From positions 1 through 64,000 of the forward strand of contig NZ_CP041969.1 in assembly GCF_014107495.1 (NCBI RefSeq): DNA of 64,000 nucleotides. Direction: 5' to 3'. A model generated the notes under the pieces. The model saw nothing but the letters and a program-made list of their open reading frames with translations. It did no database searches and was not told where the DNA came from. This stretch comes from Cohnella cholangitidis (lineage in GTDB: Bacteria; Bacillota; Bacilli; Paenibacillales; Paenibacillaceae). This document shows positions 1-64,000 of the stretch, one piece after another. Made by a program: the position numbers and the translations under genes. How positions within the stretch are numbered: position 1 is the stretch's first letter; every line of letters starts with the position of its first letter.

Positions 1-138
1 AATGCTGAGGTAATTCGACATTTGTACATCTATTGTACCAATGCGAACGAGCCATGAGAAGAAGGAACAGGGGCTTGCTCGTGTACGAAACGCAATATAT
101 ACGAAAAATTAAAAAATAGTCGGTACCGTTCCCCTCGT

Positions 139-669
139 TTAGTTTGACGGAGAATGTTCTTTATACCACCTTCTAAGCTGATTCATTTGAGCTTGATGAT
201 AGCGGCTATGGTCTGCTATATGCCATATGCCCCAACGTATAGTTGCTTTCTTTTCATTTTCGTGACCAAAAGCGACAACTTTATCTAGATCGGCATCCTT
301 TAATTGCGTACACGAATCATTTAACATCATTAATACACCTTCATATGTAGACATAAGTGAGTTCCAAGGCACCCCATTGACCATCGGAAGCCTATTATTT
401 TCGTCTATCATGGGGCCGTGTTGGTCTTTTAACGACTGAGGAAGCGGTTGTCCTTTTATTTTATAAACCCAATTCAGATCAACATACATGATGTGTTTCA
501 TTAACTGAGCGGTACTGTTAAAACTGTTATTAGGCCCCTTGTAATCTATCTCATCTTGCGACATGCCATTCGTTATTAATTTCAGTCGTTGACTATTCTC
601 TTTTACTGCGGAATATAACATTCCCACGATAGGCGACATATGATCTTCGCCTTTTAAATCGTATAGCAT
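139..669 (-). CDS. DinB-family protein
   Basis: 176-residue protein of the DinB/YfiT four-helix-bundle superfamily, whose members bind a metal through three histidines and are often thiol-dependent transferases or stress proteins. Candidate ligands are the His of MKHIMYVD near residue 60 and the two in IWHIADHSRYH near residue 150, which matches the usual spacing. The ATG at 669 is preceded by GGGAGGATAAATTAGG, a strong site at good spacing; a second ATG ten codons in is less well placed. The ribosome site overlaps the last codons of a short upstream reading frame (676-780), so the gene may be translationally coupled to it. The substrate cannot be told from sequence. Confidence 0.8.
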   Translation of the reverse strand: MLYDLKGEDHMSPIVGMLYSAVKENSQRLKLITNGMSQDEIDYKGPNNSFNSTAQLMKHIMYVDLNWVYKIKGQPLPQSLKDQHGPMIDENNRLPMVNGVPWNSLMSTYEGVLMMLNDSCTQLKDADLDKVVAFGHENEKKATIRWGIWHIADHSRYHQAQMNQLRRWYKEHSPSN

Positions 670-675
670 CCTAAT

Positions 676-780
676 TTATCCTCCCAATACAAACGTAATG
701 CTGCCTAGTTTAAATGAAGTATAAACTTCAACATGCCCATTGTCGACCAACTGCTCGATACGAATCATTTCCAAGAACAT
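676..780 (-). CDS. Short ORF or gene remnant upstream of the DinB gene
   Basis: A 34-codon frame that starts MFLEMIRIEQLVDNG and ends with alternating hydrophobic residues (SFKLGSITFVLGG). It ends inside the ribosome-binding site of the DinB gene, where its last two GGA codons form the Shine-Dalgarno sequence. The residue pattern looks like the end of a beta-rich protein, and I see no clear ribosome site for its own ATG. It may therefore be the 3' end of a degraded gene rather than a functional micro-gene. I do not recognise a family. Confidence 0.3.
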   Translation of the reverse strand: MFLEMIRIEQLVDNGHVEVYTSFKLGSITFVLGG

Positions 781-878
781 TAGCTGATCTTAGGCATTAA
801 CCGTGGTCGGACAAATCGGTAATTACATAGGCTGAAGCAGGATCAAAAATAATTCGTGAAGGGGACGGTTCTTGATTT

Positions 879-1268
879 ATGGAAATCGCCGTATCTGGTT
901 TTGTCGTCCATTCGGGAGATTCGGACTCTAATCATTCCCATAAACTCTACATCACTTCATGGGATGGCAATCCCGTACACGTACACGCTTTTTCAGGGGA
1001 TACCTCTTTTGACGATGGACATTCGCACCCCTATGCGGGCTGGACCGAACCAGCGCCCACCGGGGTACCGCACGTTCACAGATACTATACGGATACTGCC
1101 GTCGTTAATGGACATTCACATGTGATTAGGGGTGTCACCGGCCCTGCCATACCTATTATGAGCGGAGGCCATTATCATCTATTTGAAGGCGTCACAACCG
1201 TCAACGGCTCCCGCCCTCATTCCCACTCCTATCGAGGAAGTACCGGAAATGAAGTAACGCCAATGTAA
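879..1268 (+). CDS. ymaF: YmaF-family histidine-rich protein
   Basis: 129-residue protein with repeated His-x-His motifs (NHSHKLYITSW, VHVHAFSG, DDGHSHPYAG, PHVHRYY, NGHSHVIRG, GGHYHLFEG, RPHSHSYRG). This spaced pattern is that of the YmaF family of Bacillus and Paenibacillus, whose function is unknown. The regular histidine pairs suggest metal binding, which is inference. There is no signal peptide. The ATG lacks a strong Shine-Dalgarno sequence: GAAGGGGACGG lies about 10-20 bases upstream. The gene is monocistronic and is followed directly by a terminator hairpin. Confidence 0.85.
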   Translation: MEIAVSGFVVHSGDSDSNHSHKLYITSWDGNPVHVHAFSGDTSFDDGHSHPYAGWTEPAPTGVPHVHRYYTDTAVVNGHSHVIRGVTGPAIPIMSGGHYHLFEGVTTVNGSRPHSHSYRGSTGNEVTPM

Positions 1269-1275
1269 TGTTGTT

Positions 1276-1308
1276 CCAAAAGCCCGCTCAGAAAGAGCGG
1301 ACTTTTGG
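1276..1308 (+). terminator. Terminator hairpin after ymaF
   Basis: CCAAAAGCCCGCTC pairs with GAGCGGACTTTTGG around an AGAAA loop, starting 7 bases after the ymaF stop. The 3' arm contains CTTTTGG rather than a long U tract, so efficiency is uncertain. The 3' end of a possible minus-strand micro-ORF (1288-1395) overlaps it. Confidence 0.7.
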
Positions 1309-1395
1309 GATCGTTATCAGGTTTCGAAAGATAAGTACAAATATCAACAAGATGAAGATAACCATTACGACTAAAGCAATAACGGATAAACCCAG
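1288..1395 (-). CDS. Possible small membrane protein with CTG start
   Basis: A 35-codon frame beginning CTG GGT TTA, with AAGGTGG eight bases upstream as a plausible ribosome site. The product is one membrane segment (SVIALVVMVIFILLIFVLIF) followed by a short basic tail, the same length as the neighbouring YjcZ-like protein. Against it: there is no ATG, GTG or TTG start, a terminator-like hairpin separates it from the YjcZ gene, and its end lies inside the ymaF terminator. Treat as tentative. Confidence 0.3.
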   Translation of the reverse strand: MGLSVIALVVMVIFILLIFVLIFRNLITIPKVRSF

Positions 1396-1423
1396 TTATA
1401 TCGCCACCTTTGATTCAATTTTC

Positions 1424-1458
1424 AATTAAAAGACCCGCCACTCTACTAGAATGGCGGG
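1424..1458 (-). terminator. Terminator after the YjcZ-like gene
   Basis: On the minus strand CCCGCCA pairs with TGGCGGG (1434-1440 with 1452-1458), followed by TCTTTTAATTG. It lies nine bases beyond the stop of the YjcZ-like gene. Confidence 0.7.
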
Positions 1459-1466
1459 CGAAGCTA

Positions 1467-1574
1467 TCAGTAACCGGCTCTCAGAATAATGACCAACAAA
1501 ATGAAAAGCACAAGTGCGAATGCGGCAGCGCCCATACCCTTACCGTATCCGCCGCCAGAAACTTCGTAACTCAT
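1467..1574 (-). CDS. YjcZ-family small sporulation protein
   Basis: 35-residue protein with a Gly-rich N-terminus (MSYEVSGGGYGKGMG) followed by one hydrophobic helix (AAAFALVLFILLVII) and a short RAGY end. This composition and length are typical of the YjcZ/YhfM-like small membrane proteins made late in sporulation. The ATG is preceded by GAGGCGGTG. About 45 bases upstream the minus strand reads CATATTAT (1619-1626), which resembles the -10 element of SigE/SigK promoters; this agrees with mother-cell expression but is not proof. Confidence 0.75.
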   Translation of the reverse strand: MSYEVSGGGYGKGMGAAAFALVLFILLVIILRAGY

Positions 1575-1699
1575 GTTTCACACCGCCTCATTTTTATTGT
1601 GATTATTCATCACCCGTCATAATATGGTTTGAATTATTGAATAGACAGTGTGGTTACCTACCGCATTTAATCATTTTTTTATTCGCCTTAGTAAGCAAA

Positions 1700-2833
1700 T
1701 TACAAGCAGGAGTAAAGTATATTTTTTAATCGCGGATGCACGTATGATTCCTGACTATTCAGCAAATGCTGAGCATACATGACGGTCAGTTGCGAATCCG
1801 GATCGATGATCGCCAGGCATCCTGCCGCGCCGCTCCAGCCGAATTCGCCGAGTGGACTCAACGAACCGCTGCCGGATTTGGAAATATGGGTTCTAACGCC
1901 CAGCCCAAAGCCGTAACCGGCAAGATGATCCCAGGAGTAATCGTCGCGCATACTCTTGGTCAAATGGTCTGTTCGCATCAGGTTCACCGCGCCTGGCGAC
2001 AGAATTCGCGCGCCGTCCGCGCTGGTTCCTCGATTAGTTAGCGCGTTTAGAAACAAAGCGTAGTCGCTCACGGTAGATAACAACCCTGCCCCGCCGCTTT
2101 CGAATTCAGTACCGACCCGGAACCCGTTACCGTCCTTGCGTACGGGCTTGCCTAGCTCGTCAATATATTCATATTGCGGAACCAAACGGCTGCGCTGCTC
2201 CTCCGAGAGATCGAAGCCCGTGTCGCGCATGCCTAGCGGACCGGTAATTTCTTCCCGCACGTACTCGCCGAATCGCCTTCCGTCCACAACCTCGACGAGA
2301 GCCGCGAGAACGTCATGGCACAGGCTATAGTTCCATCGGGTACCCGGCTCGAACAGCAGAGGCTCCTTCGCGAGCGCCGCCGCAAATTCGCGGGTCGGCA
2401 CCCTGCCATTCGTGAGTTTCACGACTTCCCGGATGGACGGCGCTCCAAGGTCATAGGAAAAACCGGCGGTCATCGCGAATAGATCACGCACTGTGATAGG
2501 TCTCTCCGCCCGTTCCAGTACGATTTCGCCGTCCGGCAAAATTTTCCGGACCGTCATTTCGGCGTATTCCGGCAAATATACCGATAACGGATCGCTTAGA
2601 AGGATGGCGCCTTTATCAACGAGTTGAAGTGCCGCCGTACATGTCAGGATCTTTGTCAACGAGTAGAGATTAATGATCCGCCGGTCGTCGATCAAGGTCT
2701 TCTCTTCCAGATTGCAGTAACCGTTACGGTAACGGAAAACCGTTTCGTTGCGGTACATGACAAGTACCTCCGCCCACGGGATGCGCCAGGAAGTTATGCG
2801 GTCGATAAATTGGGATACCGGTTGGAAGTCCAC
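1700..2833 (-). CDS. Serine hydrolase, beta-lactamase class C family
   Basis: 377 residues of the PF00144 fold (class C beta-lactamase, penicillin-binding protein and esterase-like). The nucleophile motif SxxK is SLTK in NLYSLTKILTCTAAL near residue 57, the second-motif tyrosine is in RWNYSLCHDV, and the third motif is WSGAAG near residue 330. There is no signal peptide, so it is probably cytoplasmic, as for many EstB-like esterases or D-amino-acid amidases. The start is GTG with GGATGAGG just upstream. It stands alone, divergent from a GNAT gene. Substrate unknown; antibiotic resistance should not be assumed. Confidence 0.85.
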   Translation of the reverse strand: MDFQPVSQFIDRITSWRIPWAEVLVMYRNETVFRYRNGYCNLEEKTLIDDRRIINLYSLTKILTCTAALQLVDKGAILLSDPLSVYLPEYAEMTVRKILPDGEIVLERAERPITVRDLFAMTAGFSYDLGAPSIREVVKLTNGRVPTREFAAALAKEPLLFEPGTRWNYSLCHDVLAALVEVVDGRRFGEYVREEITGPLGMRDTGFDLSEEQRSRLVPQYEYIDELGKPVRKDGNGFRVGTEFESGGAGLLSTVSDYALFLNALTNRGTSADGARILSPGAVNLMRTDHLTKSMRDDYSWDHLAGYGFGLGVRTHISKSGSGSLSPLGEFGWSGAAGCLAIIDPDSQLTVMYAQHLLNSQESYVHPRLKNILYSCL

Positions 2834-3131
2834 GATTCCTCATCCTTTATGTTGAGTAGTTTTAAAATGCCGCAATTGAGGCGTGTAAGCCTAGCGTCAG
2901 AAGGCCCGAACCACCCTGACTTACGAGTCCCTCCTTCATTATTATGTAGCAACGCCGTTCAAAGCAATAGAGAAATCGCAAATGAATACTATGTAGGATC
3001 CAAAATAATTAATGACACTAATTATATGAAAACGCAAGGATGCGGCTTCGCGTTTACAATCATTGAAAACTGCGGTAATCTAGCTTTGGGAATGGATATA
3101 AGGAAGATTTGCCCAAGGAGGATTAACGGAA

Positions 3132-3647
3132 ATGGCGATACGGTTTGGCCGCTGCACGGACGACAACGATTATGCCAGAGTCGCTCTTTTCATGGTGGAA
3201 CGCAGGAGAGACCTTCATCCTTCTTTGTGTACGATCGACATGGTCACTATGCTATATGCGTACATGACGGAAGGCCAATTGCATTACAGCGAGGATGAGA
3301 ACGGACGGATCGTAGGCGCGGGTGCCTATTACCTCGGTACGCCCGAGGAGGAATTCCGGGATCGAAGCTTTGCGCTTCTCGACGTGACAATCGTGGACAA
3401 AGCCCGCAGGGGCACTAGATTATTTCTCAAAGGCCTGCAGTACATGATTAACCACATCGCCGACAGTCATCCGGAGATAGAAACCGTGCGGTTATGCGCG
3501 CTCTCGGACAATACCTACTTGTGCAAGTTATATGCGAAATTTGCGCGATTCGAGGGGACAAAAGACGGCAAAGTAGGACAAGAATCGGTGTTTTCCGGAC
3601 AAATACACCATATTAGGTATATATTAAACCGACTTCTTCCCCTATAA
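3132..3647 (+). CDS. GNAT-family N-acetyltransferase-like protein (1)
   Basis: 171 residues with GNAT-like organisation: an N-terminal segment, beta strands ending in RSFALLDVTIVDKARRG (the strand plus the acyl-CoA pyrophosphate loop region), then a helix LFLKGLQYMINHI and a C-terminal strand. The shared pattern RGT-LF--GL---I----P--E appears in the GNAT protein at 3801, so the two are divergent paralogues. The start has AAGGAGGATTAACGGA upstream, a very strong site. It is followed by a 36-residue peptide gene and the second GNAT, which suggests a three-gene unit. A substrate cannot be named. Confidence 0.7.
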   Translation: MAIRFGRCTDDNDYARVALFMVERRRDLHPSLCTIDMVTMLYAYMTEGQLHYSEDENGRIVGAGAYYLGTPEEEFRDRSFALLDVTIVDKARRGTRLFLKGLQYMINHIADSHPEIETVRLCALSDNTYLCKLYAKFARFEGTKDGKVGQESVFSGQIHHIRYILNRLLPL

Positions 3648-3690
3648 TATAGAGGAAAATACTTACTTTCTCGCAAAGGAGGACAAGCCC

Positions 3691-3801
3691 ATGTATCCAG
3701 CTAAACCTGACGTCAAGGAAATCAAAAAAGGATCCGGTTTCGGCAGAATCGTACAAGTGAATGATTCGCTTCGCGCTCAGCCTGTCATCGCGACGAAGTA
3801 A
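3691..3801 (+). CDS. 36-residue peptide between two GNAT genes
   Basis: ATG at 3691 with AAAGGAGGACAAGCCC upstream opens a 36-codon frame whose stop overlaps the next ATG as TAATG, so it is coupled to the second GNAT gene. The peptide begins MYPAKPDVKEIKKGSGFGR and ends VNDSLRAQPVIATK. It has five or more lysines and no cysteine, no signal peptide and no membrane helix. Too short for an enzyme, it could be a precursor peptide, a regulatory peptide, or the acceptor for the adjacent acyltransferases. TATAAT at 3643-3648 could be the -10 of an internal promoter. I do not recognise a family. Confidence 0.65.
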   Translation: MYPAKPDVKEIKKGSGFGRIVQVNDSLRAQPVIATK

Positions 3802-4343
3802 TGTCGTTTCTCTTCCGGACATGCACGTTCGACATGGACCACGAAGCCTATATGAAGTTCGTCCTGGAGAACCACGAAGGCTTGAACCTGCCGTACCCGT
3901 TCGCCGTTAAGCTTAGCTTCGCCGGTAGTCCGCTCGTTCTAGGCAAGGCGATGCTGGTCATTAGCGAGGAAGCTTACGAACTGGTCGGAGCGGCAGGTTT
4001 CGTCTTCGGCACCGGTACCCATGATCATGAAGACCGCGACGTCTGCCAGGCGGAAGTCGCCTTCCTGCTGCCGGAGTATCGGGGGACCACCTTGTTCATT
4101 CGCGGGTTGCTAGCGCTGATCGATTTGGCTGCGGAAGAAAATCCGGACGTCGAATGGTTTCAGTTCTGGGCACCCAACGACCGGCCGGAGCTGACAAAGC
4201 TCTTCTCCAAGTTTGCGGCGTTGCCCGGCGCATGCCTGCAAACCGTAAACGAAGTAACGTTGTACCGCATTCCGTTCGCACAACTTGCGGCGTATGCACG
4301 GTCGTTAAGCAGCATTCGCGAGGTCGAAGCCAACTGCAAATAA
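3801..4343 (+). CDS. GNAT-family N-acetyltransferase-like protein (2)
   Basis: 180 residues, paralogous to the protein at 3132. The diagnostic segment is EVAFLLPEYRGTTLFIRGL, where Y-RGT is the acyl-CoA loop, followed by ALIDLAAEENPDVEWFQF and LTKLFSKFAALPG. The first GNAT has the equivalent LCKLYAKFARFEG. Translation starts at the ATG overlapping the stop of the 36-residue peptide gene, with no other good site, so production of the two is likely linked. A rho-independent terminator follows within ten bases, closing the GNAT-peptide-GNAT unit. Target unknown. Confidence 0.7.
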   Translation: MSFLFRTCTFDMDHEAYMKFVLENHEGLNLPYPFAVKLSFAGSPLVLGKAMLVISEEAYELVGAAGFVFGTGTHDHEDRDVCQAEVAFLLPEYRGTTLFIRGLLALIDLAAEENPDVEWFQFWAPNDRPELTKLFSKFAALPGACLQTVNEVTLYRIPFAQLAAYARSLSSIREVEANCK

Positions 4344-4351
4344 GCAACATA

Positions 4352-4384
4352 AAAACACTGAAACTAAATCAGTGTTTTTTTTTG
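4352..4384 (+). terminator. Terminator after GNAT-peptide-GNAT unit
   Basis: AACACTGA pairs with TCAGTGTT around AACTAAA, followed by a run of eight or more T. A canonical rho-independent terminator. Confidence 0.9.
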
Positions 4385-4626
4385 TTGTTTCGTACTCGAA
4401 GCTCATTTGAGTAATCTAGTTTTCGTTGGTATGTTCGACTCTTCTGCTCCAAGTCCAGCGCCCTCTCTTGTTGTATATAAAAGTCAAGATTCTGTCATAA
4501 ACCGCACGGTTTATAGCTACAACGAGTTATTTAGTAACTCATCCTTGCCGTCGTATACTTTAAGTGATTCCGAATCTGCCGTTCTCGTCTGAAAAGGCAC
4601 ACTATAGCAAAGGAGGATTTAGATAT

Positions 4627-5262
4627 TTGAGCACTAAATTAAAAAGCTATTTATTTCCGTCAGTCCTTTTCGTGTTCGTTCTTGGTTTGGCCGTATATTT
4701 TGTTTATCGTTCCTTAAGCTCGGAATCAGCATTGCCTATCGTAAAAGCTGCGCCCGATTTTGTATTGCAAAACATAGACAATACGCTCATGACGGCAAGC
4801 GTCAACAAAGGAAAAGTCGTATTGATGGAATTCATGTTCACGAGCTGCCCTGATATTTGTCCTCTTACGACCTATAAGATGGTACAGCTACAAGAGCAAT
4901 TAAAGCAAAAAAACATGTTCGGGAATCAAGTCCGGTTTGTTGCCGTAACCTTCGATCCTGAGCGCGATACTCCTGAAGTCTTACGAGATTATGCGCAAAG
5001 AATGAATATGGATAGTTCAGGCTGGTACATCCTCCGGGGCGAAGAAGAACAAACGAAGAAAATCGCTGCCGAATATGGCATTATGGTGCAAAATTTAGGA
5101 GACGGTCAATTCGTACATACGGTCACTTCATTAAATCTAATTGATTCCGAACAACGCATCCGCAAGGTATATGCAATGGGGGAGGAAATGAATAGCGAAG
5201 AGATCATGAAGGACATCGAGTCTCTTCTCGCCGAACAATCGAAATCCGATTCGAATGGATGA
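4627..5262 (+). CDS. SCO1/SenC-type copper chaperone
   Basis: 211-residue membrane-anchored thioredoxin-fold protein: an uncleaved N-terminal helix (about residues 8-28) followed by an extracytoplasmic domain. The copper-binding CxxxC is CPDIC at Cys74 and Cys78, and the third ligand is the His of FVHTVTSLNLID. SCO proteins deliver copper or act as thiol reductants for copper enzymes such as CuA oxidases and nitrous oxide reductase. The start is TTG at 4627, ten bases after AAAGGAGG; the longer frame from 4564 has no ribosome site. The cytochrome c gene follows 24 bases later with its own GGAGG, so the two form an operon converging on the nos-like genes. Confidence 0.9.
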   Translation: MSTKLKSYLFPSVLFVFVLGLAVYFVYRSLSSESALPIVKAAPDFVLQNIDNTLMTASVNKGKVVLMEFMFTSCPDICPLTTYKMVQLQEQLKQKNMFGNQVRFVAVTFDPERDTPEVLRDYAQRMNMDSSGWYILRGEEEQTKKIAAEYGIMVQNLGDGQFVHTVTSLNLIDSEQRIRKVYAMGEEMNSEEIMKDIESLLAEQSKSDSNG

Positions 5263-5286
5263 TATTTACTGTTAAGGAGGGAAAAA

Positions 5287-5649
5287 ATGCAAAAACGTAT
5301 AATGGCGACGCTGCTTATCATAGCGTGTGTCTTCGGAGTGTATTTATTAAGTTCGGGGCTTCCAGACAAAAAAGAATCCGAAGTTAGCGGTACTAAATTT
5401 ACGGTACCGGAGAGAGCTGTGAACGCTGCGGCATCAGAGCAGTTATATCAAAACATGTGTATTTCTTGTCATGGGGATCAGTTGCAAGGTTCTGTTGGTC
5501 CGGAGCTCGCGCATATTGGCGATTCGATGACCATAGAACAAATTTTCAAGAAAATATCGGGCGGCGGCGGAGGAATGCCGGCCTTTGAAGATCGTTTGAC
5601 CGAAGACCAACTGATTACGATAACCACCTGGCTGGCCTCCAAAAAGTAA
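5287..5649 (+). CDS. Membrane-anchored c-type cytochrome
   Basis: 120 residues: an N-terminal hydrophobic anchor (residues 5-24), a short linker, and one class I heme domain. The heme site is CISCH (Cys58, Cys61, His62) and the likely axial methionine lies in GGGMPAF near residue 98. Size and layout match the small cytochromes c550/c551 of Gram-positive bacteria, which carry electrons to terminal oxidases or nitrogen-oxide reductases on the outer face of the membrane. TAAGGAGGGAAAA precedes the ATG. With SCO upstream and NosD/L/F/Y-type genes converging, a role in a copper-dependent respiratory chain is likely. Confidence 0.9.
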   Translation: MQKRIMATLLIIACVFGVYLLSSGLPDKKESEVSGTKFTVPERAVNAAASEQLYQNMCISCHGDQLQGSVGPELAHIGDSMTIEQIFKKISGGGGGMPAFEDRLTEDQLITITTWLASKK

Positions 5650-5727
5650 TCAAAGGAGGCTGTCTCAAAAGTATGTAATCTCGCTTAAGAGATAGCTCCG
5701 TTTAACCAAAAACCATTTGAAAATGTA

Positions 5728-5766
5728 GAAATGGCGACACCAGGGTCATCCCTATGTCGCCATTTC
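5728..5766. repeat. Inverted repeat between convergent operons
   Basis: GAAATGGCGACA and TGTCGCCATTTC form a perfect 12-bp stem with a 15-base loop between the cytochrome gene and the convergent response-regulator gene. It could terminate both units, but no long T run follows in either direction. The preceding bases (GGAGGCTGTCTCAAAAG near 5656) resemble a transposon end, so a mobile-element remnant is an alternative. Confidence 0.6.
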
Positions 5767-5828
5767 TCGATTCCGGTCCACTGCAGCTTTCTTAATTAGA
5801 TAATCAACCAAGACGCGATCCCTGACGA

Positions 5829-6476
5829 CTAGTTTTGAAAAAAGCCCTTCTCGTAAGCGTAACGGGTTAACTGTACGCGATTGTCCAAATGAAGTTTGTG
5901 AAGTATATTTTTGAGATGGTTTTTGACCGTGTGCTCGGAAATATCCAATGAAGAGGAAATTTCTTTATTGGATAATCCTTTTGCAACCCATCTCAATATT
6001 TCCTGTTCCCTGGCCGTTAATGGACTATCCAGCGTTTTTAACGTTTCCTTCTGCGAAAATTCAAGCAGAATCCGTTGAGCCAACTCCCTTGATAACGGCG
6101 CTTGGTCATAGACGACTGCCCGCAAATATTCATGCCATGCCGACGGATTTAGATTTTTCAGCAAATAACCTTGCGCGCCTTTCTTCAGCGCTTCGAATAA
6201 GTGCGAGATGTCATCGGAAACCGTTACCATGACGATCTTAACGTACGGAAATCTAGACTTGATGCTTTTGGTCGCTTCAAGCCCGTCCATTTCCTTCATA
6301 CTGATATCCATAAGGATAAGGTCTGGCATCCACTCCTCCGTTAATCGGATAGCCTCATGCCCGTTATTCCCTTCAGCCACGATCTCGAAATTAGGGTCCG
6401 AACTAAGAATGGTTCGAATTCCTTCTCTAGCATGAGCATGGTCATCTATGATAAGTACTCGGATGGATGGATTCAC
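5829..6476 (-). CDS. NarL/LuxR-family response regulator
   Basis: 215 residues: an N-terminal receiver domain (1-120) with acidic pair Asp11-Asp12, phospho-acceptor Asp57 in LILMDISM and conserved Lys near 107, followed by a LuxR-type HTH (about 150-210, LTAREQEILRWVAKGLSNKEIS). Such proteins normally pair with a histidine kinase, but none is encoded nearby. It is the last gene of the nos-like operon, 23 bases after the thioredoxin gene, so it probably senses a respiratory or redox condition through an unlinked kinase. It might activate this operon or a distant nosZ; that is inference. Confidence 0.9.
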   Translation of the reverse strand: MNPSIRVLIIDDHAHAREGIRTILSSDPNFEIVAEGNNGHEAIRLTEEWMPDLILMDISMKEMDGLEATKSIKSRFPYVKIVMVTVSDDISHLFEALKKGAQGYLLKNLNPSAWHEYLRAVVYDQAPLSRELAQRILLEFSQKETLKTLDSPLTAREQEILRWVAKGLSNKEISSSLDISEHTVKNHLKNILHKLHLDNRVQLTRYAYEKGFFQN

Positions 6477-6499
6477 GCGCCCCTCCTCCTTCGTCGAAT

Positions 6500-7042
6500 T
6501 TAGGTTTGCAACATAGACAGCAATTGCTCACGGGTTGTTATTTCCCCGATTCCGACTTGACGAAGCGTCCCGTAGGCATCGATCACGAATGTTGCGGGGA
6601 GACCGACTATTCGATACAGCGTCGAGACCTTCCCCGCAGCATCGATGATGACGGGGAAAGATATGCCCTTTTGCTGGAGAAATTCGTTAACCGTCCCTCT
6701 TGCCTCGCCTACGTTAACGGACACTAACTGAAAGTCTATATCCTCGGAACGGAAGACCTCGTCTATTAGCGGCATTTCCTTAACGCAAGGCACGCACCAG
6801 GACGCCCAGAAATTCAGTAGCACGGTCCGATCACGAAGAGCATGAAGACTCACCCTCTCTCCGTTTGTATTCACCCCTTCGAAGTTAGGCGCTTCGAGTC
6901 CGATTGAAATATTTCCTTTCACAGGCAAGCTCTCGGAACGGTCCGATGGTATAAACAGTCTGACCACGATGATAAGAGCAACAAGAGCGATCATAGCGGA
7001 TACGGCTCTTACGAGATTACGATGTAATAATCTTTGTCTCAT
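6500..7042 (-). CDS. ResA/TlpA-like membrane-anchored thioredoxin
   Basis: 180 residues: one N-terminal membrane anchor (about 12-29) and an extracytoplasmic AhpC/TSA-thioredoxin domain. The redox motif is WASWCVPCVKEMP, and the cis-Pro segment is VGLPATFVID. Proteins of this type reduce apocytochrome c cysteines or copper-site cysteines outside the membrane. The gene overlaps the NosF-like ATPase gene by four bases. In this operon it most likely keeps the cysteines of a copper or heme protein reduced, working with SCO (4627) and opposite to BdbC (10982). Confidence 0.88.
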   Translation of the reverse strand: MRQRLLHRNLVRAVSAMIALVALIIVVRLFIPSDRSESLPVKGNISIGLEAPNFEGVNTNGERVSLHALRDRTVLLNFWASWCVPCVKEMPLIDEVFRSEDIDFQLVSVNVGEARGTVNEFLQQKGISFPVIIDAAGKVSTLYRIVGLPATFVIDAYGTLRQVGIGEITTREQLLSMLQT

Positions 7043-7752
7043 CTTAGTGCCTCTTGGAAGGCGGCATGTAAAGGATGATCGCCAAAGCGCGCGCGGTAGT
7101 GCTCTATGCTGCCTTCTCCACGGTTCTTACCTTCATTGAGAAAGATAACGTGATCCGCGACATCTTCCGCTACCGGAAGTTGATGCGTGGAGAAAATAAT
7201 GGCATGCCCTTCCCGCTTGATAACTTTAATCAATTGAACGAACTCGTTCATCCAGTACGGATCAAGTCCGTTGGTAGGTTCGTCCATAATCAATAGCGGC
7301 GGATCGGCCAATAGGGATTGAGCGAATAACAGACGCTGTCGCATTCCTTTGGAGAACGTATGCACTTTATTGTTTTTTTTGTCCTCGAGACCTACCATGG
7401 CCAGCGTTTCCAGAACGCGTTGTTTGGGAACGGCTCGCAAAGCAGCCCAAAAGGACAATGCTTCAAAGGCGGATAAACCGGCGTTGAATTGATAATCGTC
7501 CGGCATATAACCGATTTGCTTCGCGAAAGCGGTTCTGTCCTTTTTCCATACTTGGCCGTTTACGCTAATCTCTCCGGTTGTCGGCCGTAGAATTCCTGCA
7601 ATCATTCGAAGTATCGTACTTTTTCCTGCCCCGTTGCCTCCGCAAAGCGCAAGCACTTCCCCTTTTTCGATCTTCAAATCTATTTGTTCTACTAGCGTTT
7701 GCTTCTTGATTGTCTTGCTGATACCGGAAACGATAACGAGAGGTTCATCCAC
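7039..7752 (-). CDS. nosF: ABC transporter ATPase, NosF-like
   Basis: 237-residue nucleotide-binding subunit. Walker A is GGNGAGKST (about 38-46), the signature is FSKGMRQRL (near 134), Walker B is LLIMDEPTNGLDP (near 155), and the H-loop is STHQ. It overlaps the permease gene by eight bases and lies in the order D-L-Y-F typical of nitrous oxide reductase maturation loci. NosDFY is a sulfur/copper-related exporter-like complex needed to assemble the copper centres of NosZ. The name rests on gene context; the sequence alone would only support a CcmA-like ATPase. Confidence 0.85.
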   Translation of the reverse strand: MDEPLVIVSGISKTIKKQTLVEQIDLKIEKGEVLALCGGNGAGKSTILRMIAGILRPTTGEISVNGQVWKKDRTAFAKQIGYMPDDYQFNAGLSAFEALSFWAALRAVPKQRVLETLAMVGLEDKKNNKVHTFSKGMRQRLLFAQSLLADPPLLIMDEPTNGLDPYWMNEFVQLIKVIKREGHAIIFSTHQLPVAEDVADHVIFLNEGKNRGEGSIEHYRARFGDHPLHAAFQEALR

Positions 7753-8569
7753 GCGATCTCCCCCTTTCCCATATCCGATAGACTAATCCGGCAGACAAAG
7801 CAATCCAAGCAACGCAAATAACCAGGAATAGAAGCGTACCGGAAGATTGTCTCACCCAATTAACCCATTCGTAATATTCCGGTCCGAGAACGGATCCGCC
7901 TCCGAGCTTGATTACAACGAATAGCCTTACCAACTCCGCAGGATTACAGATCGTCAAGAAAACCAGGATTGGTTTTATCCACAAATACGGCATGTTTCCT
8001 AATAGCGCAATCAGTATCGTTGACCACCCTACGACAAGGAAGAACCATATGGCAACGCTGTTAGTCATTGCTTGCCATCGGTTCCGCGAGAACGAGCCCA
8101 CGATCATGGCAATAGCCAAGAATAATAAAACCAATCCAATCGAGAACGCCAAGAACAATAAGAACGTTTGGGATTCGAAACCGGTACCCGTAATTTGACT
8201 AACTATCCCCATCAGGCCATATCCAAAGGCGACGATCGTAATCAGGACAATGGATAATCCAATATATTTACCCGCAATGAACGACAAAGTCCCGAGAGGA
8301 TAAGTGGATAGTAATTGCCAACTCCCCTCCTCCTTCTCCGCGGTTAAGGAAAAAGAACCCAGAAACAAAGTCATTAAAGGCAGCAAGTAAAGAATTAAAC
8401 TTAGCATTGACCCCGTCGTTCCGGAGTAACCTTGTACAATGTTCTTCGCGTTAATCAACAGTAAGCATAGACTGAATATGGAAAACAGGGCCAAGAAGGA
8501 ATAGGCCCATGGATTCCGAAACCCGATTTTAATTTCTCGCTTGGCGACCTGCAGCATATCGCTCATCAT
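7745..8569 (-). CDS. nosY: ABC-2 type permease, NosY-like
   Basis: 274-residue integral membrane protein with six hydrophobic segments, including FLALFSIFSLCLLLI, LSLILYLLPLMTLFL, VALFGYGLMGIV-type and WFFLVVGWSTILIALL. The start AKREIKIGFRNPWAYSFL and the segment GSFSLTAEKEEGSWQLL are typical of ABC-2 family permeases of the NosY group. It overlaps NosF by eight bases and NosL by one (TAATG), so the membrane and ATPase subunits are coupled. With NosF and NosD it would form the maturation transporter. Confidence 0.85.
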   Translation of the reverse strand: MMSDMLQVAKREIKIGFRNPWAYSFLALFSIFSLCLLLINAKNIVQGYSGTTGSMLSLILYLLPLMTLFLGSFSLTAEKEEGSWQLLSTYPLGTLSFIAGKYIGLSIVLITIVAFGYGLMGIVSQITGTGFESQTFLLFLAFSIGLVLLFLAIAMIVGSFSRNRWQAMTNSVAIWFFLVVGWSTILIALLGNMPYLWIKPILVFLTICNPAELVRLFVVIKLGGGSVLGPEYYEWVNWVRQSSGTLLFLVICVAWIALSAGLVYRIWERGRSRG

Positions 8570-9129
8570 TATTTCTCCGTCTTTTCCATAGAATCGCCGC
8601 TCATTCCGCCGTCCATGTGTTTTTCGCTCGCTGAACCCATTTCCCCGTGCATGTCTCCCATGTTCATGCTCTCCTTATTTTGAGCCCATGTATGGGAGGC
8701 CAAATCGTCGGCGCTCATCAACTTCCCGACTCCCTGCTCCGTAATGAACGCTTCCGCTGACTTCTTGTCTTTGAAGCTCACGATCCCGTAAGCCATAGGC
8801 GTGCGAAGCGATTCGTCGTATACGTAAGTTGCTTTCTTAAACTCGACCCATTCCTTGTCGTTATAGTCGCGAACGTAATCCATCCCGATGTTCTCCGTCC
8901 CGTTCGCTTTCTTCCATTCATTCATGCAGCCAATGTCATCGAATTTATAATTTTTCCCATCTTTCGTCGTGAGCTGCGTCGCATATGCATCATCTTTAAC
9001 TTGCATTTTACAAATGACGCATACATCTACGTCTTCATTAATGGGAACCGCTTCGTACTTCTTTCCTCCGCATGCGGTCAATACAACAATCGTCATCACG
9101 AGAATTAAACCCAAAGTCCATTTTTTCAT
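8569..9129 (-). CDS. nosL: NosL-family copper-binding lipoprotein
   Basis: 186 residues with a lipoprotein signal ending LTAC-GG (lipidated Cys20) and the NosL core CVICKMQV (near 37-44), whose cysteines and methionine bind Cu(I). The core continues with KFDDIGCMNEW and AYGIVSFKDKKSAEAF. A Met/His-rich tail (NMGDMHGEMG ... HMDGGMSG) after about residue 150 adds potential copper ligands and is longer than in many NosL proteins. NosL delivers copper to NosZ outside the cell membrane. It overlaps nosY by one base and nosD by four. Confidence 0.92.
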   Translation of the reverse strand: MKKWTLGLILVMTIVVLTACGGKKYEAVPINEDVDVCVICKMQVKDDAYATQLTTKDGKNYKFDDIGCMNEWKKANGTENIGMDYVRDYNDKEWVEFKKATYVYDESLRTPMAYGIVSFKDKKSAEAFITEQGVGKLMSADDLASHTWAQNKESMNMGDMHGEMGSASEKHMDGGMSGDSMEKTEK

Positions 9130-10478
9130 TTACTTACTACCCCTTTGTATATGATGGTTGTTGATGCAATGAGGAGAATCAAACTTACAATCCATACGTA
9201 AGATCGAGCTTCCTGCGGGAGGGTCGTTCTCTCAGCCGAGACAGACGGTAAGTTCATTAGAGGAGAAGCATCCGTCGCCCAATTGCCCTTTTCATTCATA
9301 AACAGATTGCTTAGGTAAACCATGCTTGGAGATTGAAAGAATAGCTGATAGGCCGGCGTCTTCTGAATTAAGAGTTGATATAAGGGGTTAATCGCATACG
9401 GGATTTCGCTTAGTCCGTCTTGATTCAAGTCCAGTCCTTGAATGGCATCCCAATAATTGCTCTCCATAAGATTGCCGCTGCTTTCCAGTGCTTCGGCTTC
9501 GATCACGTTAGCAATGAATCGATTGTTATGGAATCGATTATTTTCGGATTCGAGAAATTGGATTCCCATGAAATTTCGCAATACGGAGTTGTTTCTTAAT
9601 TTGTTGTCCGAGGACAGTTCCATATAAATGCCAACCCGATTGCCCTCTACGACATTGTCCTCGATCAGTGACGTCTGGACATCGAATAATAATATGCCTT
9701 GAGAATTGACGTTCTCGCTTTGTTTCCGGAAAGAATTGCTGGAAACGATAGCGTCACGCACCCCCATAACCATCGCTCCCGTAACGTTGTACTCTCCCTG
9801 ATTGCCAATAACCCGGGTTCCGTCCGTATACATACAATGAATTCCGTATCGCGATCGGTAAATCCAATTGTCTTTGACGTTCGAACGATGGCTATTCTCG
9901 AGATAAATTCCGTCTCTCATGTCCGATATTTCATTCGATTCGATTTGGTTCTCATGAGAATCGTAAAGGTCGATGCCATTGTTCTTCTTGCTAAGGTTTG
10001 CTGTTTCGTTATGTTTAGCTCCTGACCAGCTTATCCGGTTATTTTTGATTATTCCTTGGTCCGCGTTCCGAAGCATAATTCCGAACCCTCTCGTCTCGAT
10101 CGATAAATCCTCTAGCATGACGTGGTCCGACTTCACCGTAATCGCCGACGATTCACCCGCTAACTGTTGAACGATCGATATGCCCTGAACAGCGACTTGG
10201 TTCGATCGAATTTCTAGTATCGATTGCTTGCCTTCAGCGGTAACGACTGCATCGCGACTCCCTTTAATCGTCAGTTTCTTATTTATTATGGCCGGGCCTA
10301 GGTAATTTCCATCTTCAAGTAGAATCGTATCGCCAGGCATCGCGTTATCTATCAACTTCTGCAACACTGTTGAAGGCAACTCTGTAGTATTCGCATAAGC
10401 TGAGCCTAGCAACGAAGCTAACGAAATGAAAAATATTACATTTATTAGGCAGAATATCATTATGAGTTTGTTTTTCAT
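9126..10478 (-). CDS. nosD: NosD-like maturation protein
   Basis: 450 residues: a signal peptide (about 1-30), a long right-handed parallel beta-helix built from repeats of the NosD/CASH type (for example NKLRNNSVLRNFMGIQF and SLIEDNVVEGNRVGIYM), then an NYWDAIQGLDLNQDGLSEIPYAI block characteristic of NosD, and a C-terminal membrane helix (about 425-445). In nitrous oxide reducers NosD is the extracytoplasmic partner of NosFY. It overlaps the flanking genes by four bases each, so the operon is translated as a block. No nosZ is adjacent. Confidence 0.92.
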   Translation of the reverse strand: MKNKLIMIFCLINVIFFISLASLLGSAYANTTELPSTVLQKLIDNAMPGDTILLEDGNYLGPAIINKKLTIKGSRDAVVTAEGKQSILEIRSNQVAVQGISIVQQLAGESSAITVKSDHVMLEDLSIETRGFGIMLRNADQGIIKNNRISWSGAKHNETANLSKKNNGIDLYDSHENQIESNEISDMRDGIYLENSHRSNVKDNWIYRSRYGIHCMYTDGTRVIGNQGEYNVTGAMVMGVRDAIVSSNSFRKQSENVNSQGILLFDVQTSLIEDNVVEGNRVGIYMELSSDNKLRNNSVLRNFMGIQFLESENNRFHNNRFIANVIEAEALESSGNLMESNYWDAIQGLDLNQDGLSEIPYAINPLYQLLIQKTPAYQLFFQSPSMVYLSNLFMNEKGNWATDASPLMNLPSVSAERTTLPQEARSYVWIVSLILLIASTTIIYKGVVSK

Positions 10479-10870
10479 TCACTCACTACCAATGGTTTCT
10501 TTTTTGTTATATGAATATCTTGATTGTATAAATGGATGTACACATCGTACTTCGCTGCTTTCTTAAATATATACGGAGCCTTAAACTGTCCCTCCCCCTT
10601 CGTTTCGACCTCTTGAATCAGATCGGGTAAGCTCTTGTTATCCGAATTACGGATTTCAAACTGCACTTCGGTGTTTTCCTCATCCACTAAGCCCGTGACG
10701 GTGATCTGAATCATCGTTTCTTCACCCGAACGAACCTGTGCCGGATCCGTATCAAGCTCAACTTTTACATCCTTGGGATCTTGGCCTCTTTTGTTCGAGG
10801 GTGATGCGCAAGCCGTTAATAAAACCAAAATCACGCTTAAAACCAGCAGCAACTTACCTAATTTCCCCAT
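10475..10870 (-). CDS. Lipoprotein with YtkA/FixH-like domain
   Basis: 131 residues starting at the ATG at 10870, which has GGAGTGAGGAT upstream; the longer TTG start at 10891 would include this site. The lipobox is LLTAC-AS, and the mature part is an Ig-like beta domain (VELDTDPAQVRSGEETMIQ ... AAKYDVYIHLYNQDIHI) of the YtkA-like type. Such domains occur beside copper trafficking and respiratory genes. As the first gene of the operon, overlapping nosD by four bases, it is probably an extracytoplasmic accessory factor; metal binding is not evident from the residues. Confidence 0.75.
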   Translation of the reverse strand: MGKLGKLLLVLSVILVLLTACASPSNKRGQDPKDVKVELDTDPAQVRSGEETMIQITVTGLVDEENTEVQFEIRNSDNKSLPDLIQEVETKGEGQFKAPYIFKKAAKYDVYIHLYNQDIHITKKKPLVVSE

Positions 10871-10981
10871 ATCCTCACTCCAATCCAACAACTAGTTTCA
10901 CTTCTATTCTAGATCGGCTCCCATTTTATTACATAACTCGATAGGGCTATAACCGATGACGTTCTTGTGACAGTTTGTTCA

Positions 10982-11431
10982 TTACTTGGCGGAGTTATTG
11001 GAAATTTTCTCTTTATTTTCATGATGCTTAACCCGTACAAGGGCTACGAAAATGAGAATAAAAGCAGCTAGCGCTAGCATGGGAACGGTTAGAAATCCGA
11101 AAGCATTCAGGACGTCTTCTTGACAGGATACTGGTCCGCATGAAGCAACTGTACTATCGTGCGGCATCTCCTGGATAAAAATATGATAAGACGAGATGAG
11201 ACCGCCGATACCGACTAATGGTATGGCGAAGGGAACAATAAAAGTATGATTGCGAGCGGAAGCAATGCCTAACAGTATGGTTAAGGGATACATAAATATC
11301 CGCTGGTACCAGCACAAGCTGCAAGGCGTAAAATGCAAATATTCGCTTAGATATAAACTTCCTAAAGTCGCGACTACGGAGATTGCCCACGCGTTAAACA
11401 TCCACGAACTTTTCTTGGTTTCGCTTTTCAT
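10982..11431 (-). CDS. bdbC: Disulfide bond formation protein BdbC/DsbB
   Basis: 149-residue four-helix membrane protein. The first redox pair is Cys37-Ser-Leu-Cys40 in TPCSLCWYQRI, the quinone-side motif of DsbB. The second pair is in VASCGPVSCQED near residues 98-103. DsbB/BdbC reoxidises a thioredoxin-like partner and passes electrons to quinone. No BdbD partner lies next to it. It starts 90 bases upstream of the nos-like operon in the same direction, so it may be co-transcribed. Oxidase here and reductase (TlpA-like) below suggest thiol control of the exported copper or heme protein. Confidence 0.92.
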   Translation of the reverse strand: MKSETKKSSWMFNAWAISVVATLGSLYLSEYLHFTPCSLCWYQRIFMYPLTILLGIASARNHTFIVPFAIPLVGIGGLISSYHIFIQEMPHDSTVASCGPVSCQEDVLNAFGFLTVPMLALAAFILIFVALVRVKHHENKEKISNNSAK

Positions 11432-11580
11432 TCCATTCCACCCCCAGTTTATTTTTCAATTACATGCTAACTATACCGTGCTTCAATGGAGGTTAATATG
11501 ACTCATCCGGGCTATTCTTCTCCCAGTCGTTGCCTTGTAATGGCCAGTAAACGGAGACGCTATCATTTCGCACAACATGC

Positions 11581-11605
11581 AAAAAAGCCGCGATTTACGC
11601 GACTT
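11581..11605 (-). terminator. Terminator after the FtsX-type ABC operon
   Basis: On the minus strand AAGTCGCG pairs with CGCGGCTT around TAAAT, followed by TTTT. It lies about 50 bases past the corrected stop of the permease gene at 11652. Confidence 0.85.
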
Positions 11606-11651
11606 GTTTGGGACTATGTTATTGACTACCTACACCCGAAACCGACTCGGC

Positions 11652-13990
11652 TTATTCCACGCCTTTCAATGATTCGATCATATTGATTTTGGTTACTTTT
11701 CTACTCAGTAGCAAGTTTGAAAGATGGTAAGTAAGTATGAGAGAATAACGGATATCGATATGACAATAATATTTAGCTTATCAGGGATTTGTTGATGGGT
11801 ACTAGACAGTGCGCTAACGATAAACGTGAAAACATAGCCGCTTATAGGCAAAGCTACAATTACAGCGAACGTGGTCAGTACGATGTTTTCCAAAAAGATA
11901 AGCCGGTTTATTTTATTTTTTTGATAGCCTAATACCTTAAGCGTTGCAAGCTCGCGATTCCTTTCATAAATGTTAATGGAAGATATCGTATAGATGGCGC
12001 CAAAAGAGAGTATAACTGCGCTGATGATAAACATGATGAATACAAAATTGTTTTGTTTCAAAATATATTGAGCCGATTTCTTAAGATCGTTCTTATCCGC
12101 GATTATATCTACATGTTGGTCTTGCTCCAAGAAGTTACGAACGCTTGTAAGATCCGTAGAGCTATTGGCTTCAACTAAAAGCGAGGTTGGACTATAGTCT
12201 ATGCCAAAGCTCTTTAAATAGACAGGCGTGGCATAAAACGACGGATTCGAATACTGCGTAGATATTTTTAAGACCTTCATCTCTACGGCTTTATTAAGCA
12301 ACTCTGGCGCGGTGAACTTTAATTTGATGATATCCCCTTCACGAATACGATATTTGTCGGCGTAAGATTTGGGTACCAGCACGCCATCGTTTTCTAACGA
12401 TATCCTTTTGTCATTCTCGTCAAAAAAATGAATGAGATTGTTTTCTTGTTCGGTAATTACTAATGTGGCATTTTCATTTTCAGCTTCTTTAATGAATTCA
12501 ACAGGAAAGGCGGATAAATAGTAGCTGTTTTTAATACCTGCCGGCAGCTCGATCGAATTGGGAGGCGTTCCCAGCTTGTAATCTATTCTTAGGTCATAGG
12601 AATAAACTTCTTCTACTTGACTAGCGACTTTGAGCAAGGCCGTTTGAGTGCCAAACGCCGTGATCAATAAAACAGTGCTAACTACGACGCCAATCGAGCT
12701 CGCCATAGCTTTTTGTTTATTTAGAAATATATTTCTCAAAATGAGTTTGTAACTGTAGGAAATACGGCTCCATAGCCCCGGAATTCTTTCGATTAACAGC
12801 CGTTTCATCTTCTTCGGCGGTTTAGGACGCATAGCTTGAGCCGCGCGTTCTTTTAATATTGATTTACCGCTTAAGTAACAAGCCAGGAGTCCGAAAAGAC
12901 TGGAAAAGAGGATCGGAGGAATCATCGAATACAAAGAAAGCGAGAAATTAATCCCCGGTAGAGAGTATGCCCTTGCATTCGACTCGGTTATTAATGGAAT
13001 AAATACAAGATTCGCAAGAACGCAACCTAAGATCGATCCGAAGATGCCTACCAGTACGGGATATCCCATGTAATGAAGCATGATGTTTCTGTTTTTTACG
13101 CCCAAAGCCTTCATAATCCCTACTTGATTTCTTTGAGAATCAATCATTCTCGACATCGCTAGAAATAGGATAATCGCTTCGATCAAAAAGAGAACTAAAG
13201 GGATAACTGCGCTCATCAATTTATTATTCGTTATCGTTTGAGTGATTTGAGAATAATTGAAAGTCCGTTCTTTGCTTTCTTGGTTTAGATAAGCAAGTTG
13301 CTTTTGTTTGGATCGTGCTTCGACGGATTTGGCTAATCGGTCAATATCGTAGCCTTCTTTAGCATCGATCATGATTTCATTATAGTTATGACCGTCTGAA
13401 ATTTCGGGAATTGCCTCTTCGGACACATAAGCGATTCCGTAGGCCTTATGGTCTTGTATTTCGTTCTTTTTTGCATGTTCGACGTTCTCGCCCAACCCGC
13501 TAATGATAAACTTATAGTCTCTTTCATTCGCGCTGATCGTGATTTGATCGCCGACGCGATATCGATGTTCTAGGGCATAATGGGAATCTAATAAGATCTC
13601 GTCCTTTGTCGACGGTATTCTCCCTTCGATCATTGTAGGCGTATTGATTTCATTGTTTACGGGGATCGAATGGATTTTTAGCGAAGCTTTATAGTCGTCA
13701 AAGGCTTGCGTGGCATCGAAGGAATAACGCCCTTCTATTTTCCTTATCTCCCCAATTTCGCTTAGTCCGGCTACGTCGCCTTTGGAAATTTGACTGTAAT
13801 ATACATTCAAATCGCTTAAATTATGTTCTTTAAAGTAAACGTTGGTATAAGCGCTTAGATTGTCGCTATATGTCACGAGTCCCGCATAGAAAAAGGCTCC
13901 AACGGCGACAACGATAACGAAGGCTATAAATTGCCCGATCGATTGTTTAATGTCCCTAAATAATTTCAGCAATAATTTCATGATCACCAC
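11652..13990 (-). CDS. FtsX/MacB-type ABC permease (frame lost near 3' end)
   Basis: Large permease, about 779 residues when corrected. It has an N-terminal helix, a long MacB-like extracytoplasmic domain (about 45-250), three membrane helices with the FtsX motif around 255-380, a second extracytoplasmic domain, and three C-terminal helices. The uninterrupted frame stops at 11705 after 761 codons. The next frame continues with LSNLLLSRKVTKINMIES and stops at 11652, the normal end of this family, so one base appears to be missing at 11726-11727 (CCC read as CC). It overlaps the ATPase gene by seven bases. Probably exports or responds to a peptide or lipophilic antibiotic; substrate unknown. 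Confidence 0.85.
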
Positions 13991-14688
13991 TCAATCCCTT
14001 CAACGCTTTGTTTCTCCTCGTTTATCGTAACGCTTTCTATCTTTCCGCTTTTCACCTTAATGACTTTGTCGGCCATTGGAGCAATGGCAGAATTATGCGT
14101 GATCAACACGACGCACTTTTTCGTTTCCTTGTTCAAATCTTGAAGAAGTTTTAAGACGGACTTGCCCGTAACGTAATCCAAAGCTCCGGTTGGCTCGTCG
14201 CAGAGTAAAAGCAGAGGATTTTTCGCAACGGCTCTAGCAATTGCGACTCTTTGTTGTTCGCCTCCGGAGAGCTGCGATGGGAAGTTTTTAATCCGATTGT
14301 TTAACCCGACTTTATCCAACGTATCTTTAGCATCCAGATGGTTTTTACATACTTCAGTGGCGAATTCAACATTTTCTAAAGCGTTCAAATTCGGAATTAA
14401 ATTATAAAATTGAAATACGAAGCCGACTTTCTCGCCGCGATATTGCGTTAATTTCTTCTCGTTGTATTTTGTTAATTCTTGATCGCCAACGAACACTTGA
14501 CCTGAGCTAACCGTATCCATACCGCCAAGAATATTCAAAATCGTACTCTTTCCGGCACCGCTTGCACCTAAAATAACGACGAACTCTCCTTCCGAAACGG
14601 TGAAATCAACACCGTCTAGGGCCTTGATTTGCACTTCTCCGATTTTGTATTCTTTCGTTACATTTTTGAATTCGATTAGCTTATTCAT
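13984..14688 (-). CDS. ABC transporter ATPase, MacB/LolD type
   Basis: 234 residues. Walker A is GASGAGKST (about 40-48), the signature is [14 protein letters not shown] (near 140), Walker B is [13 protein letters not shown] (near 160), and the H-loop is ITHN. The sequence belongs to the MacB/LolD/BceA group that partners FtsX-like permeases, here the overlapping downstream gene. Transcription starts from a strong minus-strand promoter (TTGACA, 17 bp, TATAGT) that it shares, back to back, with the ytrA-like operon. A matching operator arm lies just after that promoter, so the YtrA-like protein probably represses both units. Confidence 0.93.
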
Positions 14689-14726
14689 TCCTTACATCTC
14701 CTCGTATCGAATTAATTGCCGTATTA

Positions 14727-14828
14727 GCATGTTAGTATGTTACTCTTGTAGCACACTATAATTCGTGTTCGAATTATTGTCAAGAACCGATCAATAAAGT
14801 ATGCTGGATAGGTAACATACTAATATGC
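14727..14828. promoter_or_regulatory. Divergent promoters with two YtrA-type operator arms
   Basis: Left arm GCATGTTAGTATGTTAC (14727-14743) and right arm GTAACATACTAATATGC (14812-14828) are inverted copies matching at 16 of 17 positions. Between them lie two back-to-back promoters. The minus-strand one has -35 TTGACA (14779-14784) and -10 TATAGT (14756-14761) with a 17-bp spacer. The plus-strand one has -35 TTGTCA (14777-14782) and -10 TATGCT (14800-14805), also 17 bp. The -35 boxes overlap, and each operator arm sits just downstream of one -10 box, an arrangement expected for repression of both operons. Confidence 0.8.
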
Positions 14829-14842
14829 TGAATGGTGAGGCA

Positions 14843-15211
14843 ATGAACGTCACTTTCGACGATAAGCAACCGATTTTCCAACAGGTAGCCGACTTAATCG
14901 AGGACGATATTCTGAACGGCACTTTCCGCGTGGACGAGCAAATTCTTTCCGTGGCTCAATTTTCTCAGATGTTCCAGATCAATCCGGCGACCGTAGTGAA
15001 GGGAATCGGCCTGCTCGTAAATGAAGGCATCCTGTACAAAAAAAGAGGGCTTGGCATGTATGTCGCGACCGATGCCAAACAGAAGATTCAGATTAAGCGA
15101 AAAGATCGTTTCTACAAGGAACTGTTGTCCAATCTGCTGAATGAAGCCGACAAACTCGGGCTGGCAAACGAAGATATCATTGACAAGATCAGACAGCTGA
15201 GAAAGGAATGA
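14843..15211 (+). CDS. GntR-family regulator, YtrA subfamily
   Basis: 122 residues: a winged helix-turn-helix (about 5-75, PIFQQVADLIEDDILNG and NPATVVKGIGLLVNEGIL) and a short C-terminal dimerisation helix pair (about 80-120), the layout of the YtrA subfamily. The ATG at 14843 has GGTGAGGC just upstream; an earlier in-frame ATG at 14825 lies inside the right operator arm and is not favoured. YtrA-type repressors control the adjacent ABC transporter and respond to cell-wall antibiotics in Bacillus. The ATPase gene follows after seven bases. The ligand here is unknown. Confidence 0.92.
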   Translation: MNVTFDDKQPIFQQVADLIEDDILNGTFRVDEQILSVAQFSQMFQINPATVVKGIGLLVNEGILYKKRGLGMYVATDAKQKIQIKRKDRFYKELLSNLLNEADKLGLANEDIIDKIRQLRKE

Positions 15212-15218
15212 ACGAACC

Positions 15219-16088
15219 GTGAGCTTGGCATTGACTTGCGGCAATTTAACCAAAAAATTCGGTCGAACTAACGCAATTCGGAATCTGGATCTGCAGTTGG
15301 AGGAAAACGTCATTTATGGCTTGCTCGGGCGAAACGGCGCCGGCAAAACGACGTTGCTTAACATGATCGCAGGCGGAATCTTCCCGAACTACGGCACGAT
15401 TGAGATAAGGGGACATAAGCTGGGCAGAGGAGAACTTCCGAAGGACTTCTGTTTCGTACGTGAGAATATCAAACACTTCGGAGGAGCGCGGGTACTCGAG
15501 GTTTTGCAGTTTGCCGCGAATTTTCATCCGAATTGGGACTGGACGTTTGCCCATGAGCTGCTAGCGACGTTTCGGCTCGATCCGAACAAAAAAATCAAAC
15601 AGCTTTCCAGAGGAACGGAATCGCTCGTAGGAAACGTCATCGGTCTGGCCAGTCGGGCGCCGCTGACGTTTTACGACGAGCCGGTGCTCGGACTAGACGT
15701 CTTGATGCGCGAAAGGTTTTACAAGGCGCTTCTCGAGGATTACGCCAATCACCCTCGTACGATTTTATTGTCTACGCATTTGATTGATGAAATCGTCCCG
15801 GTCGCGGAAAGAGTTTATATCATAGAAGCCGGCTCCCTCCTGCTTCATGACGAGATGGAACAGATACGTATGGCGGCTCATCTGATCCGGGGGAATTCGG
15901 AGTCGGTGGCTTCGTTTACAGCCGGAAAGCGAGTATTATATACGGAAACCTATGGGCACGGCACCCTTGCCGCTATTTACGAAAAGTTGGACGCCCGGGA
16001 CAAGCAACAAGCGCGCGAAATGAACATTTCGATTGAAAACATGACGCTTCAAAAGTTTTTCTCGTATTTGATCGAAGGAGGTCACTAG
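15219..16088 (+). CDS. ABC transporter ATPase, YtrB-like
   Basis: 289 residues. Walker A is GRNGAGKTT (about 37-45) and Walker B is LTFYDEPVLGLDV (near 150), with H-loop STHL. The signature is the unusual LSRGTESLVGN instead of LSGGQ, as often seen in YtrB/YhcG-like ATPases. A C-terminal extension (about 215-289) is also typical. The start is GTG at 15219 behind AAAGGAATG. It lies between the YtrA-like regulator and a membrane protein three bases downstream, forming a ytrABC-like unit that probably acts in cell-envelope stress. Confidence 0.88.
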   Translation: MSLALTCGNLTKKFGRTNAIRNLDLQLEENVIYGLLGRNGAGKTTLLNMIAGGIFPNYGTIEIRGHKLGRGELPKDFCFVRENIKHFGGARVLEVLQFAANFHPNWDWTFAHELLATFRLDPNKKIKQLSRGTESLVGNVIGLASRAPLTFYDEPVLGLDVLMRERFYKALLEDYANHPRTILLSTHLIDEIVPVAERVYIIEAGSLLLHDEMEQIRMAAHLIRGNSESVASFTAGKRVLYTETYGHGTLAAIYEKLDARDKQQAREMNISIENMTLQKFFSYLIEGGH

Positions 16089-16090
16089 GA

Positions 16091-16777
16091 TTGATGGCGT
16101 TGGCCGTTCATTTAAAGGCAACCTATTTGCAAATGAGGATTTACATCTGGTGCTTAATTATTCTAATTCTGCTTGGAAGGCTGACGGATTTTATAGTTAG
16201 TCTCTTTATCGACAGCAGCGGCCCAAGCACTATCCTTTCGGACGGAAACATGCTGATTCTCGTTTTGCCCATTATCGCTATCTTGCTGCCGCTCAGTTAT
16301 TACAAACGAATCGTATATTTGGGCGCAAGCCGAGAGCAATATTTTAAGGGACTTCTATTCGTCTTTGCCGTCTACGCGGCAGCCATCGCTTTGTTCAATT
16401 CTTTATGGTTCGCGCTTGAAGTGAGCGTGATCCGGAAGTACACGAACACTATCGATCTTATCGAAGCGTTTCATTGGGATGACTTTGGCTTTGCGGGTTC
16501 TTTCCTTTACCAAACCGCGTTTTACTTGATGGCGATGGCGCTCTTGAGCATGCTGATCTCCGGTTACTATCACCCTATCGGTTGGCTGCTGTGGGCGTTG
16601 CTCATTGCGGCGATTCCGATCGGAACGGCGATTCCTTCGTTGCGCGTTCACGTCGTCACTTTTTTCAATGCCCTGTTAGCCAACGAATCGTTGGCGGCGG
16701 GCGTCGGATTCAACCTTATGCTTTTTATAGTTTTCGTTGCCTGCGGTTGGCTTTTTACCAGGGGAAGAACGCACTAA
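16091..16777 (+). CDS. Membrane subunit of the YtrB-like transporter
   Basis: 228 residues with about six hydrophobic helices (for example IYIWCLIILILLGRL, ILVLPIIAILLPLSYY, FLYQTAFYLMAMALLSMLI and the C-terminal FNLMLFIVFVACGWLF). No soluble domain is visible, so it is the permease partner of the preceding ATPase. Either TTG at 16091 or ATG at 16094 can start it; GAAGGAGGTCAC is nine bases before the TTG. It ends just before a long bidirectional terminator. Confidence 0.8.
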   Translation: MMALAVHLKATYLQMRIYIWCLIILILLGRLTDFIVSLFIDSSGPSTILSDGNMLILVLPIIAILLPLSYYKRIVYLGASREQYFKGLLFVFAVYAAAIALFNSLWFALEVSVIRKYTNTIDLIEAFHWDDFGFAGSFLYQTAFYLMAMALLSMLISGYYHPIGWLLWALLIAAIPIGTAIPSLRVHVVTFFNALLANESLAAGVGFNLMLFIVFVACGWLFTRGRTH

Positions 16778-16796
16778 TATACTCGTTATCAGGAAA

Positions 16797-16837
16797 GAAA
16801 ACGGAAACCGGATTAATCCAATCCGGTTTCCGTTTTA
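16797..16837. terminator. Bidirectional terminator between convergent operons
   Basis: AAAACGGAAACCGGATT and AATCCGGTTTCCGTTTT form a perfect 17-bp stem with a five-base loop, flanked by A and T runs on both sides. It serves both the ytr-like operon and the convergent importer operon. Confidence 0.93.
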
Positions 16838-16845
16838 GTATTGCT

Positions 16846-17448
16846 TTACTGTACGCCTACCTTGTATACATTGTCGCATAACCGATTCAATAGACTGGTT
16901 TCATGGCTGACCACGATAACGCCGATTTCTCTGCGCTTGCAGATTCCGATAAACGAATTCCAAATTTTCGCCTGCGTAATCGCATCCAACATGGTGGTCA
17001 TCTCGTCGGCAATGATATATTTCGTGGAAGGATTCAATGCGCGTACGATGCAGAAGCGCTGCTTCTCGCCGCCCGAAAGCTCGATGGGCCAGCGGTTCAT
17101 CCATTCCTCTCGGATTTCGAAAGCGTCCAAAATATCCTGCGAGGGCGCGTAAGATTCCATCAATACATCGCGCATGCGCCACATCGGGTTAATCGCTTTT
17201 TCCGGGTGCTGGTAAACGAGTTGTACCGGACGAAAAGTCCGCGGCTCCATAGTCTTATTGCCTAATGTGACTTTACCTTCACGGGGAGAAATATAGCCGG
17301 CCAAAATTCTGGAAAGCGTCGTTTTTCCGCATCCGCTGTAGCCGGATAGACCGAACACCTCGCCTGGAGCGACAGAAATGTTAATGTCCTTAATAATCCA
17401 GCGATCTTTATGATAATAGTGACCCAGATTCTCTCCGTTCAGATGCAT
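16846..17448 (-). CDS. Importer ATPase, OppF/NikE/CntF type
   Basis: 200 residues from the ATG at 17448, which has GGGGGAGAGATACA upstream; the open frame extends further but those residues are not conserved in character. Walker A is SGYSGCGKTT, the signature is LSGGEKQRFCIVRA, and Walker B is YIIADEMTT, in which Glu is present but the usual Pro is Met. It overlaps the first ATPase gene by 41 bases. It is shorter than OppF, lacking the C-terminal peptide-type extension, as for NikE/CntF. As last gene of the Zur-boxed operon it probably powers zinc or metal-complex uptake. Confidence 0.87.
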   Translation of the reverse strand: MHLNGENLGHYYHKDRWIIKDINISVAPGEVFGLSGYSGCGKTTLSRILAGYISPREGKVTLGNKTMEPRTFRPVQLVYQHPEKAINPMWRMRDVLMESYAPSQDILDAFEIREEWMNRWPIELSGGEKQRFCIVRALNPSTKYIIADEMTTMLDAITQAKIWNSFIGICKRREIGVIVVSHETSLLNRLCDNVYKVGVQ

Positions 17449-18268
17449 TGTATCTCTCCCCCTTCCCCTTAAACTCCAAATCAAAATCATTTTGCGGCAA
17501 TGCCCTCCACAACCTTCGGGCATACTCGGTTTGAAGTCGTTCGCCCTTGCCTTGAAAATCCGCCGCTTCCGAGATTTCCACCGTCGTTCCGTCTTTGATG
17601 ACAGCCACCCTGTCTGCGATTTCCAATGCCGACATCATATCGTGGGTAATGAGCATGACCCCAGCGCCGTCATTCGCGAATTTCTTCAATTGCCTTAAAA
17701 TTTCGGAAAGCGCCTCCGGATGAATTCCGGGCGTCGGCTCATCCGCTATGACAAGTTTGACGCCATCTCGTACGCTTGTCGCGAACAATACCCTGCGGAG
17801 CATCCCGCCTGACAACTCAAACGGGAACAAACGTCCATCGCTCTTCTTCAGGTCATATTGGGCAAAAAGTTTCTCTTGCTCTGCCTGAGCTGATTTCCTG
17901 TTAAGCCCTATCTGCACCTGCCGTCCCACTCGCATTAGAGGGTCCAGATAATTTACGGACTGGGGAATGAAGGAAATCTCTCGACCTCTGAGCTGTTCTT
18001 TTCTCTTAGCCGTCAGTTCTTCTCCTTGGTACGCGATACGCCCGCTGCAGACGGCATTCCCTGGCAGTATCCCGAGCACGGCATGCGCCAACAAGCTTTT
18101 GCCCGAACCGCTGGCTCCTACCACTGCCACGATTTCTCCTTCATTAATTTCCACATGCATTTCGGTTATGGGACGGATCATGCGTTTTTGCGTGCCCTTA
18201 ACGTATTGAGAAAATTCGATCGACAGGTTTTCCACCTGCAATAAAGTTTTTTTCTGCGCGGTACTCAT
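17408..18268 (-). CDS. Importer ATPase, OppD/NikD/CntD type
   Basis: 286 residues. Walker A is GASGSGKSLLAHAVLG, the signature is LSGGMLRRVLFATSV, Walker B is LVIADEPTPGIHP, and the H-loop is ITHDMMSALE. The C-terminal LWRALPQNDF resembles the end of CntD/NikD proteins, which serve metal or metallophore importers rather than peptide importers. It forms the heterodimeric motor with the overlapping downstream ATPase. Eleven bases separate it from the second permease gene. Confidence 0.88.
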   Translation of the reverse strand: MSTAQKKTLLQVENLSIEFSQYVKGTQKRMIRPITEMHVEINEGEIVAVVGASGSGKSLLAHAVLGILPGNAVCSGRIAYQGEELTAKRKEQLRGREISFIPQSVNYLDPLMRVGRQVQIGLNRKSAQAEQEKLFAQYDLKKSDGRLFPFELSGGMLRRVLFATSVRDGVKLVIADEPTPGIHPEALSEILRQLKKFANDGAGVMLITHDMMSALEIADRVAVIKDGTTVEISEAADFQGKGERLQTEYARRLWRALPQNDFDLEFKGKGERYNASERRESGSLLS

Positions 18269-18279
18269 CAGGCACCCCT

Positions 18280-19116
18280 CTAATCATTGGAGCTGGAAGG
18301 CTCCATCAAAATACGAACCTTCTCGCTAATACTATCGAAGCTTTTTACGACAACCACTAAAAGCAACCCCGGAAATACGACCAGCCACCATTTTCCGGTA
18401 GAAATATGGTTCATGGCTTCGGAAAGGATAATTCCGATGGCCGGAGTTTGCGGAGATAGCCCGAACCCCAAGAAGGTCAGTGCCGCTTCATGCAAAATCA
18501 CATGAGGAAACATCAACAGAAAGCCGATCATGATTTGCGGGAAAATAAACGGCAGGATATGCTTTCTAGCGATATACCACGCGGATTTCCCATAGCTTCT
18601 GGAAATTTGGATGTATTCGGCGCTTTTGATTTGCAGCACCTCGGAGCGAACCACCCTAGCGAGCGCGGTCCAGTGGGTAAGACATACGCCCAAAACGATA
18701 CCCTTAATGCCTCCGCCTACAATGAAGCAGATCAAAACCATAAACACGAGATGAGGCATGCCGATAAACAAATCGATAATCCAGGAGATAGCGGCATCCA
18801 CCGCTTTGCCGAAGATCGCCGCGCAAATTCCCATTACGATTGCGATTAGAACGCTTAGCAAAGAGGCAAATGCGCCGACAGCCAGAGAGAGGCGTAAGCC
18901 TTTGATGGTCCGCGTGAACATATCCCTTCCAAGCCAGTCCGTTCCGAATAGATGTTCAACACTTGGCATAAGGTTCTTGCTCCCGGTCCCGAGGCGAAGA
19001 TTGTCATTGCTTAGCCAATAGCTGAGAATGACGATTACGAGCAAAAAACATGTTGAAAACGTAAGCAGCCAAAGCATTTTTTTGCGTTCATTGAAACCAT
19101 CTTGTAGGGTCTGCAC
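18280..19116 (-). CDS. Importer permease, OppC/NikC/CntC type
   Basis: 278 residues: an N-terminal helix (about 14-34), an extracytoplasmic segment with VEHLFGTDWLGRDMFTR typical of OppC/NikC proteins, then five helices with the EAA loop (YIQISRSYGKSAWYIARKHILPFIF) that contacts the ATPase. One base separates it from the first permease gene. It forms the heterodimeric channel with that protein. Confidence 0.92.
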   Translation of the reverse strand: MQTLQDGFNERKKMLWLLTFSTCFLLVIVILSYWLSNDNLRLGTGSKNLMPSVEHLFGTDWLGRDMFTRTIKGLRLSLAVGAFASLLSVLIAIVMGICAAIFGKAVDAAISWIIDLFIGMPHLVFMVLICFIVGGGIKGIVLGVCLTHWTALARVVRSEVLQIKSAEYIQISRSYGKSAWYIARKHILPFIFPQIMIGFLLMFPHVILHEAALTFLGFGLSPQTPAIGIILSEAMNHISTGKWWLVVFPGLLLVVVVKSFDSISEKVRILMEPSSSND

Positions 19117-19117
19117 C

Positions 19118-20086
19118 TTAGTCCTCCCTCTTCATACGAGGATCTACAACCTTGTTCAGAATATCGGCGATCAAATTTCCCGCAAAAACAAACAAGGAGC
19201 TAATCAAAATAATGCCCACCAACAAGGGAAGATCCCCCTTTAATCCCGCCGTGGTCAAGGTGCTGCCAAGCCCCGGATAGGCAAATACTTGTTCCGCGAG
19301 CATGGAGCCGCCGAATAGCTCGCCGAAGTATGCGAACTGCAACGTAATCGCAGGAATGATGGAGTTGCGCAAGCCGTGATTTTTGAAAATTTGCCACTTG
19401 CTTTCACCCCTTGCGTTGGCGAAGACGATGTACTCCGCGTTTAGAATATCGATCATTTTCTCGCGGGAGTGCATCGCCACATTGGCCACCCCCAAAATGC
19501 TTAACGTCAGGGCCGGCAATACAAAGTGATGGACCCGGTCTATAAACCGCACTTCGCTTTCCAGCACCCCGGCAGGTACCGATAAGCCTACCGGGAACCA
19601 TTTAAGCGACACGGCAAAAACAATTAAAAGTATGAGCCCCATCCAGAATATCGGGGTGGATACGAGCGTGTAGCTGTACCATTTAATGATTTTGTCAATC
19701 GGCTTACCTCGGTTCATAGCAGCCGTCACGCCAAGCAAGTATCCGATAACTCCCGATAGAATCCATGCTGTCCCCATTAGGGCAAGCGATGTTAGAAAAC
19801 GGCTCTGGATAATGTCCATGACTGGACCGCGATAGAGCTTAGAAGTTCCGAAGTCGCCCTGCAGCAGCGCTCCGGCCCAAGAAAAGTATTGTTCCACGGG
19901 GCTTTTGTCCAGGCCCCAGTAAATCTTCAATTTCTCGATTTGCTCCGGCGACGCCGAGCCGTCGCCTCCGATATAAGCATTGATCGGATCTATCGGTGAC
20001 AGATAGATCAGAGAAAAGGTCAGGATGGATAATCCGATCAGCAAGGTCATAACTCGAATCAGGCGAATAACGATACTTTTGGCCAT
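19118..20086 (-). CDS. Importer permease, OppB/NikB/CntB type
   Basis: 322 residues, six helices. The N-terminal part carries the OppB-type LSPIDPINAYIGG segment and GLDKSPVEQYFSW. The EAA loop is EYIVFANARGESKWQIFKNH and is followed by the family motif QVFAYPGLGSTL-like (AEQVFAYPGLGSTLT). It starts six bases after the binding-protein gene. Together with the OppC-type permease it forms the membrane channel of the proposed zinc importer. Confidence 0.92.
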   Translation of the reverse strand: MAKSIVIRLIRVMTLLIGLSILTFSLIYLSPIDPINAYIGGDGSASPEQIEKLKIYWGLDKSPVEQYFSWAGALLQGDFGTSKLYRGPVMDIIQSRFLTSLALMGTAWILSGVIGYLLGVTAAMNRGKPIDKIIKWYSYTLVSTPIFWMGLILLIVFAVSLKWFPVGLSVPAGVLESEVRFIDRVHHFVLPALTLSILGVANVAMHSREKMIDILNAEYIVFANARGESKWQIFKNHGLRNSIIPAITLQFAYFGELFGGSMLAEQVFAYPGLGSTLTTAGLKGDLPLLVGIILISSLFVFAGNLIADILNKVVDPRMKRED

Positions 20087-20092
20087 GATAGA

Positions 20093-21745
20093 CTAACTCC
20101 ATGTCCATTCTGTTACATTGCCGAACAATGCCCATTCATGGCCATGCGAGTGAACCGGTTGCTTCCCGAGATTCAACTTTTCATTTGCCAGGTACAAGTG
20201 GTCCACGCGCACAAGCCATACGATCGGCGCATCGCCGATTCCGCTGAAGCCGGTTTGTCCATCCCACTGCGCAAGCTTCCAGTACTTGTTGGCTTCCTCC
20301 TGAGACGTAGCCGTGAGCGCTTTATTCAAATACTCATCCACTTTTGGATTGCGGTAGTTAGGCATATTATCGATGCCTTTGTTCATCCTCAGAGAGGAGT
20401 TCATAGAGTACAACTGATGAGCGTGATGCCTGCCGCCGCCCCATGCCACCGCCGCGGTTTTGCCTTTGACATAAATTTCGTCCCATGTAGATCCGATCAG
20501 GTTGATCTGGATACCGAGTTCGCTCGCCTGATCTGCGACAGCTAAGGAAAGATCGCTGCGTAGCTGATCGCTGGAGCTGAAGTACATTTCAAACTCGGCT
20601 TTGCGTCCGTTTTTTTCCAAGATACCGTCCGAGTTGCTATCCGCCCAGCCGCCATTAGCAAGAATTTCTTTAGCAGCCTGAATATCTCCGTCCTTGACAA
20701 CCGTTTGCTCGTTAAACCACGGCATATTGTCGCAGAGGCAATACGCTTTTTTACCATGTCCGTCTAACGCCACATCCAGAAGTTTCTGGCGGTCTAAACC
20801 GACATTGAGAGCCTGTCGGATAGCGAGATCGGAAGTCACGTCGTTGCCGATATCTACTTCTTTATCATTCGTCTTCCCTTTTCCGCCGCTTGGCACGGTT
20901 GGCAACATAATTCCACGGGAATCGATGCTCTCATATGTACGCAGCGACATTCCTTCCACCTTTTGCTCCGCGAATGTCGGCGGAACATAGACGATATCGG
21001 CTTCACCGGCCTTTGCGGCTGCAAGGGAAGCATCTTCCGCGAGGAGTAGGAACGTAAGTTTTTTGAACTGGGGTTTCTTGCCGTACCAATAGGGATTGTA
21101 TTCCATGATCACTTGCTGCCCATCGTCGTACTGAATCACTTTGTACGGGCCGGAGCCTATGGGATTATCGGAATAATGATCGTCATAATGAGCTTTGGGA
21201 ACGATTCCGATCTCCGTGAGTTGGCTTACGAAGGTGGAGCGCGGCTCGTTAAGCTTGATGACGACCGTGTTGTTCTCAGAAGCTTCTATCGATTTTACAA
21301 AAGACAAATCGAATTTAATGCCATCCTCCTTGAGCATTTCATAAGTAAATTTGACATCCTCCGCGGTAACTTGTTCGCCATTGGAGAATTTGGCATCGTC
21401 GCGCAATGGGAAAGTCCATGTTAAGCCATCCTCGCTTGTTGTATATGATTTTGCCAGATCCCCGACAAAATTAAGATCGGAGTCGATAGTCAATAGCGAA
21501 CTATGGGTCAGACGAATTTGCGTCATTCCCCAACCCTTCTTCGGATCAAACTGTCCGCCGTCCATTTTACCCACGGCAAGTACCAAATCTTCTTTTACCG
21601 TTATCGGGTTCTTTGAGCTGGACGCAATTTCGGATTCGGGAGAACCGGTATCGCAACCCGCTAAGAACAAAAACACTGTCAATGCCATTACTAAAGACGA
21701 TAAAGTGAGCTTTTTCGAGATGATTTTATTTCCGTTTCCTCTCAT
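20093..21745 (-). CDS. Substrate-binding lipoprotein, NikA/CntA-like
   Basis: 550-residue family 5 solute-binding lipoprotein. The signal ends FLFLAGC (lipidated Cys31), and the family core is TWTFPLRDDAKFSNGEQVTAEDV. Potential metal-complex residues include GGGRHHAHQLY and the C-terminal HSHGHEWALFGNVTEWTW. Both are more like NikA/CntA metal-binding proteins than peptide binders, although I cannot tell ligand from sequence. GGAGGTATATC precedes the ATG. Two Zur-like boxes lie 88-131 bases upstream of the start, so expression should rise on zinc starvation. No metallophore synthase gene is nearby. Confidence 0.88.
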   Translation of the reverse strand: MRGNGNKIISKKLTLSSLVMALTVFLFLAGCDTGSPESEIASSSKNPITVKEDLVLAVGKMDGGQFDPKKGWGMTQIRLTHSSLLTIDSDLNFVGDLAKSYTTSEDGLTWTFPLRDDAKFSNGEQVTAEDVKFTYEMLKEDGIKFDLSFVKSIEASENNTVVIKLNEPRSTFVSQLTEIGIVPKAHYDDHYSDNPIGSGPYKVIQYDDGQQVIMEYNPYWYGKKPQFKKLTFLLLAEDASLAAAKAGEADIVYVPPTFAEQKVEGMSLRTYESIDSRGIMLPTVPSGGKGKTNDKEVDIGNDVTSDLAIRQALNVGLDRQKLLDVALDGHGKKAYCLCDNMPWFNEQTVVKDGDIQAAKEILANGGWADSNSDGILEKNGRKAEFEMYFSSSDQLRSDLSLAVADQASELGIQINLIGSTWDEIYVKGKTAAVAWGGGRHHAHQLYSMNSSLRMNKGIDNMPNYRNPKVDEYLNKALTATSQEEANKYWKLAQWDGQTGFSGIGDAPIVWLVRVDHLYLANEKLNLGKQPVHSHGHEWALFGNVTEWTWS

Positions 21746-21832
21746 GATATACCTCCGCAGTATGATAGTCGTTCAGCCAATCGTTCCCCGTTTCGTTCAT
21801 CTCGGTCGATAGACAGACTGTCAAGCTTCTAA

Positions 21833-21876
21833 TCGTAATAAATACGATTAAACAAGTTTAATTGTAATAATAACGA
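21833..21876 (-). promoter_or_regulatory. Two tandem Zur-like boxes
   Basis: TCGTAATAAATACGA (21833-21847) differs at one position from the Bacillus Zur box TCGTAATNATTACGA. TTGTAATAATAACGA (21862-21876) differs at two. The centres are 29 bp apart, almost three helical turns. They lie upstream of the importer operon. This is strong evidence for zinc-responsive repression, although Fur and PerR boxes are related, and the match was made by eye. Confidence 0.78.
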
Positions 21877-21950
21877 TTAAAAAATGTCAATCCTTTCTTT
21901 TTCAGTCCCTTGGTTAAAATTAAGGCTTTGTTAAACTTTGTTGTTGATAT

Positions 21951-22298
21951 TTGATAATTACGAACAAATTGGATGAGGCGATTGGTGGTCATTTATCCGA
22001 CTCAAACGTGCTATGCACTGATTCGTGGAGGGCATTCAGTTCCTATGCGAATTCAAAAGGCTTGGATCATTACCGTTTCAAGTCCGCTGGAAAGCAACGT
22101 GTAAAAGGCGTGTACCATATCCAAAACGTAAACAGCTACCATAGCCGCTTGAAGAAATGGATGGATCGCTTTAATGGCGTTGCAACCAAATATTTGCAAC
22201 ATTATTTGGCTTGGTTTCGTTACTTAGACAGCAAGGAATATGAGAATACCGCATCGAATAAGAAAATATGTTGGTTAAATCGTGCCTGTTTACTGTGA
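21951..22298 (+). pseudogene. IS1595-family (ISXO2-like) transposase, C-terminal fragment
   Basis: About 115 codons matching the last third of ISXO2-like DDE transposases: LCTDSWRAFSSYANSKGLDHYRF contains the second catalytic Asp region, then GVYHIQNVNSYHSRLKKWM and YLQHYLAWFRYL complete the C-terminus. The N-terminal zinc-ribbon and first catalytic Asp are missing. The left inverted repeat runs directly into this fragment, so the 5' two thirds were deleted inside the element. Not functional. Confidence 0.88.
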
Positions 22299-22427
22299 CC
22301 GATACAAATACCAAACTTCGGCTTTCTGCTTATTTTTGCTAAGCTAACTGGCAGTTTAATTAAAGAATGAATCGGATTTTTATGGAAGAATAATATATAA
22401 AGTGAATGTTTAGGGAGGGGGTTGCCG

Positions 22428-22694
22428 ATGAGAAACGAGGGAATATTAGAGAGAAAAGTTTTAAATAAAAAATCTGTAATTTCTTTGGTTTTAGGGGTTC
22501 TATCAATTGCTTTATATTTTTTGGTTGGATTTATTTTAGGTGTTATTGGTTTAATAATTGGTATTGTAGCTCTAAAAGAAATAAGGCTTAACGAACAAAG
22601 TGGAAGAAAAACTGCAATCACTGGTATCGTTTGTAGTTGTTTAGGAATTATTATTCCAATTCTTTTGATGACAATTCTATATGTAAATGCATAA
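22428..22694 (+). CDS. DUF4190-domain membrane protein (IS passenger)
   Basis: 88 residues from the ATG at 22428 (TTG at 22422 is also possible), behind GGGAGGGGG. Two hydrophobic segments flank a short loop: SVISLVLGVLSIALYFLVGFILGVIGLIIGIVAL then EIRLNEQSGRKTAITGIVCSCLGIIIPILL. The loop IALKEI and the GRKTAI motif are characteristic of DUF4190. Function unknown. The gene is much more AT-rich than its neighbours and lies wholly inside the IS1595-like element, so it arrived as a passenger. Confidence 0.8.
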   Translation: MRNEGILERKVLNKKSVISLVLGVLSIALYFLVGFILGVIGLIIGIVALKEIRLNEQSGRKTAITGIVCSCLGIIIPILLMTILYVNA

Positions 22695-22804
22695 GTGATT
22701 GTAAATTGGGATTGAATATTCAATTGGTACAACTAAGTGTTCTTAAACGAACGGGTGCTTTAGGTTTATAGTAAGGATTGAACTAACGGATACGATAGCT
22801 CAAT

Positions 22805-22834
22805 AAACCGCCATTCAACCAAGGCGGTTTTCTT
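22805..22834 (+). terminator. Terminator inside the IS-like element
   Basis: AAACCGCC pairs with GGCGGTTT around a ten-base loop, followed by TCTT. It ends just before the right inverted repeat and would terminate the DUF4190 transcript. Confidence 0.75.
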
Positions 22835-22875
22835 ATGGTCAAATATCAACATTAGAATTTAACATAGCCAAAATT

Positions 22876-22904
22876 AAAAGGACACCCGTAATGGGCGCCC
22901 TTTT
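22876..22904 (-). terminator. Terminator after the serine hydrolase gene
   Basis: AAAAGG-ACA-CCC and GGG-CGC-CCTTTT form an interrupted stem. On the minus strand it lies 24 bases after the serine hydrolase stop. Its outermost bases overlap the right copy of the IS target duplication. Confidence 0.7.
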
Positions 22905-22928
22905 ACTCAATCAACCGGCGAAGAAATA

Positions 22929-23957
22929 TTATTTCCGGTCGATTACAGCCGGTATTATCCATTCCTTTATCAAGTTCCACCTGTCACGAGGGTTAAACAT
23001 GAATTCCGATGCAATGGCTACGACCAGGTCTTCATCCGGTAGGCAACAAATGACATTACCCCCATCGCCCAGCGCCAAGTTCGCCTTAACCCCGTCTTCT
23101 TCTCGTAACCACCATAAATAACCGTAATGATTAGGGTTTATCGCAGTCGACTCGTCGATCCATGTCTTGGATAACACCTGGCGATCGTCCCACTTGCCTC
23201 CATTCGCATAAAGAAGGCCAAAACGCGCCATATCATGAGGCGTTAGCGTAAGTCCCCAACCTCCCGTGGAGTTACCGTTCGGGTCTTGCACCCATCCTCT
23301 TACTCTTTTCCCGAACAAATCGTCAAACTCAAATGATGTCATCTCGTAATCCGGGATTTGTTTCATGCCGACGGGTTTAAATAAGCGTTCGTTGGCAAAC
23401 TCGCGGGCGCTCATTCCCGTGCTGCGAGTGATGATCGCCGACAGCAGGTGCGCTCCCGCCGTGGAATACTTAAAAGCTCCGATATCCCCTTTATGGCCTA
23501 GCATATCCAGCGTATACTTCACCCAGTCCGGTTGCATGCACAACTTGTCCAGCGGTTCGTGCCAATCCTCGAACGGATAGGGAGCCGTCATCGTGAGAAG
23601 ATGTCGGATGGTAATTTCTCGTTTCTGCTTATCCTCTGCATTCGGAACGAATTCGGGAAAAAAATCCAGCACCTTCTGGTTTACGCTATTTATATAATTT
23701 GCTTCTATGGCAATTCCGACGAGAGCAGAGATTATACTTTTCGTTACGGATGCCACATGTTGCGTAACTTTCGGGCCATAACCGTTAAAGTATCTTTCAT
23801 AAGCCAAAAATCCGTTTCTCACAATGACAATGCTGTTAATATTGCCGTACTCGGATTTAATCACAGGTTCAAGCATTGCAAGCTTTTCGGTATCCATTCC
23901 CAAGGTAGTCGGATCTGCGGCTTGCCACTCTAAATGCGGCCAGTTATTTCTCTTCAT
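22929..23957 (-). CDS. Serine hydrolase, beta-lactamase class C family
   Basis: 342 residues of the PF00144 fold. The catalytic SxxK is SVTK in HVASVTKSIISALVGIA (near residue 72), the tyrosine motif is KYSTAGAHLLSAII (near 163), and the third motif is LGDGGNVIC (near 298). No signal peptide, so it is probably cytoplasmic. It is unrelated in detail to the similar enzyme at 1700. The MerR-type regulator gene lies 38 bases upstream in the same direction, so the two are likely co-transcribed from the MerR-type promoter. Substrate unknown. Confidence 0.88.
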   Translation of the reverse strand: MKRNNWPHLEWQAADPTTLGMDTEKLAMLEPVIKSEYGNINSIVIVRNGFLAYERYFNGYGPKVTQHVASVTKSIISALVGIAIEANYINSVNQKVLDFFPEFVPNAEDKQKREITIRHLLTMTAPYPFEDWHEPLDKLCMQPDWVKYTLDMLGHKGDIGAFKYSTAGAHLLSAIITRSTGMSAREFANERLFKPVGMKQIPDYEMTSFEFDDLFGKRVRGWVQDPNGNSTGGWGLTLTPHDMARFGLLYANGGKWDDRQVLSKTWIDESTAINPNHYGYLWWLREEDGVKANLALGDGGNVICCLPDEDLVVAIASEFMFNPRDRWNLIKEWIIPAVIDRK

Positions 23958-23995
23958 TATCGTTCCCTCTCTAAATGACGTTTTTAGTCTCGCTA

Positions 23996-24820
23996 CTATT
24001 TTTTCTTAACGGGAAAATAAACTTCGGTAACAATATCCTCAGGTACGTCAGCTTGAATAGGGTCGGTTATATACACTTCATATGGCGGTTTCACCAATTC
24101 AAATCCTTCATTCTCCACCCATTCCCTCAGCTTGGCATATACCGATGTCAATTCTGAATAGGAGCCCTTCAATATTGATTTCGCGCAAAGGTCTCCGGGC
24201 AAATCTCTCGTTCCTTTTACAGCTTCTTTTATCGGGATGGCAAACTCCGTTTCATTGCCGGCGGGATTGTATTCAGGACTGTGATAAATAGTCATTGGCG
24301 AACCTAGCAGAGTCAGCTTTTCTGAAGCAATCCTTTCATATAACCTGCCGAAATACTTTCCGTATCCTGCAACATAGTCGTCACTGCTGACCATCTGACG
24401 CGTAATCAGAATGTTCATGGGCTTGGTTTCAACAAGCTGTACTTCTATCTCGTCAATGTATGACATTAGGGGTACGCCCTTCTCCAAACTAAAAATATCA
24501 TTACTCATTTGTTGTAGCGTATAGTCTAGAGCATTTAACTGTTCCTGAATTTCTCTTCTCTTGCGATTAAGCGCCGAACATAGCTTTTCTTCCGACTGAT
24601 CGGCTTCCCATCCCAGAATGGCTTTGATTTCTTCCAGGGAAAAGCGATAGGATTTCAACCGGTTGATAAGGAGCATCTTCTTAAGCTGTCGGATGGAATA
24701 ATAGCGATAACCGTTTTCGGGATTAATCTCATCCGGATTAATTAATCCCGTTTCATCGTAATATCGCAGCGTTTTGGTAGACACTCCGCATATTTTCGAG
24801 AATTCTCCGATCGATAACAC
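23996..24820 (-). CDS. MerR-family regulator with GyrI-like effector domain
   Basis: 274 residues from the GTG at 24820, preceded by GGAGGCGACTTA; a longer ATG start at 24838 would contain this site. The N-terminal winged helix (LSIGEFSKICGVSTKTLRYYDETGL) and coiled coil (about 75-115) are followed by a GyrI/AraC-type effector-binding domain (about 125-274, with the PEYNPAGNETEFAIPI and YEVYITDP strands). This BmrR/BltR-like layout senses hydrophobic or cationic drugs and activates efflux or detoxification genes. Its own promoter has the 19-bp spacer typical of MerR control. Confidence 0.92.
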   Translation of the reverse strand: MLSIGEFSKICGVSTKTLRYYDETGLINPDEINPENGYRYYSIRQLKKMLLINRLKSYRFSLEEIKAILGWEADQSEEKLCSALNRKRREIQEQLNALDYTLQQMSNDIFSLEKGVPLMSYIDEIEVQLVETKPMNILITRQMVSSDDYVAGYGKYFGRLYERIASEKLTLLGSPMTIYHSPEYNPAGNETEFAIPIKEAVKGTRDLPGDLCAKSILKGSYSELTSVYAKLREWVENEGFELVKPPYEVYITDPIQADVPEDIVTEVYFPVKKK

Positions 24821-24893
24821 TAAGTCGCCTCCGTACATCCGATTTTTTTATACGGTCTACATGTATTAAGTATCGATACTATCTACAATTCTA

Positions 24894-24924
24894 CATATAC
24901 ACCTTCCCCTAAGGGAAAAGTCAA
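24894..24924 (-). promoter_or_regulatory. MerR-type promoter with 19-bp spacer
   Basis: On the minus strand -35 TTGACT (24919-24924) and -10 TATATG (24894-24899) are separated by exactly 19 bp. The spacer contains the imperfect palindrome CTTTTCCCTTAGGGGAAGG. An overlong spacer with a central palindrome is the hallmark of MerR-activated promoters, so the regulator gene just downstream is probably autoregulated. Confidence 0.85.
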
Positions 24925-24931
24925 CTGCAAA

Positions 24932-24965
24932 ACAAAACAAGCCGCGATTACGCGACTTGTTTTGT
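24932..24965. terminator. Terminator downstream of the peptidase gene
   Basis: ACAAAACAAGCCGCG and CGCGACTTGTTTTGT form a near-perfect stem with an ATTA loop, flanked by A and T runs on the two strands. It lies 36 bases after the second stop at 25001 but over 200 bases after the annotated stop at 25184. Confidence 0.85.
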
Positions 24966-25000
24966 ACTATGTTCGCGGAGATAGCCTCAACGAATAGTGT

Positions 25001-25183
25001 CTAGAAATTCAATTTGAAGTTCGTAATTTCAAGTGTCCCCGCTTGTACCGTATCGCCCGTTCCCGCGTACACCTTGTACATGAGCGCCCTTATGTCGAAT
25101 GGCTTGGATATAGCGGCGCTATTCACCCAGTTTGTCGCGGCGGATTTCCAGATTGCTCGCGAGCCTGGTTTCTGCGGTTCCGT
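25001..25183 (-). pseudogene. Coding-like remnant after the peptidase stop
   Basis: After the TGA of the peptidase gene the same frame stays open for 60 codons to the TAG at 25001. Its end reads SKPFDIRALMYKVYAGTGD and LEITNFKLNF. In another frame, stopping at 25129, the sequence FENIEVNGTAETRLASNLEI also looks protein-like and would be joined to the peptidase if one G were missing near 25190. So either the gene was once longer and acquired a stop, or its true end is one of these two. I cannot decide which. Confidence 0.4.
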
Positions 25184-27808
25184 TCACTTCAATATTTTCA
25201 AATAATCCGCGCTCCTAACAAACGCGTAATCTTCGCCTTCGCCAAACCGAAGAGTGATCATAGGCAAATTGCGAATCGTTTTTACTTCCGCGTTATTCAG
25301 CTTCACAATCGCCTTGCCTTTGCCAGAGGCGATCGCATTCGCCTTAAACAGCTTTATCTTGTCGCCATCCGGAGGATTGAACAAGCTGATGAAGCGGTTG
25401 GCATTACTTTCATAGGCGATTTCAATGCTAGCTCCATCCTTGGTCTTGTACAAGTTCAACGAAGTGATTTTCAGATCTTTGCTCGTTACGCGAAGGCTAT
25501 AACGAACCGTCCCGTTCGTAATCGTCTTGCCAGCGTTCGAACTTTCCTGATTCGGCGCTGCCGCTTCCTCTTTCCGCTCTGGGTTCGTATAGAGCAGCAT
25601 GTAATCGAATCCGTTATTGTCCGGCTTGCGGATCGCGGAGCCAGCAGTCGAAGATGATGCCTCTGCTTGCAACATCCAACTGCTCCATTTTTCCAGGAAT
25701 GCGTTCAAGGAAAGTCCCGTTTCTTGTATGAGATTATTCTGGATGTTGGAGACGTCCATATAATTACGATACATAGCCCGTCTGGCCACATTCACTCCAT
25801 ACTGGTCTTCCAAGAAAGTATACATTGAGCCCATCAAGTAGTAAGTATAGAGATGGCCGTTCGGATTCGTAGTCGCTTTCGTAAACCACGACCAATCCAA
25901 TTCGGTTTTATATTTGGAGACAAGCTCCCTTAGCTTAGGAACTTCATGATGGGCCAAAAACTTTTGCTCGATGATCATGCCGATATCGTTCGTATAAGAA
26001 CCTTTGGGCTGCAAATACTGCACGAAATGACTCTGTCCCTGCCACTCTTGAAGCATAGAAGAATCAGGTCCGGCAAAACCGTTCGCCGACGCAAGAGCAT
26101 GATTCAATTCGTGGGCGATCGTCCCGTAAAAAGGACCGCTTCTCATGTAAATGTACATTTTGCCGTCAACGTAATTAGCGAATCCCCCGCCGGCGACCTC
26201 GGAATTGTCCTCTAACTCTTTTCTCCCCGAAATTTTCGCGGCCATATTGCCGTCCGTCATGAATAGGGCCGCGACTTTCGCTTGCGGAAGCGGATAATAA
26301 TTATATTTGGCAACTCTCTTATAGATAGACTCCATTTCTTTCAGCACTTCGGGAGTGATTTCTTTAATATAGACGTCATCTGCGTAAACGTCATAGTGTC
26401 GGGTAGAGATATGATTAAGCGTCACTTTAGGATTTTGAAACGTCGCTTTCGAGATCGGCAGATTGGAGTAATCAGCCGGTATTTGATCTTCCTCCAACAA
26501 ACGTTTCATCATTCGGCCGGAAAGAGTGATCAGCGATTCTACTCCGCTCGCATAGTGGTCCCGGGATATATTAGCGGCCTTATCCGATAAGGAATCGTCC
26601 ACCCACGTATCCCGATCACGGATGAGAAACAGCTTGTTCGCCTTCGTCTTAAGCACGGAGGACAAGGAGTTGCCCAAATCGTTATTGAGCATAGGCGTCT
26701 TCGCCACGGCTTGAGCAAAAGATTCTACAGAAGGGTTCGTATAGTTAATAAACATTTCGTCTAGTTTTCCGTTACCGCCCATCGCGTACAAATCGATCGT
26801 AAGGGCAATTCGGTCAAAATCGATTTTCTCCGTCAACGCCTTAATGCCTTCTTGCGCCTTCCACTTGCTGCCTACGAATGCGAATATCATCGTGTATTCG
26901 GGTACATTTTCTTTATAATAGCTAGCCATATCAAGCATCATAGCGGCAGAAGCAGCCCCGGATTTGGCGCTCTCGAACCAAGTCCCGTCCGGCAAGCTTC
27001 CGAATCCGTCTATATTGGTCACCCAGAGAATGGCCTTCTCTTCGGATTTTCCCGGGATTACGCCTACAAGGTTATCTGCCTGTTGAGTCGAACGATCAAT
27101 AGACAAGTCGATCTGCATTTCGAATTTGTTCAGCGAAGCGGGTACGAAATTTCGGGGAACTCCGGCGTTGTTGGCGGCAGCCTCGGATAAGTAAAGGACG
27201 GGTACGTTCAATTTCTCGGCACTAAGCGGATGCTCATAATTACCGACCTTCAACTCTCCGTTCGTAATGATCGCGACGCCTTTTGCCCCATTCGTTATAG
27301 CCCGTTGGATACGATCTAGCGCTCCTTCCGGAAACTTCCCGTTCTTGTCGAACCAATGGAATATCACCAATCCGTCCACTTTCGACGGATAATCCGCGGA
27401 CAATCCCGCGCCCGCATAATACGCGTTGCGGAAGGTTACTTTCCCCGCTGCCGATCTAGCATAAGGCATGTAATCTTGCATGAGCTTCAACGATTTATTG
27501 TTCAATGTTACTTTCTCGTTGGTTAGGTTAGCCGTACCTACATTGTAATTTTGTCGATATTGCCCATCTCCGAAGAACGGAACCATTCCGACGGAACGAA
27601 TTCGTTTTTCCAAATCGTCTACAGCTTTTCCGTAACCGGTAGTTCCGGCTTGTCTTCCTTGATATACCTTCTTGCCCCACTCTTCGATCATGGTTATGCC
27701 GTCGACGCTTACGGAAGCGGATGCCTTTGGACTAAATATGAATATCATGTTCCCTGCCATCAGCAGGGAGATAAGAAGCAAAAAAATGTGATTAACCCGT
27801 GATCTCAT
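25184..27808 (-). CDS. Secreted peptidase: degenerate M28-like half plus HExxH half
   Basis: 874 residues from the ATG at 27808, which has GGAGGAGTCACGA upstream (a longer start at 27823 contains this site). A signal peptide ends near ASA at residue 31. Residues about 45-420 resemble an M28 aminopeptidase with an inserted PA-like domain, but the expected metal ligands look lost (NIDGFGSLPDGTW where HxD is usual). Residues about 460-720 hold a gluzincin zinc site, IAHELNHALA, with a downstream Glu in LQEWQGQSH. The C-terminal 120 residues are beta-rich. It probably acts outside the cell on peptides or proteins. The 3' end is uncertain (see 25001-25183). Confidence 0.75.
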   Translation of the reverse strand: MRSRVNHIFLLLISLLMAGNMIFIFSPKASASVSVDGITMIEEWGKKVYQGRQAGTTGYGKAVDDLEKRIRSVGMVPFFGDGQYRQNYNVGTANLTNEKVTLNNKSLKLMQDYMPYARSAAGKVTFRNAYYAGAGLSADYPSKVDGLVIFHWFDKNGKFPEGALDRIQRAITNGAKGVAIITNGELKVGNYEHPLSAEKLNVPVLYLSEAAANNAGVPRNFVPASLNKFEMQIDLSIDRSTQQADNLVGVIPGKSEEKAILWVTNIDGFGSLPDGTWFESAKSGAASAAMMLDMASYYKENVPEYTMIFAFVGSKWKAQEGIKALTEKIDFDRIALTIDLYAMGGNGKLDEMFINYTNPSVESFAQAVAKTPMLNNDLGNSLSSVLKTKANKLFLIRDRDTWVDDSLSDKAANISRDHYASGVESLITLSGRMMKRLLEEDQIPADYSNLPISKATFQNPKVTLNHISTRHYDVYADDVYIKEITPEVLKEMESIYKRVAKYNYYPLPQAKVAALFMTDGNMAAKISGRKELEDNSEVAGGGFANYVDGKMYIYMRSGPFYGTIAHELNHALASANGFAGPDSSMLQEWQGQSHFVQYLQPKGSYTNDIGMIIEQKFLAHHEVPKLRELVSKYKTELDWSWFTKATTNPNGHLYTYYLMGSMYTFLEDQYGVNVARRAMYRNYMDVSNIQNNLIQETGLSLNAFLEKWSSWMLQAEASSSTAGSAIRKPDNNGFDYMLLYTNPERKEEAAAPNQESSNAGKTITNGTVRYSLRVTSKDLKITSLNLYKTKDGASIEIAYESNANRFISLFNPPDGDKIKLFKANAIASGKGKAIVKLNNAEVKTIRNLPMITLRFGEGEDYAFVRSADYLKILK

Positions 27809-27930
27809 TCGTGACTCCTCCATCGTTGTTGGGAAATATATCTATAACATTCGATTATCCTAACATATCCCAGATGAAATTTCGACTAGAATTGAGGGCC
27901 CCTCCTTGAGGGGATTCTCGTAAAATCATC

Positions 27931-28314
27931 TTACAACATCTGGGCGAATCCGTTGCCGAACGACCAATCCTCATATTCCGTATCGACGAGTACGATGAAC
28001 ACGTCTTCTTTTCTCATCGTAAGCTCCTTCGATAAATGTTCGGCCAGAGCCTCGTAGAAGCTAGTTTTCTGCTTCACCGTTCTACCCGATTTGAGCGTAA
28101 TATGAATGTAGAGCAGCCCGTCGCTTCGCTCAACGTTCAAATAACTTCGACTGTAGTAGAACTCTTCCGGTCTATGTGAATGGAACACCTGGAATAGGTC
28201 ATCCGCCGGCACATTGAAGTGTAGGACCAATTCATTCATGATGGTTTGGCTGATACGTTCCAGTTGTCTGGCTTCATATTGTTGCTCCAAGTAACTAACT
28301 CTAATGAATGGCAT
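27931..28314 (-). CDS. Tautomerase-family protein
   Basis: 127 residues beginning MPFIRV, so that removal of Met exposes the catalytic Pro1 of the 4-oxalocrotonate tautomerase superfamily. It is longer than the classic 62-residue enzymes and has two beta-alpha-beta units (1-60 and about 66-127, LLYIHITLKSGRTVKQKTSFYEALAEHL). It is divergent from a LysR gene whose product probably controls it. The natural substrate, perhaps an enol or unsaturated acid, is not evident. Confidence 0.85.
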   Translation of the reverse strand: MPFIRVSYLEQQYEARQLERISQTIMNELVLHFNVPADDLFQVFHSHRPEEFYYSRSYLNVERSDGLLYIHITLKSGRTVKQKTSFYEALAEHLSKELTMRKEDVFIVLVDTEYEDWSFGNGFAQML

Positions 28315-28361
28315 TTCTACTCCCCCTCCTCGCTTGAGTACTCTTATTGTACTCTATCGAT

Positions 28362-28385
28362 TTTAATTTATATAATGGAATTAAA
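28362..28385. promoter_or_regulatory. Candidate LysR operator between divergent genes
   Basis: TTTAATT (28362-28368) and AATTAAA (28379-28385) form a dyad with a ten-base gap in the intergenic region between the tautomerase and LysR genes. AT-rich interrupted dyads are typical of LysR recognition sites, but the match is generic. Confidence 0.45.
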
Positions 28386-28424
28386 TCATAATCTTTATCA
28401 ATTTATTCGATCGAGGTGATCGGA

Positions 28425-29330
28425 ATGGACTTAAAAGAACTGACCGCTTTCCGTACGATTCTTCAAGAGGGTACATTCTCGAGGGCAGCCGAGAAGTTGA
28501 ATTACGCGCAATCGACCATAACGAATCAAATTCAAAGACTGGAAAAAGAAATAGGCGTTCAGCTTTTCAAGCGAGGCTGGGATGCGGAACTGACAACCGC
28601 AGGGCGAATATTCGCTTCGGAGATCGATAAACTGATTCGTCATTGGAACGAAGTATCCGATCTAGCCAAGGCGTTGCAACGGGACGAGATCGGCAGTCTG
28701 CGCATCGGAGGTATCGAATCGGCGATGGAAACCGTGCTTCCGAACGCCTTGCGACTATTTCACGAACAAAAGCCAAGAATCGCCTGTCAGGTCGTATTGG
28801 GGAATACCGCCTCCTTGTCGCAATCTATTCTTCAAGATGAGCTCGATTTCGCTATCTGCGGCGAGCCATCCGATCCGTCTTCTTTTTATTTCGAGCCGCT
28901 TTATCATACGAAAATCGTTTTTGCCGCGGATTGCAATCATCCTTTACGCACTAGAAATGAAGTTTCTTTCAGGGAGATTCTAGAGTACCCCGTCATCGCA
29001 GGGGGACCTACTTGCCTTTATTACTTACAGTTAACCAAGGAGCTTGCCAGATCCGAAGTAGTTCCCCCTCTTCTGCATACGGTTAACCAAACCTCCGCCA
29101 TCCCCCATTTCGTTAAACAGACTCTTTCCGTAGGCGTCATTCTGGATTCGACTCCCCTGATCCAAGAAGTGGAGACAATCGATGCGGAGTTGAACGAACC
29201 TTTCATTCCAATCGGCCTCTTGCAACCTCGCGACCGCTACGTACCGCACGCCTCCTCCCTTCAGCTACTCTTACAAATCGTCAAGGATGAAATCGAACGG
29301 ACCGGATTGAACTTAAAGAAAAAGCCCTGA
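28425..29330 (+). CDS. LysR-family transcriptional regulator
   Basis: 301 residues from the ATG at 28425, with CGAGGTGATCGGA upstream (GTG at 28416 is less likely). The N-terminal helix-turn-helix is TFSRAAEKLNYAQSTITNQIQRLEKEIG, followed by a linker helix and a two-lobed periplasmic-binding-like effector domain (about 90-295, starting GSLRIGGIESAMETVLP). It is transcribed away from the tautomerase gene, so that gene is the likely target. The effector may be an aromatic or enol acid; this is inference from the neighbour. Confidence 0.92.
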   Translation: MDLKELTAFRTILQEGTFSRAAEKLNYAQSTITNQIQRLEKEIGVQLFKRGWDAELTTAGRIFASEIDKLIRHWNEVSDLAKALQRDEIGSLRIGGIESAMETVLPNALRLFHEQKPRIACQVVLGNTASLSQSILQDELDFAICGEPSDPSSFYFEPLYHTKIVFAADCNHPLRTRNEVSFREILEYPVIAGGPTCLYYLQLTKELARSEVVPPLLHTVNQTSAIPHFVKQTLSVGVILDSTPLIQEVETIDAELNEPFIPIGLLQPRDRYVPHASSLQLLLQIVKDEIERTGLNLKKKP

Positions 29331-29355
29331 GTGCAATGAATAGCACTCAGGGCTT
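29322..29355. terminator. Bidirectional terminator
   Basis: AAGCCCTGAGTGC and GCACTCAGGGCTT form a perfect 13-bp stem with an eight-base loop. It overlaps the last codons of the LysR gene and lies 40 bases past the end of the convergent epoxide hydrolase gene. Confidence 0.9.
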
Positions 29356-29394
29356 ACTGAATCGAGATCGATTGGATTGTCCCATACAATTCGC

Positions 29395-30621
29395 TTATCG
29401 GCTTCCACGGAAGGTGCGACGCAAGTCGTCAACCCATTTGTCCGGAATTTCCCAAGGGATGAAGTGACCGCCTCGGTCATGAACCGATATATTGATATGG
29501 TTGTACCATTGCGCGCGGTCACTGTCCAGAAAGCTCTGAACTCGCTGTTCCGTCGTTATCCCCGGCGGATTCTCGTAGCCTACGAAGGTGATTCCGGTTG
29601 GCGCTTCGACGGCTGGCCATCTATCGTGGGAAGGAATCCACGGATAACGGTTGGCGTTAGCATATACGCGTATCGAGGTTTCGATAGCATTATTAACCCA
29701 ATAGATCGTCGCATGCGTAAGGATGTCGTCCTTGGAAAATACGCTTTCGACGTTCCCATCGTTGTCGCTCCATCTCGCCCATCTTTCAAGGATCCATGCA
29801 AGCATTCCTGCCGGAGAGTCGCTTAGCCCGAAGGCGAGAGTACTCGGATCAAGTACGTGTACGGCCAGATGAGACGCGAATCGGCGATCAAGCTTCAGAA
29901 TGTCGGTCCGAATGCTCTCGGGAATGTTGTCGGGAATGGGCCGACCGCCTGAGAAATCCCATGCGCGATCTCCGTTGAAAAAGCTTAGTTTTTGCGCAGA
30001 ACCAATATGGATCGCGTGGAGCTCTTCGCTATATTTGTGCCCGAGTTGACCTGTCACTAGGGCGCCTACATCGCAGCCTCCTGCGGCGTACTTCTCATAA
30101 CCGAGGATTTCCGTCATAAGTACGTGCCATAGATCGGCGACTTTCCAGAAGTTCATGTCCGGATTGTTAACCAGAGGCGTCGAGAAACCGTAACCAGGAA
30201 GCGAGGGCACGATAACGTCAAAGGCATCGGCCGGATCGCCTCCGAATGAGCCGGGATCCGCAAGCGGATCGATGACCTTCGACCAGTGCCAAAAAGTCCA
30301 CGGCCAGCCGTGAGTCAGAATAAGCGGAATCGGATTCGGTCCAACCCCTGCCTTGCGCATAAAGTGCACAGGTACGCCATCAACGCTCACTTTGTAGTGT
30401 TCGTAGGCGTTGATCGCAGCCTCTGATTTGCGCCAATCATATTCGTTGATCCAGTAGTCTACGAGACCTTCAAGGTAATTTCGGTTGACTCCGTAAAACC
30501 AGTCATCGTTACCGGCATCGATGGGCCATCTTGTAGATTCCAGTCTTGTTCTGAGATCTGCGAGCAGATCGTCTGGAACGTTGATAGGAGTCGGTTTAAG
30601 CGCGAAAATTGATCCTGTCAC
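29395..30621 (-). CDS. Epoxide hydrolase with EHN domain
   Basis: 408 residues: an epoxide-hydrolase N-terminal domain (about 1-110, IFALKPTPINVPDDLLADL) and an alpha/beta-hydrolase fold. The oxyanion-hole motif is HGWPWTFWHW, the nucleophile Asp is in GGCDVGALV (near 200), and the catalytic His is in DRGGHFIPWE (near 385). These enzymes open epoxides to diols in the cytoplasm. The MarR-type regulator gene directly upstream in the same direction suggests control by an aromatic or reactive compound. The 5' end agrees with other family members. Confidence 0.93.
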   Translation of the reverse strand: MTGSIFALKPTPINVPDDLLADLRTRLESTRWPIDAGNDDWFYGVNRNYLEGLVDYWINEYDWRKSEAAINAYEHYKVSVDGVPVHFMRKAGVGPNPIPLILTHGWPWTFWHWSKVIDPLADPGSFGGDPADAFDVIVPSLPGYGFSTPLVNNPDMNFWKVADLWHVLMTEILGYEKYAAGGCDVGALVTGQLGHKYSEELHAIHIGSAQKLSFFNGDRAWDFSGGRPIPDNIPESIRTDILKLDRRFASHLAVHVLDPSTLAFGLSDSPAGMLAWILERWARWSDNDGNVESVFSKDDILTHATIYWVNNAIETSIRVYANANRYPWIPSHDRWPAVEAPTGITFVGYENPPGITTEQRVQSFLDSDRAQWYNHINISVHDRGGHFIPWEIPDKWVDDLRRTFRGSR

Positions 30622-30653
30622 GGCTTCGCCTCCAGGGACGATATGAATGTGGG

Positions 30654-31096
30654 TTAAGAGTTCCCAAGCTTAGCAAGTTTCTTTAATGCAGGCAGTGCGT
30701 CAGCAATGGATTTTTTTTCCTCGGGGGCGAGCCCTCGAAGAGTTTGGCGATCTGCGTAATCCGATCGAAACGGCGTGAATCAATGATTTCCGCGCCTTGA
30801 GGCGTGATGTGGACGAGAACAGCTCGCCCGTCGCTCGGATCCGGTTGGCGCTTAACGTACCCGTCTCGCTCGAGTCGGGTCACCAATTGCGTAATGGCGG
30901 ATTGCGTTACCTGTTCGGTAGCTATCAACTCGGTCAGCCTCATAGGGCTTTTACGCGATAGCGTGTGCAGCACGGACAGCGTGGTGAAACTTAGCTTTTC
31001 AATGGAAGGCAACCGAATGAAAATCCTCGTTAAATCTTCGATTGCCCTGGCGAAGTCGTTAACGTCCAGCTCGTTAAAGTTACGTTTAGGGTTCAT
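30654..31096 (-). CDS. MarR-family regulator (frame lost near 3' end)
   Basis: About 147 residues when corrected. The winged helix is RKSPMRLTELIATEQVTQSAITQLVTRLERDGYV with the wing DPSDGRAVLVHITPQG. The uninterrupted frame stops at 30683 with an unusual tail. In the next frame the expected C-terminal helix follows (LAPEEKKSIADALPALKKL) and stops at 30654, so one G seems to be missing from the run at 30732-30734 (minus GAGGGCTC should be GAGGGGCTC). The corrected stop is 32 bases before the epoxide hydrolase start. It probably represses that gene and itself. Confidence 0.85.
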
Positions 31097-31150
31097 GAAT
31101 GATATTATATCACTAACTTATATAAGTTTCTAATGTAAATTGAAAAATGT

Positions 31151-31176
31151 ACCCTGTCCATTTGACTGTACAGGGT
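31151..31176 (-). terminator. Terminator after the pentapeptide gene
   Basis: On the minus strand ACCCTGT pairs with ACAGGGT around a 12-base loop, followed by ACATTTTTC. It begins 12 bases after the pentapeptide-repeat gene stop. Confidence 0.75.
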
Positions 31177-31188
31177 ATATGTTACTCA

Positions 31189-31794
31189 TTAACCTATCTT
31201 AGCTCCGTGGGAAATCAAAAACAAAACCGCTTGTTCTCTATCCATTTTCATCCCTGCAACGCTGAACGCCTTGAAATCCACTCCGTCCATTTTAGCCCCC
31301 CTGACATCGGCCCCTTGCAACTTAGCTTTAGCCATAGACGCCATAGTCAGATCGCTATCTCGCAAATCCGCTTTTTCCAAATTGGCTCCCGACAAATCCG
31401 CTTCATGAAACTTTACCCCGCGCAAGTCCTGCCTAATCAATCTCGTCAGTCTCAAATTCGTATATGACCAATCGCCTTGAACGATAGTGATCCCATCCAT
31501 ATTCGAGCCGGAGAAATCCGATCCGGTCATTTTGCAATTATCGAATTTCGATACGAATAGATTAGCTCCGTTAAAGTTACAATTTTCAAACGCGGATTCA
31601 TTATGAATAGAGCCATTTAACGATGCTCCGCGAAAATCGCATTCAATGAATCGGCATTTGCTAGACATTATCTCCTCTAAAGTTCCGTTGGAGAAAGAAC
31701 AACGATCAAATGTACAGCTTATTAGCTCCCCGTATCTTAAATCTTGAGTGCCGAAGTTTATTTTTTCATAAGTCTGATTGCTATACTGAAACAT
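31189..31794 (-). CDS. Pentapeptide-repeat protein
   Basis: 201 residues from the ATG at 31794, with GGAGGCACC upstream. It is made almost wholly of A(D/N)Lxx pentapeptide repeats forming a right-handed quadrilateral beta-helix: FENCNFNGANLFVSKFDNCK and ADLSGANLEKADLRDSDLT are clear examples. The repeat run pauses at about residues 100-115 (GDWSYTNLRLTRLIR) and ends in a non-repeat tail (DREQAVLFLISHGAKIG). Qnr and McbG proteins that shield DNA gyrase have this general build, but many pentapeptide proteins do not, so quinolone protection should not be assumed. Confidence 0.85.
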   Translation of the reverse strand: MFQYSNQTYEKINFGTQDLRYGELISCTFDRCSFSNGTLEEIMSSKCRFIECDFRGASLNGSIHNESAFENCNFNGANLFVSKFDNCKMTGSDFSGSNMDGITIVQGDWSYTNLRLTRLIRQDLRGVKFHEADLSGANLEKADLRDSDLTMASMAKAKLQGADVRGAKMDGVDFKAFSVAGMKMDREQAVLFLISHGAKIG

Positions 31795-31921
31795 CAAGGT
31801 GCCTCCTATGTCCGGTGGAGAAACTCGTTCTCCTAGAAATCGTCCCTTTTAATATAGCATACGGCTGTCAAGCCCCCGTAAAATCCCGCTTGTAAGTCAA
31901 GCGCTTTATTTTTCGCGATCC

Positions 31922-32407
31922 TTATTGGACGAGCGTAAACCTTCTCCCTTTCACGAACTTACCGAATAAATACCGTACAAGCGGTCCCATTACCATAAGT
32001 TGCAGCGGGAAAGCGAAAATAAAGTTGTTAATAAATATGGAAAAATAACTAGAAAGCAACGATTCTCCGTTCAAGCCGTCAGAAAAATACGTCATCCCCA
32101 AACCATAAAGAGACATACACGTAACCATTCCAACCACCATACAAAAGGAAATGGATACAATCACTAAACCCTTTTTAGATTTATCATAGGGTAAGGAAAA
32201 AGCTACTTTCTTTACAACAGGACCAACAATAAATAATTCCAATAAGAATGCAACAATGAAACCTAGAAACAATTGAATAAGGATTTCATCCCAAGATATC
32301 GTTCCTATCAAGTCACTTCTAACGAGATTATAGAACGTCATTACTACAACCATGCCACAGACCATCATGAATCCAAAATAAAAATCTTCTCTCTTATTCG
32401 TCGGCAC
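31922..32407 (-). CDS. DUF2798-type membrane protein
   Basis: 161 residues with four hydrophobic helices arranged as two similar halves (FYFGFMMVCGMVVVMTFYN ... FLLELFIVGPVVKKVAF and GLVIVSISFCMVVGMVTC ... FAFPLQLMVMGPLVRYLF). The GPxVxK/R ends of each half match the DUF2798 family. Function unknown. It stands alone, with a good promoter not evident. Confidence 0.75.
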   Translation of the reverse strand: MPTNKREDFYFGFMMVCGMVVVMTFYNLVRSDLIGTISWDEILIQLFLGFIVAFLLELFIVGPVVKKVAFSLPYDKSKKGLVIVSISFCMVVGMVTCMSLYGLGMTYFSDGLNGESLLSSYFSIFINNFIFAFPLQLMVMGPLVRYLFGKFVKGRRFTLVQ

Positions 32408-32545
32408 TTTCTATCATCCTTTCTTTTTACCTTTGTTATTATAGGGATAGAGATAATCCCCTCATAAGTGACAAGTTTGTGAACTCTTTTTTTCTGACGA
32501 AAATTAAAAACGGCCAACGCTGTACATCAGTAATGACACCTGCAG

Positions 32546-32593
32546 AAATCTAAGAGGGGAGAACGCAGTTTTGCGTTGTCCCCTCTTAGATTT
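32546..32593. terminator. Long bidirectional terminator
   Basis: A 15-base arm starting AAATCTAAGAGGGGA and continuing to AACGCA pairs with TTGCGTT through TAGATTT, with only small bulges and a three-base loop. It lies two bases after the stop of the HAAS-domain gene. Confidence 0.92.
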
Positions 32594-32595
32594 CA

Positions 32596-33609
32596 TTATG
32601 AAGATGTTTTTGCCCGGTACCACCTATACGTTTCGGACAGGATGTCAATCAGTGCGTACAATACAATAATATTGATAAGCCAATCGGTCACGCGGGTCCA
32701 TATCGATACGACCGTGTCGTAACCCTCGCCGCGGGCGGACAAGATCCCTGCCGCTTCCAACTGCTGAATGAGATCGGGATTCCAGATGGCTGAATCGGCC
32801 AGTACGATGCATACGAGTACCGTTGATGCGACTGAAATCGCGACGTGGAAAGCAAGTATTTTGCCCGTCCTTTTACGCACGATGATTCTGATGCTTTCTT
32901 TCAAGATCCCGAGAGCGGCAAGGATCCATATTATCGGCAAATAGTCTTGGAAAGCATCGGCGTTCAGAAAAGGAATGACAACCCGTTCTCCGTCGTTGAA
33001 CCTCCAGATGCCGAGCAAATCGATCGAATATAAGCAAATCACCGTAAACAGCACTATGAAGATGATGCTAGCAATCGGATCGCTCATTTTAATATGCGTA
33101 TTTCTACTCGGTATTTCAGGCAAGTCTGACGGCTTCCACTCTTTTTTCTCGGCACTGCCATTGCCTACTTTGTGCTGTCGGTAATCGATCAATGCGAAAA
33201 TGACAGTGACCCAACCGAAGCCCTGGGCTACGGCCGTAAATAGAGATACAAGAAAACTCGTGAAATGTGCCATAATTTCAGTAGGCGAGAAGATCGTCTC
33301 CATTGCAAACAACACGGTCATGGCAACGGAGATCGAAATCAGTACGATTTTGAGCGTGGTCACGTACGATTCGAACATCATCGGACTGATCAAATACCGG
33401 TCATACCCCCGGTATTTGGCAGCTAGCGCATTCGGATTCCCAAGCTCCAGCAACACGCTTTCCACGTCCTCCCGGGAAGCCTGCCCCGCCGGTGCGCGTT
33501 CTTCAAGCATATCCTCGATTAAACCCTGAAGTTCTTGCCGGATATCCCCCCTCTGTCGTTCGGGCAATCGTTGCGTTACCGCATAAATATATCGATCAAC
33601 TACTTCCAT
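32596..33609 (-). CDS. HAAS-domain membrane protein
   Basis: 337 residues from the ATG at 33609 behind AAGGAGGAGAACGGG, so the gene overlaps the end of the PadR gene by 14 bases. The N-terminal HAAS domain (MEVVDRYIYAVTQRLPERQR ... ELQGLI) has the DIxxEL pattern of signalling modules found beside PadR regulators. Six hydrophobic helices follow (about 70-330). Such gene pairs are common in Firmicutes and probably sense envelope conditions, the membrane protein acting with or under control of the PadR protein. No enzyme motif is seen. Confidence 0.85.
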   Translation of the reverse strand: MEVVDRYIYAVTQRLPERQRGDIRQELQGLIEDMLEERAPAGQASREDVESVLLELGNPNALAAKYRGYDRYLISPMMFESYVTTLKIVLISISVAMTVLFAMETIFSPTEIMAHFTSFLVSLFTAVAQGFGWVTVIFALIDYRQHKVGNGSAEKKEWKPSDLPEIPSRNTHIKMSDPIASIIFIVLFTVICLYSIDLLGIWRFNDGERVVIPFLNADAFQDYLPIIWILAALGILKESIRIIVRKRTGKILAFHVAISVASTVLVCIVLADSAIWNPDLIQQLEAAGILSARGEGYDTVVSIWTRVTDWLINIIVLYALIDILSETYRWYRAKTSS

Positions 33610-33961
33610 CCCGTTCTCCTCCTTCGGCTTCTTCCATGATGGCATCCATGCTGATGATCAGATTGCGCCACTCCCGACACAATCCCGCATAAACTTCCCG
33701 TCCGAACGGGCTAAGCAAGTAGTATTTGCGGGGACGCGTTTCATTCGTATCCCATTTGCTTTCAAGCAGTTCTTGTTTCTCCAGTCGTCGCAGCAACGGA
33801 TACAAGGTGCCGGGATCGACGGCCACCCCCTTCTCCTCCAATACCGGGACAAGAGAGTATCCATACTGCGGTTCGGACAATTGACTGAGCACGCCGATGA
33901 CGATCGTACCGCGCCTCAGCTCGCTCAACAAACCGTTAATTGTTTCATTCACATCCGCCAT
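33596..33961 (-). CDS. PadR-family transcriptional regulator
   Basis: 121 residues with the PadR winged helix: GTIVIGVLSQLSEPQYGYSLVPVLEEKGVAV, then DPGTLYPLLRRLEKQELLES and the wing NETRPRKYYLLSPFG, followed by one C-terminal dimerisation helix. The GGGAGC site precedes the ATG, 20 bases after the -10 box of a promoter whose spacer holds a perfect GTGTG/CACAC dyad. This suggests negative autoregulation of the padR-HAAS operon. Confidence 0.93.
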   Translation of the reverse strand: MADVNETINGLLSELRRGTIVIGVLSQLSEPQYGYSLVPVLEEKGVAVDPGTLYPLLRRLEKQELLESKWDTNETRPRKYYLLSPFGREVYAGLCREWRNLIISMDAIMEEAEGGERDGSS

Positions 33962-33980
33962 ATGATCAGCTCCCGATCTC

Positions 33981-34010
33981 AGTATACTGTGTGACGCACA
34001 CTATTGTAAA
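33981..34010 (-). promoter_or_regulatory. padR promoter with operator dyad in the spacer
   Basis: On the minus strand -35 TTTACA (34005-34010) and -10 TATACT (33981-33986) are 18 bp apart. GTGTGCGTCACAC (33989-34001) lies between them and forms a perfect dyad apart from a three-base centre. A repressor bound there would block RNA polymerase directly. Confidence 0.75.
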
Positions 34011-34061
34011 GTTTAAAGTAATATAAATAACCTATTATTAATGTTTCCCTTCTCCTAATAA

Positions 34062-34088
34062 AAAAAAAACCGCGATTTACGCGGTTTT
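34062..34088 (-). terminator. Terminator after the ABC-F gene
   Basis: On the minus strand AAAACCGCG pairs with CGCGGTTTT around TAAAT, followed by a long T run. The same stem family appears at 11581 and 24932. Confidence 0.92.
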
Positions 34089-34122
34089 AAGCTTGCAATC
34101 TCCGAAGAGGAAATCATACCCG

Positions 34123-35601
34123 TTAGAGTTGAACGGTCTTGGTTGCGATATTTTTGCAAAACTCGCTGTCATGCTCCACAAAAAGGATCGTTGGCGAGTA
34201 TTCAAGCAATAACTGTTCAATTTGCATGCGAGAAAGAATATCGATGAAATTAAGCGGCTCATCCCAAATTAACAAATGAGATTTTTCGCAAAGGCTTTTT
34301 GCGATCAGCACTTTCTTTTTTTGGCCGCCGCTGAAAGAAGCAATATCCTTCTCGAATTGAACTCTGGAAAAATCGAGTTTTCTTAGAATCGCTTTGAAGA
34401 GGCTTTCCTCAATCCCATGGTTATTTGCGTAGTCCGTTAAACTGCCCTGCAAATGCGAGGTGTCCTGCGAAACATAAGATATATTAAGCTGGCTTCCCTT
34501 TCTGAAAGCGCCGGAATATTGAATATTCTCGCCGCAGATCAGTTTAATAATGCTTGATTTGCCCGAACCGTTCATGCCGATTAACGCAATTCGATCGCCT
34601 TGCTCGATCGTAAAGCTAATATCCTTGCAAACCGTCTTCTCGCCGTAATGAATCGAAACATGGTCAAGCTCGGCAAGCTGGTTCTTATGATAGGTTAGTT
34701 GAGCGATTTTTAAGTTGTCGGAGTTTTCGATATTTTTAAGGAGCTTGGACTTTTCTTCCATGGCGGATTGCTGTCTATTTTCAATGGACTTAGAGCGTTT
34801 CATCATTTTAGCGGCCTTGTGGCCGACATACCCTTTATCGACCTTGGAACCTGAATTCAACGTTCCGTTTTTCGTTTTTTCCACTTCGTGCGACCAATTG
34901 CTTGTTCGCTTGGCGGATTCCGATAAGCGTTTAAAGTCCTTCCTTAGCTTTTCGTTCTCCGCAAGCTCAAAGTGATCTTGTCTCGTTTTATTTTCCCACC
35001 AATCGGAGAAATTGCCTCTTTGTATGTCTATGTTGGTCTTATTGATTGAAAGGATGTGATCCACGCAATGATCGAGAAAATATCTGTCGTGGGAAACGAG
35101 AATGAATCCGCTTTTGGCGCGCAAATAATGACTGACGACGGATCTCGCATTCATGTCAAGATGATTGGTCGGCTCATCGATTAACAGGAAACTATTTTCC
35201 TTAAGGAACAAGGCAGCCAGCAACACCTTCGTTTGCTCTCCGTTGGACAAGGACTCGAACGGCCGATACAAAACATCTTCAGAAACCTTTAGCAAGGATA
35301 GCTCGCGCATGAATTCCCAGTGAACATAGTCCGGAACAATGTCGTTGATGACATCAAGGGTGTTCAATTCCTTGTTCTCGACAGGGTAAGGGAAATATTC
35401 AAATTGGACATTTGCTGAAATTTTACCGCTGTACTCGTATTTGCCAAGCAACAAATGGAGAAATGTCGTCTTTCCTCTGCCGTTTCTCCCCGTAAACCCT
35501 AGTTTCCAATCGGTATCGATTTGGAAATTTACGTTTTCAAAAACATTATCATAGCTGCCGTCATAGGCAAACGTCAGGTTTGTCACGTTTATTAATGACA
35601 T
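34123..35601 (-). CDS. ABC-F ribosomal protection protein, Lsa-like
   Basis: 492 residues, two ATP-binding domains in one chain with no membrane segment. The first has Walker A GRNGRGKTTF, signature LSNGEQTKVLLA and Walker B FLLIDEPTNHLD; the second has GMNGSGKSS, FSGGQKKKVLIA and LLIWDEPLNFID. A charged linker of about 80 residues (near 200-290) is the antibiotic-resistance arm that reaches into the ribosome exit site. Lsa-type proteins give resistance to lincosamides, streptogramin A and pleuromutilins, but the exact drug range cannot be read from sequence. A transcription attenuator precedes the gene, and AGGAGG lies just before the ATG. Confidence 0.9.
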   Translation of the reverse strand: MSLINVTNLTFAYDGSYDNVFENVNFQIDTDWKLGFTGRNGRGKTTFLHLLLGKYEYSGKISANVQFEYFPYPVENKELNTLDVINDIVPDYVHWEFMRELSLLKVSEDVLYRPFESLSNGEQTKVLLAALFLKENSFLLIDEPTNHLDMNARSVVSHYLRAKSGFILVSHDRYFLDHCVDHILSINKTNIDIQRGNFSDWWENKTRQDHFELAENEKLRKDFKRLSESAKRTSNWSHEVEKTKNGTLNSGSKVDKGYVGHKAAKMMKRSKSIENRQQSAMEEKSKLLKNIENSDNLKIAQLTYHKNQLAELDHVSIHYGEKTVCKDISFTIEQGDRIALIGMNGSGKSSIIKLICGENIQYSGAFRKGSQLNISYVSQDTSHLQGSLTDYANNHGIEESLFKAILRKLDFSRVQFEKDIASFSGGQKKKVLIAKSLCEKSHLLIWDEPLNFIDILSRMQIEQLLLEYSPTILFVEHDSEFCKNIATKTVQL

Positions 35602-35620
35602 AAAATTATCCTCCTGTATT

Positions 35621-35764
35621 AAAAAAAATAAAGAGCCACAAGAAAGTTACTTTCCCGTAGCTCAAATAAATACAGTTAATCCAACCCTCTAAAAGGAGTT
35701 AGATAAGGATATATTGTTTGAGTGAAAAGATAAGTAACTTTCTTGCTTATAAAGAATAAAACAT
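35621..35764 (-). promoter_or_regulatory. Transcription attenuator leader of the ABC-F gene
   Basis: The leader has two competing RNA structures. The terminator stem (35633-35663) pairs GAGCTACGGGAAAGT with ACTTTCTTGTGGCTC and is followed by TTTATTTTTTTT (35621-35632). Upstream, GCAAGAAAGTTACTT (35732-35746) is fully complementary over 14 bases to AAGTAACTTTCTTG in the 3' arm (35639-35652), so it can act as an antiterminator. A five-codon reading frame MFYSL (35747-35764) ends just before the antiterminator segment; it lacks a clear ribosome site. Antibiotic-stalled ribosomes could shift the balance, as known for other ABC-F genes. The rest of 35665-35922 shows no gene. Confidence 0.83.
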
Positions 35765-35922
35765 GCGCAAAACAATGCTCGCATTAACGTTTTATTGATC
35801 TTTATTCTAAGCAAGAAGAATCACATTATCCGCTTCACTCCAATCCGTAAATTAAATGCATCTTACCATACCCGTTTTTGGATTTCAACAATGAAATCAA
35901 GGAATATCGATGATTCACCCCC

Positions 35923-36603
35923 TTATACAGACCTTGCAAGACGAAAACCGAGATCGTCGATACGGAACGTAGGATGGCTCCGGCGCCGGCAAGTCGCTCC
36001 GCATCCCCTTGCCTCTTCCGCCCAGCTTCCCCCGCGGAATACTCTATAGGAGCCGTATACTTTCGCGTCGTATACATCCCAACACCACTCCCATACGTTT
36101 CCTAACATATCATAAAGTCCCCACTCATTCGGGAGCTTCTTGCCGACCTCCTGTACCTTGCTCTCGGAGTTTTCGTCATACCAAGCGATCTCATTTAGCT
36201 CGCCGTAACGGTACCCATCCGTCCCGGCTTTACACGCATATTGCCATTCCGCTTCCGTTGGAAGACGATAACCGTTCGCCTCCCAGTTGCATGCGACACT
36301 TTCGTAATCATCGCTTACCGAGTAACATTCTTCCAGGCCCGACTGCCGAGAAAGCAAATTGCAAAAGAGAATGGCATCGTTCCACGAGACGTCCACGATC
36401 GGAGCTTGGCAATTGCCGCTTGGTTCAACTGTCTGTCGTACTGTCGAGAAATATAACTCTTGCGTAACCGGAACCGGCGCAAGCAGGAAAGAATTCACCT
36501 GAGTCGTCCAAAACTTTTTTATGCGATCGTCCCTTAACGCTATTTCGCCTGCAGGGATTTTCACCATCGGATACTCGGCATGGATACGCGGGATTGCCGA
36601 CAC
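35923..36603 (-). CDS. SUMF1/FGE-fold domain protein
   Basis: 226 residues of the formylglycine-generating-enzyme fold, recognised by the motifs GYRLPTEAEWQYACKAG, NEWGLYDMLGNVWEW, VFRGGSWAEE and the C-terminal DDLGFRLARS. Of the two catalytic cysteines of FGE, only the second appears to be present (Cys in ARGCGATC); the first is Glu. It is therefore more likely an EgtB/other SUMF1-like protein than a true sulfatase activator. GGAGGAAGATAA precedes the GTG start, which directly follows the TetR stop, so the two genes are one unit. No sulfatase is nearby. Confidence 0.8.
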   Translation of the reverse strand: MSAIPRIHAEYPMVKIPAGEIALRDDRIKKFWTTQVNSFLLAPVPVTQELYFSTVRQTVEPSGNCQAPIVDVSWNDAILFCNLLSRQSGLEECYSVSDDYESVACNWEANGYRLPTEAEWQYACKAGTDGYRYGELNEIAWYDENSESKVQEVGKKLPNEWGLYDMLGNVWEWCWDVYDAKVYGSYRVFRGGSWAEEARGCGATCRRRSHPTFRIDDLGFRLARSV

Positions 36604-37269
36604 TTATCTTCCTCCATTTCCATCAACGAAACTTCTCACGTACTTGTCGCAAATGTATCGGTTATCTTCGCCGTTCGTTGGCGGAATGTTCGTTACTCTA
36701 AAAAAACTCAGGCCGACTACCATCGCCAGCAGCCCATATGCAGCGCTTGGAGAATCTTCTACTGCCATTTGTCCCGTCGTCTTACCGTAATCGAAAATTT
36801 TCGCTATACCTTGAAGATCGGACAAATAACTCTTCGAGACGACTTCCTGTAAATTACGATCCAATACGGCTTTCGAGAAAAACTGTATAAAGAGCCTTGC
36901 TTGATCTTCATGCGGAATATACATCTTTTCAATTCCATCTAGCTGCGATACGTTAATCCTCATTTTCGAATCGTCGCGGAACGGCGGCAGGATGTGTTTC
37001 AACGTAACGTCCATCATTTCTTCGGCCGTCATGGTTTTATCGATATCCGACTGTATCTTAAGTCCATAGTAGGCCATGAAAGACTTGAACGCTTCGATCG
37101 TCAGATTATCTTTATTTTTATAGTAATAAGTCACTACTCCCTTGGAACAATCGGCGTATTCGGCAACCTTATCCAAAGTCATGCCATCGATCCCGTGAAT
37201 GCTAATGCAGGTCAGTGCTGCGTTAATGACCTCTGCTCGGCGTTTAGGTTCCATTCCTAATTTGGGCAT
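36604..37269 (-). CDS. TetR-family regulator
   Basis: 221 residues with an N-terminal helix-turn-helix (EVINAALTCISIHGIDGMTLDKVAEYADCSKGVVTYYYKNK) and a ligand-binding helical C-terminus. The sequence YYYKNKD at the end of the HTH is the common TetR pattern. It is divergent from the KAS III operon (252 bases between) and directly upstream of the SUMF1-type gene. A candidate half-dyad TGAACGGTCGG near 37301 lies before it. It may control both the SUMF1 gene and the divergent biosynthetic operon; this is inference from position. Confidence 0.9.
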   Translation of the reverse strand: MPKLGMEPKRRAEVINAALTCISIHGIDGMTLDKVAEYADCSKGVVTYYYKNKDNLTIEAFKSFMAYYGLKIQSDIDKTMTAEEMMDVTLKHILPPFRDDSKMRINVSQLDGIEKMYIPHEDQARLFIQFFSKAVLDRNLQEVVSKSYLSDLQGIAKIFDYGKTTGQMAVEDSPSAAYGLLAMVVGLSFFRVTNIPPTNGEDNRYICDKYVRSFVDGNGGR

Positions 37270-37521
37270 CGTTTCACCTATTTCTCGTTTTATTTATACT
37301 GAACGGTCGGAATAAAAAAAGTATACACAATACTTTATTTGCGGTCAAATGCCGTCCGGTATTATTTATCGTAAAGCACAGGAAATTCATACCATTTGTC
37401 GAATAGGAACAGTTGCGGTCGAAGACCGGCGGTACTACGCGAAATTGGTACTACCCGGTCGACGTTCTCTCCGTCACAATGGATATGTGAGAACGATGCG
37501 CATCGGAAAGGAGATTGAACC

Positions 37522-38523
37522 CTGAATACGCGAAAAGTCAAAATATATGGAACCGGTAAATATTTGCCGGGCCAGCCGATATCGGACTTAGACATGGACG
37601 AACGTCTCGGAACCGCTCCAGGCTGGACGCTTCGAATGACGGACGTCTCTTTCCGTCATTTTGCGGGCGACGGCGATACGGCGTCGTCGATGGGCGCCAA
37701 AGCCGCATTCGAAGCTCTCAAAGAGGCGAATCTGCAATTCTCAGATCTGGATTGTCTCGTAAGCGCGAGCGGCACCAAGGAGCAGGCTCTGCCCTGCTCG
37801 GCTGTATTCATTCAAAAAGCGATGGGAATGGAGCATTCGGGCGTACCCGCCTTCGATATCGATTCGACTTGCCTAAGCTTTCTGGCCGCGCTCGATGCCA
37901 TGTCCTGCATGATCGCAGCCGGACGGTACCGTTACGTGTTGATTGTCTCGTCCGAGATCGCCTCCGTCGGACTGGATTGGCAGCACAAGGAAAGCGCGGC
38001 CCTGTTCGGCGACGGAGCCGCCGCGGTCGTTATCGGCCCGGCGGGAGACGGCGAAAAGGCCGGAATCGCCGGAGCTTCCTTGCGAACGTTCAGCGCCGGA
38101 GCGGCTTATTCCGAAATACGAGCCGGCGGCACGAAGCATCACCCGCTTGGTCCCGCTCCCGCTCAGCCGAACGATTATTTGTTCCAAATGGACGGACCGG
38201 CTATTTTCAAAATGGCTTCTCGCCTTCTTCCGGCCTTTACGGATGAACTTCTAAGAAACGCAGGCACGAGAATGTCGGACCTTAAAGCCGTTATTCCCCA
38301 TCAAGGCAGTGCGATGGCCGTCCGTCTTATGCGCAAAAAATTGGGTATTTCGGAGCGGCAGCTCGTATATATCACGCCTCATCACGGCAATACGATCGCC
38401 GCTTCTATCCCCATGGGCCTTCACGAGTCGATTCGAACGGGTCGGATCGCAAGAGGCGATCGCGTATTGCTGATAGGTACGGCTGCGGGACTTACGCTGG
38501 GAGGGCTCGTCCTTGACTATTAG
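37522..38523 (+). CDS. 3-oxoacyl-ACP synthase III-like condensing enzyme
   Basis: 333 residues of the KAS III/FabH fold. Catalytic Cys is in DIDSTCLSFLAAL, catalytic His in AVIPHQGSAMAV and Asn in TPHHGNTIAAS, so the Cys-His-Asn triad is complete. The reading frame opens at CTG (37522), eight bases after AAAGGAG; the residues it adds (TRKVKIYGTGKYLPG) match the usual start of KAS III proteins, and no ATG, GTG or TTG start lies nearer, so a CTG start is likely. It begins a seven-gene overlapping operon without other fatty-acid genes, so it probably condenses acyl-CoA or acyl-ACP units for a special product. Confidence 0.85.
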   Translation: MNTRKVKIYGTGKYLPGQPISDLDMDERLGTAPGWTLRMTDVSFRHFAGDGDTASSMGAKAAFEALKEANLQFSDLDCLVSASGTKEQALPCSAVFIQKAMGMEHSGVPAFDIDSTCLSFLAALDAMSCMIAAGRYRYVLIVSSEIASVGLDWQHKESAALFGDGAAAVVIGPAGDGEKAGIAGASLRTFSAGAAYSEIRAGGTKHHPLGPAPAQPNDYLFQMDGPAIFKMASRLLPAFTDELLRNAGTRMSDLKAVIPHQGSAMAVRLMRKKLGISERQLVYITPHHGNTIAASIPMGLHESIRTGRIARGDRVLLIGTAAGLTLGGLVLDY

Positions 38524-39754
38524 AGCAGACTCGGGTTCTCTGCGAATTCTCCTCACCGGAGGGAGATCGCCGGCAGCTTTGGAATTGGCCCGCTTATTTC
38601 ATGCATCCGGACATCGGGTATTCGCGGCCGAGTGTGCCCCTTACCATTTGTGCCGGGTATCCCGGTCAGTCGAGCGCAGCTTCGCCGTACCCGATCCGGT
38701 TGGCGATCCGTCCGGATTCGTTCTGGCGCTGCGAACGATCGCGGAGACGAACGACATCGACGTACTGATCCCGACCTGCGAGGAAATTTTCCATATTTCC
38801 GGAGAACTTCACCTGTTCGACGGCGTCTGCCGGGTGTTCGCCGCTTCGCTCGACGAGATAGAGCGCGTCCATCACAAAGAGAGCTTTATTCGCTTCGCCG
38901 AGAGCATGGGCTTGCAGGTTCCGGTCACGAAGCTTATCGAATCCCCGGACGGTTGGTTGCCTCTTCTCGGCGATCCTCGGTTTCAACAAGGTCTCGTACT
39001 CAAACCGGCTTATTCCCGATTCGCTTCCCGAACGCTTTTGATAGATTCGCGCCACGGTTCGCTTGCCTCTAGTCAGCGGCAAGCTATCGTTTATCAACTA
39101 GCAAACGCAAAAGCGTCGCCTAACCGTCCTTGGGTTGCGCAAGAGCTGCTTCGGGGCGTAGAATGGTGCACCTATAGCGTAGCTCACGACGGCGTAATCG
39201 CGGCGCATGCCGCATACCGCAGCCGATTTCGCGTCGGGCGCGGAGCCAGTATTCATTATGAGCCGGCTAACCAACCTCAACTACTGGAGTGGGTTAAGCG
39301 CTTCGTTAGGCAAAGCGGGTTTACCGGCCAAATCGCGTTCGACTTCATGGTATCGCCGGACGGTGCCGTAACGCCGATGGAATGCAACCCCCGCGCGACG
39401 AGCGGCGTTCATCTGTTCCGATCGGACGGAAGATTGGTGGAGGCAATGCTGGCACCATCCGGCTTAATAGAGTCTGAATTCATCACTACCCCTTCGTCCG
39501 GAACGGGACGCGGGGCCATGCTATCCGCCGCGATGTTGTCGTTTGGGCTCATTCAAGCGGCCAGACAACGCATGCTTCGCGATTGGCTGCGAGCCTATAG
39601 GAACAGTCGCGACGTCGTCTTCCGATGGGATGACCCGAAACCGTTCGCCGAGCAATTCCGGCTCCTTGCATGGACTAAAAGGATTGCCAAAAGTCGGGGC
39701 ATCTCCCTTCAGGAGGCTTCGACATTAGATATAGAATGGAATGGTGAACGATGA
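38513..39754 (+). CDS. ATP-grasp domain enzyme
   Basis: 413 residues. An N-terminal Rossmann-like preATP domain (ILLTGGRSPAALELARLFHASG) is followed by the ATP-grasp fold (about 120-310): lysine in LVLKPAYSRFASRTLLI, acidic loop VAQELLRGVEWCTYS, and the metal-binding MECNPRATSGVHLF. The fold makes amide or thioester bonds through an acyl-phosphate. It starts with TTG inside the KAS III gene (11-base overlap), so the two are coupled. It may join an acid from the pathway to an amine or thiol. Substrate unknown. Confidence 0.85.
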   Translation: MTIRADSGSLRILLTGGRSPAALELARLFHASGHRVFAAECAPYHLCRVSRSVERSFAVPDPVGDPSGFVLALRTIAETNDIDVLIPTCEEIFHISGELHLFDGVCRVFAASLDEIERVHHKESFIRFAESMGLQVPVTKLIESPDGWLPLLGDPRFQQGLVLKPAYSRFASRTLLIDSRHGSLASSQRQAIVYQLANAKASPNRPWVAQELLRGVEWCTYSVAHDGVIAAHAAYRSRFRVGRGASIHYEPANQPQLLEWVKRFVRQSGFTGQIAFDFMVSPDGAVTPMECNPRATSGVHLFRSDGRLVEAMLAPSGLIESEFITTPSSGTGRGAMLSAAMLSFGLIQAARQRMLRDWLRAYRNSRDVVFRWDDPKPFAEQFRLLAWTKRIAKSRGISLQEASTLDIEWNGER

Positions 39755-40749
39755 CAAAGGCGCTTGTAACCGGCGCGACGGGATTCCTCGGGCGGGCGAC
39801 GGCCATTCGTCTTGCAGAACTGGGTTGGGACGTTACGGGCCTCGGCCGCGACGGGCATGCCGGACGGCTGTTAACCGCGCAAGGAGTTTCCTTCCTTCAA
39901 GCGGATTTACTCGACAAAGAAAAAATGGCGGCTGCCTGTGCAGATCAGGATTTCGTTATTCACTGCGCGGCATTGTCCTCGCCTTGGGGGCGCTACCGGG
40001 ATTTTTACGCAACCAACGTCACCGGGACGGAACATGTCGTCTCCGGCTGTATTAGCCATGGAGTGAAGCGGCTAGTACATGTCTCGACGCCAAGCGTTTA
40101 CTTCGATTACACCGATCGCTTGAATATTACCGAGCAAACGGCGCTTCCGCGGAAACCTGTTAACGCCTATGCCGCCACTAAGCTCATCGCCGAGCGTATC
40201 GTAACGGATGCGGCGGTCCGGGGCTTGCCGTCGGTCATCTTGCGTCCGAGAGCTATTTTCGGGCCAGGCGATACATCGCTCTTCCCCCGTCTGCTGCGCG
40301 TGAACGAGTCGCGGGGCATTCCGATTATCGGCGGAGGCCAAGCGCAGCTTGATCTAACCTTCATGGACAACGTCATCGACGGGCTTGTTCAAGCTTGCAC
40401 CGCGCAAGATAGCGCCACCGGACAGATTTACAATCTCACGAACGGCGAACCCGTCAAGCTGATCGAGCTGCTGCAGAGATTGTTTGCTTTGTTGGAATTG
40501 CCGCTTCGGACCAGATCCGTCTCTCGTCCGGTCGCGTTGGCAGCGGGGCGAGGAATGGAATGGCTATACCGAGCCTTCCCTTCGCTTGGGCAAGAACCGC
40601 AGTTCACGAGTTATACGGTTGGTTTACTCGCTTATAGCCAGACGCTTGATATTTCCAAAGCTCGTCGATCTCTTGGTTATGAGCCGCGAATCCGTATAGA
40701 CGAAGGATTACGACGTTTCGCGGACTGGTGGAGGAATGATCGTGCATGA
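39751..40749 (+). CDS. NAD-dependent epimerase/3-beta-HSD family, OleD-like
   Basis: 332 residues. The nucleotide-binding motif is TGATGFLGRATAIRL, and the catalytic pair is Tyr and Lys in AYAATKLIAE. The segment SSPWGRYRDFYATNVTGT and VKRLVHVSTPSVYFD is close in pattern to OleD, the reductase of bacterial olefin and beta-lactone synthesis. It overlaps the ATP-grasp gene by four bases and the next gene by four. In that pathway a KAS III-like enzyme makes a beta-keto acid that OleD reduces; the pairing here suggests similar chemistry. No OleC or OleB-type gene follows. Confidence 0.88.
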   Translation: MTKALVTGATGFLGRATAIRLAELGWDVTGLGRDGHAGRLLTAQGVSFLQADLLDKEKMAAACADQDFVIHCAALSSPWGRYRDFYATNVTGTEHVVSGCISHGVKRLVHVSTPSVYFDYTDRLNITEQTALPRKPVNAYAATKLIAERIVTDAAVRGLPSVILRPRAIFGPGDTSLFPRLLRVNESRGIPIIGGGQAQLDLTFMDNVIDGLVQACTAQDSATGQIYNLTNGEPVKLIELLQRLFALLELPLRTRSVSRPVALAAGRGMEWLYRAFPSLGQEPQFTSYTVGLLAYSQTLDISKARRSLGYEPRIRIDEGLRRFADWWRNDRA

Positions 40750-41609
40750 CTTACTCTCCACAGGAAACGGTCGAGCTTCTGCTCATGTCCGCCGGCTATT
40801 GCCTGCATCCCGAATTCGTAACGCTTCGCGGCGGTTCGATTCGTTCCGCGGCTTATCCCGCCGGCTTCGTTTGTATCCGTCACCCGTCGCGCGGCTGGAT
40901 TCTATTCGATACCGGCTATTCCTCCCGTTTTCTCGAGCTGACGAAGTCGCTGCCTTATTCGCTATACCGCTGGCTAACCCCGGTTCGGCTGCAAGAGGAA
41001 AATACCGCCGTTCGCCAGTTGGTTAAGTTAGGTATAAAAGCTGAAGATGTCCGTTACGTGATTCTCTCCCACTTTCATGCCGACCATATCGGCGGCGCGC
41101 GGGACTTCCCTTACGCCCGGTTTCTCTATCCGCAGGCGTCCTATGAAGCCGTTCGGACGCTCGGCCCCGTCCGAGCGACTCGCGCCGGCTTCATCGCGGG
41201 ATTGTTGCCGGATGGTTTCGCCGAAATCGGACAACCGATCGAGCGTGAGGGTAAGAGCGTATCTCTCCCTGACGGCATGCCCTTTAACGTCGGCCTCGAT
41301 ATTTTCGGAGATGGCAGTCTGATCGCGATTCAACTGCCGGGACATGCCGCGGGCCAGATCGGCCTGCTGCTCCGCACGGCTAACGCGAGAGTATTGCTCT
41401 GCGCGGATGCCGCTTGGTCTAGCCGGGCGATTCGCGAGAATCGCCCGCCTCATCCCGTAGCCGGCTTCGTGATGTCCGATCGATCGGCGTACCGCGATTC
41501 GTTCGAACGACTGCGAAGATGGCAAGCCGCAGATCCCGGTTTAATCATCGTACCTAGTCACTGCCGTGAATTTTTCGATATCGACAGCAAGGAGGTTCGC
41601 CGTCTATGA
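40746..41609 (+). CDS. Metallo-beta-lactamase-fold hydrolase
   Basis: 287 residues. The metal site HxHxDH is SHFHADHIGG (about 100-108); other ligands are His in LPGHAAGQIGL, Asp in LLCADAAWS and His in VPSHCREF, so the dinuclear site is complete. The spacing and the RHPSRGWILFDTGYS opening resemble N-acyl-homoserine-lactone lactonases. In this operon it may hydrolyse a thioester or lactone intermediate rather than quench signals. Overlaps of four bases at each end show tight coupling. Confidence 0.87.
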   Translation: MTYSPQETVELLLMSAGYCLHPEFVTLRGGSIRSAAYPAGFVCIRHPSRGWILFDTGYSSRFLELTKSLPYSLYRWLTPVRLQEENTAVRQLVKLGIKAEDVRYVILSHFHADHIGGARDFPYARFLYPQASYEAVRTLGPVRATRAGFIAGLLPDGFAEIGQPIEREGKSVSLPDGMPFNVGLDIFGDGSLIAIQLPGHAAGQIGLLLRTANARVLLCADAAWSSRAIRENRPPHPVAGFVMSDRSAYRDSFERLRRWQAADPGLIIVPSHCREFFDIDSKEVRRL

Positions 41610-42927
41610 AGAACGCAATTGCTTTTATCAAACATTACATGGACGGCAAAAGACGAGGGAGATGGGCCGATCGAGCGTCGTTCGAACGTTGGCGCGAAAG
41701 CCGGGTCGTCCGTCACGTCGATTTCGTCCGCGAACGATCCGCTTTTTATCGAGAATGGTGGGGGACGATCCCTTCCGCGCAGTGGCGGTCCTTTCCCCTA
41801 ATCGACAAATCGGTTATGATGGAGCATTTTGACCGTTTGAATACGGCTGGCATTACCAAAGCGCAAGCTTTTGGCTTGGCGGATGCAGCCGAACGATCGC
41901 GAGACTTCAAGCCGGCACTGGGCGAAGTGACGATCGGCTTGTCCTCCGGCACGTCCGGCAACCGCGGACTGTTCCTGGTCGGCGCTCGCGAACGGGCGGG
42001 CTGGGCAGGCGCGATGCTTGGCAAGATGTTGCCCGGCTCCATCCTCTCCCGTACGTCTATAGCTTTCTTCTTGAGAGCGAACAGCAATTTGTACGAATCG
42101 GTGCGTGGCAAACGGCTTTCATTCGCCTTCTATGATCTGCTCGATCCGATGTCGGATCATCTTGAGAGACTCGGGCGTCAGCAGCCGGACGTGATCGCGG
42201 CTCCTCCTTCGGTGCTTCGCGTGCTCGCCGAAGCGCTCCGAACCGGCAAGCTGGACATTCGGCCTCGGCGGATACTCTCCGTCGCCGAAGTACTGGATCC
42301 GCTGGACCGTGATTATATCGGTCAGGCGTTTGGTCAAACCGTCCATCAAGTTTATCAATGCACGGAAGGATTCCTCGGTTGCACCTGCGCGCACGGTACG
42401 CTCCACTTGAACGAAGATTTGGTCTATATCGAGAAGGAGTACGTACCGGGAAGAACGAGAACGTTCGTTCCGATCGTCACCGATTTCTCGCGCACGACGC
42501 AGCCGATCATCCGCTATCGGTTGAACGACCTGCTGACCGAGAGCGAACTCCCCTGTCCTTGCGGTTCTCCTTTTACGGCAATCGAACGAATTGAAGGCCG
42601 TTGCGACGATATTTTCTATGCGACCAGAGACGATGCACACGGGGAGCTCGTGACCGTATATCCAGACTTTGTGACGCGCGCGATCATCGGAGCCTCTCCA
42701 GCCCTTACTCAGTACCGGGCGTTCAGACGAGGCTGAACAAGTGGACGGTCGAGCTTGAAGTTTCGGAAGATCAGCGCGCGGCCACGGAGGAACTCGTCAG
42801 CCAGGCAATCGCGGCTTTATGCGAACGACTGCGCTGCCGAGCGCCGGAGCTTGACTTTGCCGCTTATTCGTATAGTTCCGCCGGGCTGAGGAAGCTGCGG
42901 CGCGTCGAGAGGAGATTCCAGCCGTGA
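41606..42927 (+). CDS. PaaK/F390-synthetase-like adenylating enzyme (frameshifted)
   Basis: About 440 residues when corrected. The phosphate-binding motif is GLSSGTSGNRGLFL (about 112-125); later motifs are VYQCTEGFLGC, an ATP-binding aspartate region, and QPIIRYRLNDLL. The uninterrupted frame stops at 42736; the next frame carries on with TRLNKWTVELEVSEDQ and stops at 42927, overlapping the next gene as GTGA. One base seems to be missing at 42716-42721 (CGGGCGTT). Such enzymes activate a carboxylate as an acyl-adenylate, here probably the pathway acid. Without the correction the C-terminal domain needed for the second half-reaction would be absent. Confidence 0.83.
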
Positions 42928-44078
42928 GCCCGCGCGTGGAACTTTTCGATTCATCGAACGTGAATTCCTATGCATGGCCCGATACCGAATACGGCCGCTA
43001 TGCCAGGAGCTATCTTCTTCCGTTGCTGGAGCAAGGCTCCGAACGGTTCGTCCGGAACGTCCGCACGCGGATTCTTGTTCTCTCGGTAGACGGGATTCCG
43101 GTCCCCGTCACCGTTAACGATGCCGAGTACGACAATTCCTATGTTTGTTCGCCATATACGCACTATGTCAGTTACGCCAAGCAAGAGCTTGTCCTGCTTC
43201 GCAATCGAGCTCTTATTACGTGCTTTAGCGCGATGTTATCGGGGATCGGGTTATCTCTTAAGAGCTCGCGCTTTAATCGGATCGTTCACGTCAACAACTG
43301 GCTATTATCGACCAACCTCTACCCTGTGCTTGACGAGAAACAATGGGACGCCGCGCTGGACAAGCTTCTGTTCGCGTTTCCCGACCACGCTATCGCCTTC
43401 CGGTCGCTCAATCCGTCTCTTAATGCGCGGGAGCTGGATCGGTTGCGTTCACGGAAGTGTCGACTCGTCCCAAGCCGGCAGATTTATTTGCTGTGGACAA
43501 ATGATGCAAGTTTCGGTAATGCCAAGGCGCGATGGCTGCTTAAACGGGATGCAAACTTGGCCGACACTCACGGTTATTTTAAGGTTAGCGCAAGCGAAAT
43601 GACCGACGCCGATATTCCTCGGATCGCGGAGCTGTATCGAATGCTCTACTTGGAGAAGTACTCTTTCCACAATCCTCAGTTCACGGAAAGATTTTTGGCC
43701 GAAGCGCTGCATGAAGGAACGCTGGAGCTGTACGGCTACCGCCGCCATGGACGGCTGGATGCGGTACTCGGATTCTATGCGCGGGACGGCGCCATGACGA
43801 CGCCTCTGTTCGGATACGATACGTCCCTCCCGCAGGAGCTTGGCTTGTACAGGATGCTTTCAGCGTTGCTTATCGGATTGGCTCGCGAACGAGGTCTGCT
43901 GTTGCACGAGAGCTCTGGTGCGGCCCAATTCAAAAGGAATAGAGGCGCTATTGCGGAAATCGAATATACGGCGGTTTATATTCGGCACTTGCCATTGCGC
44001 CGCAGATGGAGTTGGTCGGCGCTCGAATGGCTGTTGGCGAGAATCGGCGTTCCTCTATTGCGCAAATACAAACTTTAA
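42924..44078 (+). CDS. GNAT-like/FemX-like acyltransferase-type protein
   Basis: 384 residues. The N-terminal half (1-200) has a degenerate GNAT-like pattern (TRILVLSVDGIPVPVTVND), and the C-terminal half (about 210-350) has ADIPRIAELYRMLYLEKYS, LYGYRRHGRLDAVLGFYAR and ALLIGLARERGLLLHESSGAAQFKRNRGA, a layout seen in double-GNAT or FemX-type aminoacyl and acyl transferases. The start is GTG overlapping the stop of the preceding gene. It may transfer an activated acyl group to an amine. The family assignment is weak. Confidence 0.6.
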   Translation: MSPRVELFDSSNVNSYAWPDTEYGRYARSYLLPLLEQGSERFVRNVRTRILVLSVDGIPVPVTVNDAEYDNSYVCSPYTHYVSYAKQELVLLRNRALITCFSAMLSGIGLSLKSSRFNRIVHVNNWLLSTNLYPVLDEKQWDAALDKLLFAFPDHAIAFRSLNPSLNARELDRLRSRKCRLVPSRQIYLLWTNDASFGNAKARWLLKRDANLADTHGYFKVSASEMTDADIPRIAELYRMLYLEKYSFHNPQFTERFLAEALHEGTLELYGYRRHGRLDAVLGFYARDGAMTTPLFGYDTSLPQELGLYRMLSALLIGLARERGLLLHESSGAAQFKRNRGAIAEIEYTAVYIRHLPLRRRWSWSALEWLLARIGVPLLRKYKL

Positions 44079-44105
44079 GCTAGAGACGAAGTAAGGAGCC
44101 AAACC

Positions 44106-44954
44106 ATGCCGAATAAAGAGAAGATCGCGCTTGTAACCGGCGCTTCCAGCGGCTTTGGCCTGCTGATCGCAGTCGCATTGGCGGATAAGGGATATCGGGT
44201 CATCGCCACGATGCGCGACTTGGATCGGCAAGCGCCTTTAAGGCAAGAAGCCGAACGGTACGGCGTCGGCGCAAAGCTCGAGATCATGAAGCTTGACGTT
44301 ACGGACGCTTCATCGATCGATGAGGCCGTGACTCGCACGGCCAGCTTGTTCGGTCGAATTGACTTATTGGTGAACAACGCCGGGTTTGCCGTGGGAGGTT
44401 TCATCGAAGAGGTCCCGATGGAAGCCTGGCGAGCGCAGATGGAGACGAACTTCATGGGGGTCGTCGCCGTCACCCGTGCCGTCTTGCCTTTAATGCGCCT
44501 GCAAAGAGAAGGCGCTATTATCCAGATCGGGAGCGTCAGCGGCAGGGTCGGTCTGCCGGGATACGGGGCGTATGCCGCCTCGAAGTTCGCGATCGAAGGC
44601 TTCAGCGAAAGTCTGCGCCATGAGGTGGCGCCTTACGGTATCCGGGTATTGCTAGTGGAGCCCGGCGCCTACCGGACGCCGATCTGGAGCAAAGGCTTCG
44701 CAAGCCTATATAAGCTGCCGAATTCTCCGTACGCGGAAAGTTTGGCATCCGTGCTCGAATATGCCGCCAAGACGGCGGACGCGTCGCCGGATCCTCGGGA
44801 GGTAGCAGACCTCGTCGTCCGACTAGCCGTGCAAAAACGCTCAAAGCGGCTGCGCTACCCGATCGGGCGGGGAGCCCGGCTGCTGATTCTAGCCGGGAAA
44901 TTGCTTCCTTGGCGCTGGATCGAGGCGGCCGTCCGCCGGACGCTTAACAAATAA
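44106..44954 (+). CDS. Short-chain dehydrogenase/reductase
   Basis: 282 residues of the classical SDR type: cofactor motif TGASSGFGLL (about 12-21), NNAG in LVNNAGFAVGG, catalytic Ser in IQIGSVSGRVG and YxxxK in YGAYAASKFA. The C-terminus (RYPIGRGARLLILAGKLLPWRWIE) is typical of SDRs acting on lipids or sterol-like substrates. GTAAGGAGCC precedes the ATG, 27 bases after the GNAT-like gene. It ends the operon, with a strong terminator right after the stop. It probably performs a reduction on the KAS III product. Confidence 0.92.
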   Translation: MPNKEKIALVTGASSGFGLLIAVALADKGYRVIATMRDLDRQAPLRQEAERYGVGAKLEIMKLDVTDASSIDEAVTRTASLFGRIDLLVNNAGFAVGGFIEEVPMEAWRAQMETNFMGVVAVTRAVLPLMRLQREGAIIQIGSVSGRVGLPGYGAYAASKFAIEGFSESLRHEVAPYGIRVLLVEPGAYRTPIWSKGFASLYKLPNSPYAESLASVLEYAAKTADASPDPREVADLVVRLAVQKRSKRLRYPIGRGARLLILAGKLLPWRWIEAAVRRTLNK

Positions 44955-44984
44955 ACCGCGACGAATTGCGATTCGTCGCGGTTT
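44953..44984. terminator. Bidirectional terminator
   Basis: AAACCGCGACGAAT and ATTCGTCGCGGTTT form a perfect 14-bp stem with a four-base loop and flanking A/T tracts. It separates the seven-gene operon from the convergent surface-polysaccharide genes. Confidence 0.93.
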
Positions 44985-44986
44985 CA

Positions 44987-46063
44987 TCAATTATTGGCGT
45001 CCAATGCTTTTTTTAATTCCTCGAGGTAGCGGAACCCATATTTCTTGTCAGCCTCCAGATATGCCCCTTCACCCCATTCGTTCCACGCATTAAAGAATAT
45101 AAAATCGGGGTGGAAGCTTGCCTTGGCTCTCTTGATTGCCGCAGACATATAAGCTCCGAACTTCTCGGGGGAAGCATTGCGCAGCACCATGCCGCTATAT
45201 CCCCTTCTCGGGGAATTATCCCAGTCGTTGAATGCGCCCAATATGATGCTTTTTCCCTTTCTCTTTATCTTTCTTTCCAGAATACGTTTCCAGACTTCAT
45301 CGTAATCAAACATCTTCAGTGCTCTCCCGGATAGCGGATTCGGATCATTCACTTCCGTGAATCGCCGTTTATTTCCTAGGTCAAGACGCATCGTATAGTT
45401 TGGCTCAAGTACTACCGTAGCATCGAATCCCGGGATATCCGCATCATAGAAAGCATTGATCGTTTCGATGAAATAAATGCCCTTCAGACCATTTTCTCTA
45501 GCCAACCTTTGCCAGTAATTTAATTTCTCCGCGCAAGCCGGAATGCCCGCAGAGTTATGAATTACGAAAATCGGTTTCCCTTTATATCGAATATATCTGG
45601 AGTCTTTGAAACAACTAAGCAGATAATCAAAATGTTCCTTCCACTCCGCTTCCTCCCCATATTCTTGTCGGAGAAGAAGCTTATCTTTGGCGGCTTTTCC
45701 CGGTTCGTTCCACTTTATCCAATCGTGGTTGGCCCAGCATAGACAGAAAGGAAAATCCGGCTTGCCCGATTGCAATACTTCGTTAAACGGCCTTTCGAGC
45801 AACCTTCTGCCTTGAAACCAATAATGGTAGTAACAAAACCCGTAAACTCCGTATTTCTTCGCAAGATAAGCTTGCTGCTCCCTTACGGAAGGATCCGTTA
45901 AATCATAATATTGGCTCCGATAAGGCTGCCTAGGCTGATAATGTCCCGGAAATAAAGGCTTTGCCTTGCGGGTAAAAGTCCATTCGGTAAAACCGTTTCC
46001 CCACCACTTGTCATTCTCCCGAATGCGATGAAATTGAGGCAAATAATACGCGATTACTTTCAA
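44987..46063 (-). CDS. WbsX-type GH99-like glycosyl protein
   Basis: 358 residues of the WbsX family (PF14307), related to GH99 glycosidases: YYLPQFHRIRENDKWWGNGFTEW near the N-terminus, GVYGFCYYHYWFQGRRLLE, then PFCLCWANHDWIKWN and NAWNEWGEGAYLEADKKYG near the C-terminus. These proteins are encoded in polysaccharide loci and act as glycosyltransferases or hydrolases of mannose-like units. There is no signal peptide. The TupA-like gene lies 36 bases upstream in the same direction, so they are probably co-transcribed. Confidence 0.9.
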   Translation of the reverse strand: MKVIAYYLPQFHRIRENDKWWGNGFTEWTFTRKAKPLFPGHYQPRQPYRSQYYDLTDPSVREQQAYLAKKYGVYGFCYYHYWFQGRRLLERPFNEVLQSGKPDFPFCLCWANHDWIKWNEPGKAAKDKLLLRQEYGEEAEWKEHFDYLLSCFKDSRYIRYKGKPIFVIHNSAGIPACAEKLNYWQRLARENGLKGIYFIETINAFYDADIPGFDATVVLEPNYTMRLDLGNKRRFTEVNDPNPLSGRALKMFDYDEVWKRILERKIKRKGKSIILGAFNDWDNSPRRGYSGMVLRNASPEKFGAYMSAAIKRAKASFHPDFIFFNAWNEWGEGAYLEADKKYGFRYLEELKKALDANN

Positions 46064-46099
46064 TGACTCCCCTCCCCCCGGGCCGAGGCGTTTCGGCCG

Positions 46100-46917
46100 T
46101 CAATTGTATTTCGATAAATCAAGCAATCCGCTCAATAACATCTCGTACTCCATCGGGTAATGTTTAAATCCGCTTTCGGGGGTAAACGTCAATTCTCCGA
46201 AATAAATCCGGTTATTCGTGTAATAGAGATCAACGCGTACCATAGCGAAGCCCTTGGCCAATCTCGCCGCTAACGCGGTCATTTGATCGAGAGCATCCGG
46301 TCTATGGACAAGCTGGGGAAAATTAGGATAGGCGGCCTTGAAAGGAAGTCTGTTCCAGTTCAAGTCGTAAATATCGCGTTTGTGGTTCTTGTAGCGATCG
46401 CCGTCGACCTGTACGTATACCGGCTTCCCATGAAAGCAAAAAAACTTATAGTCTTTCAGGTCTCCCGATGGATCTTCAAGCCGATGTTCGATCAGAATAC
46501 GTCCCTTTAACGGCTTATAGTTGGGCTCCCGATACAAATCATAATAATTGCTTCTCAACCATTCCTTTAATTTTGCGCTCGTTTTCTCCCAATCAACCTT
46601 CGTTTTGTCCTTAACGTTTATGTTCCAACCGGATCCATGGGTCGCCTTCATAACGAACGATTGCGGGAGCGATTCAATGGGAATTTGGCTAACTTTCTTA
46701 TAGATGCCGATGATTGGCACAAGATAGGACTCTCCGATTCGTTTCGACACATAACGGCGTACCTTGAACTTATCAACGTATTTCGCGAATCTCTCCAAGT
46801 TTCCGTTTAATTTGATCCATTGTATTTTCTCCGAGAACGTTCGCGGTTAGCTAAATTCGGCGAGCATCCATGGTACTTTTCGAAAGTCGACTTAATAAAG
46901 CTTACATCCTCATCCAT
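46100..46917 (-). CDS. TupA-like ATP-grasp ligase (frameshifted)
   Basis: About 272 residues when corrected. Reading starts at ATG 46917 (DEDVSFIKSTFEKYHGCSPN), and one base is missing in the run at 46845-46846 (AACCG should be AACCCG), after which PRTFSEKIQWIKLNGN and KYVDKFKVRRYV follow without break. The N-terminal PxTFxEKIQW block, ATP-grasp lysine in SFVMKATHGSG and metal site FGELTFTPESGF are those of TupA, which attaches glutamate to teichuronopeptide or capsule polymers. The TTG at 46798 gives only 232 residues and cuts off this conserved block. Confidence 0.83.
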
Positions 46918-47116
46918 CTAACCATCACTTCCATCCCAGAAATGTTTTAAGCGACATTAATATTCTATGTAGCCGAAGCATTGCTGGAATTAGGGTTATG
47001 ACTGTTTTTAGCGTTAAAGGCCGACCTATCCCGAACATAATGGAAGCGCCCATAACATTTGTCTATTTCTTCACATATACTTGTCTTAGCACATGGAGAA
47101 GGAAGGCTAGAAATGT

Positions 47117-48769
47117 ATGAAGACCAGGAATAACAATCCTGTGACGGATATGGACAGCTTTCGGACGATGAAAAAAGAGTTGAAATGGACAATCATCGAT
47201 AAATTTTTCAGGCCTGTTCAAGATAAGAACAAAGATCCGTTCTTTAGAAAAATGAAAGATCTCAAGCGCCTCCTTATTCGGAAATACCGGTCTAAATCCC
47301 AGCGCTCGTTGATCTCCGTTATTATGCCGACGTTTAATCGCGCTAAAGTGATCCCTTTCGCGATCCGATCCGTTCTGCGGCAATCCTATCGAAATTGGGA
47401 GCTCATCATCGTGGACGATGGCGGACAGGACGATACGGAAAGAGTCGTTCAAGCATTCAAAGATCCAAGAATCAGATATTTCAAAAAAAGGTTCAATAAA
47501 GGCGCAGGCTCAGCTAGAAACGCGGGACTGCGAATCTCTTCCGGAACATACTTGGCTTATCTGGATTCCGATAATGAATGGGATCCCGACTACTTATTAT
47601 TAATGGTCAACGCATTAAAGAACTCTCCTTCGCACGAATCGATCTATTGCGGACAGGATATTTACCGCAGTTCGAAGAGGAGTCCCGACATGAAGTTCGA
47701 AGGCGTACGCGCGGGACTTTTCAATAGATCGATGCTGGAAAATAAAAATTACATCGATCTTAACGTCTTCATGCACCATCGGAGTTTGTACGAGAAGCAT
47801 GGCGGTTTTGACGCGAAGCTAGTTAAACTGCTGGACTGGGATCTCCTGTTACGCTATTCGAACGATAGTTTCCCCTTCTTCCTCCCCTGCAGATTAGGCA
47901 CCTATTATTTCGGAAGGGCCGACAATCAGATAACCTTCAAGAAGAGGGTAAAACCAATGGCTCGACTCCATGCCAAATTGATGTCCGCCCCGTTAATCTT
48001 AGAATCGGCGCCGAAGTTGCAATCCGTATTGAAAATCTCATCCTTCTTCTCGATCCCGAAGGCAAATGATAGGCTCGATTTAAGCAGAAAAACGACGGTT
48101 ATTTTTGTTCCGAATTCAAAGGACCTACGGCTCGTTCGACTTAGCGTGGAAGCATTATTGAAAAATACGGATAGAAGAGCTTATTCATTGATCGTCATCG
48201 AACATCATTCCTCCCGGGATTTCGCTCGCTATCTTAAATCTCTTGAATCCGCCGGACATGCAACAATCATATGGACAACTAGCAATTCAAGCCTTTCGCG
48301 GAAAGTTAATCTAGCGATTAGCGCAGCGGAATCCGACCACGACATTGCGATCGTTAACCACGCGACATTGGCGACGAACGGATGGCTTGGCGGCATGCAG
48401 CAAGTGATAACGGATATTCCGAACGCAGGCATAGTCGTACCCAGACGTGTCCTGCCGCGTAATTCTAGTTATATTACGCAGCATGTTCCCTTCTGCTCCC
48501 GAAATTTCGAGGCTGATGTGAGCTTGTCTATGCATAATAGGAATATTGTCGACCCTTTTCTTATGCTCTCCAAAGGATATGTGGAACTTTCGTATGCCCC
48601 TTTAATGGGCGTGCTGTTATCCCGTGAGTGGTTGAAAAGAAACCGAAGCAACCTCGTTTTTGGGAAGAACGACTATAAATCGAATCTGAAGATGTGCGAG
48701 CAAGCGGTTAAAGACGGGTTTAAGGTCGTATACACACCTCATTCGAAAATTTACTACGTGCACAAGTGA
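47117..48769 (+). CDS. Glycosyltransferase family 2 protein with two GT-A-like domains
   Basis: 550 residues. The first GT2 domain (about 70-320) has ISVIMPTFNRAKVIPFAIRSVLRQSYRNW and the metal-binding VDDGGQDD, with NKGAGSARNAG and LDSDNEWDPDY. The second (about 345-550) begins VIFVPNSKDLRLVRLSVEALLKN but lacks a clear DxD, so it may be non-catalytic. The N-terminal 50 residues are basic. GGAAGGCTAG precedes the ATG. It is divergent from the TupA/WbsX pair and probably builds the same cell-surface polymer. Confidence 0.9.
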   Translation: MKTRNNNPVTDMDSFRTMKKELKWTIIDKFFRPVQDKNKDPFFRKMKDLKRLLIRKYRSKSQRSLISVIMPTFNRAKVIPFAIRSVLRQSYRNWELIIVDDGGQDDTERVVQAFKDPRIRYFKKRFNKGAGSARNAGLRISSGTYLAYLDSDNEWDPDYLLLMVNALKNSPSHESIYCGQDIYRSSKRSPDMKFEGVRAGLFNRSMLENKNYIDLNVFMHHRSLYEKHGGFDAKLVKLLDWDLLLRYSNDSFPFFLPCRLGTYYFGRADNQITFKKRVKPMARLHAKLMSAPLILESAPKLQSVLKISSFFSIPKANDRLDLSRKTTVIFVPNSKDLRLVRLSVEALLKNTDRRAYSLIVIEHHSSRDFARYLKSLESAGHATIIWTTSNSSLSRKVNLAISAAESDHDIAIVNHATLATNGWLGGMQQVITDIPNAGIVVPRRVLPRNSSYITQHVPFCSRNFEADVSLSMHNRNIVDPFLMLSKGYVELSYAPLMGVLLSREWLKRNRSNLVFGKNDYKSNLKMCEQAVKDGFKVVYTPHSKIYYVHK

Positions 48770-48789
48770 TCTTGTGCCAGCAAACAGAA

Positions 48790-48812
48790 AAACCCGCGAT
48801 TTCCGCGGGTTT
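48790..48812. terminator. Terminator after the GT2 gene
   Basis: AAACCCGCG and CGCGGGTTT form a nine-base stem around ATTTC. It serves the GT2 gene (stop 48769), and its left side lies eight bases beyond the stop of the minus-strand peptide at 48820. Confidence 0.85.
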
Positions 48813-48819
48813 GAATTTA

Positions 48820-48894
48820 TCAAGTAAGGGTACCGAAACCTTCGATAAACTCGATTACGCCGTTGTCGGTTTCCTTCGTTCTAAGCTTGTACAT
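48820..48894 (-). CDS. 24-residue peptide downstream of the PKS/NRPS gene
   Basis: ATG at 48894 with GAGAAGGAGTTAGTCGATT upstream opens a 24-codon frame, starting MYKLRTKETDNG and ending FIEGFGTLT, then the minus-strand terminator. There is no cysteine. It lies beyond the terminator of the large PKS/NRPS gene. Just before it (48912-48962) another frame ends in EKEEDEEIDLTDLNL. Both look like coding peptide rather than random sequence, but neither matches a family I know. They could be precursor or signalling peptides; the ribosome site of the second is good. Confidence 0.5.
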   Translation of the reverse strand: MYKLRTKETDNGVIEFIEGFGTLT

Positions 48895-48979
48895 AATCGA
48901 CTAACTCCTTCTCTATAAGTTTAGATCAGTCAGATCGATCTCTTCGTCTTCTTCTTTTTCAAGGCAAATCTAATAAAAA

Positions 48980-49013
48980 ATCGTATACAAGGGCAGACAC
49001 CCTTGTATACGAT
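48980..49013 (-). terminator. Terminator of the PKS/NRPS operon
   Basis: ATCGTATACAAGGG and CCCTTGTATACGAT form a perfect 14-bp stem around a six-base loop, followed on the minus strand by TTTTTT. It lies 34 bases past the stop of the large PKS/NRPS gene. Confidence 0.93.
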
Positions 49014-49047
49014 AATTAACAACATTAAACTTCATAGAGTATATTAC

Positions 49048-52000
49048 CTAAAACTGAAATCCCGAGCCGAAGAGTGTGTCTTCCGTATTCGTAGATTCGT
49101 GCAACTCATCGATTCCCGTAAGCTTGCCAAGACTCTCCGACGGAGAAGCCGCAACTTTCTCTAGCAGCTTCAGCAGCTCGTCGGCCATTTCGGCAACGGT
49201 CTCTTCCCGAAACAAGCTGGAACGATAGTCAAAGGCGAGCTCTAACGCTCCATGCTTTTCTTCCGCCTGAAGCACGAGATCAAGCTTCGCCGCAGCGAAG
49301 TTCCACGGCAACGTCCGCCAAACAAGCCATCCCCATGGGACGGCGCAGGGTCCATGTTCTGCATCACGAACATCGTCTCGAAAAGCGGATTACGGTTCCC
49401 TTCCCAACGGACAATACCCTTTTCGCTCAACACATCGGTAAGATCTTCCGCGGATACCCAAGGATGCTCGAACGCTTCCATCAGGCTTACCTTAACCTCT
49501 CTTAGCCAGTCTTCGAACGTAAGCGTAGGCTCGGGACGGTTGCGGATGGCCCAGGTTTGAAGCAACAAGCCGGCGGTCTGCGCCAGATCGGGATGATTTC
49601 GGCCAGCCGATGGCACGCCGGTCACGATATCCGTCTTCCCGGACCAGCAACCGAGCAGCGCTTGATAGGACGCAAGCATGACCATGAACAAGGTCGTTCC
49701 CGTACGCGTGGCAAGGTGCTCCAACTCGGTTTTGATAGAACTATCTACGAGAAACGAATATCGGTCGGCTTTGTCCAACTCGGATAGATCCGACACCGAC
49801 TTTCTTTCCCGGTCGTACGGCAATTCGAATTCCGGTATCCCATCCGCGAACTTCGAGATCCAATAAGCCTGCTGCCGATCCCACTCCGCTTCGTTCCGAA
49901 GGTTAGCGATCCATGCGCTATAATCTTTGAGCTGCGCCTTCACCTCCGGCAATGGCCGATTCTCGTAGAGCGCCAGCAAGTCGCGAACGAGAATGCCCGA
50001 CGTCACCCCGTCGGATACCGCGTGATGGATGTCGAGGAGCAAGAGATGTCGCTCCGGCCCCATCCGTGCGAGTCCGACTCGGAAGAGCGGCGATTGCGTC
50101 AGTTCGAACGGGCGAAGCCACGCTCGCGCCGCAGCTTTCCAATTCCCTTCGACCCCAGAGAAAAAAGCCTTCTCTTCCAACGTTTCCAGTTCGACGTTCG
50201 TCTCCGCGTGAACGATCTGAACCGTTTGACCCTCCGATTGGCCGAAGGAAGTACGAAGCGATTCATGCCGGTCTGCGAGCCGGATTAACGCTTCCTTCAG
50301 CCTGTCCGCGTCCAGCTCCCCTTCAAGCTCCAGCACCGACGGCATATGATAAGACAGGCTGCCGGGATTTCGATATTCATGCAGGAGCATTTGCTTCTGC
50401 GCGGGAGTAATCGCGTAGTGCGGTTGGTTCGGCGCCCGGGGAATGGAGAACTCTGCGACTTCGGTTTGTTCGGTCGCATCTATTCTTTGAGCCATCTTGC
50501 GTATCGTCGGATACAGGAACATATCTTTAACCGAGACTGGAACGGAGAATCCTTCCCCGATGCGCGCAGCCAACGTAGCGGCTTTCAACGAATGACCGCC
50601 GATGGCGAAGAAATCGTCGTCGATGCCGACTTTGTCCCGTTGCAGCAGCTCCTCCCATAACGCGGCCAATCGTTGCTCCGTCGCCGTGGTCGGCTCGGCG
50701 TACGCCACCCCAGTGTCCATCTCCGCTTCCGGCGCCGGCAGCGCCTTCCGGTCGGCCTTTCCGCTCGCCGTCAGCGGCATCCGCTCCAGCTGCGCGAACA
50801 GCGCAGGGATCATATAGTCCGGCAGCCGCTCTCCGCAATGCTTGCGCAGCTCGCCCGACGTGCAGGCGCGGTCCGCCACGATGTACGCCACTAGACGTTT
50901 GCCGCCCATTCCGTCATCCGCCGCCACGACCGCTGCCTCCGACACCGCATCATGCGACAGCAGCGTTCGCTCGATCTCGCCAAGCTCGATCCGGTACCCC
51001 CGGATTTTCACTTGGTCGTCGATTCGGCCCAAGTATTGAATCTGTCCGTCCGTCGTCCAACGGGCCAAATCGCCCGTCCGGTACATGCGCGTCCCCGGCA
51101 CGAACGGGTTCGCCACGAATTTGTCCGCCGTCAGTTCCGGCTGGTTCGCATAACCCGCCGCCAGCTGCACGCCCGCGATGCACAGCTCCCCGGGCACCCC
51201 GATCGGCTGCGCCTGATCGCTTTCGCCGACGATATAGATCGCCGTGTTGTCGATCGGCTTGCCGATCGGCACGTAATCGAGTTCGCTGTCCGGCTCGCAG
51301 ACGTAAGCCGTCACGTCTACCGTCGCTTCCGTCGGGCCGTACAGGTTAACCAGCTTCGTTTCGGTCAATCCAGCTTGGCGCATTAACGCGTAGAATTTCT
51401 CGACGTGCGCCTTATGCAGCGCTTCACCGCTGGCGAACACGTGCCGCAGCGTGCCCAGCTTCTCCCGCAGCCGCTCCGGCTTCTCGCCCTGCGCCGCTTC
51501 CAAGAACGCCGCCAGCATCGACGGAACGAAGTGCATCGTCGTGATGCGGTTTGCTTCAATGGCTTTCAGCAGTTGTCCCGGGTCTTTCTCCGCGCCCGGG
51601 GCAAGGAATGCCACGCTGGAACCGGATAACATCCACCAGAACAGTTCCCACACCGACACGTCGAAGCTGTACGGCGTTTTCTGCAAGATGACGTCCCGCT
51701 CGCCGAGCGAGTATGCCTGCTGCATCCAATGAATCCTGTTAATAACGGATCGGTTCCGGATCATGACGCCCTTCGGCCGTCCCGTCGAACCGGACGTGTA
51801 AAGAATGTATGCGTTTTGCTCAGGGGAGACAGCGACATCGGGTGCTTCCGCGCTCCCTTCTCCGTCTAAATCCAGGTCGATAAGCGCGGCATCCGAGCAA
51901 GCCTCCGCGGCGAAGCCTAACCAGTTCGCTTGCGCGCAGACTAGGCGAAGGCCCGCATTGTCGGCCATATAGCGCAGCCGATCCGCCGGAAAGTCCGGAG

Positions 52001-55000
52001 GCAACGGTACGTACGCGCCTCCTGCCTTCAATATGCCGAGCAGCCCGGCCATCATCGCCGGAGAACGCTCGGTCATGAGTCCGATAGGCTCGCCCGACCG
52101 AAGGCCATGCGCGAGCAAACGATGTGCGACGAGATTCGCACGCGTTTCCAGCTCGCGGTACGTGAGCCGCTCCGCTCCGAACACGGCGGCGACGCGCTCC
52201 GGCGTCTTCTCGGCCTGACGCCGGAACAGCTCCGGCAGCGTCAAATCCGCCGGAAAAGGCGTTTCCGTGGCGTTAAACGTCTCCGCCACTTGCCGCAATT
52301 CTTCTTGTGTCAGAAGACTTATACGCGACAATTCAACTTGCGGAGCTTCCGCGATTCGTTCCAACAGCGTAACGAAGCCGTTCACCCATCGCCGCATTGA
52401 CTCTTCACGGAACAGTCCAGTGGCATACTGGACGATCAGAGTCACACCGGCATCTTCTTCCATCGCGTAGAGACCGACATCGAATTGCGAAATGCCGTAA
52501 TCGACGACTAGCGGCTCTACTATCAGGTCGGATGCGGTCAGATCGGCATGCGCCATATTCAGCATCGAGAACATGGCGTCGAACAACGGATTGCGGCCAA
52601 GATCCCGATCCGGTTGCAACCGTTCCACGATTTCCTCGAACGGAGCTTCCTGCCTTTCTAAAGTGCCTAATACCTCTTGCTTAACGGCTGCCAGCAGTTG
52701 TTCGAACGTCCATTGAGAATCGGGAGAGATGCGGATCGGCAACGGATTAACGAACACGCCGATCAGCCTCTCGGCATCAGGGTGATTTCTTCCCGCCACC
52801 GGCGTGCCTACGACGAAGCTCTTCTGCCCCGACAGCTTGGACAGCCATACGGCATAGGCGGACAGCAGGACCATGAACATCGTCGAATCCGTTCTTCGGG
52901 CCAGACTTTTCAAGCTTCCTGCCAGCGCCGCATCCAGATGGACGACCGTCTGGGCGCCCTGCGTGTCCTTGACGGCGGGACGGGCGTAATCCGAAGGCAA
53001 CTCCAACTTCGGAACCGGGGTCGCGAATCGGTCTACCCACTGGTCTACTTGTTTCGTCAACCTTGCGGCTTCATGATCCGTTCTTTGCCACGAAGCGTAA
53101 TCCTTATACTGTATCGGTTGAGCGGGAAGCTCCCGTCCTTCGTATAACGCCATCAGGTCGTCCGTAAGCACGTTTACCGATACTCCATCGGCGATAATAT
53201 GATGAATATCGAATGCCAGCACGTGCCGATCTTCGGACACTCGGAACAAGCCTACCCGAAACAGCGGCGCACGGCTCAAATCGAACGGCCGGACGAACTT
53301 TCGCAGCTCTTCCTCGAGCGCCTCGATGTCTTGGGGGGCATCGCGCTCTTCCATGACTTGCGCGACCTCTCGGTGAATCCTCTGAAACGGTTCCCCTTCC
53401 GACAGCTCGAACGAAGTTCTGAGCGCCTCGTGCCGCTCCATCAAGCCCTCGATGGCTTGAGTCAGCCTCTCCCTCTCAAGCTTCCCGGTCAATCGAAGCG
53501 CCGACGGAATCTGGTAAGCAGTACCTTTCGGTTCGAAAAGTTGCAAGAAGTACATTCTTCTCTGCGCGGGCGATACCGGATATAGCTCGGCGAATTCCGC
53601 CCGCGGAATCTCGCCGGTCCGCGCGAACGAAGATAGTGGCACCCTCGCTATGTCCACGAGTGCCGCCATCTCCCTAAGCCTGGGATGATCGAACAAGTCG
53701 ACCAGCGTCAAGCGAACGCCAAATGACCGTACGATCAGTGAGACGAGCGAAGCGGCTTGCAGAGAATCTCCCCCGGCGTCGAAGAAGTGGTCTTCGCGGC
53801 CGTAAGGTCCGCCTCTAAGCAGCTTATCCCATAAACCCGCGACCGCGGATTCAACCTCGCCGACCGGCTGCACGTATAGGGAAGCGATTCTTTCATCAGA
53901 TACGGCCCCGGGTATACTTTTCTTCTCCATAGCGGCAATGCCGGAGGCTTCCGGGAAACGCAACGGCAGCAAATAGGCTCGATGCCGCAAAACGTCTTCG
54001 CGATCGTTCGGGAGTATCCAATCGCTGCGATCGACCGACTTCGAAGATTCGGAGAACAAGCGGTTAGATTCCGACCTTTCCGCTCTCGGCGCTTCTGCGG
54101 AAGCCGCCGTCAATTCGATAGCTTCCTCCGGTTCATAAGGCTCGCCGTCATAGAAAATCACGTGGGAAGGAGCCTCGGAAATCCGATTCAAGAAGATTGC
54201 GCAGTCGATCTCTTCCCGATTGTCTTCTCCGGTTCCGTGCCAACCGGTCTGCTCCAGGAATTGTTCGAACGGGCGATTTTTCGCCGTGCGGCGAAATTTG
54301 GCCAACAACTCGGTACATCCCCGGGTCGATGCGAACCGCTTTAATCCGGCGCAAATCGTATGCTCGACGCCGCGGCCAAGCACCCGGCAGCTGAGGAGGA
54401 ACGTATGGATTTCCAGCGTCTGCTCCCGTACAACGCCGGACACGTAGCCGATTCTTCCGTAATCCCCGAATCGATCGGCAGCTTCCACGATCCAGTGGCA
54501 CTCCGCTGACAGCGAGAGTCCGAGACGGATTTCGGCGGCCGACCTGCGGATCCCGTTCAAGTTGAACTGATTCGTCCTAGCCGATAGTTGCGCTGCCCGT
54601 TCTGCTTCCTCGGGAGATAACGGACGGAAGCTTACTTTCATACGGAGTCCGCGCAAGTAGTCCTCCAGCGATTCGCCCGGCCGGTTAGCCGCCTCCTTGC
54701 GCTGCCGTTCGGCTTCGTAGCTGCTCGCCCGCTTGCGGTCCTCATCCGTGACGCGATGCCGATCCCAAGCCCATACGTGCTCTAAGAATGCCGTCATCGT
54801 CTCTTCCTTAGGCATTCTTAACGTCAACACATCCGGCTGACGAGCCATGACTTCTAAACATTCCGCAGCGTTATCGTCGACGAAGATCAAGCTGTCCAGT
54901 CCCAGATTCAACTCTTCCGCCAGCTCGCGGAGATTGTCGGACTTCGGCTGCCAATTGATTCTCCACGCGGCGAAGTGTTCTTTCCGCAGAATCATGTCCC

Positions 55001-58000
55001 CATTGCGCTCGAATACGTCCCATAGATCGGATTCGTCGTTTTTACTGCAGAGCGCCAGCAGCATGCCTTCGTTTCGCTTGCGAAGCAGCAATCGCTGCCA
55101 AGCCGCGAATGCCGGCGTAATCCGCACTCCCGTCGCTCCGTCTTCGCCGGCGATTCCGCGCCACAGCGTATTGTCCGCATCGACGACGATTACCTTAAAC
55201 GGGCTTTGCAGCCATCCCACCAATGCCCGGGCCGTTTCCGTGCCGATAGCCGCGAAATACTCCGTCGTATACGGGATTTGGCCCTCCTCGTTCGCGACCT
55301 TGTCTTCGATCTCTCCGACCAGGTACCGCTCGGCAACTTGAGAGAAATCCAATGCCGCGATATGATCGGCGGCAATCGCAATCCGCGCGGACCAGCGTTC
55401 TCGGAACGCTTGCTCCGCCGACTCGGACAAACCGCGCAGCGGTCCGTCCTCGGAGAACGGCAACAACCCGACGAAGTAAGCTTCCCCGCCGTCTTTGGCG
55501 TCGAGCAGGAGCAACAATCTCTCCAGCTCTAACTCCAACGCGGATAAGCGGTCTTCCGCTGCCGACGTTGCCGGAGACAGCCAATCCTCGGGACGAATCA
55601 ACAACACGGTAGCGCCGGATTGACTAGGCGATTCTTCTCGGTCTTCCATCAAGTATTGGAAGATTTGATTGTACGGGGCGAACGATACTTTCGTCCGGCA
55701 GCCGAATGCTTCAAGCCAATGGCCGATGGTATCCGCTATGGGCTCCGAAGTGAACGTGGAAGCGACCCGAACCTCGATCGAGCGTTCCGGTGCGGCCAGC
55801 CGAGCGGTGTCGTTAAGCGCTCTCCGACGCTCCAACCCGGCTTCTTCCTCCGGCTCGAACAGCGACAGTTCGCCGATCGTTCCGGCGTTCCCGCTTGCCG
55901 CCCATGCGGCTATGCCAATGAAATGCTCGGCCATTCGGGCAATCGATTCTTCCCGGAACAGAATGGAGTCGTATTCGAATACGCCGTTCAATTCGCCCTC
56001 CGCCCCGGGGAACAAGTCCAACTTGACGTCCAACGCCGAGGTCGTTTTATCCAATCCATACTCGCGAAAGACAAGGTTGCCGGCTTGCAGCCGGTCGCTG
56101 CCCGCAGCATGATTGTGGAAAACAAGCATCGTATCATAGAGCGGGTTGCGGGAGCGGTCTCCTCGCGCCGCGACCGCTTCGATCATCTCGTCGAATGGGA
56201 ACTGTCCATTCGCGTAGGCATCCCGAGTGACCTTTTCCACCTGATCAAGCAAGCTGGCGATAACGATGTCAGCCGGCACGGTAACCCTAACGGGCAGGAA
56301 GTTGATCATGACGCCGACCAATTGCCGGAATTCGGTGCGGTCTCTGCCGCTCACGAGCGATCCGATGACTAAATCTTCCTGTCCGGTATATCGCTGCATT
56401 AAGACGGCATAGAGCGCGTAGAGCACGGTGTGCAGCGACACTTGCCGTTCCTTGGCCAGACGTTGCAGCTCTTCCGTCAGCCTGCGAGGCACTGTAAACC
56501 GATAAACCCGCCCTTCCCCGGAGCGAGTTCTCGGCCTCGCTTCGTCAAGCGGCAACCGAAGCGGAGCGACCGGCGACGCCAGCACTTTGTCCAGCCAGTA
56601 GGCGCGCTGCGCCTGCCAGCTCGGACTGTCGGTCTGTTCTTGCTGCCAAGCGACATAGTTCCGGTAGTCTCCCTCTTTCGGCGGCAACGAAGCGCCCCCG
56701 TATAACCCTTGCATCTCCTGGAGCAGCAAAGCGAGCGATGAGCCGTCGGCGATCAAGTGGTGGGAATCGAGCAACAACAAATGCCGCTCGGCGGAGACGC
56801 TTGCCAATCCTACCCTCAATAACGGCAATCGGGACAGATCGAACGGGCGGACGAACGAAGAGGCATATGACGGCCATTCGTCCTCTCCGCTCAACATCTG
56901 CGTCTCTACCCGCATGACCGGATCTGGATGGACGATTTGGCGAGGCACTCCATCGTCCGACCAGTCGAACGTCGTGCGCAAGCTTTCGTGCCGTTCGGCC
57001 AACTTCCGAAACGCTTCTTCCAGCCGGGCGGCGTCCAGCTTGCCTTCCACGACATACGCCATCGGCATATGATGATGCCGCTCCGCTCCGGGAAGCTGCG
57101 CTCCTAGGAAAATGCGAAGTTGCGCTCGCGACAACGGAAATTCGCGTTCTTCCGTCAGAAGAGGATCGCGCGTCTCCTCATTGACTCCAGACCATTGGAG
57201 GCCGCTCTGATCCAAGTGCGCGGCTAACGCTAGAACGGTCGGATAACTTAGCAAGTCGGCCACGCTTATTTCGCGGCCCATTCGGCTGCCCAAATCATCG
57301 ACGATCGTCAAAGCGAGGATCGAATCGCCTCCCAGCTCGTAATAATGCTCGTTAATGCCCAAGGACGAGAAACCCAATCCGCGACCCCAAGCATCTGCGA
57401 CCGTCTGTTCCGTCTCCGTGTAACCGCCGTTATCCCGACCCGTCAGGATAACGCCTTTCGACGTCGTAAGCGCCCGGTCTGATTCGGTTACCGCATCGGT
57501 TCCGAACGGGTAAGCGTAATCCGAACGAGAGGCTCCCGTTTCTTCCAGCCAGCAACGCGTCCTATCGAACCGGTAAGCGGGAATATGGATTTTCCGTACG
57601 TCACGATCGCGATAATACGCCTCCCAATCCCAGTTCCCGCCCTTGGCGTATGCCAGGCAATGCGCTTCAAGCCCGCTTTCCGAGAGTTCGGCAGCCTTAA
57701 CGCTTTCGCTCGTTGCCTTGGAATCGGCTTTGCCGAGCCATATCCCGGTCGCAAGCCCGTTATTGTCCGTCAGCATGGCGACATCCTTCCACCGCTTGCT
57801 GCCTGTCTCGTCCGCGGCTTTACTCAGTTCGCTTTCAAGGCGCAGCAGCTTGTCCCTCAGTTCCCCTATCGATCGAACCGTTAATACCGCTCTGAATTCG
57901 TAATGTCCCCTCCCCGTATTCGCCGTATAGCAGAAATCGCTCGCATCCGCCTCAAGATCCGTGCATCGTTCGGCATATTCGCGATAGCTCGCGGCTATCG

Positions 58001-59444
58001 CCAGCAGCGCGGTCGGGCTTTTGGCCGACAGCGTTAGCGGCTGCGCTATACCGTCCCATGCTCCCGCCGCAACCATCGACCGCGGCGCTTCCTCGAGCAC
58101 GGCATGGGCGTTCGTGCCGCTCATGCCGAACGAACTGACTCCGGCACGCAACGGCTCGCCGCTTTCCTCCGGCCAAGGACGGAGTACATCGCTTACGTAT
58201 ACCGGAGAATCCGCAAAAGGGATCTCCCGGTTCGGCTGGCGGAAGTGCAGCATCGGCGGCAATTGGCGATGGCGAAGGGCAAGCGCTGCCTTGATTAAAC
58301 CTACGATCCCCGCCGCCGTATCCAGATGCCCGTAGTTCGTCTTTATCGAGCCGATCGCGCAAAACTGGCGGCGATCGGTATATCGCCTGAACGCCTGCGT
58401 AATTCCTCCGATCTCGATCGGATCGCCAAGCTTCGTTCCTGTTCCATGCGCTTCGATGTATCCGATCGTGGTCGGATCTACCCCGGCGTCCTGCCAAGAC
58501 TTCACGATCGCTTCTTCCTGCGCGCGTCCGTTCGGCGCGGTAATGCCGATCGAAGCGCCGTCCTGATTAATCGCGCTCCCCTTGATAACCGCATAGATGG
58601 CATCCTTGTCGCGGATCGCCTTGCCAAGCGGCTTGAGCAGCACGGCCGCGGCGCCTTCCCCGCCTCCGGTTCCAGCGGAGCCGTCATCGAACGTGCGCGC
58701 GCGGAAATCCGGCGATTCAATTCCGATCTTGATGCCAAGATCGACGGGCAACAAATAGGTTTTGACTCCGCCGACGAGAGCTTGCTCGCACTCCCCCGCC
58801 CGAAGCGCCTGAACCGCGAGGTGCAGCGCTACCAGCGAGGATGAACAGGCCGTATCGACGGTCAGGCTCGGCCCCTTGAAATCCAGCAAATACGATATCC
58901 GGCTAGCCGCGATCGATGACAAATTCCCGGGAATCGCAAGGGACAAAGACTCCGGTTCCCGTTCCGCGATCAGCCGTTTATAGTCGTGGAACGAGTCGCC
59001 GTTGTAACCAAGGTATACGCCCGTCGAACTGCCCGCGAGCTTGTTCGCCCCGTATCCGGAATCTTCGATGGCGTTCCATGCGACTTCCAGCCATAGGCGC
59101 TGATTCGGGCTCATGAGCGCTGCTTCCTTTGGCGACAAACGGAAGAAACGAAAGTCGAACTTGTCGATTTCGCTAAGATACGCCCCATCGTAATACGAAA
59201 TTTTGCCGCCGGGAAGCTTCGTTCCGGCCAGCAGCGACTCCACGTCCTTCCTGCGTTGCTCGGGGAACGGACCTACGGCGTCATGCCGCGTGGAGATTTT
59301 GTCCCATAGGGCGGTGACGTCTTCGGCATCCGGAAGCCGGACTGCCATTCCGATAATGGCGATATCGCGGTTGGACGTTTCCTCCACCGCAACCGGCAGC
59401 TCCTCTTCCCCCTCCGATTCCCACCATGCTTTTTCTGTCGCCAT
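49048..59444 (-). CDS. Hybrid trans-AT PKS/NRPS: KS-ACP-C-FkbH-PCP-C-A-PCP-C
   Basis: About 3465 residues. KS 25-455 (Cys200 in DTACSSS, His333, His373) with a linker but no acyltransferase to 640; ACP Ser708; condensation 755-1190 (HHLIADG 895-901); FkbH-like HAD domain with GNAT-like tail, about 1225-1770 (DADNT at 1422-1426, VDDN near 1522); PCP Ser1894; condensation about 1950-2370 (HHIIADG 2081-2087); adenylation 2390-2905; PCP Ser2952; condensation from 2995 (HHAVSDG 3140-3146). Code D-V-W-H-F-S-L-V-D-K predicts serine. FkbH domains load a glyceryl unit. The frame breaks at 49315-49316 (GGG read as GG); the rest continues to 49048. AAAGGAGAGAGCAGT precedes the ATG. Confidence 0.9.
50617..51406 (-). 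repeat. Near-identical adenylation-domain repeat, copy 1
   Basis: About 790 bp covering the last half of the adenylation domain and the start of its carrier protein. It recurs at 63211-64000 in the same orientation, 12,594 bp away, with only three differences seen (near 50648, 50956 and 51054). The second copy runs off the window. Such identity between modules points to recent gene conversion or duplication; it is also a place where assemblies collapse. Confidence 0.92.
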
Positions 59445-59497
59445 ACTGCTCTCTCCTTTGCTTTCGTTTCCGTCTCCGTCCCCAGGCTATTCGCTGC

Positions 59498-61126
59498 TTA
59501 AATCGCCTCGGCTCTGGCGGATTCCTGCTGCTGGCGGCGAACCGCGGATGGAGCCGTTTTGCTTTTCCATAAACCGTACAGCAGCGCAAGGATGGCGATC
59601 GAGCTGAATCCGAGCAGCGAATACTGGATCGCGCCTTCCGGAATTCCCCCGCTGTGGCGGATAATATAATACGCGGAGAACAAGACGAATTCATTGATGA
59701 TCGTGAGAACAATAGACCGGTACCACACGTAGATCAGACCGAAAATAATCGCTCCTGCCGTACCGTAAAGCATCAATGGAATATCGCCCGAGAAGAACAG
59801 AATGCCGTACAAAATACCCGTAATAATCATTGCCGCCGTCAGCGGCAGCGCTCTTTTTAACTCATTGAAGATCAAGGCGCGGAATAAAATTTCCTTGTAC
59901 ACCGAATTGATGACGAAAAAGGAGAAGAATACCCAGGCATTGTGCGCGAGAAAAAAGCCGACGATATTCTCGAAGCCCGGCGCGACTTTGATGACTTCCG
60001 GGATGCTGAACAGCGTCATCACCCATACGGCCATGCAGACGGCGAGCAACAAGTTCAGCACGTGAACCTTGCCGCTTGCTTTGCGGAACTGCGCGATGGC
60101 GATCAAATCTTTCTTATAGAAAACCTTCAGCACGAAATAATAGAGCGGCATCGCTAGAATCGCGTTCGTATACAACCCGATAATGCCGTGGGAGGCCAAG
60201 CTTGGATATTTGGGCAGTACGGCTTGCTCCCAGATAATGACCAGCACCTGCAGCAGCCCGTAATAGATGCCGACGTACACGGCCAAATTTCCGGCCATCA
60301 CTGCGTACTTTTTCATCGCCGAAGCGCCTTTCCACATCCAGACCAACGTGCCGACGATGATCAGCAGACCCGCCGCCGCGAACAGAACCAGCAGGACGTC
60401 CGACAATTTGGCGAACGCATCCACCAACCCGGCCTTGTCCGCGATCATGATCAAACAGTTCACGAAAGCGCCGATGCCGATCGAGCCCCAAATCGAACCC
60501 AGCCGAATATAGACGAGACAATACAACACGCTAAGGAAGAAAGATGTGACGCTAATCCAGAACGATGGCTGAAAATAACTATAAATAAGCGAAGTGAGCG
60601 GCACCGTTACCCACACGGGCATTCCTTTGCGGAATGCATTGAAGACGATGCCCCGGAATAGCAGTTCCTCGAAAGCCACGGCGAAAAACCCAACGCCCAG
60701 GATGACGTAGACGAAAGACTCCGCCGTGCCGAATACGTTGATGTAATCCTCGAAGTCCTTCGTATTGTCGCGTACGCCCGACAGGTTCATCACCGCGAGG
60801 AACAGCAGCGCCCCCCCGAAAGCCATCAGCGCTAGCTTGACCCAATCGTTCATCGATAACCGGGCGAAGTTGGCCGTACGGATAATTCCGGGGATTTTTC
60901 CTTTGGACAAAATCTTCTGCAGCTTGGAGATCAACAAAAACAATAGGAATGCGATGCCGAAAACGGTACAGAGGAAAATCGGGATATTACGCTCCATGAA
61001 CGCTCGGTAGTCTGGGAAATTTTGCAACAAAAGCGTTTCATGCAACACCGAGACAAGCCAGAAAGTGAATAAATAAACGGCGATATGCGCGATCGAACGC
61101 GCGACGGTTAACAGTTTGGCTTTCAT
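59498..61126 (-). CDS. CPBP-family membrane protein with two protease-like domains
   Basis: 542 residues, about 14 hydrophobic helices. Two CPBP/Abi-type domains: the first (about 110-230) keeps the EExxxR motif in AFEELLFRGIVFNAFRKG; the second (about 390-500) has YKEILFRALIFNELKRA, with Lys in place of the first Glu, so it may be inactive. The stop/start TAATG overlaps the acyltransferase gene by one base. CPBP proteins include CAAX proteases and bacteriocin-immunity proteins; inside a PKS/NRPS operon a role in export, maturation or self-protection is likely but unproved. Confidence 0.85.
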   Translation of the reverse strand: MKAKLLTVARSIAHIAVYLFTFWLVSVLHETLLLQNFPDYRAFMERNIPIFLCTVFGIAFLLFLLISKLQKILSKGKIPGIIRTANFARLSMNDWVKLALMAFGGALLFLAVMNLSGVRDNTKDFEDYINVFGTAESFVYVILGVGFFAVAFEELLFRGIVFNAFRKGMPVWVTVPLTSLIYSYFQPSFWISVTSFFLSVLYCLVYIRLGSIWGSIGIGAFVNCLIMIADKAGLVDAFAKLSDVLLVLFAAAGLLIIVGTLVWMWKGASAMKKYAVMAGNLAVYVGIYYGLLQVLVIIWEQAVLPKYPSLASHGIIGLYTNAILAMPLYYFVLKVFYKKDLIAIAQFRKASGKVHVLNLLLAVCMAVWVMTLFSIPEVIKVAPGFENIVGFFLAHNAWVFFSFFVINSVYKEILFRALIFNELKRALPLTAAMIITGILYGILFFSGDIPLMLYGTAGAIIFGLIYVWYRSIVLTIINEFVLFSAYYIIRHSGGIPEGAIQYSLLGFSSIAILALLYGLWKSKTAPSAVRRQQQESARAEAI

Positions 61127-62415
61127 TACGCAACCCCTCCATCGTTTGGTTTCGGCACCGCGAATAGGTTCTCCGTGCCCGTTTCATTGATTAATGTCGT
61201 TAATCTTAAGATCCTTTCGGAAGCCTCCGTGCCTTTCGTCTCGAACACGCTCAGCAGCATGTCCCATCCTTGGCGCAGTTGGTCCTCCGAAGGCAACTCT
61301 GCGCTCTCCCGGCTTGCCGCAACCAGACGCTCTACCGCGCGATAAGGTTCAAGTACCCCTGTCCGATAAGTTTCGGTTTCAGCGCGGTTATTGCGGGTAG
61401 ATACGGCGATTCCGAGACATCGGGGGAGAAAATCGGCGATCCCCCCGCGTCCTTGTAGCGCTTGCGCCGTTCCGGAGAGACTCGTTCCCGACTGTTCGTA
61501 CAACCGCGGATCGTCGGAATACTGCGAATCGGCATCAGGTTGGAAAGACTTCCAAAGTCGGGTCAGCACCGACCCTGGCCCCAGTTCCACGGTACGCTCG
61601 ATCCCGTAAGCCTGCATAGCCTCCATGCAAGCGACCCATTGTACGGGCCATGTCATCTGAAGCGTCAGCCGTTCGATTAAAGAGGCGGTGTCTCTTTCGG
61701 CAACGTGCTGCGTTCCGGTTACGTTGGACAGTACAGGCCAACTTGGGGCGTTAAAGACGCAGTCTTCCAATCGGACCTTGAGTTGCGCGGCGGCATCCGC
61801 CATGAATGGACTATGAAATGCCCCGCCGACGTTCAGCGGCGTATACTTGGCCGTACTCCCTTCGATTCGACGGGCCAATTGCTCCAGCGCCTTACGATGT
61901 CCGGATACTACCCGTTGCCGGGCTGAATTGATGCCTGCGACGACCAATATCATGTCCTCGCTCCGAATTTCCTGAAGCACCCGTTCTAACCTATCGTCAT
62001 CCATCCCGCTAATCGCGGCCATGCCTCCGTCTGCCGTCCCGGCTGCGGCCTGCATCAATTCCCCCCGATACCGGACAAGCCGAACGGCGTCCGCGAAACG
62101 GAAGACGCCGCTGCACGCGAGCGCGGAAAATTCCCCTAAGCTATGTCCTCCGCCAACGGCAGGCATCCCTTCGTAAATCTCCGTCCAAACCCGGTAAGCG
62201 GCGACGCTGTGGGTCAGTATCGCCGGTTGGGCGTTGGCGGTCGCAGTAAGCGTCATCTTGTCCCCTTCCAAACATAGCCTCAGAACGTCCCATCCGAGAT
62301 AGTCCCCGGCTTCCTCGAACGTCCTTCTAGCCGACACGTACCGCTCCGTCAACGCTTTGGCCATGCCAACGTATTGGGAGCCTTGTCCGGGAAACAGCAA
62401 ACCGGCCTTCGTCAT
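61126..62415 (-). CDS. Discrete trans-acting acyltransferase
   Basis: 429 residues. The malonyl-CoA:ACP transacylase fold (about 1-290) has LFPGQGSQYVGMA, the nucleophile Ser in GGHSLGEFSALA, and a catalytic His in VGGAFHSPFM. A further 130 residues beyond the usual end have no motif I recognise. No acyltransferase is present in the KS module of the large synthase, so this enzyme probably loads its carrier protein in trans. It overlaps the NRPS gene upstream by four bases and the CPBP gene by one. Confidence 0.92.
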   Translation of the reverse strand: MTKAGLLFPGQGSQYVGMAKALTERYVSARRTFEEAGDYLGWDVLRLCLEGDKMTLTATANAQPAILTHSVAAYRVWTEIYEGMPAVGGGHSLGEFSALACSGVFRFADAVRLVRYRGELMQAAAGTADGGMAAISGMDDDRLERVLQEIRSEDMILVVAGINSARQRVVSGHRKALEQLARRIEGSTAKYTPLNVGGAFHSPFMADAAAQLKVRLEDCVFNAPSWPVLSNVTGTQHVAERDTASLIERLTLQMTWPVQWVACMEAMQAYGIERTVELGPGSVLTRLWKSFQPDADSQYSDDPRLYEQSGTSLSGTAQALQGRGGIADFLPRCLGIAVSTRNNRAETETYRTGVLEPYRAVERLVAASRESAELPSEDQLRQGWDMLLSVFETKGTEASERILRLTTLINETGTENLFAVPKPNDGGVA

Positions 62416-64000
62416 TCCCGTTCACTCCTTTCCTGTACGCCCGCCGCGGCGGTCTGTTCCTTGGCCTGCCCTTCGACGGCCATGCGCCGACACCAGATCG
62501 GAAACGACTGCAGCAGCTCCTTCACTTTGTCCTTGCTTATTTTGCCCGCGTCGTATTCGGCTTGCAGCGTCTTCTCCGTACCTGTTCCGCTTAACCCGAC
62601 CGTTAAATCCGCTGCGGTCAGCCACTGCTCGGGCGCGGCGGCGGAATAGCTTCCCCGGTACAACGGCAAAATTGCCGTCGGCGAGTCTTTTCCTTCCGGT
62701 TTGACAAGCACGGGGTAAGGAGGCGCAGGTTGAAGCCTTGTCTCGCGAATGGATCGAAGCAGCTCCGGATATCCCTTCACCGCATTCAGATCGACCGACG
62801 CGATACCCGCGCCGTCGCTTAAGCCGCATAACAACAGATCGTACCGGGGCTGACGGAACGCCTGCGCAAACATAACGGCCCAGATCGCGATTGCCGCAAG
62901 CTCCGGATCTACGCCCTCAAGCTCGCCGATCCGCTCCAACTGCCGAACGGTCTGGCTATTCAGCGGCAATCGCAGTAAGTCTCCCTGCCGCGCATGTCGG
63001 TCTAACGGTCTCGCTTGTTCAGGAACCCGAATAGGAACGACGGTTAGGTTCGTCATAGCCGATCCTTCTTCGGAGAGTCTGACGGCCAGCTTCGACACGG
63101 TAGGATAGGCGAACAAATCTGCTACCGTCAACATGCCGGGATACGAGGTTTCGAGCTCCTTATGCATGCGGAGCAGCAACAACGAATTTCCACCCAGCTC
63201 GAAAAAGTTATCGTCGATGCCGACTTTGTCCCGTTGCAGCAACTCCTCCCATAACGCGGCCAATCGTTGCTCCGTCGCCGTGGTCGGCTCGGCGTACGCC
63301 ACCCCAGTGTCCATCTCCGCTTCCGGCGCCGGCAGCGCCTTCCGGTCGGCCTTTCCGCTCGCCGTCAGCGGCATCCGCTCCAGCTGCGCGAACAGCGCAG
63401 GGATCATATAGTCCGGCAGCCGCTCTCCGCAATGCTTGCGCAGCTCGCCCGACGTGCAGGCGCGGTCCGCCACGATGTACGCCACTAGACGTTTGCCGCC
63501 CATTCCGTCATCCGCCGCCACGACCGCTGCCTCCGACACCGCATCATGCGCCAGCAGCGTTCGCTCGATCTCGCCAAGCTCGATCCGGTACCCCCGGATT
63601 TTCACTTGGTCGTCGATTCGGCCCAAGTATTGAATCTGTCCGTCCGCCGTCCAACGGGCCAAATCGCCCGTCCGGTACATGCGCGTCCCCGGCACGAACG
63701 GGTTCGCCACGAATTTGTCCGCCGTCAGTTCCGGCTGGTTCGCATAACCCGCCGCCAGCTGCACGCCCGCGATGCACAGCTCCCCGGGCACCCCGATCGG
63801 CTGCGCCTGATCGCTTTCGCCGACGATATAGATCGCCGTGTTGTCGATCGGCTTGCCGATCGGCACGTAATCGAGTTCGCTGTCCGGCTCGCAGACGTAA
63901 GCCGTCACGTCTACCGTCGCTTCCGTCGGGCCGTACAGGTTAACCAGCTTCGTTTCGGTCAATCCAGCTTGGCGCATTAACGCGTAGAATTTCTCGACGT
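62412..64000 (-). CDS. NRPS, 3' part (5' end beyond window)
   Basis: The frame enters from beyond the window inside an adenylation domain (MRQAGLTETKLVNLYGPTEATVDV) and runs through its C-terminal part and a PCP (active Ser in FFELGGNSLLLL). It then ends with about 210 residues resembling the second half of a condensation domain, from LPLNSQTVRQLERIGELEG onward, without the HHxxxDG motif. The visible code positions L-V-D agree with the serine code of the downstream synthase. It precedes and overlaps the acyltransferase gene by four bases. Partial. Confidence 0.88.
   Translation of the reverse strand, partial: VEKFYALMRQAGLTETKLVNLYGPTEATVDVTAYVCEPDSELDYVPIGKPIDNTAIYIVGESDQAQPIGVPGELCIAGVQLAAGYANQPELTADKFVANPFVPGTRMYRTGDLARWTADGQIQYLGRIDDQVKIRGYRIELGEIERTLLAHDAVSEAAVVAADDGMGGKRLVAYIVADRACTSGELRKHCGERLPDYMIPALFAQLERMPLTASGKADRKALPAPEAEMDTGVAYAEPTTATEQRLAALWEELLQRDKVGIDDNFFELGGNSLLLLRMHKELETSYPGMLTVADLFAYPTVSKLAVRLSEEGSAMTNLTVVPIRVPEQARPLDRHARQGDLLRLPLNSQTVRQLERIGELEGVDPELAAIAIWAVMFAQAFRQPRYDLLLCGLSDGAGIASVDLNAVKGYPELLRSIRETRLQPAPPYPVLVKPEGKDSPTAILPLYRGSYSAAAPEQWLTAADLTVGLSGTGTEKTLQAEYDAGKISKDKVKELLQSFPIWCRRMAVEGQAKEQTAAAGVQERSERE
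63211..64000 (-). repeat. Near-identical adenylation-domain repeat, copy 2
   Basis: Partner of 50617-51406. The identity continues to the last base of the window, so the full length is unknown. The left boundary is sharp: sequence diverges immediately before the carrier-protein segment TCGTCGATGCCGACTTTG. Confidence 0.92.

Follow-up and report, generated by a model that had tools for sequence, protein, structure and literature searches.

At positions 37522-44954 on the plus strand of the window (the whole 64,000-nucleotide stretch of Cohnella cholangitidis DNA analysed here) we found seven consecutive genes, encoding a KAS III, an ATP-grasp protein, an OleD-like reductase, a metallo-beta-lactamase-fold hydrolase (MBL), a PaaK/F390-type adenylating enzyme (adenylator), a GNAT-like protein and an SDR. 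The first-pass annotation had described a seven-gene operon here, and its coordinates and gene families were borne out. The features are:

36604..37269, minus strand: TetR-type regulator, divergent from the operon and possibly its regulator (PF00440, 9.3e-8)
37522..38523, plus strand: KAS III of the PRK07204 family, CTG start (NF005541, 414.7 against a cut-off of 402; Cys-His-Asn triad)
38513..39754, plus strand: ATP-grasp carboxylate-amine ligase-like protein, PRK06849-like
39751..40749, plus strand: OleD-like extended SDR reductase (PF01370, PF01073; NF042422, 237.9 against a cut-off of 580)
40746..41609, plus strand: MBL hydrolase (PF00753; metal ligands kept)
41606..42736, plus strand: F390/PaaK-type adenylating enzyme, in-frame part, 376 codons (TIGR02304, 480 against a cut-off of 251.9)
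42721..42927, plus strand: out-of-frame C-terminal part of the adenylating enzyme, its stop overlapping the GNAT start
42924..44078, plus strand: dupli-GNAT protein with a Fem/MprF-like fold
44106..44954, plus strand: classical SDR oxidoreductase, PRK06914 (NF005372, 377.2 against a cut-off of 320)

The KAS and ATP-grasp ORFs overlap by 11 bp, the next three junctions (ATP-grasp to reductase, reductase to MBL, MBL to adenylator) overlap by 4 bp each, and a gap of 27 bp separates the GNAT-like gene from the SDR. The CTG at 37522 is a reasonable KAS start, since residue 1 of the P. urinalis protein, as annotated, aligns there. A TetR match above 100 bits, using three TetR queries, was found within 3 kb in 5 of 98 loci (the window, L039, L121, L122 and L125, out of a set made up of the window and L032-L128), three of these five being the query loci themselves, and the regulators need not be orthologous.

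The adenylator ORF stops at 42736, with a frame break near 42.72 kb. The in-frame part shows 79% identity over residues 2-379 of its P. urinalis counterpart, and the off-frame piece (42721-42921) is 60% identical to residues 376-441 of that intact, 442-residue protein; the last ~65 residues, including the conserved C-terminal Lys, are therefore out of frame, and it is solely through this piece that the adenylator overlaps the GNAT-like gene. The C-terminal Lys of ANL/PaaK adenylating enzymes has a catalytic role, and it is present in 93 of 95 aligned sequences, with a gap in two, one of which is the window. Relatives carry intact copies. Programmed frameshifting was considered, as the L113 gene is also split, and was rejected because the two breaks sit at different places.

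The operon had been described as lacking a carrier protein, and this holds: a filter for one motif in same-strand ORFs of 70-120 residues within 3 kb found none in the operon. Over the 98 loci the same filter returned two candidates: an unconvincing ORF in L098 and, in the coreless locus L123, a genuine acpP. About 4 kb separates the core of L125 from NRPS genes and a gene for a phosphopantetheine-binding protein, making a link between NRPS and core genes possible. The PKS/NRPS genes neighbouring the operon in the window were set aside because three glycan-type genes lie in between.

Conservation of the operon across genomes

The first-pass annotation had stated that a gene order conserved nowhere would refute its proposal; the order proved to be widely conserved, with 70 of 80 GTDB loci retaining KAS-(ATP-grasp)-OleD-like-MBL-adenylator. 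These 80 are the top-ranked of at least 579 loci when scored for resemblance to the adenylator of P. urinalis, and they lean to Bacillota. Adenylator presence in these loci is thus by construction, and all four core genes were called in 72 of the 80 top-ranked loci. The remaining eight lack one or two core calls, namely the reductase (L044, L046, L064), the MBL (L087, L088), the KAS (L118), or both KAS and reductase (L106, L111). Among 59 genomes of the same family, KAS and adenylator exceed their cut-offs in the identical 13, spaced 2.2-3.5 kb apart (C(59,13) = 4e12). In a wider, less related draw from the phylum, only 6 of 299 genomes had a TIGR02304 match over the cut-off. Pairwise protein distances correlate with r of 0.77-0.94 over 21 gene pairs, and for each pair none of 300 permutations reached as high a value. 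The core is co-inherited, and its order and catalytic residues are kept; the conserved gene order, together with the co-occurrence of KAS and adenylator, excludes a chance origin of the operon.

In E. coli the core, without ATP-grasp or GNAT genes, sits between narI and a tRNA-Tyr gene, and this stretch is matched by 672 of 5426 complete E. coli genomes. There and in Burkholderia stagnalis the core is followed by genes for a PAP2 phosphatase, a fatty-acid hydroxylase and a fatty-acid desaturase, families that occur in sphingolipid metabolism; the E. coli hydroxylase scores 66.6 bits to the ornithine-lipid hydroxylase OlsE, whose cut-off is 475. The best reading of these data is that the operon is one version of a widespread and so far unnamed biosynthetic operon, in which clade-specific genes decorate a four-enzyme core. 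More tentatively, and at somewhat short of even odds, the four-gene core may define an undescribed class of acyl metabolites that an MxnB-like ketosynthase would build and that individual clades would decorate through aminoacyl, sulfate, Rieske or desaturase/hydroxylase chemistry. Such a class would span Bacillota, Pseudomonadota, a Gastranaerophilales MAG, a Parachlamydiaceae MAG and about one eighth of complete E. coli genomes, CFT073 and JJ1887 among them.

Narrow searches of the open-access literature found no description of the operon, in line with the earlier remark that it fits no recognised pathway, and it is a coherent operon; a subscription paper could exist. In the annotations examined, core proteins, which occur at the E. 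coli narI site and in many Bacillota, carry family-level names only. The operon thus provides a compact genetic handle on a natural product of so far undescribed structure, whose identity would inform PRK07204, PRK06849 and TIGR02304, three NCBIfam families without a stated function, and would reveal a role for an MxnB-like ketosynthase outside antibiotic assembly lines.

Families and catalytic residues of the seven proteins

Residue counts for the KAS, ATP-grasp protein, reductase, MBL and adenylator omit proteins shorter than 75% of the window protein. Near-duplicate loci (L127 and L128 with L120; L040 with L032) are included, and three loci without an adenylator (L036, L038, L123) leave 95 for that enzyme. 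Pfam assigned no family to the ATP-grasp protein or the adenylator.

The KAS exceeds the cut-off of PRK07204 (NF005541) and falls below that of FabH (TIGR00747, 225 against 292.1). Its closest solved chains, on which phmmer and profile agree, are MxnB (4v2p, 234 bits) and CorB (4yuc, 228 bits). PqsD (3h76) is not closest, scoring 146 bits by profile as opposed to 317 for MxnB. Both MxnB and CorB score highest to PRK07204, yet below its cut-off. Residues Cys117, His260 and Asn290 are present in all 90 aligned sequences, a triad that FabH also has without the Glu of OleA. The OleA/PpyS Glu is absent from the cluster enzymes: at the site corresponding to MxnB Val94, 55 of the 90 sequences have Ile and 35 have Leu. 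We took this correspondence from our KAS/MxnB alignment and from PMC4578411, which places Val94 of MxnB and CorB where PpyS has Glu. Because this Glu is missing, an unactivated fatty acyl group is predicted to be an unlikely partner for condensation by the KAS.

For the reductase the best NCBIfam match is NF042422, and the score, well below the cut-off, leaves it outside OleD proper; Ser112, Tyr140 and Lys144 are present in 88 of 88 aligned sequences. In the MBL the residues His109, His111, Asp113, His114, His200 and Asp221 are kept in 89 of 89, and His272 in 87 of 89 with two gaps. Among solved chains the MBL comes nearest to N-acylhomoserine lactonases and 4-pyridoxolactonase, and it lies far under the lactonase NCBIfam cut-offs. 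Three residues after the metal-binding Asp the aligned lactonases have a Tyr, which is catalytic; here that position, 224, is Trp in 87 of 89 sequences and Tyr in two.

The adenylator exceeds the cut-off of TIGR02304 (F390 synthetase-related) by its in-frame part alone, upholding its earlier assignment as an F390/PaaK-type enzyme, and among the eight solved relatives of its profile four are named phenylacetate-CoA ligase and two PaaK-like ligase. PaaK enzymes act on aromatic acids. The SDR is above the cut-off of its own family, NF005372, and scores 209 bits to the 3-ketodihydrosphingosine reductase KdsR, whose cut-off is 400 and which is one of 231 families that it matches.

The ATP-grasp protein stays below the cut-off of PRK06849 (NF005315, 352.6 against 406), has the ATP-grasp fold and keeps Lys164, Glu290 and Asn292 in at least 97% of 80 aligned sequences. 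A distant homologue in Nostoc (L038, 29% identity) adjoins genes for a 3-dehydroquinate-synthase-like protein and an O-methyltransferase, a region that we take to be a mycosporine cluster; MysC, the mycosporine ATP-grasp enzyme, attaches glycine. The gene called GNAT-like in the first-pass annotation is present, and its product can be described further as a tandem GNAT fold of the FemX/MprF aminoacyl transferase type. The likeness to FemX/MprF and to the aminoacyl-tRNA-dependent peptide synthases Sba18 and Sbb17 extends over most of its length and is one of fold; the top 23 rows of the comparison share 8-14% of their sequence with it. The nearest solved relatives of these two folds include amide ligases and aminoacyl transferases.

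Proposed pathway and competing readings

We propose, with a probability of about 0.45, that the four-enzyme core builds an acyl product which in this genome receives an aminoacyl decoration, the chemistry being read from the enzyme families. The KAS would load an acyl group on Cys117 and condense it in Claisen fashion with an activated partner, a beta-ketoacyl or malonyl thioester carried on CoA or a borrowed ACP. The new beta-ketone would be reduced by the OleD-like enzyme, after which the MBL may release a free acid by hydrolysing the thioester (or a lactone), in the manner of PqsE, which has such a thioester-hydrolysis role in PQS synthesis. The PaaK-type enzyme would re-activate this acid via an acyl-AMP. 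In this genome the ATP-grasp enzyme would then attach an amino acid or a comparable amine in amide linkage, the putative Fem/MprF-like transferase would draw on aminoacyl-tRNA to add an aminoacyl group, and the SDR would adjust the redox state to give an aminoacylated acyl product, probably a lipid. The acyl amide suggested by the first-pass annotation is supported as plausible.

The same enzymes could be arranged in the order of PqsA-PqsD-PqsE, such that the PaaK-type enzyme activates an aromatic acid, the KAS extends it, the reductase reduces it and the MBL releases it for amidation, the product being a signal or small metabolite and not a lipid. Like this operon, the Pqs operon combines an adenylating CoA/AMP ligase, a KAS III and an MBL hydrolase, and both the solved relatives of the adenylator and the aromatic substrates of PaaK enzymes argue for such a route. 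We nevertheless regard it as unlikely: the KAS lies nearer to MxnB than to PqsD, the reductase, ATP-grasp and Fem-like genes are additional, no aromatic-acid genes occur inside the operons of the annotated regions examined, and the E. coli and Burkholderia versions end in fatty-acid hydroxylase and desaturase genes.

Improbable too would be a head-to-head fusion of two acyl or beta-ketoacyl chains, as by MxnB and CorB, yielding an alpha-pyrone or a reduced branched lipid of the 2-alkyl-3-hydroxy type. These enzymes of myxopyronin and corallopyronin synthesis are the best solved relatives of the KAS and, according to PMC4578411 and PMC5724707, share its Cys-His-Asn residues and lack an OleA-type Glu; Val94 in the former source, where PpyS has Glu, parallels the Ile or Leu of the cluster KAS, and OleD, the named family to which the reductase comes closest, acts as a 2-alkyl-3-oxoalkanoate reductase. 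However, MxnB and CorB serve PKS assembly lines and form pyrones, which would require neither reductase, ligase nor MBL, and they fall under the PRK07204 cut-off, whereas the operon has a reductase and no PKS or carrier.

A sphingolipid-like lipid made without serine palmitoyltransferase, with a KAS-derived chain, ketosphinganine-type reductases and a GNAT-like protein adding an acyl or aminoacyl group, would accommodate the KdsR score of the SDR and the sphingolipid-associated families in the E. coli tail. We consider it very unlikely, given that KdsR is only one of the 231 families matched and that the annotations of the regions examined include no PLP-dependent oxoamine synthase (L126 carries no annotation).

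An OleABCD-type route to olefins or beta-lactones, in which the adenylator would act as OleC and the MBL would stand in for OleB, is highly improbable, even though four steps correspond at the superfamily level (thiolase fold, OleD-like SDR, adenylating enzyme, hydrolase). The resemblance to this pathway proposed in the first-pass annotation stands insofar as a KAS accompanies an OleD-related reductase, but membership was rejected on account of the Glu missing from 90 of 90 aligned KAS sequences and of the unreached OleD cut-off. The adenylator belongs with TIGR02304 and PaaK-type structures, no alpha/beta-hydrolase family appears for the seven proteins among the matches listed and, as had been stated, no OleB- or OleC-like gene is recognised among the seven. 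Finally, a catabolic or quorum-quenching operon, in which the MBL would open a lactone and the adenylator send the acid to breakdown, is hardly credible, for although the MBL shares its fold, metal ligands and nearest solved chains with lactonases of the AttM/AiiA type, it has Trp in place of their Tyr, and the intact KAS triad, the ATP-grasp gene and the Fem-like gene point to synthesis.

Operon layout and conservation

Seven genes on the + strand fill window positions 37522-44954, as the first-pass annotation had described, and encode in order a KAS III (KAS), an ATP-grasp protein, an OleD-like reductase, a metallo-beta-lactamase-fold hydrolase (MBL), a PaaK/F390-type adenylating enzyme (adenylator), a Fem/MprF-like dupli-GNAT protein (GNAT) and a classical SDR oxidoreductase (SDR). 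Overlaps of 11, 4, 4 and 4 bp occur at its first four junctions, and a gap of 27 bp separates GNAT from SDR. KAS, adenylator and SDR passed curated NCBIfam cut-offs; the OleD-like and ATP-grasp proteins fell below them. The adenylator frame is broken, with an ORF stop at 42736 and the last ~65 residues in a different frame that ends at 42927 and overlaps the GNAT start, and unbroken copies were found in relatives. The gene is also split in Cohnella faecalis (L113:9911-11343), at a different position, making programmed frameshifting unlikely. Other window genes include:

34123-35601, - strand, ABC-F protein scoring just above the Lsa ribosomal-protection family cut-off (765.7 versus 750)
35923-36603, - strand, FGE-sulfatase-domain protein, adjoining a TetR gene
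44987-48769, WbsX-type glycosyltransferase, TupA-like ATP-grasp and GT2 genes, adjoining the operon
49242-63998, - strand, PKS/NRPS genes running toward the window end (3400-aa KS/condensation/adenylation protein, CPBP-type protein, FabD-like acyltransferase)

The existence of a conserved operon is nearly certain. The identical seven genes occur in identical order on a Paenibacillus urinalis plasmid. Among 98 loci (the window plus 97 others) 95 contain the adenylator, and in 82 of these the OleD-like, MBL and adenylator genes are consecutive. Within the best 80 of at least 579 GTDB loci, a non-random sample chosen by adenylator similarity, 72 have all four core genes (KAS, OleD-like, MBL, adenylator), and accessory genes for ATP-grasp, GNAT and SDR were counted in 72, 50 and 37. 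Searching for the same gene order, as the first pass proposed, showed that 70 of these 80 keep KAS-(ATP-grasp)-OleD-like-MBL-(SDR)-adenylator on a single strand. Less biased are two separate family searches run over one set of 59 genomes from the window's family, its own genome among them. TIGR02304 (adenylator) and NF005541 (KAS) exceeded their cut-offs in the same 13, with matches spaced 2.2-3.5 kb apart. Neither was detected in the other 46 (limits E 1e-60 and 1e-85), among them all four other genomes of the window's genus. In a phylum-wide draw only 6/299 genomes passed the TIGR02304 cut-off, and the operon is therefore patchy. Distance matrices of the operon proteins correlate at r 0.77-0.94, values that genome relatedness alone can raise.

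Predicted chemistry of the operon

KAS Cys117, His260 and Asn290 are kept in 90/90 aligned sequences. In PMC4578411, OleA and PpyS are described with a Glu base at the position of MxnB Val94, the PpyS E105A variant gives no product, MxnB and CorB have Val at this position, and it is suggested that their alpha-carbon, sitting between two carbonyls, may be deprotonated without the Glu. All 90 sequences have Ile or Leu at the equivalent KAS position, which speaks against the olefin comparison first proposed. By the MxnB/CorB logic the nucleophile would likely be an activated partner, either beta-ketoacyl or malonyl. Among solved chains KAS is closest to MxnB and CorB, whose own best NCBIfam family is PRK07204 (NF005541), at scores below its cut-off.

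The OleD-like reductase has its Ser, Tyr and Lys in 88/88 aligned sequences. MBL keeps its metal ligands, and Trp replaces the lactonase Tyr in 87/89, a change that may favour thioester over lactone hydrolysis. The adenylator, whose solved relatives are PaaK-type, has near-invariant SSGTSG and YQxTEG motifs in 95 sequences, and its C-terminal Lys is kept in all 93 without a gap there.

The ATP-grasp protein has the fold of a large group containing PurK, PylC, biotin carboxylase and an L-amino acid ligase. In fold comparisons GNAT matches aminoacyl-tRNA-dependent synthases, FemX and MprF best, and tandem GNATs that use CoA rank just below. A Phe-Lys pair serves the aminoacyl-tRNA site of FemX; GNAT has Phe336-Lys337 in 56/56 aligned sequences. 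Judging by these folds, amino acids may be attached to the product, which is likely acyl-derived.

For the window genome we favour an acyl-condensing core with aminoacyl decoration, at slightly under even odds (about 0.45). Its rivals are an aryl-ketide route and a chain-joined pyrone or branched lipid; olefin, catabolic and sphingolipid-like readings are less likely. We file the operon as a KAS III-based biosynthetic cluster outside the Ole, Pqs and pyrone systems, and no description of it was found in the open-access full-text literature searched.

Variants in other clades

Escherichia coli has a seven-gene version (L120:6191-13072, and two further loci, L127 and L128) in which PAP2, fatty-acid hydroxylase and desaturase genes join the core. 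In CFT073 and JJ1887 this version sits between narI and a tRNA-Tyr gene. The E. coli KAS scores 333.4 bits against PRK07204, below cut-off. The stretch is matched by 672/5426 complete E. coli genomes (in 671 of them the match covers at least 80% of the stretch); the matching places number 671 on chromosomes and 2 on plasmids. Burkholderia stagnalis has the core followed by tail genes related to those of E. coli, and Paraburkholderia the core followed by ATP-grasp and GNAT. Rhizobium and Shinella loci add a Rieske protein and an ATP-grasp in divergent placement, and in 3 of the best 80 of at least 579 GTDB loci (L085, L096, L110) a second ATP-grasp occurs with GNAT and a Rieske protein. The four-gene core of Ketogulonicigenium and of two Paracoccus plasmids is accompanied by divergent TetR and sulfotransferase genes, with neither ATP-grasp nor GNAT beside it. 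No KAS was called in either cyanobacterial locus (L106, L118). The hosts of the Parachlamydiaceae (L105) and Gastranaerophilales (L104) loci are less sure, both being MAG contigs.

The four-gene core on a Paracoccus alcaliphilus plasmid has NRPS, phosphopantetheine-binding and AMP-binding genes nearby (L125:1-2748). In 10/98 loci (e.g. L108:4867-5754) the operon is preceded, at a distance of no more than 0.5 kb, by a DUF1731-type epimerase. On a Priestia megaterium plasmid (L123:7995-11623) a KAS homologue has genes for an acyl carrier protein and for an MMPL transporter as neighbours, and the remaining core genes are missing there. In Nostoc (L038:7665-13565) an ATP-grasp homologue adjoins genes annotated as 3-dehydroquinate synthase, O-methyltransferase and D-alanine-D-alanine ligase domain, a group that resembles a mycosporine cluster.
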